Shown: positions 1 to 64,000 of the stretch, in pieces
Layout of the letters: each line of letters opens with the position of its first letter
Numbering within the stretch: the stretch's first letter is position 1
Origin: Coprinus comatus
Lineage: Eukaryota; Basidiomycota; Agaricomycetes; Agaricales; Agaricaceae
Assembly: GCA_034638255.1 (NCBI GenBank)
Contig: JAWPGT010000091.1
Location: 1-64,000 of the forward strand
Direction of reading: 5' to 3'
DNA: 64,000 nt
Notes under the pieces: generated by a model
Databases searched by the model: none
The model's input: the letters and a program-made list of their open reading frames with translations, nothing else
Told to the model about the DNA's origin: nothing
Made by a program: the position numbers and the translations under genes

Positions 1-66
1 GATTGTGTTCAAAAATTTAAGTGATCATAATGTACAAAATGTCCAACAAAATTTGTGCTGCTAAAA

Positions 67-2581
67 TTACAGATTAACAGGATGTGCTGATCTTCCACAA
101 CACTCGTCACATTGACAAGGAGCATCATCTGGTACCGGCACTACTGGTAGAAGTACGGTAGCCCCATTATCACCAGAAGTCTTTGTCTCTGGAACACTTG
201 TCGCTTTAGTATTACCAGACTCATCACCTTCCTGAGTCTCGGCTTTTAATCTTCCAACAACCACAACAGGTGCATCTTTATGGGTATACACCCTTAAGCC
301 AAGATAAACCTCATTCTCGTCATCCGAAAGGATTGTATACTTGGTTGGGTCCGCATTTCCAATGCCTATAGTCGAAACAATAGTAGTATATTGAAGCTCG
401 TTGGATTTGTGAGGATGTTTTGGATCGGGGACGTTCAATTCCGGTTCCTCGCTCCTTGGATGAAAAGGGAATACCATATTGGGAGCCCGGTGCTTGGGAT
501 CTTGGGTCTGTTTTAAATTGCTTTCGGTAGTGTCTAAAACTGCTGACATGCGTGAGGGACTTGGTGGTGTTGGGGAGATTTCTTGTTTCTTCCTTTTCTT
601 CACAGTAGTAACAACCGTTGTTGTTGTTGTTGTCACTGTTTCGTCGTCAGATCCTTCAGTTTCACCTGTTATTTCCTTGGTATCCTTGGTTTCGCAATTA
701 TCGACTGAGACTTTTGTCTCGTTTTCCTTCTTTGCCTTTTCGTCTTCTTCCTGCTTAGCCTTTTCCTCCTGCTCCTTTTCAAATTTCACAAAGTCTGTTT
801 CGATTAAAGATTCCAATGGAGTAGGAATGTAATTTGCATGCGCCCTATTATAGCACTTTTGGATCAGCACGAAAGGGACTATGGTAGCCTACCACACTCA
901 CTTTTGATCAAAGTCTATGACAGAAAAGTCATGCTCAGTAATAGAAAAACTGGATATTCATGCTAGGTACAACTCACTTGAAGCAATGGAACAACTTTTC
1001 GCTCTTTCCATATATATCAGTGATAACTTCCTCAATTGCCAATCGTCAATAACAGTATTGACCGCCTTCGACGTATCATACTCCCTGTCTATCTTAACCT
1101 TGAAAACGGAGCATAATTAGACACGTATAACATTGATGAGTTGAGATGAACAATACTTGCATAGACAAAATATGTTCCCACATCCAACCCAATTTCAACA
1201 TTCACGCTCCTGTTCCAAAACTTGGCGTGTAATGATTCTGCTACTGGTTCCTTTTGACCTGCTTTAGAGAGAATGAAATCAAACGTCCAATCTGATCTAC
1301 CAGAAATATCAGGGAAGTAACGCTGATCGAGTTGAGATAGCACAATGACTGTCAGCGTAGGGGCCGATGATGTGAATGTAACTAGTATTAATATGAAATA
1401 AAGAAGTAACGGAAGATAGAGAAACTCACAAGAGACATCCCCATACGAACGTGCGGTCGGTAGTGGTCGGCAAGATACACGGAGCCACTTCAAGCTCATC
1501 AAAAGAACAGACAAATAAACGATCCTTGTTTGCACGAAGGAGTTCTTCTTTCCAGAACCTATCTATGTCCAAAATATCCTATCACACAATTCAGATGTCC
1601 ATTAAAAGAGGAAAAAAGAGGATCTGAAAAACGCACACACCTTGGTTTGTAAGCTTGAAACACCACCAGTAAGATCTTCAACCGCTTCACAAGTCTGTCC
1701 ACCTTTCAAAAACGAATAATTTCCATGTAATTTTGCGTACGCCTTTTCATTAAGTGGAACCCAGGTCTCTCCTAAAGATCCTGATCTGGTAAAATAGTCT
1801 TTCCACCATGACGTGCAGAGATATTGTAGCGTTCTTTGTCGTAATGATATAGTTGTTGTCCGTCTGACGTCAGTTCTTCATATTTCGGAACGCGCGTGAA
1901 CAACAAGCTTTAGGATACAAAACATGTGAGAATGGACTCATCAAGAGCAAAAGGTGCAATTACTGACTCGTCAATGACAACAGTCACCCAAGCGTTGTCC
2001 CTGAAGAATATGAAGCCATAAACTCCAACTGCTTCATCACGCTAATAAACTTTTGTTAGAGCTTGCAAACCACGACTAAATCCCGATTATCTACCTTGAC
2101 ACAGAATAATTTCACCAACTCCCGCACGTTAGAAACTGTCGCTAAAGCCGAAAGAAACCAACAATCTCCCAAAGCACCTTGTACGATATCATTTGCATCT
2201 GGCTCCCCACCCACAAAAAATTGTGGGTTATCAAATATTTGTGTAACTCGATGAACATCCGCAGGAGTAAATGAATCTTCAGAACGTCGAATTATCCCGT
2301 ATAAGCATCGATTCTTATCATTTTCTAGATCGAAATCGATATCACTACATTTGTATACAACAGGGATTAATTAGTATTTGGATAGAAGAACAAAAGATAC
2401 AAGAGAAAGATAGGGAAAATACGCACCGGAATTTTCGATTCTTCGAACGACAATCTTTACTAATTCTTTCAACCTCTTTTGTACAATCATCAATTGCCTT
2501 CTTCAACTCTGATGTGACCAACAACCCAGGCTGTTGTTGTGCAAACGATACCATATGTAGGGGAGTTGCTGTAGCCATCAA
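67..2581 (-). pseudogene. Calpain family (C2) cysteine protease, decayed
   Basis: Spliced reading on the minus strand gives a calpain-like protein. The ATG is at 2581 and exon 1 runs 2427-2581. Exon 2 (2095-2344) holds the catalytic-Cys motif GALGDCWFLSALATV. Further exons are 1968-2041, 1641-1907, 1430-1578 and others down to the stop at 67-69. Two lesions are visible. First, exon 4 changes frame near 1822: the protein reads ...YNISAR, then the expected [16 protein letters not shown] appears in another frame. Second, in exon 5 the text jumps from KDRLFVCSFDEL straight to LKWLRVSCRPLP, the domain III start, again out of frame. The segment that normally carries the catalytic His (HAYSV) and Asn (NPWG) is absent. 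A domain III-like part (TVIVLSQLDQRYF) and a charged tail with Cys near its end (CQCDECC) follow. Known calpains need Cys, His and Asn, so the product should be inactive. One lesion could be an assembly error; two make pseudogene the better call. Confidence 0.7.
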
Positions 2582-4205
2582 TTAGTAGTTCCGTTGAGCA
2601 CGACCTTTTATGTATCCGGAAGGGGCTGTTCGTTGTGATGACAGTACATTTTGACGCTCAAACCAAATCCTTAGTAAGAGCCCAAAGCGCTACATAACGA
2701 GACTGGCCTCCCAATTGTCGTCAGCATACATGGAGTCCACATCAAAAAAACAATTTGTCTGGGAGTGAACCGTGATGAGACAGTGTAAAAGCGAAGCCCT
2801 GAGTTGACGAAATGGGGTCAAATGATTGATGGGCGATGCACAGATCATTGATCAGGATGTTGAAAACTAGACTTCTAAATCACCAACCAAAAGTATGCAT
2901 GGTTTTTGAGGTTTTTGAGGTTTTATATGGCAACAGTGAACTTACCTTCGAAGAGGATTTTATCACACGGTAGTCCAACCCTATATACTACACAAACTCG
3001 TTCTTTATTTGAGTTAACCTGGGGTAGCTCTTTTTAGAGCATTGATCCATCGAATACCCTCTCTTCTCTAGAATTGCAACAGCTTTCTATCACCCGATCA
3101 TATAAATGAATAATTCTTGCACACAAAGTCACGTCTGGAACTCGGGGGTGAGTCCGACGATACTGCGCCATCATTGGGAATTGTTGGGAACAAAAGCTAC
3201 ATTGATATAGTGGATTGAATAGGTTGCGGAGTGCTCATAAAGTCCCGAGCAATTTTCGAACTGCTTGGAGGTACCAAGCTGATGGAAGCAAGTCAGAAGC
3301 ATGATCGGCGCTCATTTATTCGAATACAATCCGATCCAGTCGGCAGATTATTTATATATAGAAGGACAAAGTCCTGATATTGACTCTTAGGCAAATCATT
3401 CAGTGTAATTTCAATGCAGTGATTCAATTTATTTGCACCAAAGTTCATGAGACCTCAGATTAAACCCCAGGGCTGGTGGCTGGAATCCGGAATCATCTTG
3501 AAATACATATTGACTTCAAGCCGTAGTGCGTAAAGCTTAACTCGACATGGGGGGTATTCGCCAACCTTGCACCGCTGATTTATCTGATCACCGAGTTTCA
3601 AAGTATTTTTATTATAAGTATAACAAGTTTCATGCTCCAAAGAAGTGGAAGGGTATGTAACCACACACAATAGTACCGTACATTTAATTCGACACTTTTA
3701 GATCTGACTCGGGACCTTACAATTGCCAATTTATTGAAACAATAACATCCCACCCTATCGATCGCTCATCGATTCATCCAAGCATCTAACATCTAGGTTT
3801 TACATAGTCACAACTCACCAACTAAGTAGTACCTACGGTACCCTCACAAGTATATTTTCCTCTTAGATAATGTATAGCCAATATATATAAATGTGCTTGA
3901 GCCTTGACGGCTTTTCTGTATGCATTATTAAAGTCTTCCGAGTCTGGTTAATCCAAGTACTACACTGAGAGACAGAAGAGAGAGAGGATAAGATTTCAAA
4001 AGTCAGACTCAGTACAAGTGAATGTGCGTGAAACGGAAAGGAAAGACAAGAGCAAGTTGATAGAATAGAAATGAGAAAGCAGAGCACAACGAAACAAGAA
4101 CAAAAACAAACAAGCAGGTCTAGTTATACATTGACAATCCAGTAAGCGAATGAGTAAGATATTTGAACGAGACACCAGATAAAAGAAAAATGGGAATGGG
4201 TGTAG
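2582..4205. other. Intergenic stretch, no gene seen
   Basis: This is the upstream side of the calpain remnant and the 3' side of the Opi1 gene. Only short uninformative ORFs occur. A short direct repeat of gtttttgag lies near 2905-2925. No RNA gene or transposon ends were recognised. Confidence 0.4.
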
Positions 4206-6938
4206 CTATGGATCAACTTCCATTCGCATAGATTGTTCCTTTCTTATCATAACTTTATCGTCGTCTAACGGTGGCAATCCAATCACACCAAGTTTGGGGG
4301 TGTTATAACGTGAGTTGATGTGCATTGATGAAAGAGGAATGACGACAGGACTAGGGGTATTGGTAGCGGTTCCATAGATATCACGGGTGGACATGGAGGG
4401 AGACGCAAACGAACCCCCAGTAGGGGTCGAAGGCATACTGGAAGCAGCAGTGTACGTGGAGCTTTGATATCCGTTTCCAAAACTAAGACTGGTAGCTGTA
4501 GTGAGGGGAGATGGTGGTATGGATCCCGAAAAGGATGCCTCATCTTCAGCAAGGGTAGATGATGTACTGGCACCCCGTCGATGTTTTTGAAAGAGAATGT
4601 GGTATTCTTCTCGCGTCCTAACACGTTGTCCCGATTCATGACTTGACGTTTGTACAAGTCCAAGTTCCTCATTGAGCGTCGCTTCGTCGACATCATCCTG
4701 GCTAACTCGATTGACTCCAACCATTCGTAAACGGTTAACCCATCTAGAGTTGGGTAGATTAGTGTATGTGATAGGAAAATGCATATAGATACATACGCAT
4801 CAGCACGATCTAAACTATCCTTCACAACTCCAGTGACATTCCGCATCATATCTAAACTTTCAGTTGCAAGTGTCAAAATTCTCTGAGCAGCAGCAGTAGC
4901 GTTCGAGCGAGATAGTTGGGGAGGGGCCGATCCGGAATATGAGTGGGAATGAGTGTGAGTGTGAGAGTGCCCATGGTGATGTGAGTCGGGGGTTGGTGAA
5001 GTAGCTCTGGAAGAAGTTCCACGTTCTCTATGAGCTGCACGTTTATCCCGCCCTTGGCCTCTGCGCAAAACACCTGTACTACTACCAGCTGCCGCCACCG
5101 TCCCGCTCTCCCGTTCGCGTTCACCACCCACTGGGCCCGACAAGCCACTCGCTCCTCCTGCCCGGGTAGCCCAACGTTGTGGTAGATTAAGAATGAAACC
5201 TCTGACTTTTCCACGAGCAGGTTCTGGCAGGGCTCCTCCCGCGTACTTGCTTACAACATCGACCATTTGACGGACAGTAACTACAATATCTTTTCTTACT
5301 TCAGTGAGTTTTTGTAAGTGTTCTTCGGAAATGGGTGGACGTCGTTGAGCATTTGTGTTTGGTTGAGGGTTAGGTTGGATGGCTTCCATGAAGTCACGGA
5401 GGATGAGAATTTGTGCGTCAATATGGGCCGTTGCAGACTACAGCCAGATGTGGTTAAAATGGGAAAAGGCACAGTTTTAAAAAGATTCCTCACCTGTAAC
5501 CATTGTAAACAATATTTCAATCGTCTCATATTTTCATCACTCAAAGCTACACCAAGACCTCCAGCCTCGAGAAGCATGGCCTGCCATCGACTTCTCTGAG
5601 CAACTTGTCGTTCTGGATTGGTGGTTGACGTCTGTGTTTGTTGTGAATCCCTTGATTCGTCTCTACGGGATCTTGATTGCGCATCACGGGGGTATGATGA
5701 TGAAGAAACGGATGGTCTTGAAGATGCTTTTTGTACATGGGGTAGTGGTTCCGTACTTGATTCTGATTTGGGGGATAGAGTGCTTGTCTCATGAGAGCGA
5801 TTATAAGAGTCTGTAGCTAAAAGCATGGGTGAATAATCTTCATACAGTATTTATGAACCAAGCACATACATTGTATCCATTTAGGAACACTCCTATCGCT
5901 CCCCTCGTATACTTGCTCAACGTCCTGTTGATATCGGTCCTTTTCACGAGACATGTCTTCAATAGAGCCATCCAGTGTCTTGGTCCTTAGCTTGGGTCGC
6001 CCTCGTCCATCGTCTCTATTAGTGGGGGAAGAACTTGAAGTATCCTCAGAAATGGGTTGGAAAGTAGGAGTTTGCGTTGGAGAAACGGGAGATCTGGGAG
6101 ACGATGCATCGGGACCGACAGATGGTCTTCGGTATCGATCGAACTGTATGAAAGATGTCAATACCATTGTTGACCAACCACCAACATCGACAAAGCGCAT
6201 GTAGTCAATTTATTCTGATAAATGAAGCACAGGGGTGTGATCCATGACATTACACCACAATACACCGATAAATATCCATTAAGCGGCAATGTGTAAAGCA
6301 TTCCTTGGATAACCCCACGATCCACTGTAGGCAGATGAACAACAGACGAAGAGGCCATGCGTCACCATTGCCAATGGTGCTGGTGCCCCTGTATGCGCTT
6401 TCAATATAGGCACACTGAAACTTAAACTCACCTTATCAAGTTGACGGCATGCAAACTCATCGAGCTGATTGACTGGAAGGCGATTTATAACAGGCTTTGA
6501 TATGGTTTTAACACTCGACTCGACCATCTGAGCACCATACTGCAGTAATCGCATGTGATAAGCAAAACTAGTATTACCAAAAAAATAATAATAGTAAAAC
6601 ACACTTTGACAACTCTGGAGGATGCTTTTCCATGTTCATAGGCCCGGATTGCTGTTCCAAATAGTGGCAACGAGGACATGCGTGATACAAAATCTGAGCT
6701 TGATGACTGAGTCAATTCACTTTCATCATTTCTGCTGCTTCTAGACGATGCACGGCCTGCTCAAGATGAAGTTAGATATACCAAGGAAAAAAGGCTGATC
6801 CGTAGTCTCGGGCTCACCATCGCCTGAAGCGGAAGCACGAGAACGCATGTCACCGAGGGCCCTGACAGCAATATCGCGGCGCACATTCTCGTCGTCGTTG
6901 CCTGCGACGGCGGGGGGCGGATTGGGCAAGGGCGGCAT
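4206..6938 (-). CDS. OPI1: Opi1-family transcriptional regulator of phospholipid synthesis
   Basis: Seven exons join cleanly in frame (6818-6938, 6605-6756, 6432-6539, 5870-6143, 5494-5816, 4797-5437, 4206-4743) to give 718 aa. The N-terminal third carries the Opi1 signature: RMSSLPLFGTAIRAYE, then ASSRVVKYGAQMVESSVK, then VINRLPVNQLDEFACRQLD. The block LEAGGLGVALSDENMRRLKYC and the helical FMEAIQPNP..VRKDIVVTVRQMVD region follow, and the C-terminus contains RILTLATESLDMMRNVTGVV. A His/Ser/Thr-rich linker and Ser/Pro-rich tails look disordered. In yeast, Opi1 is held at the ER by phosphatidic acid and represses INO1-type genes through Ino2/Ino4; whether the basidiomycete orthologue keeps those partners is not shown here. 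The intron after exon 3 is long (288 nt), but the conserved text on either side is contiguous. The start was chosen as the first ATG of the only exon that splices in phase into the conserved block. Confidence 0.9.
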
Positions 6939-7138
6939 GGTGGTGGGTGAGGGAAGCGTTGGGGAAGGCCATGAGATTGTGTATAAGACTTGGATATTGC
7001 ATGTGAAAACACCTGATCAAACAATGCCAAACACCACCTGACCAACGCTTATCCCCATCCCCTTTGGGACCAGTAGTGGCTACTCGCTTAGATCTCTTAT
7101 AGTATAATTTAATTAAAATTCTATCTGCAAAATGTACT

Positions 7139-9876
7139 TCAGCTACTCGGTGAAAGGTGAATCCGGACGTGTTGTCCTAGATTATCCCGTCTGCTAAACG
7201 ACTTGTCGCACCCTTCATATGGACATGGGTGCGCTGTCAAGAAAAAAGTTAGGGAAATCAGCGCTAGTGTTACTGCGACCGAAGAATCCGCCTACGTTTA
7301 TCATGTGTGTGTATACTTCGCACATGGCGTTTCAGATGTTCGCCTCGCACAAAGCCTTTGCCACATCCTGGGACTTCACATACATAACCTCGTTTCCAAT
7401 CCTCTTTATTTTTGCTGGTCCCAACTTGGACCTCAGCAACCAGTGGAACAACATCATTCACCACATGTGGTACCTTTCTACCCCTACTCTTCTTGATGAG
7501 ATGTGGAACTGGAACCGGAAGTGGAATGTGTCCGTTACGTCGCTTCCTTCCAGCCTTGATATCATGATAATAACAGTGCTACAGTTGTCTTGATCTTGAT
7601 CTTCAAGTGGAAATGGAACATAAGTTCCCCAAGGACTCGTCGGTGATTTCCCGCTCATCATCGTGATTTTTGCCAAAGCAAGTGCCGCGCTACCTTTCGC
7701 TTTCCCTTTACTCCGTTTACGACCTCCTGAATCTCTCCCATCATCCCCGACGTTTGACGAACTGGAATTCCCTTCACTCCCTGTGTACGTTTGTGCACTC
7801 TCACTAATCGCTCTACTCACTGAACGTTTTCGACTTCGTTCGCTCCGAGGACCAGAATACATCATCCTCGATGTTGAACCAGCTCTGTCTTTCACGTCCT
7901 CGTAAGCTGGAGAAGGTGATCTGGAAGGATAATAAACGTCGTCGTCGTCGTCGTCGTCGTCGCTCTCGAAATTCGACTCTTCATCACTATCTCCGATAAC
8001 AACTGCACGCGCCTTGCCCTTATCGAGAGTTAATGATCCAACCCTTCTTTTCTTCCTCTGACGTTTCTGTTCCGAGCCCTCATGTTCACCTTTACATAAA
8101 CCTTCATCTCCTTTATCTACATTCCCTGATCCTTTCACAAACGGCTTTACATCCACCTCATCTTCTGTCTCCGTCTCTAGACTTCTCTTCCTTTTAAGAT
8201 TCCTCATTTCAGAACTGTCCATATCCACATCCATTGACGTTGTTGAGCTCCTTTTCATAACAACTCCAGGTGCAGGTGTACCAAGTAAAATCTCTTCAAG
8301 AGTATTGGAACCAGATGCACGACTATCCATATCCATCCCAACAACCCTCGTATCCTTTTCAATTTCACCCGACCATCCCTTCAATATAGGAATTCTGCTC
8401 CTAGTGAGTATCTGGGAAGGAATGGTCATCGAAGATGATAACTGAGACTTTCCGTTCATCAGAGCATGACTTGATCTACTTGACATTGAGACTTGTAGAG
8501 GTCTTCCAACAGACATCACCATGGAATTAAGCCCAGCGGTACCAGCACATATAAGAACCTTTGTCGGTTCGATACCCATTTCCGGGGTGTTGAAATTGCT
8601 ACCTACCTCCATCCAAAATGCTGATAGAACCTTCAGGTCCAGAACTCGCCGTCAAACTAGATAACAAAAACGAAAGGCCATCAGATCCCAAATCACTAGT
8701 CAGTTCACCATCAGTCATAACAGAAGAAGTAGTCGTAGTTGTATTGAAAGTTATCGGGGAATTTGACGCATGTAAAAGACCCAAAGAATCGGATAAATGG
8801 GAAGACGCTCCTGTACTTCGAGAATTAGAACTAGTGTTATAACCACTTGAGCTTGAATCAGAATGATTATGAATCGCTGAACTATTCTCTGGCGAACGGT
8901 AAGAACCAAAGAAAAATCCAGTTGAAGAATAATAAGGCGATGACGTATACGTAGGTTCGATTTCGATTTCTACATCCTGCAATGCATCCAAGGACGGTAA
9001 AGTCAGATCGACAGCACTATCCGTTCTTGAAACTTGCATTTCCGAAAGCATAGGTTCGTTTCCATCTTGTTGTTCTACCATACCTTCCAATTGAAACACA
9101 TACTCCTCCGTCAATACAGTAGCCTGAATATCCGAAAGCGATCCGAATGGTTTAGAAAAGGATGAAGATATAGAAGGCCATAATGTATGATCAATATCCG
9201 TTTCTCTCTCTTCTTCTTCTACACCGGTACTTGATTGAACAATCGAAAGAAGTTCACTAGGTTCCAACGAGGTCTGTCTCTGTAATTGACCAGGTTCAAG
9301 TCCCAATTCCATCTCCAAAAACCCTATAGCAGAATCCAACTCCATCTCACTAATGATAGTCGCAGTACCTTTGCCACTCCCAGTATTCATTTCGGTATTG
9401 ACATTCACATCCAATCCTCCATATTCATTCATCTCCACAGAAATAGATTCCGAAACGACAGGTAGAGTATCCAATTGCATTTGTTCCGAGTGGCTCGCGA
9501 TGGGACTGACTAAATCGATATCCATGGTATTATTCTGTTGATATTGTTGCAAAACTCGTTCACACTCCAAGGTGAAACCTTCAAGTGGAAAGCTATCTTG
9601 AAGTAATTGATGATGTTGAAATTGTTGAACCTGACAATCATTACTATCCTTTTCTTGTTGTTCTTGTTGTCGTCGTCCTTCAGTCCCAAGTTCTTCAAGT
9701 TGTTGAAGAAGCCGACGTTGATAATACAAATGTTCTTGTAACTGAACACTTGAATCATGATCATCTGGATTCTGGTATTTCTCCGTAAACGTCGAATCGA
9801 AATCTTCAGTTCCATTGGAAGCTGTAGGCGTAGACGTGGGTCCAAGACTAGCATGAACCAAAGTGACACCGTCCAT
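7139..9876 (-). CDS. C2H2 zinc-finger transcription factor with long acidic/Gln-rich N-terminus
   Basis: The C-terminus has two tandem C2H2 fingers. The first is in the exon ending at 7296 (YVCEVPGCGKGF..HLKRHVRSIH, C-x4-C-x12-H-x4-H). The second is in the last exon 7139-7233 (CPYEGCDKSFSRRDNLGQH, C-x4-C-x12-H-x3-H). A 62-nt intron (7234-7295, with a ctaac branch-like site) joins them as HTHDKPHPCPYEGC, typical of fungal two-finger activators of the Msn2/Seb1 kind. Upstream lie a Gln-rich N-terminus, Ser-rich stretches, an Asp run encoded by a GTC/GAC microsatellite near 7937-7962, and basic patches (KRQRKKRR, RKRSKGKAKG) that look like nuclear signals. The start at 9876 is the first ATG of a 425-codon open frame. 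The intron near 8500-8600 and another near 7550-7620 are needed to change frame, but their exact borders are not settled. The DNA target is unknown. Confidence 0.8.
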
Positions 9877-10317
9877 TTCCGAGCCTTGTCTTTGTGTAAT
9901 TAAAACGCGTGCAACTAAGGGAAGAAATTAGAAGGCCAGAGATGTTTGTGTAAGAGACGCAAATCCCAGAGTCGTCAGCCTCTGGAGTATGTATAACCTG
10001 AAATCAGACTTATATCGTCATGACTAACACGACAGTGCGGATAGCATTTCATTTCGTCCTGTTTCGTTCTTGGAGTGGGCAAAAAGGGTATTAGGATTCG
10101 AAAAATGACTAACCGATCATCTACATACGATCGCTAGTGCAGTCAGTCCGGGGTTAAGCGCAGCATAATGGCAGAAGCTCGAGTAACTTGATGGGGAGAG
10201 ACAACATGGTTTTAGAATAGGGGAGCCATTCTCGAGATTATTTTCATGTCCTCCAGGTAAACAAACCAAAGCTTGCCGACACGGGCCGGAGTTCCCTCTT
10301 AAGCGAGGGTCATTATA
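9877..10317. promoter_or_regulatory. Divergent intergenic region between zinc-finger gene and tRNA-Lys
   Basis: About 440 bp that should hold the promoter and 5' leader of the zinc-finger gene on the minus strand and the upstream flank of the tRNA gene on the plus strand. No specific box was recognised with confidence. Confidence 0.35.
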
Positions 10318-10424
10318 GCCCGCCTAGCTCAATTGGCCAGAGCGTCAGACTTTTACGGACTCATCTCGATTTAGGGGTTTGTCCTGACATCTGAAGGCTG
10401 CGAGTTCGACCCTCGCGGTGGGCT
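10318..10424 (+). tRNA. tRNA-Lys (anticodon UUU) with a 33-nt intron
   Basis: The full cloverleaf can be folded by eye. The acceptor pairs GCCCGCC with GGTGGGC (one G-U), the D arm is GCTC/GAGC, the anticodon stem is TCAGA/TCTGA, the variable loop is AGGCT, the T stem is GCGAG/CTCGC and the T loop is TTCGACC. The anticodon loop reads CTTTTA-A, giving anticodon TTT. A 33-nt intron (10356-10388) follows the base after the anticodon, the standard position for nuclear tRNA introns. The discriminator base is T. A run of five T (10429-10433) follows as a Pol III terminator. The last bases plus CCA are an 18-nt complement of the primer binding site of the outer retrotransposon at 32421-32438, which independently supports the 3' end. 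Confidence 0.93.
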
Positions 10425-10428
10425 GTTG

Positions 10429-10433
10429 TTTTT
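10429..10433 (+). terminator. Pol III T-run terminator of tRNA-Lys
   Basis: Five consecutive T on the coding strand begin five bases after the discriminator base, the usual Pol III stop signal. Confidence 0.7.
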
Positions 10434-10509
10434 GCCACACAGCCACTTCTTCTTAAATAATAAACAACTACACAACCGGGAAAATGAGAGAATTCGGACT
10501 CGGAATAAA

Positions 10510-11964
10510 TCACAAGCAAAACGGTTTCGTTGCAGAAATCCCGAAATACTGTAAGGTACAGAAGAAATATCAGGTCAAATTTACTAAAGTACACGAAAGA
10601 AAATAAAACTCACAGCCCAGTGAGCAGGATTTATTCCACTGCTAGGGATACATGCCGAGCAAGTCAGGTCTTCTCCATCAGACGAGCATTTCCGTATCGT
10701 ATCTTCAGAATAAGGCTGGGTATATTGCCAGTATTCGATGCCTGTGTAGTTTGAATCATGAACATCCGTCTACTGTATTGTATTAGACTTACCATGATGA
10801 TGATATCCCAAAGCAGTAGGAATAATGGTCGGTACTCTTTGGGTATTTGTACCTCGTCAATCAAAATCTTGTAATTAGAGTGAAGTCGGGACGAGATTTA
10901 CCCATCATTCTTATTTACAACTGTAAGAATTAGATCTCAGGTCACATTAGAAGACATAGAGGGAGATATGAGAACGCTTGCCTCGATATGCATTCTCTCC
11001 AAACAAACCATTAACAAATTCAGCAAAGGGTTTATTCTATTAAAATGTCAAAATGAATTTGACTTTTAAAGAGTGATTGAAAAGGCCATACCCCAACCCG
11101 AGGAGCGCCATAAGAGTAAGTTCTAACATTCCTAGTAGAAATATTATTTAGTCTTCAAATAACAATTATAAATACCTTTTGTACACACTTTTCTGGATAT
11201 TTCTGTTTACAAGTAATCGCACAAAACAATGCCATAACACCTCCCAATGAATGCCCCGATGTCACAATCCTATAGTCGGGGTGCGATGCCACTTGAGACG
11301 TGACAATAGCTCGTACAGCTAAAACAACAGAATCCCATCTGGAACAGCGTCTTTTGAGCAATGCATCGAACTGCAGCACAGAACTCCCTTACGACATAAG
11401 AAACCCGGTGTGAACTTTCACTCCCGCTATTTTGGATGATGTAGCATTATAAAAATATGGTCAGGTTATAACTCACAAGAGACGGATATTCCAGGGGCCA
11501 TTAATGGGATCAGAAGCAGCTGAGCGTCCGCAAGAAATGCAAGAATAGAAGCACTGTATATGCACATTTTCTCTAGATAATCTAAGGGCATGGGTATAAT
11601 TTAAATACCTTCCACGGAACGCAACAATAATTTCGCGTTGTTCGTCGTCCCTAGCTACATATCCTTGGATATCGCCTCCAATATTTGAAAACTTATACTC
11701 CTCCATCAGCGGCAATCAGTGTGATATCAGAAATACAGAACATACTGGTAATACAAGTTTCTTTCCATTTGGTCTTGGACACACAACAGCGTAAGCTGAT
11801 GACGCGTATTTGAAGTAATGTACCAAGTTCTGGTACAGTTCTAACCAGTTATATTAAGTAAAAACCATTGGCATTTAAGCAAAAGTTGCATTCAGATGTA
11901 TCGCAGGGATGGATTACTTACCAGCACTTATTGATCCCGGTTGGAGTGATGAGTCGCCTGGCAT
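10510..11964 (-). CDS. Class 3 (fungal) lipase, alpha/beta hydrolase
   Basis: Spliced exons give a lipase class 3 protein. Motifs in order: LYQNLVHYFKYASSAY, then GYVARDDEQREIIVAFRGS, GVKVHTGF, the nucleophile elbow VTSGHSLGGVMALF, then TYSYGAPRVGNKPFAEFVN, NDGVPTIIP (catalytic Asp region), GYHHHG (catalytic His) and IEYW. The tail is INPAHWAYFG and the stop is at 10510-10512. The Ser-Asp-His triad is therefore complete. A TAA just after HTGFLMS is not a lesion: a 57-nt intron (gtaagg...ccag) removes it and joins FLMS to WDSVVLAV. These enzymes hydrolyse acylglycerols and are usually secreted. No signal peptide could be fixed: the ATG at 11964 opens MPGDSSLQPGS, which does not look like one, so a further 5' exon is likely. 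Extracellular location is inference. Confidence 0.8.
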
Positions 11965-12531
11965 ATTTCTATTGATCGTTGTGGACAGAGATTACGGATC
12001 ATACTTCGCTTGCCCTTCCAATACAACCAATTCCGGTATCGGTCGGAAATAACCGAGGCTTTCCATTTTATAATAAAAAAATGTTAGCGACACCTTGTAG
12101 TCAGGACTCTTAGTGTTTGGACGGGAAAATGCTGCTCCTCTAATGGTTGCTAAGTATTAATGTTCCATGACTGGAGTTGTCAACAAGTACTTGGCTACAA
12201 CAATTAGTAGAAATACATGATAGGGTATCAACCCAAGTTTGGGAGAACTTTTCTCAACGCAAATGTTTATGATACTAATTTTCCCTCCATATACTCCAGT
12301 TATGGTGTACCACCTCGAATGACTTGTACTTGTACACGGTCAGGCGGTTCTATCAGAGTCACGTCTATCTGATAGTATTGTGTTGTTTTGTTTGGATGAA
12401 GTGGAAACGGGAAAAAGGTCCACAGTACTATCTTCATGGAGAACGATATTCTCCTGGCCGGGATCAGGTTCAAATTTGAGTTCTTCGTGACTTAAAGCTC
12501 CAGTTAAAGATCTGATAGATCGATTTAACGT
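11965..12531. other. Intergenic, no gene resolved
   Basis: Upstream flank of the lipase, where a missing first exon may lie, for example around 11990-12070. It ends at the decayed membrane-protein copy. Nothing else was recognised. Confidence 0.3.
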
Positions 12532-13469
12532 TCAACCACGACCTACATCATCAATGAATTTTAGAGAACGATTGGTAGATAGGTGCTCCCCGATACTATG
12601 GGATATGTAAATTTTATCAAGTAGCGGTGAATCAAGGATGTCAATAACTTGCTCAGTTGGTTTTGTGGGTGGAGGCTGATGATCGCAAGAGGCTGGTTGC
12701 GGACTCGAACGACCTCCAGAGTGAGATCGATACTTTCTTTGAGACCGAGAGCTACTAGTTCGAGATTGGGGTCTCCGACATATAGCAGCAGGGCTAATGG
12801 TGGATTGTTGGATCGGTCCTATGGGGGGTGGATGGTTGTACAACCGACCCCGTGCATGGTGTAAGTGACCGATATACCCAGATTCGGAATCAATATCCTC
12901 ACTGATAAGAGTTTTGAGGGGGAACGAGATATACGGATGCTTTGGGATCGGTTCGACGATGATTGTGGTTGTGGGCAAGCAATATTAGTGGCAGGGGACT
13001 GAATATTTACGGTATTATCGGGGACAAGATTCCCTTCGTCCACCAGTGGGGGAGGTGACCTGGAAGAGACAGAACGCACTGAGACAATAGGCCCCTCATT
13101 CTTGTCCATTTCCTTTGCCGTCATGTATGCCAAATTGTCATAATCTGAATCCGCCCTTCAAATATGTCCATGAGAAAATGAGGGACTAATAATGTTACAA
13201 CGTAGAGTCCGAGGTAAATGATCAAGAAAGTATTCTGGTGGCGCTGGGGGTAGAATCAAAGCGGTCTGCTTGAAAGCTGCTATCCGCATTTTCCACTTTT
13301 CGTCCATGTTAGTCCCATACTGTCGGAGGGCATTGATGATAGGAAAGACGTGAGGCACTCCTATGCCCAACTTGAAGGTGATGCATATAAATACACGAAA
13401 AACAGATTCGGTTGCTGGAGAGGCGCAGGGTTGTGGATCTTCCGAGACGTTTGCTGGGACCCGCCACAT
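12532..13469 (-). pseudogene. Decayed third copy of the local multi-pass membrane protein family
   Basis: From 13469 the minus strand reads MWRVPANVSEDPQP..ESVFRVFICITF..IINALRQYGTNMDEKW. This matches the last-exon start of the intact paralogues (MWRVPANFS..ESGFRIFICVTLG..TLRRYGTRMDESW). The upstream exons that encode the conserved REWKTFNIISALLLS part and the 169-nt and 74-nt exons are missing. Downstream text is Ser/Arg-rich, like the tails of the paralogues, but is spread over different frames (12819-13133, 12532-12978). It is best read as a truncated, frame-broken relic. A short expressed protein from the remaining frame cannot be excluded. Confidence 0.6.
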
Positions 13470-13669
13470 CGTTTTGGAATTATTTATATGCCCTTCGACT
13501 GTATATTGAGATTCTGTTCCAGAAGCCTTCCCAGACCGAACTATAAGTGTAGGTGACAGGTCGATGTGATGTGCGGGAATATGAGTATTCTAACCTGTGA
13601 GTGCTCGCTTGTGATAGTTTTGAACTGACTTCATGCTTCTGCGGTGAATATTTATCCGAGTCTCCGAGG

Positions 13670-14119
13670 TTAATCTTTATCGCATCTGAATCTGCGCGGT
13701 ATGTGTCGTGTTCTATGGTTGAGCAAGAATCCATGCGCGCGCGGTAGCGACTCGAGGTTGGATATGTTGCTTTTCTTAATTCTAGGTCTGACGGTGCTTG
13801 TGAGCGTTTTCGAGATCTCGAACGCGAACGAGTGGGTAAATATTGAAGGGAACAAGGAGGTTTGGTTGGGATGGGTTGGGAAAAGCTCGGAGATGATTGC
13901 GGGGGTTGAGAGTGTTGAGATATCGGAGGGGGAGGAATATCTATGTTGTAGGACTTCGTGGTGCCTAGAGGGAGAGCGACTTCTTGATCGTGAGCGCGAT
14001 GGAAAGAATTGAGGTGAAGTGTGCGAATAAGCGGGTGGCGCTGGCGAATAACGGGGTGAAGCTGGTGAACGTGTAGGTGACAATCTCAGGCGCTGCTCAT
14101 CGTGAGGGGAAGGTGACAA
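13670..14119 (-). pseudogene. Ser/Arg-rich fragment, possible tail of another family copy
   Basis: A 149-codon open frame is rich in Ser, Pro and Arg (SRSRSRSRSPSRHHE). It resembles the cytoplasmic tail of the neighbouring membrane proteins, which carries a similar RS-rich stretch. It precedes, rather than follows, the MWRVPAN segment of the decayed copy, so it may come from a separate relic. It has no recognisable start context or domain. Confidence 0.3.
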
Positions 14120-14640
14120 CAGTGGACGACGTATTAGTGAACGTGATAGAGCTGGCGAGTGTGAACATTGTTAATGTATTCGTCGTTCAAATTCATGAAT
14201 GACTGCACGTAGTTGACAATAAGTTCAGGAGTACTGTACAATAGGGAACCTAGCAAACCTGCAGAAGTTCTATTTCGCACCAGTCTGTGATTTCCGTATT
14301 GCCTGTTATGCATTACAGCGGGTAAGCGATTCCAACGAGTTGAGTTGGACTGTGCTATTCTAATTTCACCTATGGTCTGAACTTGTATATTGCGATTTTT
14401 ACGAGGTCTGAAAGAACGAAAAAAAGGGATCCCTGGATTGATATTCATGCATTCATGGAATGTTGTGTCTTTCGATATGAGATAAGCGTTCTTCTAAGCG
14501 TGAAACCGTGGTGTTTAAGGATTGAAAACCCGCATTTAAACGGGTGTACGAAGTTGTCGAAGGGTACAAAAGTCATCAACAACGTGATCCTGACTTGATC
14601 TACTGACGGCATCAACGTTGAACCCGCTTAACAATAGAGA
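14120..14640. other. Unassigned stretch
   Basis: It contains an open frame on the minus strand (14134-14448, 104 codons) with no recognised motif. No other feature was seen. Confidence 0.25.
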
Positions 14641-14654
14641 AATAATTAAGTATC

Positions 14655-15285
14655 ACATTCATATACAGTAATGGATGACATCCCGTAGGATTTAGAAAAT
14701 CAAATCTGTCTTCAAACTTTGTTTTTCCGGACACTTCCGAAATTTGGTTTACATTTCTAAACCGTAGACACAATGTTTGTTAATTTTTACAAATAATGTA
14801 ACGTCCATATTTAGTAGATCATCCATTGATGTGAACCATGAGAACAGCATGAGCTGGAGAACTAATGCACTCGGGCCTAATACTACTATCATTTGTACTC
14901 TTGAGTCTTGATTCTTCATCGTGGACAGGTACAATAATGATTTCGAAGACCTTGAAGATCTTCTACAAATACAACAGCTTCAGCAGAACCAACTTATTGC
15001 CTTGGAAGAAGAAGTTGCAATGACGGGTTATACCCATTTGCCAAACTCAAGGGCTACAGCTTAATACAGAGCCTTTGGACTATGCACACTCTTGGAAGAT
15101 GGGTTTTCGTAGGGTATGCATTGGTACGAAGCAGATACGAAGTGTCTGTACAGTCACATGTAGACACCAGTTGTCTACGGTTTGGAATTCTAAACTCATG
15201 TCGGAAGTCTCCGAGAAAAATAAGATTTGAGGACGAGTTTAGATTTCTAAATCCTACGGGAAGGCATCCAATATCTTACATGAAA
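14655..15285. mobile_element. Inverted-repeat element (MITE-like or DNA-transposon remnant)
   Basis: Two arms of roughly 100-120 bp are inverted copies. The left arm (about 14655-14772) contains cccgtaggatttagaaa and aaaccgtagaca. The right arm (about 15163-15285) contains tgtctacggttt and tttctaaatcctacggg. Similarity is interrupted but extends along the arms and stops sharply inside aaaccgtagaca. The spacer of about 390 bp includes a short open stretch on the plus strand near 14930-15063 rich in Leu, Gln and Glu (EDLEDLLQIQQLQQNQ). This is compatible with the N-terminus of a transposase but too short to name. The outer ends and a target duplication could not be fixed. Confidence 0.6.
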
Positions 15286-15406
15286 TGCAACCAACTATGT
15301 ATGATAATTACAATCATTTTCGATTACAATGCAGGCCACTAGACAATGGCAAAAACTGAGTCCGGCTATTTTCGAAAGTATTCCTATTATCTCTTTTGAG
15401 ATCCGC

Positions 15407-18175
15407 TTATATTTTGCCATCCTTTCTGGCTGTAGTCGAATTTGTGTGTATCGGCATATTTGGAAGTTCTACATAATCATTATTAGTTGGAATGGCAATA
15501 ACCGAAGACTGATATGAAACATTGTCGTCGTTTTCTTCGTTAACATTAGCGTGGTGTGCTCGTAAGGGTTCCATGACGGATTGCGGAATGTTAGACGGAT
15601 TAGGATATTCGTGAACCGGAGGTAACGAGACGTTCTTAACCCTGGGTACAATTGGTTCCATCTGAGCTTGATAATCTGAGGCTAGTGGTTGGTTGCTAAA
15701 ACCAGTAGGAGCAGCATACCGGTCGTGTCGGATAGGATGGTCAACCATATCAGCGGGATATGACCTAACACTCGAGCGATTAGGATTTTGAAGAGGAGAA
15801 GGATAGTTGATGGATGTGGGTTCATTCGGCATTTCTCCAGTGCTTCGTCTGCGTCTTCTATCTGGATGATTGCTGTCATATGATACTCCAGGACTCCTTC
15901 GATAACTGTGACTCGGAGTCCTCAACTCAGAGGGAGGTTGGGAATACATGCGGGTAGCTTCAGGAGGAACTGGTGCAGGGGCAAAAGAGGGGAAGGTTGT
16001 ATTGAATGGTTTATAATGTGGAAAATATGGTCCAAACGGCATGATTCCCGGTGGATGAGGTGCTGATGGTTGTCGTGCTGGTGGGTACGGTGGAATAGAA
16101 AATGAAACAGTTGGGACGCGACCAGGAGGTACTGCGCTTGAGAACATGGGTGATGATGGTTGTGGGATAGCTTGTCTCAGTTGTTCCCTGCGAGCTTTCC
16201 AACTTTCGTCCATTCTAGTACCATAGCGCCGTAAAGTGTTCGTGATTAAAAAACCATAAAGGACTCCGAAGCCAAGTGTGACGCATATGAATATACGAAA
16301 GCCACTCTCTATGTTAGGAGAGACCTGTGCAGCTTCGTCATTGACTGAGAAATTGGCTGGAACACGCCACATAAAGGCCATGATGCAGACAATATACGTC
16401 AAAATTGACCTTCAGAATCTTCAGAATTGTTTTTTTTCTCTTAGGGAGGTTGAACCACTCACCAGGTCAGCCATATCAGAGGCATCGCAAGCATGATCCA
16501 TACGTTCCAAAGAACATTCTGATTTTTCTTCGCTTCCTATACTAACTATGAGGACTTACAAACAAACAGAGCGATAACCTTTCAACTCACTTGAGCCCAT
16601 TCCAAAGCCTTGTAAAGTTTACGCATAGCAGAGAACCGAATGATAAAAATACACCCATATAACAAACTCAGAAGAGCGGATATCATTGACCAGAATGCCA
16701 GATAACGAGTAACAGGATCAGTTGAAGCACCATCGATTTGGAATATCGTCAGAATGGCACTGTTCATTGAATATAAAAAATTTAGTTCACGACTTTGAGT
16801 TTTATATTATTAATAGACACGTACGATAACAACAACGCTGAAATGATATTAAATGTTTTCCACTCCCGCATAAGGCTATCTATGAAAAATTCCCATCTCA
16901 TCTTTAGTCGTTGCTGAATCGGTGGTATATAAGCAGGAGTTGGTGCGGAATATCCAAAGTTGAAAATTTCGGCTTTTTCATCGATCATGCCGTCTCCGCG
17001 AGCTAATTGCTGAGCCATTTGTTCTACATGTTGAAGTGTTAAGCTAGCATCCGTAAAGATCCGATCCACCCTCGACCAATAAAATGCCGGGAGCCTTAAA
17101 AGACAGGTAAGATATATCTGTTCAATGAAAATCACCAGTGTTTGTATAACTCCTCCACTGAAAGTGGAAAGTGCATTGTGAGTGGTATTATTGTTTTGGA
17201 GTGGAGTTATAATCTTGCTGAAAGGTCGCGGGTATTGATTATCCTCATTCCCCTGATCTGCCCTCCCTACATCTTCTTGATATGTACCTGGAATTCTATA
17301 GTCCAGAATCGGAATGTGATGATCCGAGCTGGACTCCCGAGGGTGATAACGATAATTATAATTTCTGTTAGTCTGGTGTGGTGAAGACGGACGATGAGCG
17401 GGTGAGAAACTAGGGACAATCGAGTTACGGCGAGATAAATCCTCAATGCTCGAAGGGTCAGGGATCGCAAATGGCAAACCATCTTCAACATGAGGTTCAG
17501 GAGATTCAGTAAATCGACCAATTTCCAAGATTTGGCCCGTCTCCCGAGAAACCTCCGAGTGTGGTAAAGAAGTAGAATCCGAGGTGAGTGTAGTCGGAAT
17601 ATCGAATGTATCACGGGGAATAGCTGAAGCGGGTGCGTGATTGGCTTCTGTTGAAGTGGTTCGTGTTTTAGTAGAATGAGGTGACCGTATATTACCTTGT
17701 GCCACACACATGGGGGGGAGTTGGTGTTCGGCTTCTGGAAATGGAGGGCCTTGATTGGGATGAGTAAGGGGTTGAGATACTCGACGATTAGGTGGACTAT
17801 AAGTTGGGAAGGGCTGGGGTGACGGGAAATCTAAAAAATCGGTTCATAAGCAATAGCTCACGCTACGCGTCTAAAGTATAGCACATAAGTTCACGAACCT
17901 GGTGCACTGATGAATGCTGGAAAGGTTGACTGCAACCTTGGGTCGACTTGTGGTCCTTTCCAATGCAAAAACATAGGTTGAATTCTGGAAGCCCCTGTAC
18001 CCTCTCCTGTCCGAAAGCTGTCCCGCCTTGTAGAAAACCTTGTATTCCTTGTAGGCGCGGAGGGATTTGTATATTGAGAGTATCCATGTACTCTTTGGTG
18101 GGGCTCTTGCGTTGATCCCGCTTCCAAGTCGATATCCATGTTATGTGAAGAGTGTAGACCAGAAGTATGTTGCAT
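15407..18175 (-). CDS. Multi-pass membrane protein, Agaricomycete family of unknown function (paralogue A)
   Basis: Five exons (17899-18175, 16825-17830, 16591-16759, 16463-16536, 15407-16409) join in phase to 842 aa. The first half is polar and Pro/Ser-rich. From about residue 330 come an amphipathic segment (LTCLLRLPAFYWSRVDRIF), the hallmark FIDSLMREWKTFNIISALLLS and hydrophobic spans around AILTIFQI, AFWSMISALLSLLYGCIFII, LWNVWIMLAMPLIWLTWSIL and GFRIFICVTLGFGVLYGFLI. Then LRRYGTRMDESWK opens a long Pro/Ser-rich tail that is probably cytoplasmic. I know this arrangement from many Agaricomycete genomes but know of no assigned function. Exon 3 (169 nt) and exon 4 (74 nt) match the neighbouring paralogue in length and phase. 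The start at 18175 is the first ATG of an exon that splices in phase; an upstream exon is possible. Confidence 0.75.
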
Positions 18176-18473
18176 GACTCGTCACGGTAGAGGGAATTGG
18201 GTTTGAGGTGTTCCACGCTTTTTTTCTTGACATCAATATTTGATGCAGATTCTGATCCATCTCCGATATTCCATCGTTTAATGTGTGGCTGTGCAGCAGT
18301 GGGCGTCTGTTTATCAACGATATAGCCCTTGCTTTCGGAGTTGTGGATCAGAATTGTGATCACTGAAAATAAGTTAATTTTTTGAGTTTATTGATTGATG
18401 AATAAACTACATTTATTGATTGAAGGAATAGATATAACATCTACAAAGAAAACATATGAATCGAAATAATAAG

Positions 18474-21400
18474 TTAATCGGGCAGTTGCAGTGAGGTTGA
18501 CGGGAGTATTCCATCACTATTTTTAGGGGGAAGCACCGCCTCAGGCAAAGTATCCAAATCCTTGTTCAACCCCTCACAGGAAGTTAAATTGTCGTTGCCA
18601 ACAACGCCTACCCCATCTTCCGAACTAATTCTAATCATTGCATCCCTTAAAGAGTCCTTCCCATCATCACAATAAGATAGGCGTTCAGAATCAGGTGTAT
18701 CATCTCTCGGGGGAAAAGATGATAGGTTTTGAAGGCCCAATTCATTGAGAATATTATCCGTACTAATGTTATGGTATTTTATCCCAACAATGTTGTCTGA
18801 AGGGGCCTGATCAGGTAAAGGTGGTATTGGTAAAAGAGCCTGTGTCGAATCCGATTGTTGGTTGATCCCTGTGACAGCAATGTCAGATTGATTTAATCCT
18901 CCGGGAGAATCGGAGACTTGAACACCAGGTTCTGTTATTGCTTCCGAAGGACCCTCTGCAGAATGTAAAGATTTCCAATGAACATGAACGCTATCCGAAT
19001 GTTCCAAAGGAATATCCCCAGGACTGGTAATAGTTGGTGAACGGCTTTGAGTTCTGCTCCGACTCGAAAGTCGGCTCAAACTTCGTGGTACAGGTGATAG
19101 TTCCCGTCTAGTATGACGACGACCTTGAGAGCGACTTCTTGATCTTGTCGATCTAGACCGACTAGATCCTAAAGAGCTCCAAGAAGTTCGATATTGACGT
19201 AGAGGATGGGTGGTAATAGGTGGAGCAGCGAATGTTCGTGCCATGTACATTGTATTTTCGTAAGAGGAGGAAGGCGATGTCGGTGCTTGATGTACATGGG
19301 GCGATGACCAGGCTTGAGGGTATGGATACCCATGAGGGTAAGATTGTTGTGGGTATCCTTGGGGTGGGTATGGTTGAACGGGAGGGTAAGAATCAGGAAG
19401 AATTGCTGGAGGTGACATAATGAAGCTCTCAACTCTGTGTGCCCATGCCAAGTCCATTTTCGTACCGTAGTGACGTAGAGTATCAATGATGAGGATACCA
19501 TATAGGACTCCGAGACCAAGGATAAAGCAAATGAATATTCGAAAACCAAGTTCTGCGGTAGGTGATGGTAGTCTGGAGGTCTCTTCCGAAGAAGCAGCAG
19601 AAACACGCCACATGAAGAAAACAATGCACATGATGTAAGTGAGTATTGACCTGATGAAGAGGGTGAGTGTCCGGTTTTCGATTTTATCTATGTATTACGC
19701 ACCAGGCTAGCCATATCAGTGGCATTGATAGCATGATCCAAACATTCCAAAGTATTCGTTGACGTTTCTGAGCTTCCTGAGAAAGAATGAATTCCCGTAG
19801 CCTCATGTTAAATACGTCAACTCACGAGTGCCCATTCCGCCGCCTTGTATGTCTTGCGCATTGAAGAAAACCGAATAATAAAGAGACAACCATATAACAA
19901 ACTTAAAAGGGCAGATATGAGCGACCAGAATGCCAGATACCGCGTCACAGGATCAGCAGCTGCGCCCTCGATCTGAAATATAGTTAGGATGCCACTAACG
20001 ATATAAATCAGAAGAATTACGCGAATTTAATAGAAACAACGTACGACAGAAGTAAAGCAGATATAATATTGAAAGTCTTCCATTCTCGCATCAAACTATC
20101 AATAAAGTGTTCCCAGTTTGCTTTGAGCTTGTGATATGCCGGTGGTAGGTTTGAGTTCTCAGCAGGGTGGAAGAAGCCCAGACTTAACATATTGTAAGTA
20201 TTTTTGTTGTCTTCCGCTGTCGTTGTTAAGGCCATATCTTTAATCTCCTCCATTGTCAAATCAGCATCATCAAAAATGCGGGTTACACGTGAGTAGTATA
20301 AAGATGGTAATCGGAGGAAGCAATGCAGATATATTTGTTGAGGTAATGTGTTGGTGAGGAAGGTAATCAAATAGGATCGAAGGCCTACGTCAGGTTTTGG
20401 ATGGTTATCATCATTGTAACTCGGATATGAACTCTTGTTACCGGACGTGTGCTGGGATACATGCCAAGGATCATGAATACTCGAATTAATATGTTCCTCT
20501 AGCTTTTGAGTTGCAGAATAATCATTATTAACGAGAATAGGAATTTCTTGACTCCCATTACTGGGTGTCCGTAACGAATGCACGCCTTTGAAATCGTTTG
20601 TCTTGTGAGATGCTTCGCTATGAAGGGTCGGGGGCCGAGAAACGAAAACATATTCGGAATGATATTTGTCACTACTACCAGGCGAGACGGATTCCTGTCG
20701 ATCTGATTTATGAGCGGGAAAGCCAGAGGGATGATTTATAGTCACAGGCTGATCGTTGCCTACGCCAATTAATCCAGTGCCCGATAATTTTTCGATCTTG
20801 GAAGAAGATGTCACAGGGCTTGGATGATCAGTATTTGATAGTTTCGGGGACACTGGTCGGTGTTCAGAAACTGCAGCGGAAGTAGGATTATTCTGTGAAT
20901 TTTTGGGGCTTGATTGTGATGAAATAGACGGCTTGGATTCGATAGCTTGGGATATGGAGTTTTTGTTGCTGGAAGAGGAAGGTGGTATATGTGGCCCTGG
21001 AGCAGAGATGTAACGAGGGCTACCTGTAGAATCACTAGAATCGCTATCGCTAAGCTGTTCACTTCCGGAGGTAATAGGTCTCAAAGTGTGTATAGGGCGT
21101 CGTGGTTGGGTCCGTTTGTTGTTACGGAACCTGTGATCCCTATAAGGGGGGCGACCGCGACTGTGGATTGAGGATAGATAGGAGGAAGTAGGTTCATTTG
21201 ATATGACCGGTGGACTAGGTGTATCTGGTATATGAGATGGGATAACTGGTGGAAAGATGGGAGGGGGTGTATCCAGTGGATAGGATGGAATAACCGGTGG
21301 TGCTTGAGATGGAATAACAGGTGGAAAGTGGGGAGGGGGCGTATCCGGTAAGTAGGATGGAATAACCGGTGGTGCATGGTGTAAAGCTGTTGGCTGCTGA

Positions 21401-21723
21401 GGATATAGAATCATAGGCTGTTGTGGTACCATCCCAAATTGTGCTTGCTGCGGGATATAGACATAAGGTTGATGAGAAGGATAGTAGGACTGGGATGTAG
21501 ACGGCCTTGAGCTTGAAGCCATGTGTGAATATCCTTGTCTCCAATTAGAAGCATAGGAACCTGTATTCGGAGGTCCCACGTCATCTATACTCTGTATTTC
21601 ATTTGTTGTGGGTTTCCTGAGGCTCTGCGCAACAGATGCGGCAAATGGATCAACGGAGTAATAAGAACGCAGACTATGAGCGGAACGTCTTCGTGAGTTG
21701 CCGTCCCCAAGGATGGAAGACAT
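18474..21723 (-). CDS. Multi-pass membrane protein, same family (paralogue B)
   Basis: Four exons (20045-21723, 19826-19994, 19703-19776, 18474-19650) join in phase to 1032 aa. The N-terminal ~450 residues are disordered and include near-repeats around PPVIPSY and DTPPP (about residues 115-180). The conserved core repeats paralogue A: QQIYLHCFLRLPSLYYSRV, FIDSLMREWKTFNIISALLL, GILTIFQIEGAAADPVTRYL, SLLYGCLFIIRFSSMRKTY, LWNVWIMLSMPLIWLAWSI and GFRIFICFILGLGVLYGIL. The tail is Tyr/Pro-rich, then RS-rich (SRSRSTRSRSRSQGRR). The middle exons are exactly 169 and 74 nt, as in paralogue A, so the pair arose by tandem duplication after the intron pattern was fixed. Function is unknown. In paralogue A the equivalents of exons 2 onward lie in the same order, but its N-terminal region is split by one more intron. 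Confidence 0.78.
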
Positions 21724-22420
21724 TGTTCTGTATGTGGGCCTTCGATGATGACGGGTTCAAGTAACAAGTTCGACAATCACTGCCTTGTCCTGAAGCGCTG
21801 ATGGCGCACATGGGCGGTCTGAATAGATGATGTAATGTATATTGTTTGTGGCATACTGTTGGCATACTGTATGATGGAGGGCAAGAATATGTACCATCGC
21901 ATCGCACATTGCAGAGGGACTTGAGAGGGATAGGGGATCGTCGAATCGACATCGATGGAAATGTGATGTTCAATTACAAAGCAATTAAATTGTGTAGCTT
22001 AATAATCGGAGGTTCTTTCTCAGTGACTAGTGATTCAACATCAACCACCAATATTAGATGATGCTGTTTATGTTTTAGGAGGTCAGGCGTCGTGATGACA
22101 CAATTTAACTTGTTCAAAGATTTTTCCCTATTAGTATGCTATTTTTCTTTGCACAAATTTGTTCAAGATATTGACATATCATTTTAGAACAGATTACTTT
22201 TAATGTGTATGTTTATATAGCCTTTTTACACCCGATAGATCTAGTACAAAAGGTATTTGGGGCTGCTACGCACTGAGCACTGAGCAAACATGATATCCGA
22301 AAAGGTAAATCGGATGATTCTCCCACGAACCCCAATCAGACCTAACAGACATCAACAAGGAATTGCAAACCTCCAGTCAACACCGTCCCCGACAGCCAGT
22401 AACATCAAGAATCCGACGAG
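21724..22420. promoter_or_regulatory. Divergent promoter region between paralogue B and eL37
   Basis: About 700 bp separate the two divergent start codons. The part before eL37 contains an AT-rich stretch (22100-22250). No named element was identified. Confidence 0.4.
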
Positions 22421-23127
22421 ATGGTGAGTAAGAACCTATGCTAAGCTGCTCTACGACTCCTGTTATGCTTCATGGGCCTTTTACGTGGTCAATTCTGGAT
22501 GGATGGGCTGGATGCGGTCCGATGGACTTGGATGAGGCATATCATCATTCAACTATGCCTTTAAATTTTCTATGAACTATGTAACATCGATGCTAACGAT
22601 CTCCATGCATTACCTATCCATGGTACGATAGACAAAAGGTGTGTGATTTGCTCAAGTATAGCATTATCGAAACTGACGAAACATACCAGGTACCTCGTCC
22701 TTTGGGTGCGTCAAATTCAATCGCAATTGGGTGCCATATTTCTGAATTATCTCCCTAAACAGTAAGAGACACACGAAGTCCCACACCCTCTGCCGCCGTT
22801 GCGGGAACCGTGCGTTCCACAGGCAGCACAAAAGTACGTCAGGACATCCATATCTGCACATATGATACTTACCGAATGAATCACAGCTTGCGCTTCTTGC
22901 GGATATCCTTCCGCCAAAATCCGCTCATTCGAGTGGGGCCAGAAGGCTAAGCGCAGAAAGACTACCGGAACCGGTAGGATGGCTCACTTGAAGGATGTGT
23001 CGAGGAGGTTCAAGAATGGTTTTAGGTGAGTGGCAGTTAGTCCTATCCCAACATTTTTCTCATTACTGTATCATTCCTTAGGGAGAACACTATTGCCAAG
23101 AAGAGGACTCCCAAGACCGAGGCCTAG
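22421..23127 (+). CDS. RPL37: 60S ribosomal protein eL37
   Basis: Six exons give 93 aa: 22421-22423 (ATG only), 22632-22638 (7 nt), 22690-22705 (16 nt), 22763-22833, 22887-23025 and 23082-23127. The product reads [19 protein letters not shown] and onward, with zinc-binding Cys as C-x2-C-x11-C-x2-C ([19 protein letters not shown]). The core [19 protein letters not shown] and the end [14 protein letters not shown] follow. Length and motifs match eL37 across eukaryotes; it sits in the large subunit near the exit side and binds zinc. The tiny 5' exons are deduced because they restore the invariant N-terminus in the right phase with consensus splice sites. Introns that interrupt the start codon region are common in basidiomycete ribosomal protein genes. 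Confidence 0.95.
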
Positions 23128-23554
23128 ATTTTCCAATTTTTCCCTTTACTGTTCATGGTCAATGTAACTCATGCCCACTACTTCACATCGCTTGAATTTC
23201 CGTCCTGAAATGAAAATATGCCTTTATGATCATATGCCGTCAAATACCTTCGCAAAATTATAGCGAGATACTTGCATATTTTGTTGTTTGTGGTACCTGT
23301 TGTTCATTATATCGCCTTTGATTCACGTATTGTTCCTGGCTGACAATAACATTGCGGAGTACCTCATTTAATTCCTCATAAAATCAGCAACAATATTATT
23401 TCCGGTATTTTCCCAGCACTTATTTGGTCATTGTCGTGAGGATATTCAGTGACCTATGACATGATGCAAAACTTAATGGAGATGCTAACCATGTGCTCTA
23501 GTTTGATTAGCTGGTATAATATGCTAGGTTATTATCAATCATACACACAACCTC

Positions 23555-25052
23555 ATGACATCTACCACAATTCTTACTTTACCACCAGAACTAATCGAGA
23601 CCATCGCTGAACAAGTAGAGGTAATGACAATCCTTAGATGCATCAATAAACTAACCCTTTAGTCAGCCACAATCGGACCTTTTTGCTCTACGAGCAGTCT
23701 GTCATTACCTCGATGCGATTCTCACATGCCGGTGTTTATCGTCCATATATATGGATTTCTCGTCTTTCGCTAAGAACAAAGGACCACCGATCCAGGATTT
23801 GGTCACAGAACGTACAAGGGTACATATATATGCCAAAGAACTGAGGATTAGGTCGCTTGCCATCTCGAATAATGCTGAAGTGCGATCGGGGGGACCAGCA
23901 GTTGTCATGGAACGTGGAGGGGGGTATTCATATGTGGGATATCCACTTACCGACCCTATGGATGTGCAAGCAGAGACTATTTTGAATACTAATTTCCCTT
24001 TTGCTTTGAAGTACTTTGACAATTTGGAAAGTGTGGAGTAACTATCTTATCTAATGCTGCCATCCTCCACACATACTCATATTCTCTTCTCATGCTTGTA
24101 GGTGGGCAACTAACGCATTGGACATACCCTGTGCTAATCAAGCCGTTATGGATATGTTATGTGCCCAACCCAATCTTGCTAAACTTCAAATTGATATGAA
24201 TCATGACCTTCGGCAACCATTCCCCGAACTTGGACGTCTTTCTCGTCTATCACATCTTCATATCACTTTTCCAAGGAACCATGTCAGATCTCACAATCTT
24301 TTCCTTGGGACCATTCAAGCAATCCGTAATAGTCCAGATCTCAAGAGTTTAAGGTTATTACTTCAACTTGCTGACACTCATCCTGATTTACCCACTTTCT
24401 ACCTGGTCTATGATGCTTTCGATACGCTTCAACGCCTTACAGAGCTGAACCTAGAGGTCCCAAGACTGACTATTAGTCGTACTGCTGCCGGCCACCTCAA
24501 AAGCCTAACTTCTTTGGGGATAAACACATTAGATTTGAAGATAGGGTATAAAGAAATGTGGGAAGCATTTCAAGAAAATCAAATCCATCTTACAAAAATC
24601 CGATTCAACGTGTTGAATATGGAAGATGCATTTTTGGATTATCTTGAATCGTATTCTGGAGCTGAAGAATTACGATTATCAAATGTTCAAGCGTTTTGGA
24701 TAGATGTGGAACATGACGATACTTTACTTGCCAGCCGGTTTTTTGCTAGATCAATTCAAAAACATTCTAAATCGGTCAGGGTTTTGGATGTGGAAACGCT
24801 TTGGCCTTCGGCTTGGTGTTTGATCCCTAGATTGAAGTGGTTAATAAAGTTAGAAAAGTTGGAGTATTTGAGGGTGGATTTGGATGAGAGCGAACTGGGG
24901 GCGGTTCGGAATCCACAATATGTAAGTGTTTGTTTTGTTAGTTTTTTTGTGGAACGTTGATGGATAACCAATGATTGTCTTTTTTCTTTCTTTCGTTGTG
25001 GTAGGCGCGGATTCATGCGGCGTTAAATACGGGATTTATGGACGGTGGGTGA
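23555..25052 (+). CDS. F-box-like / LRR-type protein
   Basis: Exons 23555-23620, 23667 to about 24039, about 24103-24921 and 25005-25052 join in frame. The N-terminus (LTLPPELIETIAEQVE, then LFALRAVCHYLD) has the form of the degenerate F-box common in Agaricomycetes. The rest is Leu-rich with irregular repeats (LAKLQIDMNHDLRQPF, LTELNLEVPRLTISR, LEYLRVDL) and ends ARIHAALNTGFMDGG. Such proteins usually present substrates to SCF ubiquitin ligases, and the family is greatly expanded in mushrooms. The F-box is weak, so Skp1 binding is inference. Introns have clean GT-AG ends, and the last exon is only 48 nt. Confidence 0.72.
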
Positions 25053-25700
25053 TCCATAGATACGCACGAAATATACTATTTAGCTTAAACATGTTCCGAA
25101 TGTATACAATACTCGGCGTTTATGCGTGTTAGTATATACTTGGAATTTTTCAAAAACTCCATTATATTTTATAGTCATTTATATGTAGTATGCTACTACC
25201 CAAACGATCCTCTGATGATAATCGTTGGGTTAAGTGTTTAGAAAATTGAAAATCGAAAATAAAAAATATTGAGGCTGGAGTCCTCAATACACTTCCGATC
25301 TATTCCATAAGATAGCGGTATCTTTCGTCCATTTTCCCCTTTTATTTCCCTGAGAGCAAATTTTGTGCTACTAACTCTTGAATGCCTTTAATTTATAAAC
25401 ACTGTTATCGCCCTAAGTTTATTATTTACGGGCCTGAAGAATAGATGTGAAGCATCTGCAACCGAAGATTGTAGGTTTTCTATCGAAGAGATATTACTAC
25501 TTAGTCTATATCATAGTCCATAGCTCTAGACGCACGCACCAGTCGTTCCGACCGTGAGTTTCCACATCCCGAGTCGCCGAGTCGGGGCATGTCAGGGCGT
25601 GTCGGCGAGTAAGGGTTTCTCACCTTTAATTGCATTGACGCACTCCGACGTATCTGCTTGACTATGCGGAATGTTGATTGAATGTGAGTCCGAATAATAA
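25053..25700. other. AT-rich intergenic stretch
   Basis: It is very AT-rich from about 25100 to 25420 and becomes GC-richer near 25530-25620, where short cgagtcg-type repeats occur. No coding or RNA feature was recognised. Confidence 0.35.
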
Positions 25701-25709
25701 CATGTATTG

Positions 25710-27930
25710 CTGAAGAACCTGAACGTTACTGACGGCGCAGCGGATGCCAAACGATGGGAAGGATTGAAAAAACGGGGAGAAGCTTTGACAAAGGAAACAT
25801 ATGAAAGCTGGAAGGAAGAATTGAACAATCTTCTCATTTTTGCAAGTATGACCTTGCTAGTATATCGTAAAATATGCTTCTGATAATATTCTACAGGCCG
25901 GTCTCTTTCCCGCACTTGTCACAGCCTACACCACTGAAGCTGCCAAGACAGTACAAGCCGATCCAGCAGAAGTCACTGTCCTTTTGTTACAAACGAAAGT
26001 TCTACAACTGAGCAATCAACCAAATCCACGAATATCAACCCAACAATAACACTCTCCCTCTACACCCAGCGTATTGACGTCCTGTAGTCTGTCAGACTTA
26101 CACTCAATCTTATAACAGTTCTGGGAGGTATTCTATGCCTACAGTGGCTACGAGAGTTTAGTAGGAACATCACAGGTGTGTCGAACAAAGATGATCTATT
26201 GCTCCAGCATCAACGTCATGAGAGTCCCCGAACATGGGGCGATGTAATCATCCTCAATATGCTACCACTGTGTCTACTGATTGCACTTGGTCTCTTCTTT
26301 GTTCATGATCTCGCAATGGGAATCAATGTCTTTCGCCTCTGGTCCTGTGACATTCCTTGTTGCGCTCTCTGGTGGATTTCTTGCTTGTACCATTATTCTC
26401 CCTACCTATCAGTTCCTCTTCCTTGTAGATAAACCAACCCGTGCAAATGACCAGGCCTTACCTCGACCCGTGCATTGTTCATATCGATCACCACAATCAT
26501 GGCTATTTCATTTAATCCGCCAAAAGCTTTTCCTCATCTCCAATCTAGTGTAATCAGTGAACGCGAGACCCAAGTTTTTGAAACCATTAGAGGGTATCAG
26601 TAGTCGGATGGACTATGATACGAATGGCGTGAATAGATGGAAAGAGAGAACAGGCGCGGTGGAAACAATAATCCAATCTTTGTTATGGATATCTCGTGAA
26701 TATAGACAGGCGACTTCGGTTGCTCTGGATGCATACTCTTGCATGCTGTTTGCTTCTTGCCATTGGACGTTGATGAAATTGTGGGGAAAAGGTAGACGAC
26801 GGGATGAGATCAAGTGGGAGTGGGAGGAAGGGGATTTATTGAAGGAATTTGAAATAGAATAATGTCAAAGACACTGAGGTCATCCGGAAGATTCGTGCAA
26901 AGGCGGTAATTGATGCAACGGTAGAATGACATAGGCTGAATGCCTCATTGAAATGTGCTGCGCCATTGTCAGATATTTTGGCTTTAGAGACATCCAATGT
27001 CCATCAATGATATGGGCTATGGTCATCAAGCAGGTAGTTGTATATATAGTACGGATATTCAAGTTGTATATCCTCTTTGCTAACTTTTGCTCTAGCTCTC
27101 TTAGAAGACATTTCCACTGCCTTGAAGAGTTGTGAGAATTCATGGGTTACACTAGAGAGTGCAGTTGCTGTTTAGTATGTAATTGATATTAATTACGGCT
27201 CCCAGGATTGGGATGCGACAATTCCCATTTTGCAAGAACTGTGCGCTCATCCGACCGCTCGATCACTTCCTCACATGCGTCATCTCTGTGAAAAATTCAC
27301 TGAAAAGTACAGCTCAGAGCACCAGTGTCAACGCTTGGTCTATATATTCAACCTGGCCTTTCTTTCTGTGGACTCCGTGGACTACAAGGACCTTGCATGG
27401 ATACCTGAAAGGCTGCTTGTGAAATGTGATAAATGTTTTATTGACCCTGGTTCGTCCAATCTTCATCTCTACCATCCCTCTCTGAGCACCATTACTTCTT
27501 GGACTATGCAGAGCAATTCCTTAAAATTATACAGGGCCCTGCCTCGAAACGTCTCATTGGACAAGGGAAATCGTTGGATGACATCTTTCTCTACACGAAA
27601 CACATCCTACAACACTCCTGGGGACTATCTGCTATACTTCCTTCCGTTGAGATATCACTCAATTAAATTCTCTCTGCCACGGAAGAATATGTTCAACGCT
27701 CGCCTTCAACATATTCTGTCCTGACGCCACGCCGATTCACTATTCCACGCACCCTACCTAACCCTGAACGAAGACGTTATGACGACCTGCAGTCTGTATG
27801 GTTATTGGTAGATGGCTTTAACAGGAGATTTAAAGAGATGCGAGGCCTACATGAGGTCGTTGAGTCTGGTGATAAAGGATCGGGGCAAAAGAGCAGCATG
27901 TATGGACTTCTGGTAGGTTGCAAGCTTACT
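25710..27930 (+). pseudogene. DUF6535 membrane protein, copy 1, heavily decayed
   Basis: The order of segments follows the intact copy at 54988-57918. ADAKRWEGLKKRGEALTKET occurs near 25740, then AGLFPALVTAYTTEAAKT near 25897. QSLLWISREYRQATSVALDA occurs near 26680, RSLPHMRHLCEKFTEK near 27250, and matches to the 3' exons run to about 27925. The frame is broken many times. A stop follows NPRISTQQ near 26047, the middle hydrophobic part is split over frames, and a stop follows LLKEFEIE near 26860. It is clearly older than the insertion in copy 2. No function can remain. Confidence 0.85.
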
Positions 27931-29751
27931 TCGTTCAATAATGCAAAACTAATGGTTTACCAAACATCATCCCATGGTCACTTGATCCCATTATAATTTC
28001 CTTGTCAAAGACAACCAGTGGACAACGGGAACGAGCGGCTTCAGCAACATGACTGATATTTGGTATATATGTATTGTAAGTGTAGATGTGCCCAACAAAG
28101 TAGTAAAAAATGAGTATAACCGGGGTCATTTGACTACCAAAAACCACTTCCTACCCACTAGAACCCCAGCTCAAGGCTGCTCCGTTATCCGATAGTCCTT
28201 TTTCATTTTCCAATCAGTCTCTCCAGATTCCGGGTTCCTAAGAATCGTTTTGGAAGTATCCACAAGTGTTGATAGGTGCGCTGGTATGTGGGTGGCGTAT
28301 TTAGACCCTCGACCACATCGACGAACCATATGGTACATTAGCGCGTTCATTTAGTGACGCGATGATGAATAATGAACACTACTCCTGGCTCCCGGACTAT
28401 AAGCGAAGCATCTAGCGCACAGCGCGAGATGCGATTTCTTGTGAAGAATACTCACGTGATCCTCACGTTGACGATACACATTCCAACTCTCACATACCAA
28501 TTACCACTTCGACTACCCCAGCAGTACATCGCTAGTGCAACGATATACGTTGCCAATCCTTTTACTTACCCACCCACCATCCCTCGGAACAACATTAGAT
28601 GCAACTCTGAACGACTGGGTGAGCTCTTGTCGTTCTTCCGTTGCATCGCCAGGCTCGTCCACATCATGTTCCATATCCAACATTCTCCCTCTTCTAAACT
28701 AAATGGACATGATGCGGTCTCCTCTCCCAAAACTTCAAAATGTTATTCCGTAAGATCATTATATACATTTATATACATATTCTATACATGATCATCTACC
28801 ACCTACATGAGTTTCATGAACAAGAAACGATTATCACAAATATGTAATCAATGATTTGACACACTGGAGAACATAATGGCTTGCCTTGTCAGTGGAATGT
28901 GCCTTATGCTCCACCAAAAAAAAAAGAAAAAAAAGAAAGAATATAACGGGGATGTTGATACATGTATGATCGGGATTATAAGCGATAGCTCTAATACAAC
29001 TTTGTGGAAGCATCGGAGCTCCTTGGATTCACAAGATTCGGGAGTTTTCTATCTTGATGAAAATGTGGCGCTGGGGGAGGGAAGGACGTCTTTAAAGAAC
29101 GTAGTAAGCCTCTCCCTACTCACATTAACTTTCATTTCATTGACTTTTTCTCAAAGGCTTGATACGAACCCATTATTCCCAGCTCTACAATCATACCTCG
29201 TCATTGTTCGGTGCGCAATGTCCTAATTCAATTGGGTGCTGTGGGGTCCTAACCAAGACCTAACACGAAACAGTTTCCCTAGCTAGCTTCAATTTTTAAT
29301 GATTGATCTATGTACGTGCATAGCTTACAGGCTGGGGCTGGTGCCGTGTAAACAGTACAGCATACATACTTGTTGTTTCACGGCTTTGATCAATGCATCA
29401 ATTCGGAGTGTGAATTAATATGGGCAAAAATGATTCTATTTTCCCTCTGCTTAATCCAAATCTGCAGTGTATATGATTGGTACTCAAGACATAAAACCAA
29501 GGGATCTCTAAGATGGGAGCAAACAAAAAAGAAGAGGAGGGAAGAAGGGGGATTGAAAATTCAACTATCACACACCTTGATGGTCACACTTTGCTGTACA
29601 GGTTACTGGTCGTGTGGCGTGACTGGGCAGCTGCTTGTCTGTGTTCGAACCCGCTAAAGACTGAAAGTACTGAACGTTCACGGTGCTAACGAGGCACCCC
29701 TTCTTGAACATCCTATACCACCTCACTCGAAACACTACATTAAAAACTTTT
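27931..29751. other. Intergenic, no gene recognised
   Basis: It lies between DUF6535 copies 1 and 2. An open frame at 28372-28791 has no recognised motif. An A-rich run occurs at 28916-28940. Nothing here could be assigned. Confidence 0.3.
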
Positions 29752-31603
29752 ATGTTTCGTCATCGTGGGGTGAGTGACGCTTTGCTTCAATCCATATGAA
29801 TGTATCCTGACAAATTCAAACAGTTTCTCTTTCATAATTTTTATGAACGATTATTGATACTAGGAAAATAGCATTTGAAAGTATAGATCCTGTAAGTAAA
29901 ACTATTTAATGTATATTCTTATCCAATTTTGAGATATAGACCCATAGAACTTGAAAGTCGTTGATGAAGCAGCAGATGCAGCAAGATGGGAAGATTTGAA
30001 CAAAAAAGCCGAAGCACTAACAAAGGATACGTATACCATTTGGAAGGAAGAGTTACAGAACCTTCTCATTTTCGTAAGCAGTCTGACTAACTCTTTCCAA
30101 ATGATGAGAATGATAAATTATCGTAGGCCGGTCTTTTTTCAGCCATCGTTACAGCCTTCACCATTGAAGCAGCTAGGACAATACAGGGCGATCCTGCTGA
30201 CATGACCGTTCTCTTGTTGCAAACAATTGTTTCTCAGCTTTACAATCAATCGAATCCTCAAGCAAACCTTCCAATTAATCTCCGACCAGAAGTTACTCCT
30301 TCCCTTTATGCTCAACACATCAACCTCTTATACTCCATCAGTCTTGCACTCAGCCTAGTTGCCGTTGTCGGAGGAATTGTGTGCCTGCAGTGGTTGCGAG
30401 AGTTTGGTCGGAACATCACTAGCGTGTCAAACAAGGAAGACCTAATGCTACAACAACAACATCACAAGAGTCTCCAACGTTGGGGTGTTGTAACAATTCT
30501 GAATATGTTACCACTACTCCTACTCATCGCACTTGGCCTCTTCTTTGGTGGATTTGCGTACTCGCAATTAGAATCAAAATCACTTGCATCAGGACCTGTA
30601 GCCTCTCTTGTCGTTATCTCAGGTGTATTCATCATCTGTGCCACCGTTCTCCCAACCTTTCAATTCCTTTTCCTTGTAGGAAAAATGAGTCATGCAAATG
30701 ATCCTCGACCTGTCCTTTGTCCGTATCGATCACCTCAATCATGGATTTTTCATTTAATCATCCAAAAACTTTTCCTTATCACTAAACTGCCACTATTGAA
30801 GATAAAATCGGACTTCTGTAATGCATTGAACGGTATTGGTAGTTGGATGGACTATGATACAAATGGTGTGAAAAGGTGGAAAGAGAAAGCAGGAGCTGTG
30901 GAAACAATCAATCAATCATTGTTGTGGATATCGCGCGAGTATAGACAGGCGACTACAGTTGCCCTGGAAGCGTACTCTTGCATGGTATTTGCTTCTTGTC
31001 ATGGGATACGGATGAAGTTGAAGAACAAGGATACACCTGCTGATCTGAAATGGAGTTGGGAGGAGCGAGAGTTATTGACGTCATTTGAGAAAAGCATCAA
31101 TATCGCGGGGATTATCCCGAATGTTCGTGCAAAGGCGGTGATTGATGCAATGGTGGAATGGAATAGGTCAGCTGTCTCGTTGAAATGTCCTGCACCTCTG
31201 TCAGATATTTCGGCTTTGGAGAAATCCATTGGCGATATGGACCCTGATTCTCGAACAGGTAAGTCTATATATTTTATATATATTCTTTTATAGTAATATT
31301 TGCACTAGCTCTCTTAGAAGACATTGCTACTGGCATGGAGAGTTCAGAGAATACATGGGTGACTGCAGAGAATGCCGTGGCTGTTACCTGTCATGTTATC
31401 GATCAAGACTCTTGGCGTTGGGGGCAGACAGTTCCCATTTTACAAGAACTGTGCAAGCGTCCAACCGCTCGATCACTTCCTCACATACGTCATCTCTGCG
31501 ACAAACTCCAGGATAAACTTAGCCCAGGGCATAGGTGCCAATACTTGATCCAAATATTCACCAGAGTCATTCCTTGCGTGGACTCTGTGAACTACAAAGA
31601 TAT
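29752..31603 (+). pseudogene. DUF6535 membrane protein, copy 2, 5' part (split by retrotransposon)
   Basis: This is the 5' half of a gene whose 3' half lies at 47664-48624. A likely start is the ATG at 29752 (MFRHR). Exons then give ESIDP, NLKVVDEAADAARWEDLNKK..NLLIF, and AGLFSAIVTAFTIEAARTIQ with further hydrophobic spans (INLLYSISLALSLVAVVGGI, LNMLPLLLLIALGLFFGGFA, ISGVFIICATVLPTFQFLFL). The polar part QSLLWISREYRQATTVALEA and an exon opening ALLEDIATGMESS follow. Coding runs without a stop up to the insertion point in ..VNYKDI. Domain DUF6535 is widespread in Agaricomycetes and has no known function. The disrupted message would read 46 codons into the LTR and stop at 31742, giving a protein that lacks the C-terminal third. 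Confidence 0.85.
31600..31603. repeat. Target site duplication (ATAT) of outer retrotransposon, left copy
   Basis: ATAT precedes the LTR start TGTGG and recurs at 47664-47667 directly after the second LTR. Removing the element and one copy restores the DUF6535 frame (GAT ATT GCA), matching GAT GTT GCA in copy 3 near 56850. Confidence 0.85.
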
Positions 31604-32418
31604 TGTGGAGACAGACGATCGGGTACTTGAGAAATTACCATTTCCCAAGTCTTTTCCCTCCCCTAGTCTCCAGTTCAAACCTCAAGCAACGCACATTCCG
31701 GCCCCGACTACAATTTCCATTTCCAATCACGCTGGACCCTGACTCAACAACTCGGCCGTCACCACAACATCGGATGCTCCACATAGGCCAACGGTTCATT
31801 CCTTTCAGAAAAACTTCACCAGGAACAGCGCGCTCGAAACTCAGGAGACAGGGTCTACATTTCAGTTTGGACAGCTTAGCAGTAATAAAGGACACGAGGT
31901 CCGTTTCTTTCTTTTTCTTTTCCTTTCTTATCCTATTGTTTCTATTCCCTTTCATTTCTTTTCGGCGCTCTGCGCTTCGGTGGTTCAACACCACGTCTGT
32001 TCCTGAGCATTCAACTGCTCTTTTCCTAGCTAAAAACATTTTCTTTATTCATTTTTCCACATGTCCGAAACTTTAATCTATGAACACGCGTACTGCTTAA
32101 TGAACATTTCTAGTTTTGTGCCATAAACATGGGCTTCGAAGCCCTTCCTCGTTATCCTACTCTCTAGTATAAATACTACGGACGATGTAGTAGAAAGACA
32201 GAAAATTTTACCCTCACTTTTCTGCTTATAACCGCTCTCGAAACTTACTCGAAAATCGCTCACTTATTCAAACCTTCTCAAACTCTCGCTCACCACTCAC
32301 AACGTTCCCTTCTCGAACCCTTCAACAGTAGTTTTGGACTCGAAGCTCTGACAGCTGACGGACGCAGCTGTACTCGCATTTATATATATATTGTTGTAAG
32401 ACGTCTGTTTTCTCTACA
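31604..32418 (+). repeat. 5' LTR of outer retrotransposon
   Basis: 815 bp, the same length as the copy at 46849-47663 with a constant offset of 15245. The only difference noticed is T at 32335 versus C at 47580. It contains a TATA-like box TATAAATA at 32168-32175. Confidence 0.93.
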
Positions 32419-32420
32419 AC

Positions 32421-32438
32421 TGGAGCCCACCGCGAGGG
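32421..32438 (+). promoter_or_regulatory. Primer binding site of outer element, complementary to tRNA-Lys(UUU)
   Basis: TGGAGCCCACCGCGAGGG begins two bases after the LTR end. It is the exact reverse complement of the last 15 bases of the tRNA at 10318-10424 plus CCA. The match ends after 18 nt, the usual length of a tRNA primer site. Confidence 0.92.
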
Positions 32439-32645
32439 GCTTCAAAACCGAAATTTCTGTCTAGGATTCCTCGAAACCTTGCGCACGAAGTCATTCTCGG
32501 ACTTCACGACCCCAGCAATATCTCAATCGACACCCTAGCAACAGCTGAAGAATTCTTTTCTTTTGGTTTTGAGCAAGACTCTCAATCCGATATCTCCATC
32601 CACTGGTCCCACATTCATTCCCCTACATCGAATATCTCTTCTGCA

Positions 32646-34961
32646 ATGCCCTCACAACCAGGTTCGCCTTCAGGCTCATCTAATCCTAGCCACAATGCAC
32701 CAGCACCCCTTCCAGCTTATACAGCTCACCATTTCCCTACTGGATCAAGTACCGCACCACCACCTTCATTCGTTCCTGCTCAGTTTCCGAATCAACCACC
32801 TCCGCCTCAACCACCTCCGCCTCAACCACCTCTTCCCAATCCTACAGCTCAAGGACAGGCTGCTCCGCCACCTACTATTTTCGTACAACAACCACCTTCA
32901 GTCCGTCATATGCCTTCTCGTTTTAGTACCAATGCTCCAAAATTTGATGGAAATCCACAATCTCTGCGCCCGTTCTTTGAGGAAATGGAAATCTTAGCCC
33001 GAGAATGTCAGATCAATCAACGGGACCAAATTATGCATGCTTTACGCTATCTGGGGACTTCTGAACATGATATTTGGGCTAGTAGACCTTCGGCATCAGG
33101 AAATGACTGGTCTCGCTTCAAGGACGAAATTATTGCAATGTACCCGGGAGCAGAAGATGAAGCACGCTGTAGTGTCACTGACCTCGAGCTCTTTGTCGAG
33201 CACCATGCATCAAGACCTATGACCAGCCGTGCTCAGTTCGGAGAATATTACCGAGGATTTATTACTCGTACTACTTGGCTACTGAATAGGAACCTTATAT
33301 CCATCCGAGAACGCAACAAACTCTTCATTAATGGGTTCCACATTGATTTTCGTAACCAGCTTCGTCTACAGCTTCGTCTCCAAGACCCTATCCACCCTCT
33401 TGATGATCCATGGGATATATCAGCTATGGAACAAGCAGCTCGCTTCTTACTTGAAAGCACTAACATCGGAACGAACTCTGTTTATCCTAATCCATATGCC
33501 TCCCAACCAACTCTACCAATTCCAGCCACAGTACCACCACCTCCATCTAGGAATACATTCGACATGTCTACCATAGAAAACATCTTAACTTCGGACGCTT
33601 TTCTTAATCGGCTAGCTGGGAAACTCACCTCACCATCGCATAATACATCATATCCTCTTCCCAGTCAACCAAACTCCCAACTGAGACGACCCGCATGGCC
33701 GTGTGGCTTTTGTTCAAACCCAGACCATATGTTCCGACAATGTACTGTGCTAGAGGACTATATTCAGCAAGGTCTTTGTGTCCGGGATGCTTCGAATCGT
33801 ATTTGCATGTCAGATGGGACTTTAATCTCTACGCAAACAATGCCTGGACGAAATATGAAGGAGAGAATTGATAACTGGCAAAGAAATCGCTCACCACCCA
33901 TTATACAAGCCAAGGTGAACGTTATTGAAGTTTGCACTGTCCCAGAAGCTTCTCAAGCATCCTACACTTCGTCTATGGCTCATATCACTTCCCCGATCAC
34001 CCAGGATGAAAACGAACTTGCTCAACTTGAAGCAATTACCCTAGCTAATCTGAAGCGACAAGAGGAGATCAAAAAGCGAATTGGAGCAAATGGAAAAGGA
34101 AAGAACTCACAAGCGAACTCAAATCGACCTCAGAACTCTTCCAATCCATCTCAGAATTCCCCTTCTACCTATCCACCCTCTCAATCCACTCCATCAGCCG
34201 AAATTCCACTTAAGCGAACCATCCCCACTCCCACCAGCCAACAACAGTATCGCTTTGCGTCACCTATTGAGGATCCTAAAGCTGTTCAGGATGTTATTCA
34301 ACGAATTCTTGATAACCCTATCACCTTGTCCCAACGAGAGCTACTTGCGATTGCTCCAGATGTCCGAAAACAGATCAAGGACCAGATAACGACACACAGA
34401 ATACCTACTGGATCACACGTTAATGCATCAATAATTGAGAAAGGTCAAGACGACAACAACACACCTTATTCATCCCTTCTCCACCAACATCCCTCTCTCC
34501 CATCCAATCCAATCATTGTCGCAAAAGAAGTTGAAGAATTACGCACCATACCAGTAGAACTTAATGGAAAGGAGGTGATTGAGGCTATTCTTGATGAAGG
34601 ATCACAAATTATTGGCCTTAGACGAGATATTTGGGAGAAACTTGGTCTTCCTCTCTACAAAGATCAAAATCTGTTAATGCAAACGGCTAACGGTTCATCA
34701 GGAATGACCTTGGGGCTGATCCGCAACCTCCCAGTTCGTATAGGCAACAACACATTCTATCTCCAGGTCCAAGTCCTCGAAAATGCGCCCTATGAAATGC
34801 TACTTGGACGACCTTTCAACACACTCACTGAAGCACAAACCAACCACTACAATAATGGGGAATCTCACCTCACTTTACGCGACCCAAATACCAATGAAAC
34901 AATCACCATTCCTACTGCTACTCGTATCCAGACTCATGAAAGCAAGAATTCAGGTTTTTAG
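32646..34961 (+). CDS. gag: Gag-protease polyprotein of outer retrotransposon
   Basis: 771 codons from the ATG at 32646. The Pro-rich N-terminus leads to a capsid-like region (APKFDGNPQSLRPFFEEMEI..). A CCHC zinc knuckle CGFCSNPDHMFRQC lies at about residues 353-366, and a retropepsin-like domain contains VIEAILDEGSQIIGL (about residue 650) and YEMLLGRPFN. Catalytic Asp is in DEGS, a variant of the usual DSG/DTG. The frame is also open upstream from 32400, through the primer site, with no ATG. The ORF ends ..SGF followed by TAG at 34959-34961, within a run of five T. Pol lies in the -1 frame and overlaps the end, so Gag-Pol would arise by -1 frameshifting. Confidence 0.88.
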   Translation: MPSQPGSPSGSSNPSHNAPAPLPAYTAHHFPTGSSTAPPPSFVPAQFPNQPPPPQPPPPQPPLPNPTAQGQAAPPPTIFVQQPPSVRHMPSRFSTNAPKFDGNPQSLRPFFEEMEILARECQINQRDQIMHALRYLGTSEHDIWASRPSASGNDWSRFKDEIIAMYPGAEDEARCSVTDLELFVEHHASRPMTSRAQFGEYYRGFITRTTWLLNRNLISIRERNKLFINGFHIDFRNQLRLQLRLQDPIHPLDDPWDISAMEQAARFLLESTNIGTNSVYPNPYASQPTLPIPATVPPPPSRNTFDMSTIENILTSDAFLNRLAGKLTSPSHNTSYPLPSQPNSQLRRPAWPCGFCSNPDHMFRQCTVLEDYIQQGLCVRDASNRICMSDGTLISTQTMPGRNMKERIDNWQRNRSPPIIQAKVNVIEVCTVPEASQASYTSSMAHITSPITQDENELAQLEAITLANLKRQEEIKKRIGANGKGKNSQANSNRPQNSSNPSQNSPSTYPPSQSTPSAEIPLKRTIPTPTSQQQYRFASPIEDPKAVQDVIQRILDNPITLSQRELLAIAPDVRKQIKDQITTHRIPTGSHVNASIIEKGQDDNNTPYSSLLHQHPSLPSNPIIVAKEVEELRTIPVELNGKEVIEAILDEGSQIIGLRRDIWEKLGLPLYKDQNLLMQTANGSSGMTLGLIRNLPVRIGNNTFYLQVQVLENAPYEMLLGRPFNTLTEAQTNHYNNGESHLTLRDPNTNETITIPTATRIQTHESKNSGF

Positions 34962-35094
34962 ATGTCGATGATTTGGTTGGACACAGCCGAGGAGATACCC
35001 TAACAACAACAAATAAGGACATACCTTCCATATCCAGCACTCGCCTCTCCTGCTCTATGATTTCTCCACTCGTTTTCACTACCAAACCATTTAC
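34940..35094 (+). CDS. pol: Pol of outer retrotransposon, 5' fragment
   Basis: This open stretch in the -1 frame relative to gag begins after a TGA at 34937-34939 and overlaps the gag end. It runs to the insertion point of the inner element at 35094 (..TTKPFT), continuing in frame after 43362 as PIHKPQEIYE. The 5-bp duplication TTTAC encodes the join. It was recognised only by placing the two flanks together. Confidence 0.75.
34953..34961 (+). promoter_or_regulatory. Candidate -1 frameshift site at gag stop
   Basis: The sequence is GGT TTT TAG in the gag frame, with five consecutive T (34955-34959) directly before the stop. Phe-tRNA on TTT can re-pair one base back on TTT, after which the next codon is TTA in the pol frame. 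The P-site Gly codon would not re-pair, so this is not a classical heptamer. No downstream structure was tested. Confidence 0.45.
35090..35094. repeat. Target site duplication (TTTAC) of inner chromovirus, left copy
   Basis: TTTAC occurs directly before the inner element (35090-35094) and directly after it (43358-43362). Five bases are typical for Ty3/Gypsy integration. Confidence 0.93.
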
Positions 35095-35729
35095 TGTTAT
35101 GACCACGAACCGTTAAGCTGAACACTCCTGGAACTTAAACGCTAGAGTGCAGTCGTGTAGGAACGTGCGATCAATAAACACTCTGCTGCAATCTCAAGGC
35201 CTTTCAACCTAGTGACCGAGAGGTATGGAGACAGAGATGTATAAGGGCTACAACAGAAGAGATTAAAGCTTAGGGCTTTAATCGTCTAATACATCGAGTA
35301 TTTATACTATTCTAGGGATGTACCTAATAATAGCTACTAACTAATTATAACCTAATACTCGTCATTGCTTTATAATCTACTCCATACACAATGCTAGAAC
35401 TGTCAACAGGAGTAGGTGAGACATCGGGGTCGGGGACTATTTACTCCATATACAATGAAAGATTAGTCAACAGGAGTAAAATGACGAAATGGATAACTAA
35501 TACTGGAGTCGGGGAAATGTATACTTCTAAGCATAAGTGGAGTCTCATACTTAGTTCGACGTTAGGTCATAACGATGTCATAGTGATGTCACTGTGATGT
35601 CACCGGGGAATGGTATGTCAAGCGGAGTCGTCCATGGTGTTGTCATTGGGAATGAGTTCGGGGAAGATGGCGAACAAGTCTTCCTCGGTGGTGGTGGTAC
35701 GGGCCGGTGGTTTGGGTGGACTCGTAACA
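35095..35729 (-). repeat. 3' LTR of inner chromovirus
   Basis: 635 bp, the same length as the other LTR with a constant offset of 7628. The only difference noticed is T at 35641 versus C at 43269. Confidence 0.94.
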
Positions 35730-36947
35730 TTACTTCCTTCCTTAAGGGGAATGTCCTCATTCTCAACTTCAGAGGTCTCGGCAAGGGGAGCCAGTGATGT
35801 TGGCCTCGGCGACGGGGTCGTAGTCTTCTCCAAAGTTTCGTCCAAAGTCTTCTTGATTTGATCCAGTACTCTGGCGTGAGCGGCGGCGTGCTTGGCGAGA
35901 GTGGGAGTGGCATCGATGATGTCTTTCACTGCGAGATCCAGTCGGAATCAGGGTACGGGGTCCTGTCAATCGTGAGCGGCGTATCTCTGGTGGTTCATGA
36001 ATGCTAGGACGCGTTGTCCCTCGATTGATTGGTTGTTGTGTCGGTTGCTGTTGTAAAAGTGTCCTATCTCCTTGTAGAATGTTACTGTCCGTTTTATCGG
36101 CAGGGCGGAGTTTAGGGTTTTGGATGTAGTGCTCCTCAATAACGGAGGTCGGGATGGTGTTGGAAGGGAGGCCTTTGTACTTGTTGCGGGAGCAATGCTT
36201 GGCATAGTGGCCTGGAGCAGTTTGCTTACAGTGGTTGCAGAAGTAACTTTCGCAATGTGGTAGGAAGTGGTTATGTCCGTTACATGCAGGGCACCGACGC
36301 TGTGTGGATTTAATTGGTGGCATGTATGGGGTCTGGGGACGTTGGCTGGGAATGTTTGGTGGGATAGTAGGTTGGTCAGGTAGTAGCTTTCCTGAGTGGT
36401 CAGGTTCCGGGCCCATTGTTCGAGCATGTAGTGGTTCCTGAGGAGGGTCGTGAGTCACTTCCGAGTCTCTAGAAAGGGTTCCGTCCCTTCGAGTCTCAAG
36501 GTTGCTAGTGCTAACATATCGTGGTCCAAAACTAACGCTGAAGAGCGAAGGTCTTGAATTTCGGGATCTGTCAAGATCCTGGAAAAGCTGGTGGAGGCTA
36601 GCATGCTCTGGTTGTGAAAAACCATTCGATTGGAGTTTTTGACAAGTGTGGGCCAAGGTGTCCCAAAGGTACAGTTCCTTAGCTCTTTGAGGAAAGTAAG
36701 CAGATAGGTCTTCCTGAAGGGTGTGAAGGAGTGTGCGGCGTTCAGAGTTGTTTCGATGAACGGATTCGAGGTCAGTGATGTATGTTTCGCATGATAGTCG
36801 GAATCGAACAAGCTGAGTGTCAGGGGAATACGGGAGAGGGATGCGTGTGGTGGAACCATTGGCAGGAGCCAAGGTTTGGGTTGGGAGTACGGTGGAGGTG
36901 GCATTGGCGATAGTAGTGATGGGTGTATTGGGAGGAGAGTAGAGCAT
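35618..36947 (-). CDS. Accessory zinc-knuckle ORF downstream of chromovirus integrase
   Basis: Seventeen bases after the pol stop a new ATG (36947) opens a frame in the same sense. It has an N-terminal polar part with helical text (RNNSERRTLLHTLQEDLSAY). Two Cys/His knuckles follow from about residue 219: CPACNGHNHFLPHC (C-x2-C-x4-H-x4-C), then CNHCKQTAPGHYAKHC with a longer x6 spacing. After a Gln/Pro-rich part the frame appears shifted by one base near 35930. The continuation (VKDIIDATPTLAKHAAAHAR.., 35929-35618) stays open through the polypurine tract and about 110 bp into the LTR, ending at 35618. The literal frame instead stops at 35769. It lies where env or accessory genes lie in other elements, but it has no signal peptide or membrane span, and the knuckles suggest nucleic-acid binding. 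Function is unknown. Confidence 0.65.
35733..35743 (-). promoter_or_regulatory. Polypurine tract of inner chromovirus
   Basis: AAGGAAGGAAG on the minus strand ends three bases before the 3' LTR start TGTTAC. This is the expected plus-strand primer site. Confidence 0.75.
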
Positions 36948-36963
36948 TGAACTGGGGATTTGG

Positions 36964-39900
36964 TCAGAGTCCGTGTCTCTTTTTATAATCTTTTAGGATT
37001 GCTCCTGAATTGGTAAGATTCGATTCAGGCTCCCAAGAATCTTCCGTAGAAGAGTATCCTTTCCAATGAACAAGATACCGTCTTGTCCTCGGGGTTCCTC
37101 GGTGGTTCAGGATATTTTCGACTTCGTATTCTTCTTCTCCATTTACGATGTCTGGAGGTGGTGCTGTAAACATTTTGCCATATACGTCATTCTCTTTGAC
37201 AGGAGTGAGGAGTTGGATATGGAATTTGTTGTGGATCCTCCACGTCATTGGTAACTCTAGCTCATAGGTGGTTGTTCCTATTTTGCGTAGAATTTTGAAG
37301 GGGCCTTCTCGGCGCTGTGCTATCTTCTTCGATTTGTATTTGATTTGGAGGTTTCTGTTATCGAGCCAGACCCGTTGTCCCGGTTCTAGGGTTGGTAATG
37401 GTCTGTTCGATCGAGCGGCCATAAGTTGACGCATGTGTTCATGAGCTTCTTGAGCCTGTTCTCTTGTTTGTTTGAGGTATTCAAATCGGGATGAGATAGA
37501 TGGGATGTTTGAGGGTTCTTCCGTAGTATGGAATGTTTTTGGTGCATAGCCATACATTAGTTCGAATGGGGTTTGAGTGCGACCAGCATGGGTACGGGAA
37601 TTGTGTGTAAATTCGAGGATAGGCAGTGCTCGTGCCCAGGAGTTGGGGTTTGCAGAGCAATAGATGGATAAGAATAGTTCGATCTCTTGATTGAATCTTT
37701 CGGTTGATCCGTCGGACTGAGGATGATAGGCGGTCGAGTATGCGGGTTCTATATTTAGTTTTGAATAGAATTCTTGCATTGACTTAGCGATGAATTGGGG
37801 TCCTCGATCTGAGATAACCTTTTCGGGAGTTCCGAATTTGGCGAATAACCGTTCTATCAATAGCTCGGCTATGTCATCGGCTGTGGCTGTTTTCGCAGTA
37901 GGAATAATTAATATCCCCTTTGTAAGTCCATGGTCCACTATGGACAATATAGAGTCATAGGGGCCATCTGGAGGTAGATCCGTTATCATATCCATGGAGA
38001 TTTGGGTAAATGGACGGATGGAAGCAGGTCCTTTTATGGGTTGTAAAGGTGCTTTGAGTGGGTGGCGGTTGATCTTGTATTGTTGACAAGTTCCACAACC
38101 TTGAACGTAGTTGTGTACGAACGAGTTCATACCGGGCCAGTAACAGTATTGCTTTAGTTTTCGTAAAGTTTCTGTAATTCCTGGGTGTCCAGCGGTGATA
38201 TGGTCGTGTACTCTTTGTAAGAGGGATCGTCTGAGAAGAAGATCATCAGGGATGACAATCTTATTCTGATAGCGGAGGAAACCATCGTCATCGATGACGT
38301 ATGTTTCAGGGATAGATGAAGACCGTTGTTGAGTGACGTCTTTTATTTTCTGACCGATGAGGTCATCAATAATGCAGATTGACGTTTCTTGTAAATCTGT
38401 GGAGAATAATGACGGGGGTAGTGCAGTTACGTCATGGTTATCATCTCCGATGGGTACGTGATCAGGTCTTCGAGATAGATGATCAGCGGGACCATTTTTC
38501 TTGCCGGGAATATGTCGGATTTCGATGCTGAATCGTTGCATATACGCTGTCCATCGTGCTTGTCGTCAGTTGAGGTCTTGAGGGTTCTTCCAACGTTTGA
38601 GGTTTTCGTGATCAGACCATACAATGGTTTTGTGTGGTGATCCTTCGAAGTAATGTCTCCACTCTGTGAGTGCTCGAATTATTGCGAGAAATTCTTGCTC
38701 TGAGCAATGATAGTTTCGTTCAGCTGGATTGAAACTTCGGCTGTGATAAGCAACTGGGTGCTTGACTCTGTTGGTGTCTCGTTGTAGTAGGACAGCTCCT
38801 GTTGCGTATAGAGATGCATCGCATTCTATTTCAAACGGTTTAGTTTGATCAGCAACTGTGAGGATGGGCTGTGTGAGAAATCGCGCTTTCAGATCTTCGA
38901 ATGAAGACTGGCATTCGGATGTCCAATCAAATACTTTGGTATTAGACATAAGAGCGTTAAGCGGATGTGCGAGGTCGGAGTAGTTTCGAATGAATTTGCG
39001 GTAGAAGTTGCAAAATCCAATGAACTTGTGAACATCTCGTACGGATTTTGGTACAGGCCATTGCTGGATGCCTTGTAGTTTTGCGGGGTCCATGGCGACG
39101 TTGTTGGGGGTGATGATTACACCGAGATACTCGAGGTGTTGTTTTTCAAATTCACATTTCTCTGTTTTGAGAAATAGGTCGTTCTTTAGGAGGATTCGTA
39201 GTACTTCTTTAGTAATACGGCGAAGTTCCTCTTTAGTTTTGGCATGAATGAGGATATCATCCATATAGACAATGACTTCTCCATCATCTATCAGCTTTCT
39301 AAACAATGAGTCCATCATTGCTTGGAAGGTAGCTGGCGAATTGCACATTCCAAAGAACATGACTGTGGGTTCGAAAAGTCCTTTAGTTGTTTTAAAGGCT
39401 CCTTTCCATTGATCTCCATCTTTTATGCGGATATTGTTATATCCTAGACGAACATCAAGTTTTGTGAACCATTTCGAATCTCTCAATTTATCGAGTATTG
39501 ATGAGATGAGGGGAATGGGATATGCGTTTTTGATAGTGTGTTGATTTAGATATCTGTAATCTTGACAGGGCCGTAGTTTTCCATCTTTCTTTCCTACAAA
39601 GAAGAAAGGGGAGGCCATAGGTGATTTTGAAGGTCGAATGTAACCTTTTTCAAGATTCTCTTTTAAGAAGGTGTCGAGTTCTTTCTCTTCTAGAGGTGAT
39701 AACTGATATGGTTTAATTGAACGAGCTTCGAATGAATCTTCGAGTTCAATTTTATGATCCCAAGGTCGGGTTTGAGGAAAGCGTTCTGATGCTTTCTTGT
39801 CAAAGAGTTTGTAGAATTCGGCGAACTCTTTAGGAACGACTTTCTTAGGGTCGTCCTGTTTCTTGTCACCAAATTGTTGAGCAATGGTGTTAGAGGATGA

Positions 39901-40455
39901 TGTTTTGACGTTGATTTCAACTGAGTCTTCTTCGTCGAGGCAGATTTTGTTCAGTTGTATGTCATCATCTGTAATGGTTTGAATTAGATCAAGGTATATC
40001 TCGTCGCTTGATTCTTCTTCTCTCCATTTGAGTACTCTGTCAGACCAATTGATGTCTGGATTATTTTCCTGTAACCAGGGGAATCCTAAAATGATTCTAG
40101 GTTTTCCGAGACTGATTATTTTGGCTTTGATGGTTGTTTGTCGACCATTAACTGTGCAGTTCAATGGGGAATAGAATGAACAAACACCATTTTTGGTACC
40201 ATCTGCATTGTAAGCAGTAATGGGTTTTAAGAGTTTCTTGACAGGCCATTGGTGTTGTTTTACCAAAGCTGGGTCAATGAAATTTCCTCCTGCTCCTGAG
40301 TCGATGAGGGCGAGGATATCCACGATTTCTGAGCTGGCTACTGCACTGGAAGTTTGTGTGGGGGCGTAGATAGAATTGGATCCATTTCCTCCGAGTTGTA
40401 CAGCGTTGAGTGGAAGAGGAATAGAATATGATGATGTAGATGGGGCAGTAGACAC
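36964..40455 (-). CDS. pol: Pol of inner chromovirus (protease, RT, RNase H, integrase, chromodomain), one in-frame stop
   Basis: The frame opens at 40455. Protease has ILALIDSGAGG (Asp about residue 52). RT has KWFTKLDVRLGYNNIRI, FFGMCNSPATFQ and the active site VIVYMDDILIHA. RNase H has FEIECDASLYATGAVL and IVWSDHENL. A TGA at 38566-38568 follows ..KNPQDLN, where the family normally continues with Arg-Arg-Gln-Ala-Arg-Trp. Reading past it in the same frame, RQARWTAYMQRFSIEIRHIP leads into integrase. There the zinc part contains HDHITAGHPG..CGTCQQYK, the catalytic core has Asp in ISMDMITDLP and ISDRGPQF and Glu in DGSTERFNQE. The chromodomain comes last (EVENILNHRG..YLVHWKGYSSTEDSWEP). The copy needs readthrough or is dead. 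Confidence 0.92.
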
Positions 40456-40490
40456 AGATGGAAGAGAGTTAGACGTGGTGGCTAATCTCT

Positions 40491-41650
40491 TTAAGCAAAA
40501 TCCTTGATTTCGCTGTTGAAATCGTCGTTCATGTTATCTTGGGAGAAGTAATCGTAGACGTCTGCTACTTCTTCTTCAGGGGCGGTTTCAATGAGGTTGT
40601 TGATCTGGCGTCGTAGATGGGGGTTTCGATTTTTGGTCGGGGCCTTCCTCTGGTTGTACGCCTGGCGAGGGATTGACCTCGGGCGATTAGGTGATGGGCC
40701 AGTTCGTCGAGCTGGGCATCGGTTGGCGAAATGGCCTGGTTTCTTGCAGAGGAAACAGAGTCGATCTCTGAATAATTCCTTTTGTTCGCTTGTGAAGACT
40801 CTGTCGATGAATTGATTAAGGATTTCTCCGGGATCAATTTGAGATGGCTGAGGGGTTTCTTCTTCAAAGTCCTCCTGTTCATCGTGTATGTTACAGAGTT
40901 CCTCTTCACTGTTGAGGCGAAGGTTATTGATTGCCTCTTCGATGTAGTCGACATCCATGGCGTACGGGTCTTTTGCGACCACGGGTGGTTGAACGTAACG
41001 CGGGATAGACTGCGGTTGACGAAAGTTTTGAGCCTGGCGATAGCGAGGGTTTTGACGTATTTGAGGGTTCCTTTGGGGATAGTGTGTCTGACGATAGTCT
41101 CTTCAGACTGAAGTATGTGGCTGGCTGCGCGGGCAGCGCCTTTCCATGCTTCATAGGTATCGGCTGGCATGGCTCTGATGGCATACATTCCAATTGTGGG
41201 TTCAAGACCCATTTTGAAGAGATGGATTTTGAGTGTGTCTTGTGTGATTTGTGCTTCAAGTGCGAGGGATTCGAATTCTGCGATGTACTCATGTACGTTG
41301 CGCATTCCTTGTTTAAACTTGGTAATCCGGGCCATGGCATCTGAGACATGGGTGGATGAGCGGAAGCTTGTGTCCAAGGCTTTGGTGAATGCTGTGAAGG
41401 TTCCCAAGTTGTAGGTTGAAGTCTTGTCGTCGTATGCGCTTTCTGTGAAGGCATGTGCCCATGTGGCTGCCGGTCCAACCATAAGGGAAAGAGTGTATAG
41501 GATCTTTGTTTCGCTGTCATGGAATCGGGCTTGATCTGCTGCATAGTAGATTCCAAGTCGTTGCTTCCAATGACTGTAGGATGCTGTGTCTCCAGCGAAT
41601 GGTGGGGGAACTGGGAGTTTGAGTGCTGGGACTGTGGTTGTGGAGGGCAT
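40491..41650 (-). CDS. gag: Gag of inner chromovirus, with a one-base frameshift
   Basis: The first ATG is at 41650 (MPSTTTVPALKLPVPPPFAG). The retrotransposon gag core follows (SHWKQRLGIYYAADQ.., FKQGMRNVHEYIAEFESLAL). Near the G4 run at 41075-41078 the coding continues one frame over (NPQIRQNPRYRQAQN.., then DPYAMDVDYIEEAI). It holds the zinc knuckle CFLCKKPGHFANRC and stops at 40491. One extra G (C on the coding strand) would restore a single ORF. The gag frame is also open for about 170 codons before the ATG (to about 42160) with acidic, Pro-rich text (SSSEEDDSDDDDPPP). The true N-terminus may therefore be longer, or may start without AUG. The gap to pol is 35 bases. Confidence 0.85.
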
Positions 41651-42249
41651 CTTTGAATTTGAGCTTGGCGAGCTGTTTGTAGTAGGTGTGAGGGGATTTG
41701 GTGGAGCCGGGGGTAATGACGAAGTGTGTGGGGTTGTTGGGTTGGCGGGAGTTGGGATTGGTGTATGGACTCGAGACGGGATAGTAACTCTAGGTCTTCG
41801 AGGAGGGATTGGCGGGGGGTCGTCGTCGTCTGAGTCGTCTTCTTCGGATGAAGATTGTTGTTTTTCTCTGTACTGCTGTTTTGAAGTTTCGCTAGATTGC
41901 GAACCTTGTCGTTGTATAGGACTAGGTTCTCCGAAAAGCTGAGATTGGGGAGGTACTGGTGGTTGTGTATAAAATGACGAGGTGGAGCGTCCAGAGTCTT
42001 GTGAGGTAGAGGCTTGGATCGGTCCGGGGATGTGAACTGGGAAGGGTTCGGTGGAAGGGGTTTCTCTGTAACGAGATCTGCTTCGTTGAAGTTGTGACCT
42101 ATCAAATTCCGGTTTAGGAACTGATGTTTGGCTGGTTCTTCGTTGTCGTGAAATGATGATTCAGAGTTGGTGGTTGCCCAAGAATTGGTAGAGGTTTTTA
42201 TAAAGGAGTGTGGGGGTGTAAGGAATGGATTGGGAATGGAAAAGGGAGA

Positions 42250-42360
42250 ACTGCTGTCTAACAGCTTGATAATGCTCGCTTAGAGCTTTTACTGACTAAC
42301 AGCTTGAGTGCTCGCTTAGAGCTTTTACTGACTTAACAGCTTGCGCTCGCTTAGAGCTTG
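42250..42360 (-). repeat. Three tandem repeats in the chromovirus 5' leader
   Basis: Three units of about 36-40 bp contain taacagcttg, then ctcgcttagagctt, then tactgact. The last unit is shorter. They lie between the primer site and gag, where packaging signals are usually found. Confidence 0.7.
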
Positions 42361-42708
42361 ACGGCCAGGGGGTCCTAATTAAAGGGGCCTGACTACGACT
42401 TACTAAATGCGTAGATTTCAGCGATGTACAAACCCACCGCGGTCCGGTTGGCTAGGATTTCAAACACCTAGACTTCCCACTTTGCTCCGGCGAAGGAGTA
42501 TCACTTTGTGAGCTGCGACGCGTTATACCAGGGATTAGCGGGTATAACGACTACCAGTATACCACTAAGAGGTACCGGTTAGACCAGAACAAGTAACGCC
42601 GTTTCAAGTTCCAAGATGACGGGAATCGATTGACTGCCGGGTTGCGACAATCCTCCGTTCGGCTCCAAGGGGGAGAGACCAGATAACCCTACCGGTCCAG
42701 TGAAAGGG

Positions 42709-42720
42709 AAGCTTTAATCT
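42709..42720 (-). promoter_or_regulatory. Putative self-priming primer binding site of inner chromovirus
   Basis: Two bases inside the 5' LTR border the element RNA would read AGATTAAAGCTT. The exact complement AAGCTTTAATCT occurs in the LTR at 42888-42899, about 35 nt downstream of a TATA box. A transcript starting at 42899 could fold back and prime itself as Tf1 of fission yeast does. No tRNA 3'-end complement was seen next to the LTR. Confidence 0.65.
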
Positions 42721-42722
42721 AA

Positions 42723-43357
42723 TGTTATGACCACGAACCGTTAAGCTGAACACTCCTGGAACTTAAACGCTAGAGTGCAGTCGTGTAGGAACGTGCGATC
42801 AATAAACACTCTGCTGCAATCTCAAGGCCTTTCAACCTAGTGACCGAGAGGTATGGAGACAGAGATGTATAAGGGCTACAACAGAAGAGATTAAAGCTTA
42901 GGGCTTTAATCGTCTAATACATCGAGTATTTATACTATTCTAGGGATGTACCTAATAATAGCTACTAACTAATTATAACCTAATACTCGTCATTGCTTTA
43001 TAATCTACTCCATACACAATGCTAGAACTGTCAACAGGAGTAGGTGAGACATCGGGGTCGGGGACTATTTACTCCATATACAATGAAAGATTAGTCAACA
43101 GGAGTAAAATGACGAAATGGATAACTAATACTGGAGTCGGGGAAATGTATACTTCTAAGCATAAGTGGAGTCTCATACTTAGTTCGACGTTAGGTCATAA
43201 CGATGTCATAGTGATGTCACTGTGATGTCACCGGGGAATGGTATGTCAAGCGGAGTCGTCCATGGTGTCGTCATTGGGAATGAGTTCGGGGAAGATGGCG
43301 AACAAGTCTTCCTCGGTGGTGGTGGTACGGGCCGGTGGTTTGGGTGGACTCGTAACA
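42723..43357 (-). repeat. 5' LTR of inner chromovirus
   Basis: 635 bp. On the minus strand it begins TGTTACGAG and ends GTCATAACA. It contains TATAAATA (42934-42927) and the putative transcript start and self-primer at 42899. Confidence 0.94.
42927..42934 (-). promoter_or_regulatory. TATA box in inner LTR
   Basis: TATAAATA on the minus strand. Its first base lies 35 nt upstream of the first base of the self-primer at 42899, a spacing suited to RNA polymerase II initiation there. Confidence 0.6.
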
Positions 43358-46300
43358 TTTACTCCCATTCACAAACCACAAGAAATATATGAAATATCTT
43401 TTCCTAACCTTGAGAATCATACCCGAACACACGAAATATCAAGCTATGCATACAAGAAAGTTGCGAACCGTGTCAAACCTGTTGCAACTACACTACCAGA
43501 AGATTTCCGTATTGTCCGCCGTATTCCATGTAACCCTCTCGAATTCATGCCTCCACTTCCAACTCATCCTCCAGACTTCTCTCCTGGTTCTCACTATACC
43601 CTGGAACATATGAAGACAATGAATGTTAATCCAGATGGATTTTTATGGCCAGAAGAAGAGAAGCTCGTTCATCATCTGATAAGAAATCAGGAACTTGGTT
43701 TTGCCTGGACAGAAGATGAGAAAGGGAAGTTCTCGACTGATTATTTTGATCCCATTACTATCCCCACCATTGAACATATTCCATGGGTCCTTCGCAACAT
43801 TCCCATTCCCCCTGGTATCTATAACCAGGTTGTCAAGATTATTAAGGCAAAAATAGCAGCTGGTGTTTACGAACCATCAAGTTCATCTTACCGATCACGC
43901 TGGTTTTGTGTGCTCAAGAAAGACAAAAAATCACTCCGACTCGTTCACGACCTCCAGCCATTAAACGCGGTCACAATTAAAGACTCAGGGGTACCACCAA
44001 TTGTAGAACAATATGCTGAATCATTTGGAGGTCGAGGATGTTATGGTATATTTGATTTATTTGTGGGTTTTGACCAGCGAGAACTTTCACCAGAATCTCG
44101 AGACCTTACTACCTTCCAAACTCCTCTCGGCACCCTCCGTCTCACATCCATTCCCATGGGGTACACTAATTCTATGCAAATACAACATGGTGACCTTACA
44201 TTTCTACTGCAAGACGAAATTCCTGACATTACAGTTCCATTCGTTGATGATGTACCTGTTAAAGGTCCCAAAACTCGATATGAGCTCGAAAACGGTTATG
44301 AAACGATCCCCGAAAATCCACAAATTCGAAGATTTGTCTGGGAACATCTCCAGAATGTTAACCGAATCATCCAGCGCATTTCTCATGCAGGCGGCACCTT
44401 CTCAGCTCACAAGTCTCATTTCTGCGCACCAACTGCTATTATTGTCGGACACCTCTGTACTTATCAAGGACGACTACCAGACACCTCAAGAGTGCAGAAA
44501 ATTATCGACTGGCCACCTTGCTCAAATCTCACAGAAGTACGAGGGTTTCTGGGAACCCTAGGGACTATCCGAACATTTATCCGAAATTTTGCTTTTATAT
44601 CAAGACCACTAGTTAGATTGACGAAGAAAGGAGTGGAATTTTATTTTGGGGAAGAGGAACAGGGAGCTATGGATGAATTGAAAGAGTTGGTGAGAAATTC
44701 ACCATGTATCCGAGCTATCGACTACACCAGCAACAACGAAGTCATTTTTGCAGTTGACACATCACATATTGCAGTCGGATACATTCTATATCAACTAGGC
44801 GATGACGGAAAACGATACCCTTCAAGATTCGGATCAATAACTCTTAACGAACGTGAAGCTCGCTACTCACAAGCTAAACTCGAGTTGTTTGGATTATTTA
44901 GGGCATTGAAGGATGCAAGGATTTGGTTGGTTGGAGTGAGCAACTTGGTGGTGGAAGTAGACGCAAAGTACATTAAAGGGATGATTAATAACCCTGACAT
45001 CCAGCCCTCAGCAGCAGTCAACCGGTGGATAGCAGCCATTTTATTATTCGATTTTCGTCTCAGGCATATCCCAGGCAAAGAACACGGCCCAGATGGTTTA
45101 TCCCGACGCCCCAGAGCACCAGAAGACCCCGAAATTGAGGATGACTATGAAGATTGGATAGACGAAGCCAACTGCTTTTCCATTAACAAAACTTCCCCAC
45201 TAGATTCGATCTCTTCCGCTTTACAATCTCAAGATGAACTACATTGGATTATAGCAACAAACACATTCGCTATCGAAATCTTAAATGAAAATGCGCAAGT
45301 ACAACAACTCCTATACTCGTCTCATCACCCCATTAATCCTCCTCTGTCTCGCAACGCCTCACACATCAAAATATTCGCAAACGAGACTTCAAACACCCAA
45401 CCATCACCTCCCCTCAACATCCCTCGTTCCGACAAAGCAAAGGCTCGCGATTTGGAGCTGCGACAAGTTCAAGCGTTGTTAACCAATCCCACACGTCCAC
45501 CAGACCTATCTGACAATGCTCTCAAACGACTCATTCGATATGCAGCAGGATTTTTTGTAAAGGATGGTAGACTTTGGAAAAAGGATGTAAAGGCGAAGCA
45601 TAAGCTGGTAGTTATGGAGGATCGCAGACTCGAGCTCATACAACAGGCTCATGACGAGATGGGGCACAAAGGTATTTTTACAGTTCGCACTCGACTTTTG
45701 GAACGATTTTGGTGGCCATATCTTGAGCAGGACGTCAAATGGTTCATCAAGACATGTCATGAATGCCAAACCCGACTCACCCACCACTTCTACATTCCTC
45801 CAACCGTTCCTACTCCTTTCAACCTCTTCAGGAAGGCACACATTGATACTATGTTCATGCCAAAATCAAATGGGTTCAGATACATCGTACACGCTCGCTG
45901 TTCACTCTCCTCTTACCCTGAATGGAGGATGCTTCGCTTGGAGAACGCTCGAACATTGGGATCTTTTATATTTGAAGAAATACTTTGCAGATGGGGTGCT
46001 ATCGAAGAAATCGTCACGGATAATGGTCCAGCTTTTGTACAGGCAGCAGAATACCTCTCAACTCGTTATAAGATCAATCATATTCGCATTTCACCCTACA
46101 ACTCTCGAGCAAACGGTCCTGTAGAAAGAAGACACTTTGACGTGAGGGAATCATTAGTAAAGGCAGCAGGAGGAGATGAACGTCATTGGACAATTGCAGC
46201 ACCTTCTGTTTTCTGGGCAGAACGGATTTCTATTCAAAAATCAACTGGATATTCACCCTACTACATAGCACACGGTCTCGAGCCTCTCCTCCCATTCGAT

Positions 46301-46534
46301 CTTGCTGAGGCAACCTATCTTGCACCCTCTCTCACCAAACCACTCTCCACAACCGATCTCATCGCCACCCGAGCTGTCCAACTACAAAAGCGGCCCAAGG
46401 ACCTTGAAAGAGTGAAGGAACTCGTTCTCAAAGCACGATATGAATCTATCCAACACTTCAACAACAAATTCGCATCTCTCATTCGTGACTTCAACTTCTC
46501 ACCTGGCTCACTCGTCCTCATTCGAAACTCATGA
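43358..46534 (+). CDS. pol: Pol of outer retrotransposon, main part (RT, RNase H, integrase)
   Basis: This continues the fragment at 34940-35094 after the inner element. RT motifs are IKAKIAAGVYEPSSSSYRSR, FDLFVGFDQRELSPESRDL, FQTPLGTLRLTSIPMGYTNS and the active site VPFVDDVPVKG. RNase H-like text is EVIFAVDTSHIAVGYIL and DAKYIKGMI. Integrase has a zinc part (HDEMGHKGIF..CHECQTR) and a catalytic core with EIVTDNGPAF and NSRANGPVERRHF. The frame stops at TGA 46532-46534 after LVLIRNS. The same frame then resumes with PRYFGPMVVLKRTTGGSYIL and FAAFRLIPYHPRDL, which belongs to the same protein, so the stop is a nonsense change, probably CGA to TGA. Beyond it the frame stays open into the LTR to 46987. 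A start at 43238 would lie in the inner LTR and is not the native one. Confidence 0.9.
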   Translation, partial: FTPIHKPQEIYEISFPNLENHTRTHEISSYAYKKVANRVKPVATTLPEDFRIVRRIPCNPLEFMPPLPTHPPDFSPGSHYTLEHMKTMNVNPDGFLWPEEEKLVHHLIRNQELGFAWTEDEKGKFSTDYFDPITIPTIEHIPWVLRNIPIPPGIYNQVVKIIKAKIAAGVYEPSSSSYRSRWFCVLKKDKKSLRLVHDLQPLNAVTIKDSGVPPIVEQYAESFGGRGCYGIFDLFVGFDQRELSPESRDLTTFQTPLGTLRLTSIPMGYTNSMQIQHGDLTFLLQDEIPDITVPFVDDVPVKGPKTRYELENGYETIPENPQIRRFVWEHLQNVNRIIQRISHAGGTFSAHKSHFCAPTAIIVGHLCTYQGRLPDTSRVQKIIDWPPCSNLTEVRGFLGTLGTIRTFIRNFAFISRPLVRLTKKGVEFYFGEEEQGAMDELKELVRNSPCIRAIDYTSNNEVIFAVDTSHIAVGYILYQLGDDGKRYPSRFGSITLNEREARYSQAKLELFGLFRALKDARIWLVGVSNLVVEVDAKYIKGMINNPDIQPSAAVNRWIAAILLFDFRLRHIPGKEHGPDGLSRRPRAPEDPEIEDDYEDWIDEANCFSINKTSPLDSISSALQSQDELHWIIATNTFAIEILNENAQVQQLLYSSHHPINPPLSRNASHIKIFANETSNTQPSPPLNIPRSDKAKARDLELRQVQALLTNPTRPPDLSDNALKRLIRYAAGFFVKDGRLWKKDVKAKHKLVVMEDRRLELIQQAHDEMGHKGIFTVRTRLLERFWWPYLEQDVKWFIKTCHECQTRLTHHFYIPPTVPTPFNLFRKAHIDTMFMPKSNGFRYIVHARCSLSSYPEWRMLRLENARTLGSFIFEEILCRWGAIEEIVTDNGPAFVQAAEYLSTRYKINHIRISPYNSRANGPVERRHFDVRESLVKAAGGDERHWTIAAPSVFWAERISIQKSTGYSPYYIAHGLEPLLPFDLAEATYLAPSLTKPLSTTDLIATRAVQLQKRPKDLERVKELVLKARYESIQHFNNKFASLIRDFNFSPGSLVLIRNS

Positions 46535-46848
46535 TACGACAAGGATGTTGGAGGAAAAGCAAAACCTAGATATTTTGGGCCAATGGTAGTACTCAAAAGG
46601 ACGACAGGAGGATCATACATTTTGGCCGAGCTTGATGGAGCAATCTCTAAACTCCGTTTCGCAGCATTTCGGCTCATTCCTTATCACCCTCGAGACTTAC
46701 GAGCTATTCCTGTCACCAAACTCACCGATGCCACACCAGAAGCTCTCGAAGACTTCACATACGACACCCAAACCCAAGACAACGACAACGTAGCAGCAAA
46801 CTCGCACTGTACACTGACCGGAGGTCAGTATTCAAAGTACCCAGGAGA

Positions 46849-47663
46849 TGTGGAGACAGACGATCGGGTACTTGAGAAATTACCATTTCCCAAGTCTTTT
46901 CCCTCCCCTAGTCTCCAGTTCAAACCTCAAGCAACGCACATTCCGGCCCCGACTACAATTTCCATTTCCAATCACGCTGGACCCTGACTCAACAACTCGG
47001 CCGTCACCACAACATCGGATGCTCCACATAGGCCAACGGTTCATTCCTTTCAGAAAAACTTCACCAGGAACAGCGCGCTCGAAACTCAGGAGACAGGGTC
47101 TACATTTCAGTTTGGACAGCTTAGCAGTAATAAAGGACACGAGGTCCGTTTCTTTCTTTTTCTTTTCCTTTCTTATCCTATTGTTTCTATTCCCTTTCAT
47201 TTCTTTTCGGCGCTCTGCGCTTCGGTGGTTCAACACCACGTCTGTTCCTGAGCATTCAACTGCTCTTTTCCTAGCTAAAAACATTTTCTTTATTCATTTT
47301 TCCACATGTCCGAAACTTTAATCTATGAACACGCGTACTGCTTAATGAACATTTCTAGTTTTGTGCCATAAACATGGGCTTCGAAGCCCTTCCTCGTTAT
47401 CCTACTCTCTAGTATAAATACTACGGACGATGTAGTAGAAAGACAGAAAATTTTACCCTCACTTTTCTGCTTATAACCGCTCTCGAAACTTACTCGAAAA
47501 TCGCTCACTTATTCAAACCTTCTCAAACTCTCGCTCACCACTCACAACGTTCCCTTCTCGAACCCTTCAACAGTAGTTTCGGACTCGAAGCTCTGACAGC
47601 TGACGGACGCAGCTGTACTCGCATTTATATATATATTGTTGTAAGACGTCTGTTTTCTCTACA
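46849..47663 (+). repeat. 3' LTR of outer retrotransposon
   Basis: 815 bp, nearly identical to 31604-32418 and followed directly by the ATAT duplication. No convincing polypurine tract was seen just upstream; only the short CCAGGAGA lies there. Confidence 0.93.
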
Positions 47664-48624
47664 ATATTGCACCAATACTTGAAAGGTTACTTGTGAAACG
47701 TGATGAATGCTTTATTAACTGGTGTTCGTCTCTTCTCTGCTCTGCTATCTCTCTCTGACCACCATTCCTCCTCAGTCACTGCAAAACACTTCCTCAAAAT
47801 CATAGAAGACCTTGTCTCGAAGCATCTAATTGGCCAAGAATGGTCATTGGATGGCATCTTTCTCTACACTAAACACATCCTACAACACTCATATAGGTTA
47901 TCCCTCATACTTCCTTCCATCGAAACAACCCTCACCGCAATCCTCTCTGCTGCAGAAGAATACGCTCAACATTCTCCCTCAGAATATTCTGTCCTGCACC
48001 CAAATCGATTCATCATTCCACATACACTACCTAGACCTGGCTTCAATGAAGACCTCAGATCTGTGTGGGCGATGATAGACAACTTCAACGTGAGATTGAA
48101 GGAGGTATGGGGCATATATGAGGTCGTTGAGCCTAGCAGTAATAGATCAGGAAGCGTAGAGCATATATCGACTTCTGGTATGTCACAAGTTTATCTCTTC
48201 CCGTCATGTGTCTAATGGTTTGCTCACAGTCGAAGACTTACACCATGAAACAACTGGCCGAGTCGTTCCTGCCACACAGTCTACGGAGGATCTACTCACG
48301 GTCACTACACCCTCCTTATCAGCTCCTTTGCAATCAAACGAATTTCATGAAACAGCTACTACATTGGGCATTGGCGCTCAAAATCCAGTTTCACCCGTTC
48401 TCTCATCATCGCAAGATTTTGAACTTTATTCATCCAATACCCTTTTGGCTATGCTTGCTCATCATCGGGCCGAGCAAGAAAACCTACTTGCCCAACTACC
48501 AGTCACAAACACGATTCAAATTTCCGAGATCCAACATGGCACTATGTCCAGTCACCCCACATTACTTCTTCCCGACGACACATCTACCAATCAAGATTCA
48601 CACGTTATCACTCCCCCTTCATAA
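47664..48624 (+). pseudogene. DUF6535 membrane protein, copy 2, 3' part
   Basis: Directly after the second LTR the coding resumes IAPILERLLVKRDECFIN. A roughly 50-nt intron (donor gttcgt, acceptor cctcag, as in copy 3) joins to TAKHFLKIIEDLVSKHLIGQ, then LHPNRFIIPHTLPRPGFN and ..HISTS. A last intron leads to VEDLHHETTGRVVPATQSTE and the stop at 48622-48624. No stop or frameshift other than the insertion is seen, so the gene was probably functional until the element arrived. Confidence 0.85.
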
Positions 48625-49499
48625 TCGATGGTGCCAGGACCATAAACCAAGCCTTGTTCTTGGCACCAGTATCATGTCAAGATCCATAAGCTGCAACTCA
48701 ATCTTCACCTACTGATTGTCATGCCGAAGAAACCATTGGCCTGGTCCCTCAACCAATACCGGGATCTACCCTTCGTAATGATAACAGAGTATTGCAGTTT
48801 GGTGATTTTGTCTCAAGAAATACCTGAGTTATCAGTTTCAGCAAAGGACGGAACAGCCTGAACAGATTGTTGTGATATTAAATCAGGGAATAGTATCGTT
48901 AGGAACAATTGTCTGTACTCTAATCTCAATAACCAGTTTATTAAATATTCTCTGACCACTAAAGACCACTTGAATTTTTAAAGTAAGAGATGTGTTCGAG
49001 TTGTTGAGATTGAGACAAGGGTAACAAAACATCTGGGAGAAAGTGAAATAAATAAATAATAAAAACCAAGTGTAGAAAAACGATGGGAATTTCGGGAAGA
49101 ATCTTGGTTGATAAGGTCAAAAAAGTATTAATATTGCAGGTGTACTAAATCCTTCGAGGGTGTTACAAGTGATTGTTCAACTAAAAGTAGATTGACTAAG
49201 TATCACGAAGTATATAGCACCAATACGCAATAAAAAGAAAAAATAATGGATATGAGAAATGAACGAAAGAAACAACGTATCTCCATCTTGTGTATGGACC
49301 TTCCTGTCCTGTTTTCCCTCTTTGAAATATCTCGTCCACCCTACTGTGCACCGTTCACTTATGTAGCACTCGTACCCACACGTGTACCCATATACTCAAA
49401 TGCATTCATACTCCCACTATCCATTAACACGTTGACTATAAGATTCCAAAGAATCAGCACACGTGTATAGCGGTGTGATTTGTACCAAAGATATACGGT
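48625..49499. other. Spacer, partly duplicated downstream
   Basis: AT-rich spacer without a recognised gene. Parts near 49090-49500 resemble 58240-58560, for example the segment starting tgtatggacctt and the one around ggtgatttgta. This marks it as part of the segmental duplication. Confidence 0.5.
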
Positions 49500-50652
49500 A
49501 GTCCAGTCGCGTTGTTGCTTGCTTATTGTTGTAGTAGATTAGTGTTGAGCGTGATGTTGGAGAAGATGGCTCGATAAGGTATAGAAGCCGGCGGTGTAAG
49601 ATAAATGCCTGTAATCCTTGTCGTATGGTTGTGACACTCGATTTGATCAAAGATTGTGGTTGCTCCGTTTATCGAAACGAATTGCTTTAAACCGGTTTCA
49701 GATGGATACGCGTTTGAGAAAAATGGAAGATACAGAAGAGGAAAAGGGAAAAGGAAAAGAAAAGAAATCAATGAAGGGACGTAAAACGTACTCACCTTGT
49801 TTTCAAGCATACACACAGACCAATCTTCTGTGGAAATGCCATTATCAATCTTTACAGCTCCAGTCTATATGTCGAAAGAGGCAACCAACGATCCCTCTGA
49901 TTTACACAAAGATAATGGCAGAAAACGAGTAGGTTCTTGTAGATCCAACGTGTCACTAAAGTGTTGGGTTTGGAGAAGGCAAACGCGTGTCGAGGACGCG
50001 TGTGGCAGTGTAGAATGGCCCAAGCTGCAGATAGGCCAAACTATACCGTGATTATTTTTCTTACTCATCTTCGTTCGCTTGGACCTTCCCTTATTGTTCT
50101 CAAGTATGTACTTAAGCTGTATGTGCACCACATTGTACCCTCAGTTCTCGTCTTCGAGTCTGAGGTTAGTATCTATACCACTCTTCGTTCTACTACTTAC
50201 TGACTACCATCATGTAGTTCTTACTTTGTATTCTTATCAGGTACTATTAAATATACTAGTTCTCGTCTTCGAGTCTGAGTTCTTACTTTGTATTCTTATC
50301 ATAAAGTACATTAAGATGACCGATAGTGTAGAGCAAGGCAAGAAAGATGACCGATAGTGTAGAACAAGGCAAGAAAGAACTCACGAGATAAACCAATCTG
50401 ATACTGGTCTCCTTCGCTGGTTTTTTCTTTTTTAAATTCACCCGCTTGAAACGTAGGCGTGAAAGTGTGGAACACGATCCTAGCTCTGATAGTACCAGGA
50501 ATTCGAAGGGAAGTTGTGGTTGAGAGTGAGAATGAGCTTTGGGAGTATACAATTGACTGAGATGAGGACCAACTCACAGCATAATAACATGCATTCCTTT
50601 CAAGCATATCTCGACTGATTCCTGTAGACTCTATCTCATTTCCCCAGTTCAA
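49500..50652 (-). pseudogene. Unrecognised minus-strand gene or remnant
   Basis: Pieces look coding but do not join cleanly. They are MNWGNEIESTGISRDMLERN at 50652, LDLQEPTRFLPLSLCKSEGS near 49930, a part ending MLENK near 49800 followed by a good donor gtgagt, and a last part FVSINGATTIFDQIECHNHT..ITGIYLTPPASIPY ending near 49526. An in-frame TAG after LVASFDI argues for decay. I do not recognise the family. The counterpart region in the second duplication unit (58560-58960) is even more degenerate. Confidence 0.3.
50317..50378. repeat. 31-bp tandem duplication
   Basis: The unit starting atgaccgatagtgtaga is present twice back to back with one difference (g/a). Just upstream, agttctcgtcttcgagtctg is also repeated (near 50143 and 50261). 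Confidence 0.8.
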
Positions 50653-50929
50653 ATGTGTGTAACGCCTCGGTACTAGTCAAGACCAGCTCCTGCTCTTGAT
50701 AAGCGACATTAATGTGAGCAGCGCCATCGTATGAGGTGAAGCTCTTGCATAACCTCTACTCCAATGGCCATTCTGTACAAAAACACACAAGTGAACATGC
50801 GGATCCTGTTCAGCCGGAGTCAGATTGAGAAGATGTGCTATGAGCTCACCACCAAAAGTTGATGTGAGTAGCGACAGATGATTTGGTGTGTTTCCAATGA
50901 GTGAAAGAGAGTTTTGGCAGCAATAAAGG

Positions 50930-51880
50930 AGCCTGGTTCGGACAACATCTTTGTGCGTTTCTGTGCTTTCAGTAAATTTAAAGCCTGTATTCTGAGTTAA
51001 TTTTGTGTCGCTTTGAGTTGTTCGTCATAAGTATGTAGAAGCAATTGGTGACATCACGTTAATTTCATCAACGTTTCGACCATCACGTCACCTTCTCTCT
51101 CCCTTCAACCAGCAACTGATACGCTCTGGCTATTCATGTCCTTTCTCCTAATTGTTGGCTACCAGTCTACCAGTCTCTCTCCAGGTCTCACTCGCTTGAA
51201 CGTGTTGGGGCTTTATCTTCGTATCTCAGGTCCAGGATATATATTGCTCTCCAAGTATAGGATGCAAAGCCTTTAAAAGTTCAAAAGTACCCTCGGCGCC
51301 TTTTTCACCATTCCAGTGTCTGTCTTCAACCCGAGATTGACTTGCACTGGTCGTATACGTAGTCACTCGGGTCTCTGAATCGTGGATGGGTACATTGTGG
51401 TTAGGAAGGACTAGTGTGAGTCATGACATCTATACAACAGGCGTATACACTCAACCCGACACCAGCGTACCTTTTCACTCTCTACCTCCATTACCCGTCA
51501 GTTGTCACTGTCGACGAGATGGTCATTCGTCTGCCAAAACCCACGATGAAGACCTGTAGCCTGACTGGACTTTGATCGATGACCCCAACAAAGAGTTGAG
51601 GCGCACATACTTAACCTTAAGGCATATCCGATCCTTTCCTCAGACACCATTACCGTGTGCTTTTGTTTCCTTTGTCACGATGTATACAGGAATTACCAGA
51701 TATACAGGTTGTTCAGAGATGTGGTTAACAATGTTTCAATGAGAAGGTTTAATCCTCCTGAGACGTGGTGCGTGCCTGCGCTGCCCAGTTACAATTGCTT
51801 TGTTTGGTTTTTCTTCTCCTCCGTTTGGGTTGAGATTTTGAGGATCTCTCTGAAGTTCTAGTACCGATCAGAAAGGACTT
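50930..51880. repeat. Duplicated block S1 (segmental duplication, first copy)
   Basis: Colinear similarity to 58990-59880 is visible in many short shared runs. Examples are gtgcgtttctg, ctttcagta, accagtctctct, gtcactcg, gtgagtcat, the region around ggttgttcaga, and aggatctctctgaagttcta versus aggatctctttgaggttcta. No conserved ORF explains it. Confidence 0.7.
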
Positions 51881-51889
51881 GGTATAATT

Positions 51890-53200
51890 CGCCCGTGTTT
51901 TGGTTCTCAGTTTCTCCCTCCCCCCCCCCTCTCTTTTACTCTGTAGCGTCACTTTCCTTGCCTCTTGCCCGTTCGATCAGCCCTATTATCTTCGTTGTTC
52001 ATGGATCCGGCCTATCTATCGCATATTACACCTCCTTCGAATCAATCTAAGCAATGATAGGATGCTATTATCACCTATCTCCACACTCCCATTTCCTCCT
52101 CCTCCACCTGACCTTGTTCCTGTTCATCCACCACTCACAGCTGACTCGAATATTCAGGAAGCCTTGGATGACGAGCCTGAAGCTACAAGCAGTGATCAGT
52201 CGGTGTATCAACTTGACATTGACAGTCGTGAGACTCGAGACCAAGTTTTAGTGCCGGATGCCTGGACGGCGCTTCTAAACTGCATAGACATCCCCCTGGA
52301 TGTATGGATTCTAGGTTTCAAAAGAGTGCTAGGATATGGTTAAAGAGATTGAATAAAGGTGATCCAAAATATGTAAGTAAAATTTTCTGGCACGCTCATT
52401 TCTGACATTGTCACTGAATTTTGTTTTATACTAGATTTGCGAGTCACGTACAATCCAGAGTTCGACATGATCGTAAACGTATACGGTGTCAATTATGTGT
52501 CGCAACACGATGTATTTGCTCACGTACGAAAGCCTTCAGAACGCGAGTGATTATGGAGAAATTGGGGTTGAAGGGAACAGTACGATTATCTTGTGAAACG
52601 TGTTTCTCCAAGAGGAAGTGGTATGTGTGTTAGTCAAGTTGGAGCACCACCGTGGCGATGGCAAGCCCGGTTATCAGACTTTAGTTTCGACGAGGAATAG
52701 ATCCAAGAGGAAAGGAAAGGGAATGGTTAAATGGAAATGGAAGTGAGAATGGTCGTGGAGGAAGAAATAAGAGACCGACACCCGTGCTATCAAGCGTTCG
52801 TCAGCCTTCGCATTTCTTTCATTGTGACACGGTTCATATTATTGTTCCAAAGCCACACCCAAAGCCGAAATCGAAGTTGAGTCAACAGAAGATGAAGCTG
52901 AAGGTAAATTTGACTCTGATATAGAAAATCAAAAGAAAAGCTTGCCTTGCGTTTGGAAGAGACCCGCTCCTCAAAACATCATTCATGCCGATGACGTATC
53001 TAGCCCAAAAATTAGGAGTGGGGATTTAATCACAGAAGCCAATGTTGCAAGTCGTCGGGTCTCGCAGAGTATCCAAACGAATTCGTACCATCCTTCAACG
53101 TAGCACTCCTACTACTATGATTTCGTTTGTTCAAGGTCGTCAACTACTACTCGAGCTCTTCGAAAGCATCAGTTAGGTATTCAGCAAGGATGATTGGATC
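51890..53200 (+). pseudogene. Cys-motif locus, copy 1, degenerate
   Basis: An open stretch (SNIQEALDDEPEATSSDQSV, near 52150) and an exon pair GDPKY-intron-ICESRTIQSS (intron about 52375-52435) match the two later copies. The Cys-rich part is broken here by stops after SST; in another frame RIRCQLCVATRCICSRTKAF remains. The later element ..TEANVASRRVSQ (near 53030) also matches. The best-preserved copy is at 60890-62168. Function is unknown. Confidence 0.5.
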
Positions 53201-53874
53201 GCGTTTATCCTCACTATATATTGTGTATCAAATGATATATATGATTTCACGCTGGCCAATGTGTTTTTATATCTTCAGTAATTTTAGCCTACATTTCTTC
53301 CTCGATGTGCTGACCATTCTTCTCCAGGCCACTTATTACACTTTGGAGAATGGGATGAGGTAATGACATTGTACATACAACTTGTTGGTGTCTTGACTAT
53401 TATAGTATCTCGCCTATGCGATAGTTATAAATCAAGGGATGTTGAAAACCGATGGACTCAGAGTCGGCAATTGTCACGACCCACTAGGGCATATTACATA
53501 TGAGAGAATAACACATTAGAGTCGGAGTAATGGAACGTTAAAATGCTTGAGATTGACGCTCACTACCCGAAATTGATTAAGCGCTGATATTGAGAGTGGT
53601 GTTGGTAGCCATGTGTATAAAACAACCATGAGGACTTGAAGGTCTAACATATTGTTTTGTCACACATATGTATGTGTTTCCGCGCAAGGGAGTTCGTTAT
53701 CTTATTCTTTACAAGGGTCAAATTTCAAAGCTGGTCGATTTAATTTCAAGCTGATGATGCGAAAGCTCATGCCATGTTTACCGAGTTTCGTTTGGCATGT
53801 AAGAAAAATCGTCTAAATTTAAACCATTCTCACACCAAATGCCACACAGGGTTGAAGATATTGACGTTTGATCA
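53200..53874. other. Intergenic, no gene seen
   Basis: A short stretch near 53275-53330 (cttcagtaattttag..cctacatttcttcctcg) resembles the start of block S3 near 62498. No coding feature was recognised. Confidence 0.35.
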
Positions 53875-53882
53875 GGACTAGG

Positions 53883-54816
53883 CAAGGGGCCGGATTCCGA
53901 GCAATCCCTGACGCATAGTCATTTGTGAGAATCGCCATATATGGAAGAAAAAAAAACTGTCCAAAGCAGGGTCTCTTGTCACAGACTACAGTGGGAAGAT
54001 CACTGATAGATATGATGTCAATATGTAGATAAACATATTGTTGTGTATCCAACTAGCATCGAATGCATTTCTACTTGATATCTACGGACTGATAGTACAA
54101 CTCCAATATAAGTCTACGGTTGTCAGTAGTTATAGTAAGTAGGTGTATAGCCTGAGCCCTGAAGACAGAAAATACAGCAACAATAGTCTTAGAAACGTAG
54201 TGGGCTATACTGTGTTACTATACTGAATATTATAAAAGTGAGAACTCAAAGACAGAAAACATTAAAAACACAACTTCTCAATGACTTCTACACTCCCAAT
54301 CACTATTACTCTCGACTCTCTCACTGGTATTGGCCCTCCAATGCAGTTAACATCGATCCAAAAATTCCATCCGCATTCTCACTCCCAGACATTCCTCTTC
54401 AAATGATTATTGATATGCACGTGTCAAGTAAAGAGGAGCACCGGATGGGCATATTTCCAGATAATACTCGAGCATATCGTGAAGAGCTATCTATAGATTC
54501 TATACCTGGTAGCGATGATATTGCTGTTCTTACCCATGACCTACTACAGAGGGGAAAACGTCAACGGGGTAAAACAATTACTGACTCGGACGCAAATAAC
54601 AAAAGGTTAAGATTGTGTGCTGTTACATCTAGTACATAGTATGTACAATATCTGTCTACTACGTAGTACATAATCTACATCTACTCTATGCTATCAGTTA
54701 ATTATCAGCGATGGCTCGGGACCGTGACATAATGTGACTAGTGTACTTTTGCTTTTGTTTTTGGCGATTCCCACGAATGACTCTGCGTCAGGGATTGCTC
54801 GGAATCCGGCCCCCTG
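53883..54816. mobile_element. Non-autonomous hAT-like MITE
   Basis: Terminal inverted repeats of 54 bp (53883-53936 and 54763-54816) differ at only four positions and begin CAAGGGGCCGG and CAGGGGGCCGG. A perfect 8-bp duplication GGACTAGG flanks both ends (53875-53882 and 54817-54824). An 8-bp duplication with CAGGG-type ends is typical of hAT elements. At 934 bp without transposase, it would need a helper. Confidence 0.92.
54281..54639 (+). CDS. Small ORF inside the MITE, unknown
   Basis: If a consensus intron (54327-54388, gtattg..cccag) is removed, a 98-aa frame starts MTSTLPITITLDSLTDIPLQ. It continues ..DMHVSSKEEHRMG and ends KRLRLCAVTSST at 54639. The frame is also open unspliced from 54238. 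No domain was recognised. It could be captured host sequence or chance. Confidence 0.25.
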
Positions 54817-54987
54817 GGACTAGGAAATGATGTTAGGCTGCACGCCGAGGGTCGTTATCCCCCATTGGAATGCCGACTACTACATGGTAGTCTGAGGCAC
54901 GTGTACTATTCCAACGAGACTATCCTCCAGCACGTCCCCCCCCCATCTTGAACCTCTAAACCTCGAATGACAGCGAACACCTTTTCC

Positions 54988-57918
54988 ATGCCTCGCCATC
55001 GTGTGGTACATCGTAATCTGCTTCAATTGGAATGAGCTCCCTGACATTGTCATTATTTTAGTTGCCTTTTACTGACTTTGATAAATACGATTGCTGACAG
55101 TAGGAATATAGCGTTTGAAGGCATAGATCCAGTAAGTCGGATTCATTGGAGAATCATGTTATGATGCTAATACATGTATGCTTAGAACTTGAAGGTCATT
55201 GATGAGGACGCAGACGCGAAACGATGGGAAGGGTTGAACAAGAAAGGGGAGGCTTTGACAAAGGAAACATACGAGAGTTGGACAGAAGAATTGCATAATC
55301 TTCTCATTTTTGTAAGTGATCTTAACTCTGGCATCGTAAAAGATAATTATGATAACATTTTACAGGCCGGTCTCTTTTCCACAATTGTCACAACTTTTAC
55401 CATCGAAGCTGCCAAGACAATACAGGGCGATCCGGCAGAGATGACAGTACTTTTACTACAAACAATCGTTTTGCAACTAAATAATGAATCGAATCCACAA
55501 GCAAATCTTCCTATTCCCCTCAACCCAGAAACGACACCTTCCATCTACTCTGAGCGCATCAACCTGTTGTTCTCTGTCAGCCTTGCGCTCAGTCTAGTTG
55601 CGGTTTTGGGAGGTATTCTGTGTCTACAATGGCCGCGAGAGTTTAGTAGGAATATCACTGGTGTGTCAAACAAAGATGACTTATTTCTACAACATCAACG
55701 ACATGAGAGTCTCCGCACCTGGGGTGTTTTGATCATCCTCAATATGCTACCACTTTTCCTACTGATTGCGCTTGGCCTCTTCTTCGTTGGATTCATGGTC
55801 TCGCAATGGGAATCAAAGTCGCTTGCCTCCGGACCTGTGACGTTTCTTGTTGCTCTATCTGGTGGATTTATGGTCTGTACCACAGTCCTCCCCACCTGCC
55901 AGTTCCTCTTCCTTGTAGGAAAATCAACTGGTGCAAACGACCCTCGACCCGTCCTTTGTCCATACCGATCACCTCAATCATGGGTTTTTCATGTAATCCT
56001 GCAAAAGCTTTTTTTCCTTATCACCAATCTGCCACTATTGAAGATGAAATCGGACTTCTGGAACACATTGAAGGGCATCAGCAGTTGGTTGGAATATGAT
56101 ACGAATGGTGTGAAAAAGTGGAATGAGAAAGCAGGTGCTGTGGAATCAATACATCAATCGTTGTTGTGGATATCACGCGAGTATAGACAGGTGACTACAG
56201 TTGCCCTGGATGCATACTCTTGTATGGTGTATACTTCTTGCTATAGGACACGGATGAAGTTGAAGGAATGGAATACACTTGCCGATCTCAAGTGGAATTG
56301 GGAGGAACAAGAGTTATTGACATCATTTGAAGGAGAGAATAACCTCAATGACACCGAAAACATTCGGAAGATAAATGCAAAGGCGGTGATTGATGCAACG
56401 GTGGAATGGAATAACTTAGCTGTCTCATTGAAACATCCTGCACCTCTGTCAGATATTTCGGCTCTGGAGGAATCCATTGGTGATATGGACGATGATTCTC
56501 AAATAGGTAAAGTCTATATATGCTACTATATATATTCCTTAGTAATGTTTGCACTAGCTCTCTTAGAAGACATTGCCGTTGGCTTGAGGAGTTCAGAGAC
56601 TACGTGGGTTACTCCAGAGAATGTGGTTGCTGTTACCTGTCAAGTGATCGATCGACACTCTCAGCATTGGAGGCAGACAATTCCCATTTTACAAGAACTG
56701 TGCAAGCGTCCAACCACTCGATCACTTCCTCACATACGTCATCTCTGCGAGAAACTCCGGGAAAAGCTCAGCTCAGAGCATTGGTGTGATGACTTGATCT
56801 GGATATTTAACAGAGTCTTTCGTTCTGTGGACTCTACGCACTACAAAGATGTTGCACCAATACTTGGCAAGCTGCTTGTGGAATGTGATAAATGCTTTAT
56901 TGACTCTAGTTCGTCTTCTCATCTACTCTACCAGTTCTCTCTGACCACCATTACTCCTCAGTCGCTGCAAGACACTTCCTCAAAATCATAGAGGACCTTG
57001 CCTCGAAGCGTCTCATCGGCAAAGAAAGCTCATTGAATAATATTGTTCTCTATACCAAATACATCCTACAGCGCTCATTTGGGCTATCCAACAGACTCCT
57101 TTCCATAGAAACAACCCTCAATGCATTACTCTCTGCTGCAGAAGAATACGCTCAACACTCTCCCTCAGAATATTCTGTCCTGCACCCAAATCAAACCACC
57201 ATTCCACGCACACTACCCGACCCTGACTACAATGAAGACCTCCAATCTGTATGGGCTGTGATAGACAACTTTAATGTGAGATTGAAGGAGGTATGGGGTA
57301 TATATGAGGTTGTTGAGTCTAGCAGTAATAGATCAGGAAGCGTAGAGCATATATCGACTTCTAGTATGTCGCAAGTTTATCTCCTCTCATAATATATCTA
57401 ATAGTCAACTCAAAGTTGAAGACACTGGCCAAATCGTTTCAGCAACACACAATACTGAGGATCTTCCCATGGCCGCTACACCGAATCCTATCATTTCCCC
57501 GTTAACTTCCGTGCAATCCAACAATTTTCATGAAACGGACTTACACGATGAAACAACCGGCCAAGTCACTCCAGAAATATATCCTACTAAAGCTCTGCCC
57601 ATATCTACTACACCCTCCTCGCCAGGTCCTTTGCAATCCAACAAATTTCATGAAACGGCCACTACACCGGGCGTTGGCACTCGAGATCCAGTTTTACCTG
57701 TTCTTTCATCATCGCAAGATTTCGAACAACATTCATCCAATAGCATTTCAGTCATGCCTGCTGATCCTCATGCCGGGTCAGAAATCCCACCAGCCACGAA
57801 CACGATTGAACCTTCTGCATCCAGTCAGCACACATCCCCTCTTTCCAACGAGACATTCACCAGTCACACGTTATCACTCCCTTCACGCAATCAGACGGTG
57901 TTGGACTTGGAACCGTAA
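54988..57918 (+). CDS. DUF6535 multi-pass membrane protein, copy 3, intact
   Basis: After a short 5' part (ATG at 54988, MPRHR; an exon ending at 55131 in EGIDP) the exons are 55186-55311, 55366-56506, 56558-56908, 56962-57363 and 57416-57918, all in phase. They total about 850 aa. The DUF6535 core holds NLLIF-AGLFSTIVTTFTIEAAKTIQ and membrane spans INLLFSVSLALSLVAVLGGI, LPLFLLIALGLFFVGFMV and VTFLVALSGGFMVCTTVLPT. A soluble part follows (QSLLWISREYRQVTTVALDA, RSLPHIRHLCEKLREKLSSE, HFLKIIEDLASKRLI), then a Ser/Thr-rich tail. Two introns stay open in frame (after NLLIF, and before ALLEDIAV), so a naive 600-codon ORF spans them. The stop after SLQDTSSKS at 56989-56991 is an artefact: the intron 56909-56961 bypasses it. 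Function is unknown. The first exon border is uncertain. Confidence 0.82.
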
Positions 57919-58985
57919 ACCAAGCCTTGCCCTCTGTGGTACAAGATCTACAAAGAACTCCGTTGACTCCATCTCTGTCTACATATTATCATGCCGAAGA
58001 GTTGTCCGGTCCTCAGGCTTAACCACTGTGTTGGAACAGAATCCCTGTAAAGAAAACACGGTATTGTATTCTGGTGGGTTTCCGAAAATAGTCAAATTAT
58101 TGGATGAGGGGTACACGATTTGTTCCTTGGACTCCTGTATTAATGATCGGAGTAGAGGTCGATGCCAATATATGTAATTATCTCCAAGTAAATGGATATA
58201 TCTTTGATTCTCAAAGGAGTTGAGATGATATACTTATCATTGGAAATTTGGGGAAATAGGAATCGTAAAAAACTTTGTTGATAGGGTCGACACGTAAGTA
58301 TTTAGGTGTGAAATCTATAGTGATGGAATATATATTGTACATAAAATTATAATTTACCATATCCTTCTCACACACTGGCATGGACCTTGAAACCTCTTCT
58401 CCACCTTACTGTGCATCACCCGTAGAGTCATACATATACCTATTCATTAATGTAACAAAGTACACCTTTAGTATAAGATGGCACCCACGATTTGTCATAC
58501 ATTAATAGCGGGGCGGGGTGATTTGTATGAAAGATACACAGTACTCCAGTTGCCATATTTGTTTGTAGTTGCCATAGATCATCGCACTATTGCGCCAATT
58601 CCTGTTGAGTAGGATGAGTCGGTTGAGATGTCAGTGTATTGAAATCAAAGTTGAGGGGTTGAAGAATAGGTTGAAAGAAGTCGTGCGCATGGCTCTCAGC
58701 AAAAGAGATATTATGGAATACTACCATTAGGAATAGAAGTGAAAGCTAAATTGGATTAGGATTCCTACCAACGTGAAGAGGAACACTCAAAACTGGATTG
58801 TTGAATGTTTGCTTCCAAATTTGAGAAAGAGCCTGATGATGAGGGTGTCGGTGGTCTTGCACTGTAATGTTTGAATTCTGAACTCTTTATACGAGCGTCG
58901 TCGAAGGGTTTGGCGGTATATAATAACTCAATTCACTGGATCAAAGATTGGGGGTATTGAAATGAACTACTTTAAAACGAGGTCA
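57919..58985. other. Spacer of second duplication unit
   Basis: A continuation of DUF6535-like tail sequence up to about 58180 is followed by AT-rich spacer that parallels 48900-49700. No intact gene was seen. Confidence 0.45.
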
Positions 58986-58989
58986 GAAT

Positions 58990-59880
58990 GGGTACGTGTT
59001 ACAGGAAATGTGCGTTTCTGCACTTTCAGTATATTTGAAGCCTTCATTCGACTTTTGTGTCTCTTTGAAGTTGATTGTCATAGAGGAAGTATTACGTCAC
59101 TGTTCATCATCCCATCACGTCAGTCGATGACGACTTCTCTCTCCCTACTTCACTGAGCACTCGATCTATGTTCGTCCTAAGCTCTTAGTTACCAGCCTGC
59201 CAGTCTCTCTACAGAACCATACTTGTGCAGTCACTCGCTTAAACAATTCCTACATGTCTTCAGATTGACGTTACTCTTCAGACTCAGAGGACGAAGCTCA
59301 AATGTATCCTCGGCGTCCTCTACCATTCCTGTGTCTGTCCTCAACCTTGGCTTAGACTGGTCGTGTATGGAGTCACTCAGATCTGTGGTGGGTCATGGAT
59401 GGATGCCGGTGGTTTAAGAAGGACGTGTGAGTCATATCATCTCAATGTATATACCGTGACAGCTTACCTTTTCACCCTCGACTCAGCCTATAATTATCAG
59501 TGATTGATTGACCACTGTCAATGAGATTGTCATTCTTCTCCACAAACACATAACTGTGATGAAGACCTTAGACTGTCGCCTATCTGGTTTTAACAAGAAA
59601 TTGTTGTCCTAAATCCTTGATCGCGCAGTCCTAACGCATGCGACTCTTTCTGCAGACAACATTGCCGTGAGTTTCTTTTCCTTTGCCAAATTTTACAGAG
59701 GAGTCATCAGCTATTTAGGTTGTTCAGAACATGCGGTCAACAACGTTTCAATGGATATCATTCCAAGAAACTTGAATCCTACTGAACGTGGTGCATGTCT
59801 CCGCTGCGCAGTCATTGTTTCGTTTTTATTTATTTTGCATTCAAGGATCTCTTTGAGGTTCTAGAATCGTCCTGTTCATC
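58990..59880. repeat. Duplicated block S2 (segmental duplication, second copy)
   Basis: Counterpart of 50930-51880 (see that entry). It starts gtgcgtttctgcactttcag and ends just before the second Cys-motif locus. Confidence 0.7.
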
Positions 59881-60780
59881 CACCAGTCGCATATGCAGGA
59901 CGCCATTGATGAGTCTGAAGCTGCAAATCATCACGATCAGTCAGTGTATCAGCTCAACATTGACGGCAAGTGAGACTTGAGATTGAGATTTAGTGTCGGA
60001 TGTTGGGATGGCGTTTTATAAACTGGACTCGGTATGGCTGAACTTTGAAGGGATGTATGTGGGACATGTAAGTGAATTTTCTCGACAAGCCCTCTTCCGA
60101 CACTGTTACTAAACTTTGTTTTATTCTTCTATTTCTAGATTCGCGAGTCCTACACGATCCAACCAGGTTCCAGAGCCGGGTGTAATCATAAAGGTATGCA
60201 ATGTCAATCATGTATTGTATCGCGTTGTACTTGTTCACGCACAAAAGCGTTCAGATAGTGAGTGATTATGGAGAAATTGGAGTCAAAGGATAACGACTAT
60301 GATGATCTCGTGAAGCTTGTTCCTCCAAGAGGAAGTGGCGTCCATGTTACTCACTCTTGTACTGGGATTCATGGAAATTTGAAGGTTTGGCTGGGGCGAG
60401 TTTGATTGTGACTACGCTCTCCTACGGCGGTAGCAAATTCCAATTGCTAAAGATTCAAATCTACCCCCGACGAAGAAGAGATCCAAGAGGAAAGGGGAGG
60501 GTGTCGATAGAAAGGAATATGAGAATGGAAATGGAAGTGGGAATGGCCGTAGAGGAGAAAGAACAGAAGCAGCACACCACATTATCAAGTCCGTCAGGTT
60601 CACATTTCTCTCATGACGACACAATTCTCATTCACGTTCAAAAGATGAATACGATGACGATGGTGAATACGACGACGATGGTGAGTCCGACTCCGATAAA
60701 GAAAATCAAAGACTTGCTCCTCAAGACCTTACCCATTCCGGCGACCCATCAACTTCAAAAATATTAATCAGTAGTGAAAT
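59881..60780 (+). pseudogene. Cys-motif locus, copy 2, degenerate
   Basis: tgttcatccaccag.. opens the same segment as in copy 1. The intron at about 60070-60138 precedes IRESYTIQPGSRAGCNHKGM, then QCQSCIVSRCTCSRTKAFR with a stop directly after. VIMEKLESKDNDYDDLVKL and VPPRGSG are found beyond. Many frame changes follow. Confidence 0.5.
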
Positions 60781-62168
60781 TTTAATCACAGAAGCCGATA
60801 TCGAAGTCATCGGGTGTCATAGAGCATCCAAATGTATTCGTGGAAACCTTCAACACAATAATCCGACTATTACGACTTCCACTACTCAAGGAACTCGGAA
60901 AGCAAAGGGGTTGAATAAAGGAGATCCGGGATATGTAAGTGAAATTTCCTGACACTCTCCTTTCCGATGTTGTCACTGAATTTTGTTTTCTTTATGTCTA
61001 GATTTGCGAGTCATGGGCGATCCAACCAGGTTATGGAGTTGGATGTGATCGTAAACATATACAATGCCAATTATTTTTTGAACAACATCGTGTTTGTTCA
61101 CATATAAGTGATTTTAGGGGGCGAGTGATTATGGAGAATTTGAGGTTGGAGGAAAACGAGTATAATTATCTCGTGAAGCTTGTTCCTCCTAGAGGAAGTG
61201 GTATTCGTGTTAGTCATGTCGGATCGCCAGCGTGGTCTACCCAGGCTCATATTACTACTAATATGATGATGGCGAGTCTAGTTGCTGTAACCTCAAAAGG
61301 AAAGGGTGTTGATAGAATGGAATATGGGAATGGTCACAGAGGAAGAAAAGAGAGACTGACACCGATATTATCACGTTCGTCATCTTTCATATTTCTCTCA
61401 TTCTGACGCAGTTCTCATTTTTTGTCAAAAGTTGAACCCGATGAAGATGAATCAAAGTACGAGGGTGATGGTGAATCCAACTCAAATCAAAATATCAAGT
61501 TGACTTGTGAAGGTCAGAAGAGACCCGCTCCTAAAAACTCTACCCGTACTGGTGATGCATCAACCTCAAAAAATAGGGGTGAATATTTAGTCACAGAAAC
61601 CGATGCCGAAGTCATCGAATCTCGCAGAGCATCCAAATGAATTCGTAGCAACCTTCAACACAAAATCCAAACTATTACGACTTCCACCGGTCGTCGAACT
61701 CGATCTACTACTGCTCGAGGAACTCGGAAGACACCCACCTGGTATTCGGCAAGGACGATTCAAGCCCCTCTCGGGAATATAAATGTTCAACCAACTACCA
61801 GTGGGAGCACCGAAATATCTCATAATGGGATGGGTGAATTACAATGTACAGAGTCTGTGGTTGGTATCCAGCACCACAATCATCAAATTATGGAAACTTT
61901 ACGAGCGATGGAATCCACTCTGAATTATATTCGCGAGAGTCTCAAAGTATACAAGGACACTTCAACTATTACTGACGTGCTTGAATCTCCGTTTCTTGGC
62001 CAAGGTGTCTTTAGTGGCTCTTCAGAGAATAGTCGTGATATGGGAGAAAACGAGTTTATTGGAATGGTTACGACGGAGAGCTTGGAATTGTTGGAGGCCA
62101 GTTATCAGTGGGGTTCGGGTGGTGATGAGTATATGGTAGTAGATGATGAGATCATCGAGCGAAAGTAG
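60781..62168 (+). CDS. Cys-motif locus, copy 3, best preserved; unknown family
   Basis: The text GLNKGDPGY, an intron (about 60936-61001, gtaagt..tctag) and ICESWAIQPGYGVGCDRKHI open a frame that runs to 61404. It contains four Cys/His positions (CDRKHIQCQLFFEQHRVCSH), RVIMENLRLEENEYNYLVKL and VPPRGSGIRVSHVGSP. Further open parts follow in other frames (61422-61640, an acidic linker and TETDAEVIESRRASK; 61830-62168, QHHNHQIMETLRAMESTLNY..). An unresolved set of introns, or decay, links them. The Cys spacing is loosely zinc-cluster-like, but I do not recognise the family. Treat it as a possible gene. Confidence 0.35.
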
Positions 62169-62479
62169 TGTGCATACGAACGAGAAAAGAAACATATCAT
62201 GTACTTTCGTTATTTTGTAACATTAGCATTCGAGATTCTTCCTGAACTGTGAATTTAATGTAAACTCTGTTTCCGCTGCGTATAAATCCACATATACATA
62301 ACCCTTAAGAAGTTTCAGGCGGGTTCTATTTTAGATATGTCTTGATAAGTTGTGGATGTGAATCCCAATTTATGTTGTAGATATTACTAGACGAATGGCA
62401 GTTTGAAAAGAATGTGGCCCTGCTAGACTATGATTGAGAGGATTTCTACAATGAGGAAACATAGTTCTGTAAACATGTA

Positions 62480-63055
62480 AGTGTACTTCTAGATTTTCAG
62501 TAATTTTGAAGCCTACATTTCCTCGACGTTCTATTTTAGTGCGTTGTCCAGGGTTGTTGACGCATCAGCCCATCACGTCATAACCACAACTCTCTCTCTC
62601 TCTCTCTCTCTCTCTCACATCCCAACACTGTTAATCCTCTGCTTTACTTAATCTGCTCTGGCTGTCTGTTTCTGACGTAGAATTGGCCTTCTTGAATCCA
62701 CACGCCTTGGCCCATAACTCTTGGCTACTAGTCTCTCAGGTTCACTTGGAACATCCTCCCATACTCGCAGGGCGCTTTCCAAGCATTGGATGGACATTGA
62801 AGGCATACTACAGGTCGTCTATGGTTATAATTTATGTCTCTGGATGTCGTGATGGGTGGTGGATGGATACATGGCTGTTGGATGGCCTAGTGGCGTAATT
62901 ATAGTGAGTCATGTTGTTTATTATACTACAATGATGATCGACATAAAGATTGGTTTTACAATCTATCATTGTCGACAAGAGAGACTTGTTCATCAACGAA
63001 ATCCTGGATATGGTGAAGACCAGTTTAGGCCTTGATTGACGACTTTAATGCGTCA
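62480..63055. repeat. Duplicated block S3 (third, diverged copy)
   Basis: It shares with S1 and S2 the runs around ttttcagtaattttgaagcct, catcacgtca, the pyrimidine tract, tctggct, ggctactagtctctca, gtgagtcat, gtcgacaaga and tgaagacc. The order is kept but there are many gaps. Confidence 0.55.
62591..62616. repeat. (TC)13 microsatellite
   Basis: 26 bp of pure TC repeat. The homologous places in blocks S1 and S2 carry only short ttctctctccc tracts, so it expanded in this copy. Confidence 0.9.
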
Positions 63056-64000
63056 AGCGAGCACATATGATGAAACATCGAACACAATGGAGGAATCGCC
63101 GGTACGTCGCAAGTTCATTTCATCTAATATATTATATCTAACAGAGAAATATCTGCCAATCTCGCTACAAAACGGTCAGCATATCTATCATAAATGAACA
63201 CCAGTTTCTCCCATCATTCTATCCTCGTCTTCTCAAAATTTACTTTCATTCATCTAACACCAAACTTACTGTCAATACTCATCCCAAAGAAGAGGGAAAA
63301 CCACCTAATTGTCATCTAGGACGAAAGAAAAGATATGTCCCAAACAAAAGTTTGACTTTGATCCTCAAGATCCGGAAACCACTTCTTCTAAATCCACTAT
63401 GCCCTATAATTCTCTTAACGAAGAAAGTACCGACTACGATCCCTAGGTTCTATCATTAACTCCTCCACGCGGTGTTGGTGATGAGGTCGATTCAAATATT
63501 GTCAGCGGTACAGGTAACAGAACGAAGGATCTCGTCAGCTTAATCCAAACTCTGCTCGTTGCTCGCTTGATTTCCTTCCGCAATGACTTATTATCAACAC
63601 TTGGTGTCTTTAATGATTGACTTGGGTGAACACAAGTCCTCCCTGCCCACTACTTGTCCCACCTCAACTTGTTGGATTTGTCTCGCTTCGTCTCATACAT
63701 ATTCTCTGCATGGAACTCTCCTAATTCCTGACTTTAGCAAGAGATGTGTTGAGTCATATATGAGGTATACATCGTGACGTTGAGAAACGTGGTGAATGGG
63801 GCGGGAAAAATGGAGGAAAATGTGGGGCATATAATAACTTCTGGTACGTCACACACCTATCTTCTGTAATTGCCTATGCTGACAATGCGCTGGTTCACAA
63901 GACTGCAATTCACTATGGTGGCGAGCCCGGTTACGGAGACTCTCCGACAACAGATTTGACGAAGAAGAGATGCATGAGGAAACGAAATATTGTTAATAGG
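63056..64000 (+). pseudogene. Remnants of DUF6535 3' end and Cys-motif locus at window edge
   Basis: Near 63098-63165 ggtacgtcgcaagtt..atctaacag matches the last intron of the DUF6535 copies (tatgtcgcaagttta). Similar text to the Ser-rich tail follows to about 63300. A second, shorter match to the same place lies near 63805-63870 (gtggggcatataat..cttctggtacgtca). At 63910-64000 ggtggcgagcccggtta..aagagatgcatgaggaaa resembles the Cys-motif locus near 52655-52730. The repeat array therefore continues beyond the window. Confidence 0.5.

Follow-up and report, generated by a model that had tools for sequence, protein, structure and literature searches.

The window, a 64,000-nt stretch of a Coprinus comatus contig (host assembly 35.7 Mb, 134 contigs), contains an LTR retrotransposon of the Ty3/gypsy chromovirus type on the minus strand (Table 1). 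Its LTRs (635 and 635 bp) carry a single difference. The coding order is gag, protease–reverse transcriptase (RT)–RNase H, and integrase followed by an SH3 domain and a chromodomain; the chromodomain at the integrase C-terminus was identified in the window copy itself (PF00385, 6.3e-15). This copy is defective: its gag is split over two frames, and RNase H and integrase are separated by one in-frame stop. Other copies in the genome have longer uninterrupted pol frames. At 18 of 30 RT loci resembling that of the window element, pol lies in the −1 frame of the zinc-knuckle (CCHC) frame with an overlap, which is 40 nt long in 15 of them. The remaining 12 loci comprise two with a −1 arrangement without overlap, three with both parts in the same frame without overlap, two in the third frame without overlap and five with no pair; several of the loci outside the 18 are partial or decayed. 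Agaricus bisporus provided the best match of the RT to known sequences (61% identity over 87%), and among the best 120 of 2479 matches all other recognised fungal names were basidiomycetes. The window element likely belongs to the Tf1/sushi group.

The window element is inserted in another Ty3-like element, which lies on the plus strand. Diverged repeats, 75–77% identical, are found on both sides of the nested pair (25695–26518, 29945–30759, 55168–55999, 27401–27763 and 47675–48037), and this stretch looks rich in retroelements. Diverged copies elsewhere in the genome (L049, L051, L055, L058 and L059), as well as several RT matches of 68–77% identity, contain in-frame stops that are mostly TGA. 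This bias suggests decay by C-to-T changes, e.g. methylation-driven or RIP-like mutation in the host.

Table 1. Positions in the window of the features of the nested element and of the element surrounding it
Feature	Position	Strand	Remarks
LTR retrotransposon, Ty3/gypsy chromovirus type	35095..43357	-	LTR pair and identical TTTAC flanks
5-bp target duplication TTTAC	35090-35094 and 43358-43362		flanks whole insertion
5′ LTR, TGTTACGA...TCATAACA	42723..43357	-	RNA-sense end is TCATAACA
TATAAATA box	42927..42934	-	same box in sets A, B, C and F1
U3 arm GATTAAAGC	42903..42911	-	complementary to primer +3 to +11; possible 9-bp hairpin with 5-nt loop across the putative start
Putative self-primer AAGCTTTAATCT	42888..42899	-	would be first 12 nt of RNA; perfect complement of 42709-42720
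Spacer TT, 2 nt, from LTR end to primer-binding site	42721..42722	-	
Primer-binding site AGATTAAAGCTT	42709..42720	-	2 nt past 5′ LTR; RNA sense 42720-42709
gag, capsid part	40565..41650	-	Retrotrans_gag 1.1e-11, Ty3_capsid 6.4e-10
gag, zinc-knuckle part	40491..40982	-	zf-CCHC 1.6e-4; frame differs from capsid part in this copy
Protease, reverse transcriptase, RNase H	38566..40455	-	RVP_2, RVT_1, RT_RNaseH_2, RT_RNaseH
Integrase, SH3 (Tf2-1-like), chromodomain	36964..38541	-	Integrase_H2C2 4.5e-21, rve 1.8e-9, SH3_Tf2-1 1.2e-15, Chromo 6.3e-15
Likely polypurine tract AAGGAAGGAAGTAA	35730..35743	-	before 3′ LTR; role suggested by position
3′ LTR	35095..35729	-	
U3 arm in 3′ LTR	35275..35283	-	can fold with 35260-35271 near RNA 3′ end
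Primer-sequence copy in 3′ LTR	35260..35271	-	3′ R region of RNA
Surrounding element, LTRs	about 31604-32418 and 46849-47663	+	...CA taken as end; 99.9% identical
Surrounding element, gag-protease	32646-34961	+	
Surrounding element, RNase H-integrase, weak RT match	43238-46534	+	

The probable primer-binding site and its complement in the LTR

A sequence-only reading of this locus had claimed that a 12-mer beside the 5′ LTR is exactly complementary to a 12-mer within the LTR, about 35 nt after a TATA box. Both parts of this claim held: the two 12-mers are perfect complements at the places proposed (Table 1), and the first base of the LTR 12-mer lies 35 nt past the first base of the box. A 12-nt complement starting 0–5 nt past the LTR was obtained in 0 of 1000 dinucleotide shuffles of the window LTR. 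One study, in its accessible part, takes as the sequence criterion for self-priming a stretch of 10 bp or more that complements the 5′ LTR and begins 0–5 bp past it (PMC6317226); the window element has 12 bp at an offset of 2.

Related families were located via their RT in the same genome, and the LTR edges were read piecewise. The sets are A, the family of the window element, and three related families, B, C and F, the last of which was split into F1 and F2. RT identity to A is about 71–74% for B and 53–60% for C. The F LTR lies beside an RT that is 73% identical and is 61% alignable to the A LTR over 242 nt; the F1 and F2 LTRs are 75% identical to each other. LTR pairs were found for B and C, and the end of the F LTR was set, without an LTR pair, where other copies stop matching. 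Family-C LTRs also adjoin inverted LTR pieces on contig C10 (862724–863481 and 871327–872192), an arrangement that suggests nested or rearranged insertions.

Table 2. Site, primer and U3 arm in the five sets, with predicted pairing probabilities of the leader RNA
Property	A	B	C	F1	F2
Primer	AAGCTTTAATCT	AAGCTTCAAGTT	AGCTTAATAC	AGGCTTTTAACT	AAGCTTTTAACT
Binding site	AGATTAAAGCTT	AACTTGAAGCTT	GTATTAAGCT	AGTTAAAAGCCT	AGTTAAAAGCTT
Matches within own pair	12/12	12/12	10/10	12/12	12/12
Shuffles (of 1000) reaching observed complement 0-5 nt past LTR	0	0	5	0	2
TATA to matched stretch (nt)	35	35	35	34	35 (uncertain by 2; box is TATATATA)
Longest tRNA match, first 25 nt past LTR (nt)	6	6	6	7	7
Arm:primer pairing (bp)	9	7	7	9 (loop 3)	9
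Primer:site pairing, start at putative +1	0.95	0.96	0.99	0.28	0.42
Primer:site pairing, start at U3 arm	0.91	0.96	0.96	0.31	0.00
Primer:site pairing, start at TATA	0.90	0.08	0.00	0.36	0.00
Arm hairpin in U3/R piece	0.75	0.58	0.67	0.00	0.73
3′ primer copy taking site, two-strand folding, arm kept single-stranded	0.00	0.01	0.00	0.33	0.40

Alignment of other copies for compensatory changes had been proposed as a check of the sequence-only reading. In this comparison both sites differed between families and always matched within a set, and the spacer from LTR to site was 2 nt in all five sets (Table 2). When each binding site was paired with the primer of another set, 7–11 of 12 bases matched among A, B, F1 and F2, and 3–5 where C was involved. 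F1 and F2 differ by one compensated pair at primer position +2. The earlier caveat that six of the 12 bases form a palindrome (AAGCTT) is fair, yet the palindrome is not essential, as F1 has the non-palindromic AGGCTT with its binding site changed to match. Chance or a palindrome artefact as the source of the complementarity was ruled out by the shuffles together with the family comparison.

The primer was present after the TATA box at all loci of A (30/30), B (11/11) and C (19/19), and at five (F1) and four (F2) of the same 11 F loci. Primer-bearing loci that also have AACA, 2 nt and the exact complement numbered 30/30 in A, 9/11 in B and 16/19 in C; the corresponding counts for F were two (F1) and one (F2) of the same 11, i.e. 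the F evidence comes from the three of these 11 that have a site. The C loci without the full pattern are L062 and L064, which are 3′ side LTRs, and L085, in which the site is intact and the LTR end is altered. Loci devoid of the site include 3′ LTRs and LTRs adjoining other DNA. Exceptions in F are L143, without hairpin and primer, L140, with T instead of A at +1, and L146, with a mismatch in the arm. As the A loci are the best matches of a query containing both sites, their 30/30 represents conservation and not independent evidence; unlike this uniformity, the differences between families are independent evidence. Slices of two other Ty3-like groups without an LTR pair (L133–L136), a locus matching none of the A, B and C LTRs and lacking the primer (L069), and partial second matches of L009, L021 and L078 were excluded from the counts. 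Relatives in other genome contigs amounted to four distant loci. No convincing combination of primer and site was found in any of them (one, L147, gave low-complexity A+T matches only), and no relatives were found in viral contigs.

In a self-primed cycle, plus-strand synthesis can rewrite the site from the primer. Because the site is rewritable in this way, a matched change is expected from copying as well as from selection. By either route, the matched changes seen between these families point to use of the pair in priming.

The usual mode for LTR elements is priming by a host tRNA, as in Ty3 of Saccharomyces cerevisiae, and either the 3′ end or an internal fragment of a tRNA could serve the window element. 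The sequence-only reading had found no tRNA complement adjoining the LTR, and our results bear this out for the tRNA genes compared. The 25 nt that follow the window LTR were compared with 40 of the 64 listed tRNA genes (37 distinct, 13 of the 20 amino-acid types). The longest run matched was 6 nt, or 7 nt with both strands of each tRNA gene considered, and TGG first occurs 23 nt past the LTR. The first 20 nt past the LTR are free of TGG in all five sets, whose tRNA matches were no better than those of shuffles (mean 7.2–7.4 nt). A single 69-kb contig of the host assembly (C100), perhaps the mitochondrial genome, carries at least 10 of these 64 tRNA matches.

The surrounding element has a tRNA-Lys site. 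Its LTR edge reads ...CTACA AC TGGAGCCCACCGCG, of which 11 nt match the 3′ end of a tRNA-Lys(UUU) gene and 14 match with CCA added; 0 of 300 shuffles reached 11. ARAGORN places the end of this tRNA-Lys one base later, and the match to the charged end is then 11 nt. No self-complement above 8 nt was found in this element, nor any complement of at least 9 nt to its own LTR past the LTR edge. The surrounding element is therefore a positive control, i.e. the tRNA test detects a tRNA site where one is present. With shuffle-like matches of 6–7 nt and no early TGG in five sets, measured against 40 of the 64 listed tRNA genes, tRNA priming of the window element is scarcely credible. As a separate observation, the LTRs of the surrounding element contain AAACTTTAATCT (32068–32079 and 47313–47324), which is one mismatch from the primer of the window element and lies about 100 nt upstream of the surrounding element's own TATA box.

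The position of the matched stretch relative to the TATA box bears on the 5′ end of the RNA. The putative +1 is the A at 42899, and a pyrimidine precedes +1 in all exact primers counted. Such TATA spacing together with a pyrimidine–A step has the look of a Pol II start. The constant 34–35-nt spacing and this step argue for a probable start at 42899.

By analogy with Tf1, Pol II would start the RNA at this A, and its first 12 nt would fold back onto the complementary site that lies past the 5′ LTR and its 2-nt spacer. The RNase H of the element would then cut the RNA after about nucleotide 11–12, and the freed 3′ end would prime the minus strand, which would be copied across the two spacer bases and on into U5 and R. 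In this scheme the start site, the RNase H cut and the priming step are all modelled on Tf1. The exact complementarity, the fixed geometry, the matched differences between families and the absence of a fit to the tRNAs compared are observed directly, and as a description of mechanism the label 'Tf1-like' holds. It is thus very probable that this chromodomain Ty3/gypsy element primes its own reverse transcription in the manner of Tf1.

Leader folding and the U3 arm

The predicted fold of a 220-nt leader starting at 42899 (−58.2 kcal/mol, z −1.67) is closed by the 12-bp primer:site helix; 11 of 200 shuffles were as stable, and the overall stability is not exceptional. The folds contain a central duplex in A, B and C, and have no common pair of the flanking duplexes known as the 'pretzel'. 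Points that weigh against self-priming include the weak predicted pairing in F1 and F2, the 10 matched bases of C, the few shuffles that equal the match in C and F2 (Table 2), the small number of F loci with a site, the altered F loci L143 and L140, and the flanking duplexes, which were not clearly seen.

The self-complementarity could also be used with a primer that is cut out of a longer RNA by internal cleavage, or is supplied by another RNA molecule of the particle. Sequence cannot tell pairing in cis from pairing in trans, and the arm-started RNAs of A, B and C are still predicted to pair (0.91–0.96). However, the near-constant TATA distance and the pyrimidine–A step in each set point to a 5′ end, and in F2 the predicted pairing is lost when the RNA starts at the arm (0.42 to 0.00). 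We regard an internal or trans primer as very unlikely, and the 5′ end of the RNA as the probable primer.

Just upstream of the putative start lies a third segment, the U3 arm, whose sequence complements the inner bases of the primer. An equivalent arm was found in the reference LTR of all five sets; it lies in U3 and ends 1–4 nt before the putative start. A 61-nt piece of the window 3′ LTR was predicted to fold into the arm hairpin (−12.3 kcal/mol, z −3.16). Among hairpin sites in the LTR with at least 7 bp and a 3–8-nt loop, the arm stands alone in A and B, and there are others in C (two), F1 (one) and F2 (two); shuffled LTRs (200 per set) contained a mean of 0.23–0.42 of them at any position. 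Between A, B, C and F, arm and primer vary together. F1 and F2 share the same arm despite their differences at the site and at primer position +2, which shows that the arm does not simply duplicate the site. Three of the 11 B LTRs have an A-to-G difference in the arm that keeps a G–U pair.

The inverted repeat formed by arm and primer could instead be a DNA promoter element, i.e. a palindromic factor site or initiator, with the match past the LTR secondary or accidental. The repeat does straddle the putative start 34–35 nt after TATA in each set, and AAGCTT is palindromic in A, B and F2. Yet a promoter role leaves unexplained why site and primer differ together in every set, as well as the change of both primer and site at +2 between F1 and F2 with an identical arm. 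We consider this explanation most improbable, and retain self-priming for the pair of primer and site.

A transcript that begins at the proper base lacks the arm at its 5′ end, because the arm lies before the start. The arm adjoins every primer copy that is not 5′-terminal, i.e. the copy in the 3′ LTR and those in RNAs started too far upstream. One possibility, which we offer tentatively and hold to be unlikely, is that site, primer and arm form a three-part code, in which the arm hairpin would lock primers that are not 5′-terminal so that only a precisely started RNA could prime, amounting to a check of the start site. Folding agrees with such a check in part. RNAs started at TATA lose the predicted pairing in B, C and F2, not in A and F1, and arm-started RNAs lose it in F2 alone. 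In two-strand folding with the arm kept single-stranded, the 3′ primer copy takes the site in F1 and F2 and hardly does so in A, B and C (Table 2); masking of the 3′ copy would thus matter in the former two, not in the latter three.

The arm could also be an unselected by-product, arising for example when strong-stop DNA snaps back during copying at the end of the RNA. Its conservation within families is unexceptional, as 36% of equal-length LTR windows in B (11 LTRs) and 16% in F (10 LTRs, L143 left out) were at least as conserved. However, an arm matched to the primer is present in the reference of all five sets, of which A, B and F look related, so that they are not five independent origins, and a by-product would need to be regenerated at each primer change. 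This origin of the arm is also doubtful in our estimation. No description of a U3 arm pairing with a self-primer was found in the accessible portions of the open-access literature searched, and the promoter arm may be the sole part of this finding that is new. The start-check reading of this third matching promoter segment gives a testable idea for how a right RNA end might be told from wrong copies. The regulation of Tf2 by alternative start sites is reportedly the subject of a 2016 study by Persson et al.

Comparison with known elements

The very probable self-priming of the window element would be a fresh example of a known, uncommon mechanism, to which the present comparison adds sequence-covariation evidence in several related families of a basidiomycete. 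The parts of the literature available list self-priming as a shared trait of the Tf1/sushi group and of most related plant elements (PMC10085805, PMC6317226; also PMC4600332, PMC3601003). The closest model is Tf1 of Schizosaccharomyces pombe with its fission-yeast relatives, which likewise have a chromodomain integrase. As far as the accessible text goes, the first 11 bases of Tf1 anneal to the site, with RNase H cleavage between bases 11 and 12 (PMC7175516), whereas 12 bases are matched here (10 in family C). Available sections of another study describe for Tf1 relatives a central duplex between self-primer and binding site, and two further duplexes of binding-site-adjacent with LTR sequence that complete the 'pretzel' (PMC10085805). 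Pairing of a U3 arm with the primer is predicted here, and no mention of it was found for Tf1 and its relatives in the portions of the sources at hand. Gag and pol form one frame in Tf1 and Tf2 and are separated by a stop codon in other fission-yeast members, in contrast to the −1 frame found here; according to the part of PMC10085805 available, a −1 gag-pol frameshift predominates in Tf1/sushi members outside fission yeast.

Among basidiomycete elements, Tcn1 of Cryptococcus neoformans is a parallel by its proposed self-priming, and Tcn2–5 possibly use a novel kind of priming, going by the accessible part of PMC7175516. For plant elements of the Tcn1 clade, the available text of PMC6317226 predicts self-priming for most. 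MarY1, Laccy1 and Laccy2 are named as basidiomycete chromovirus clades in the sections of PMC2864245 available; their host group is probably the same as that of the window element. For Ty3 of S. cerevisiae, a relative by its RT/RNase H, the structure is known (7q5b, 4ol8; E about 3e-70).
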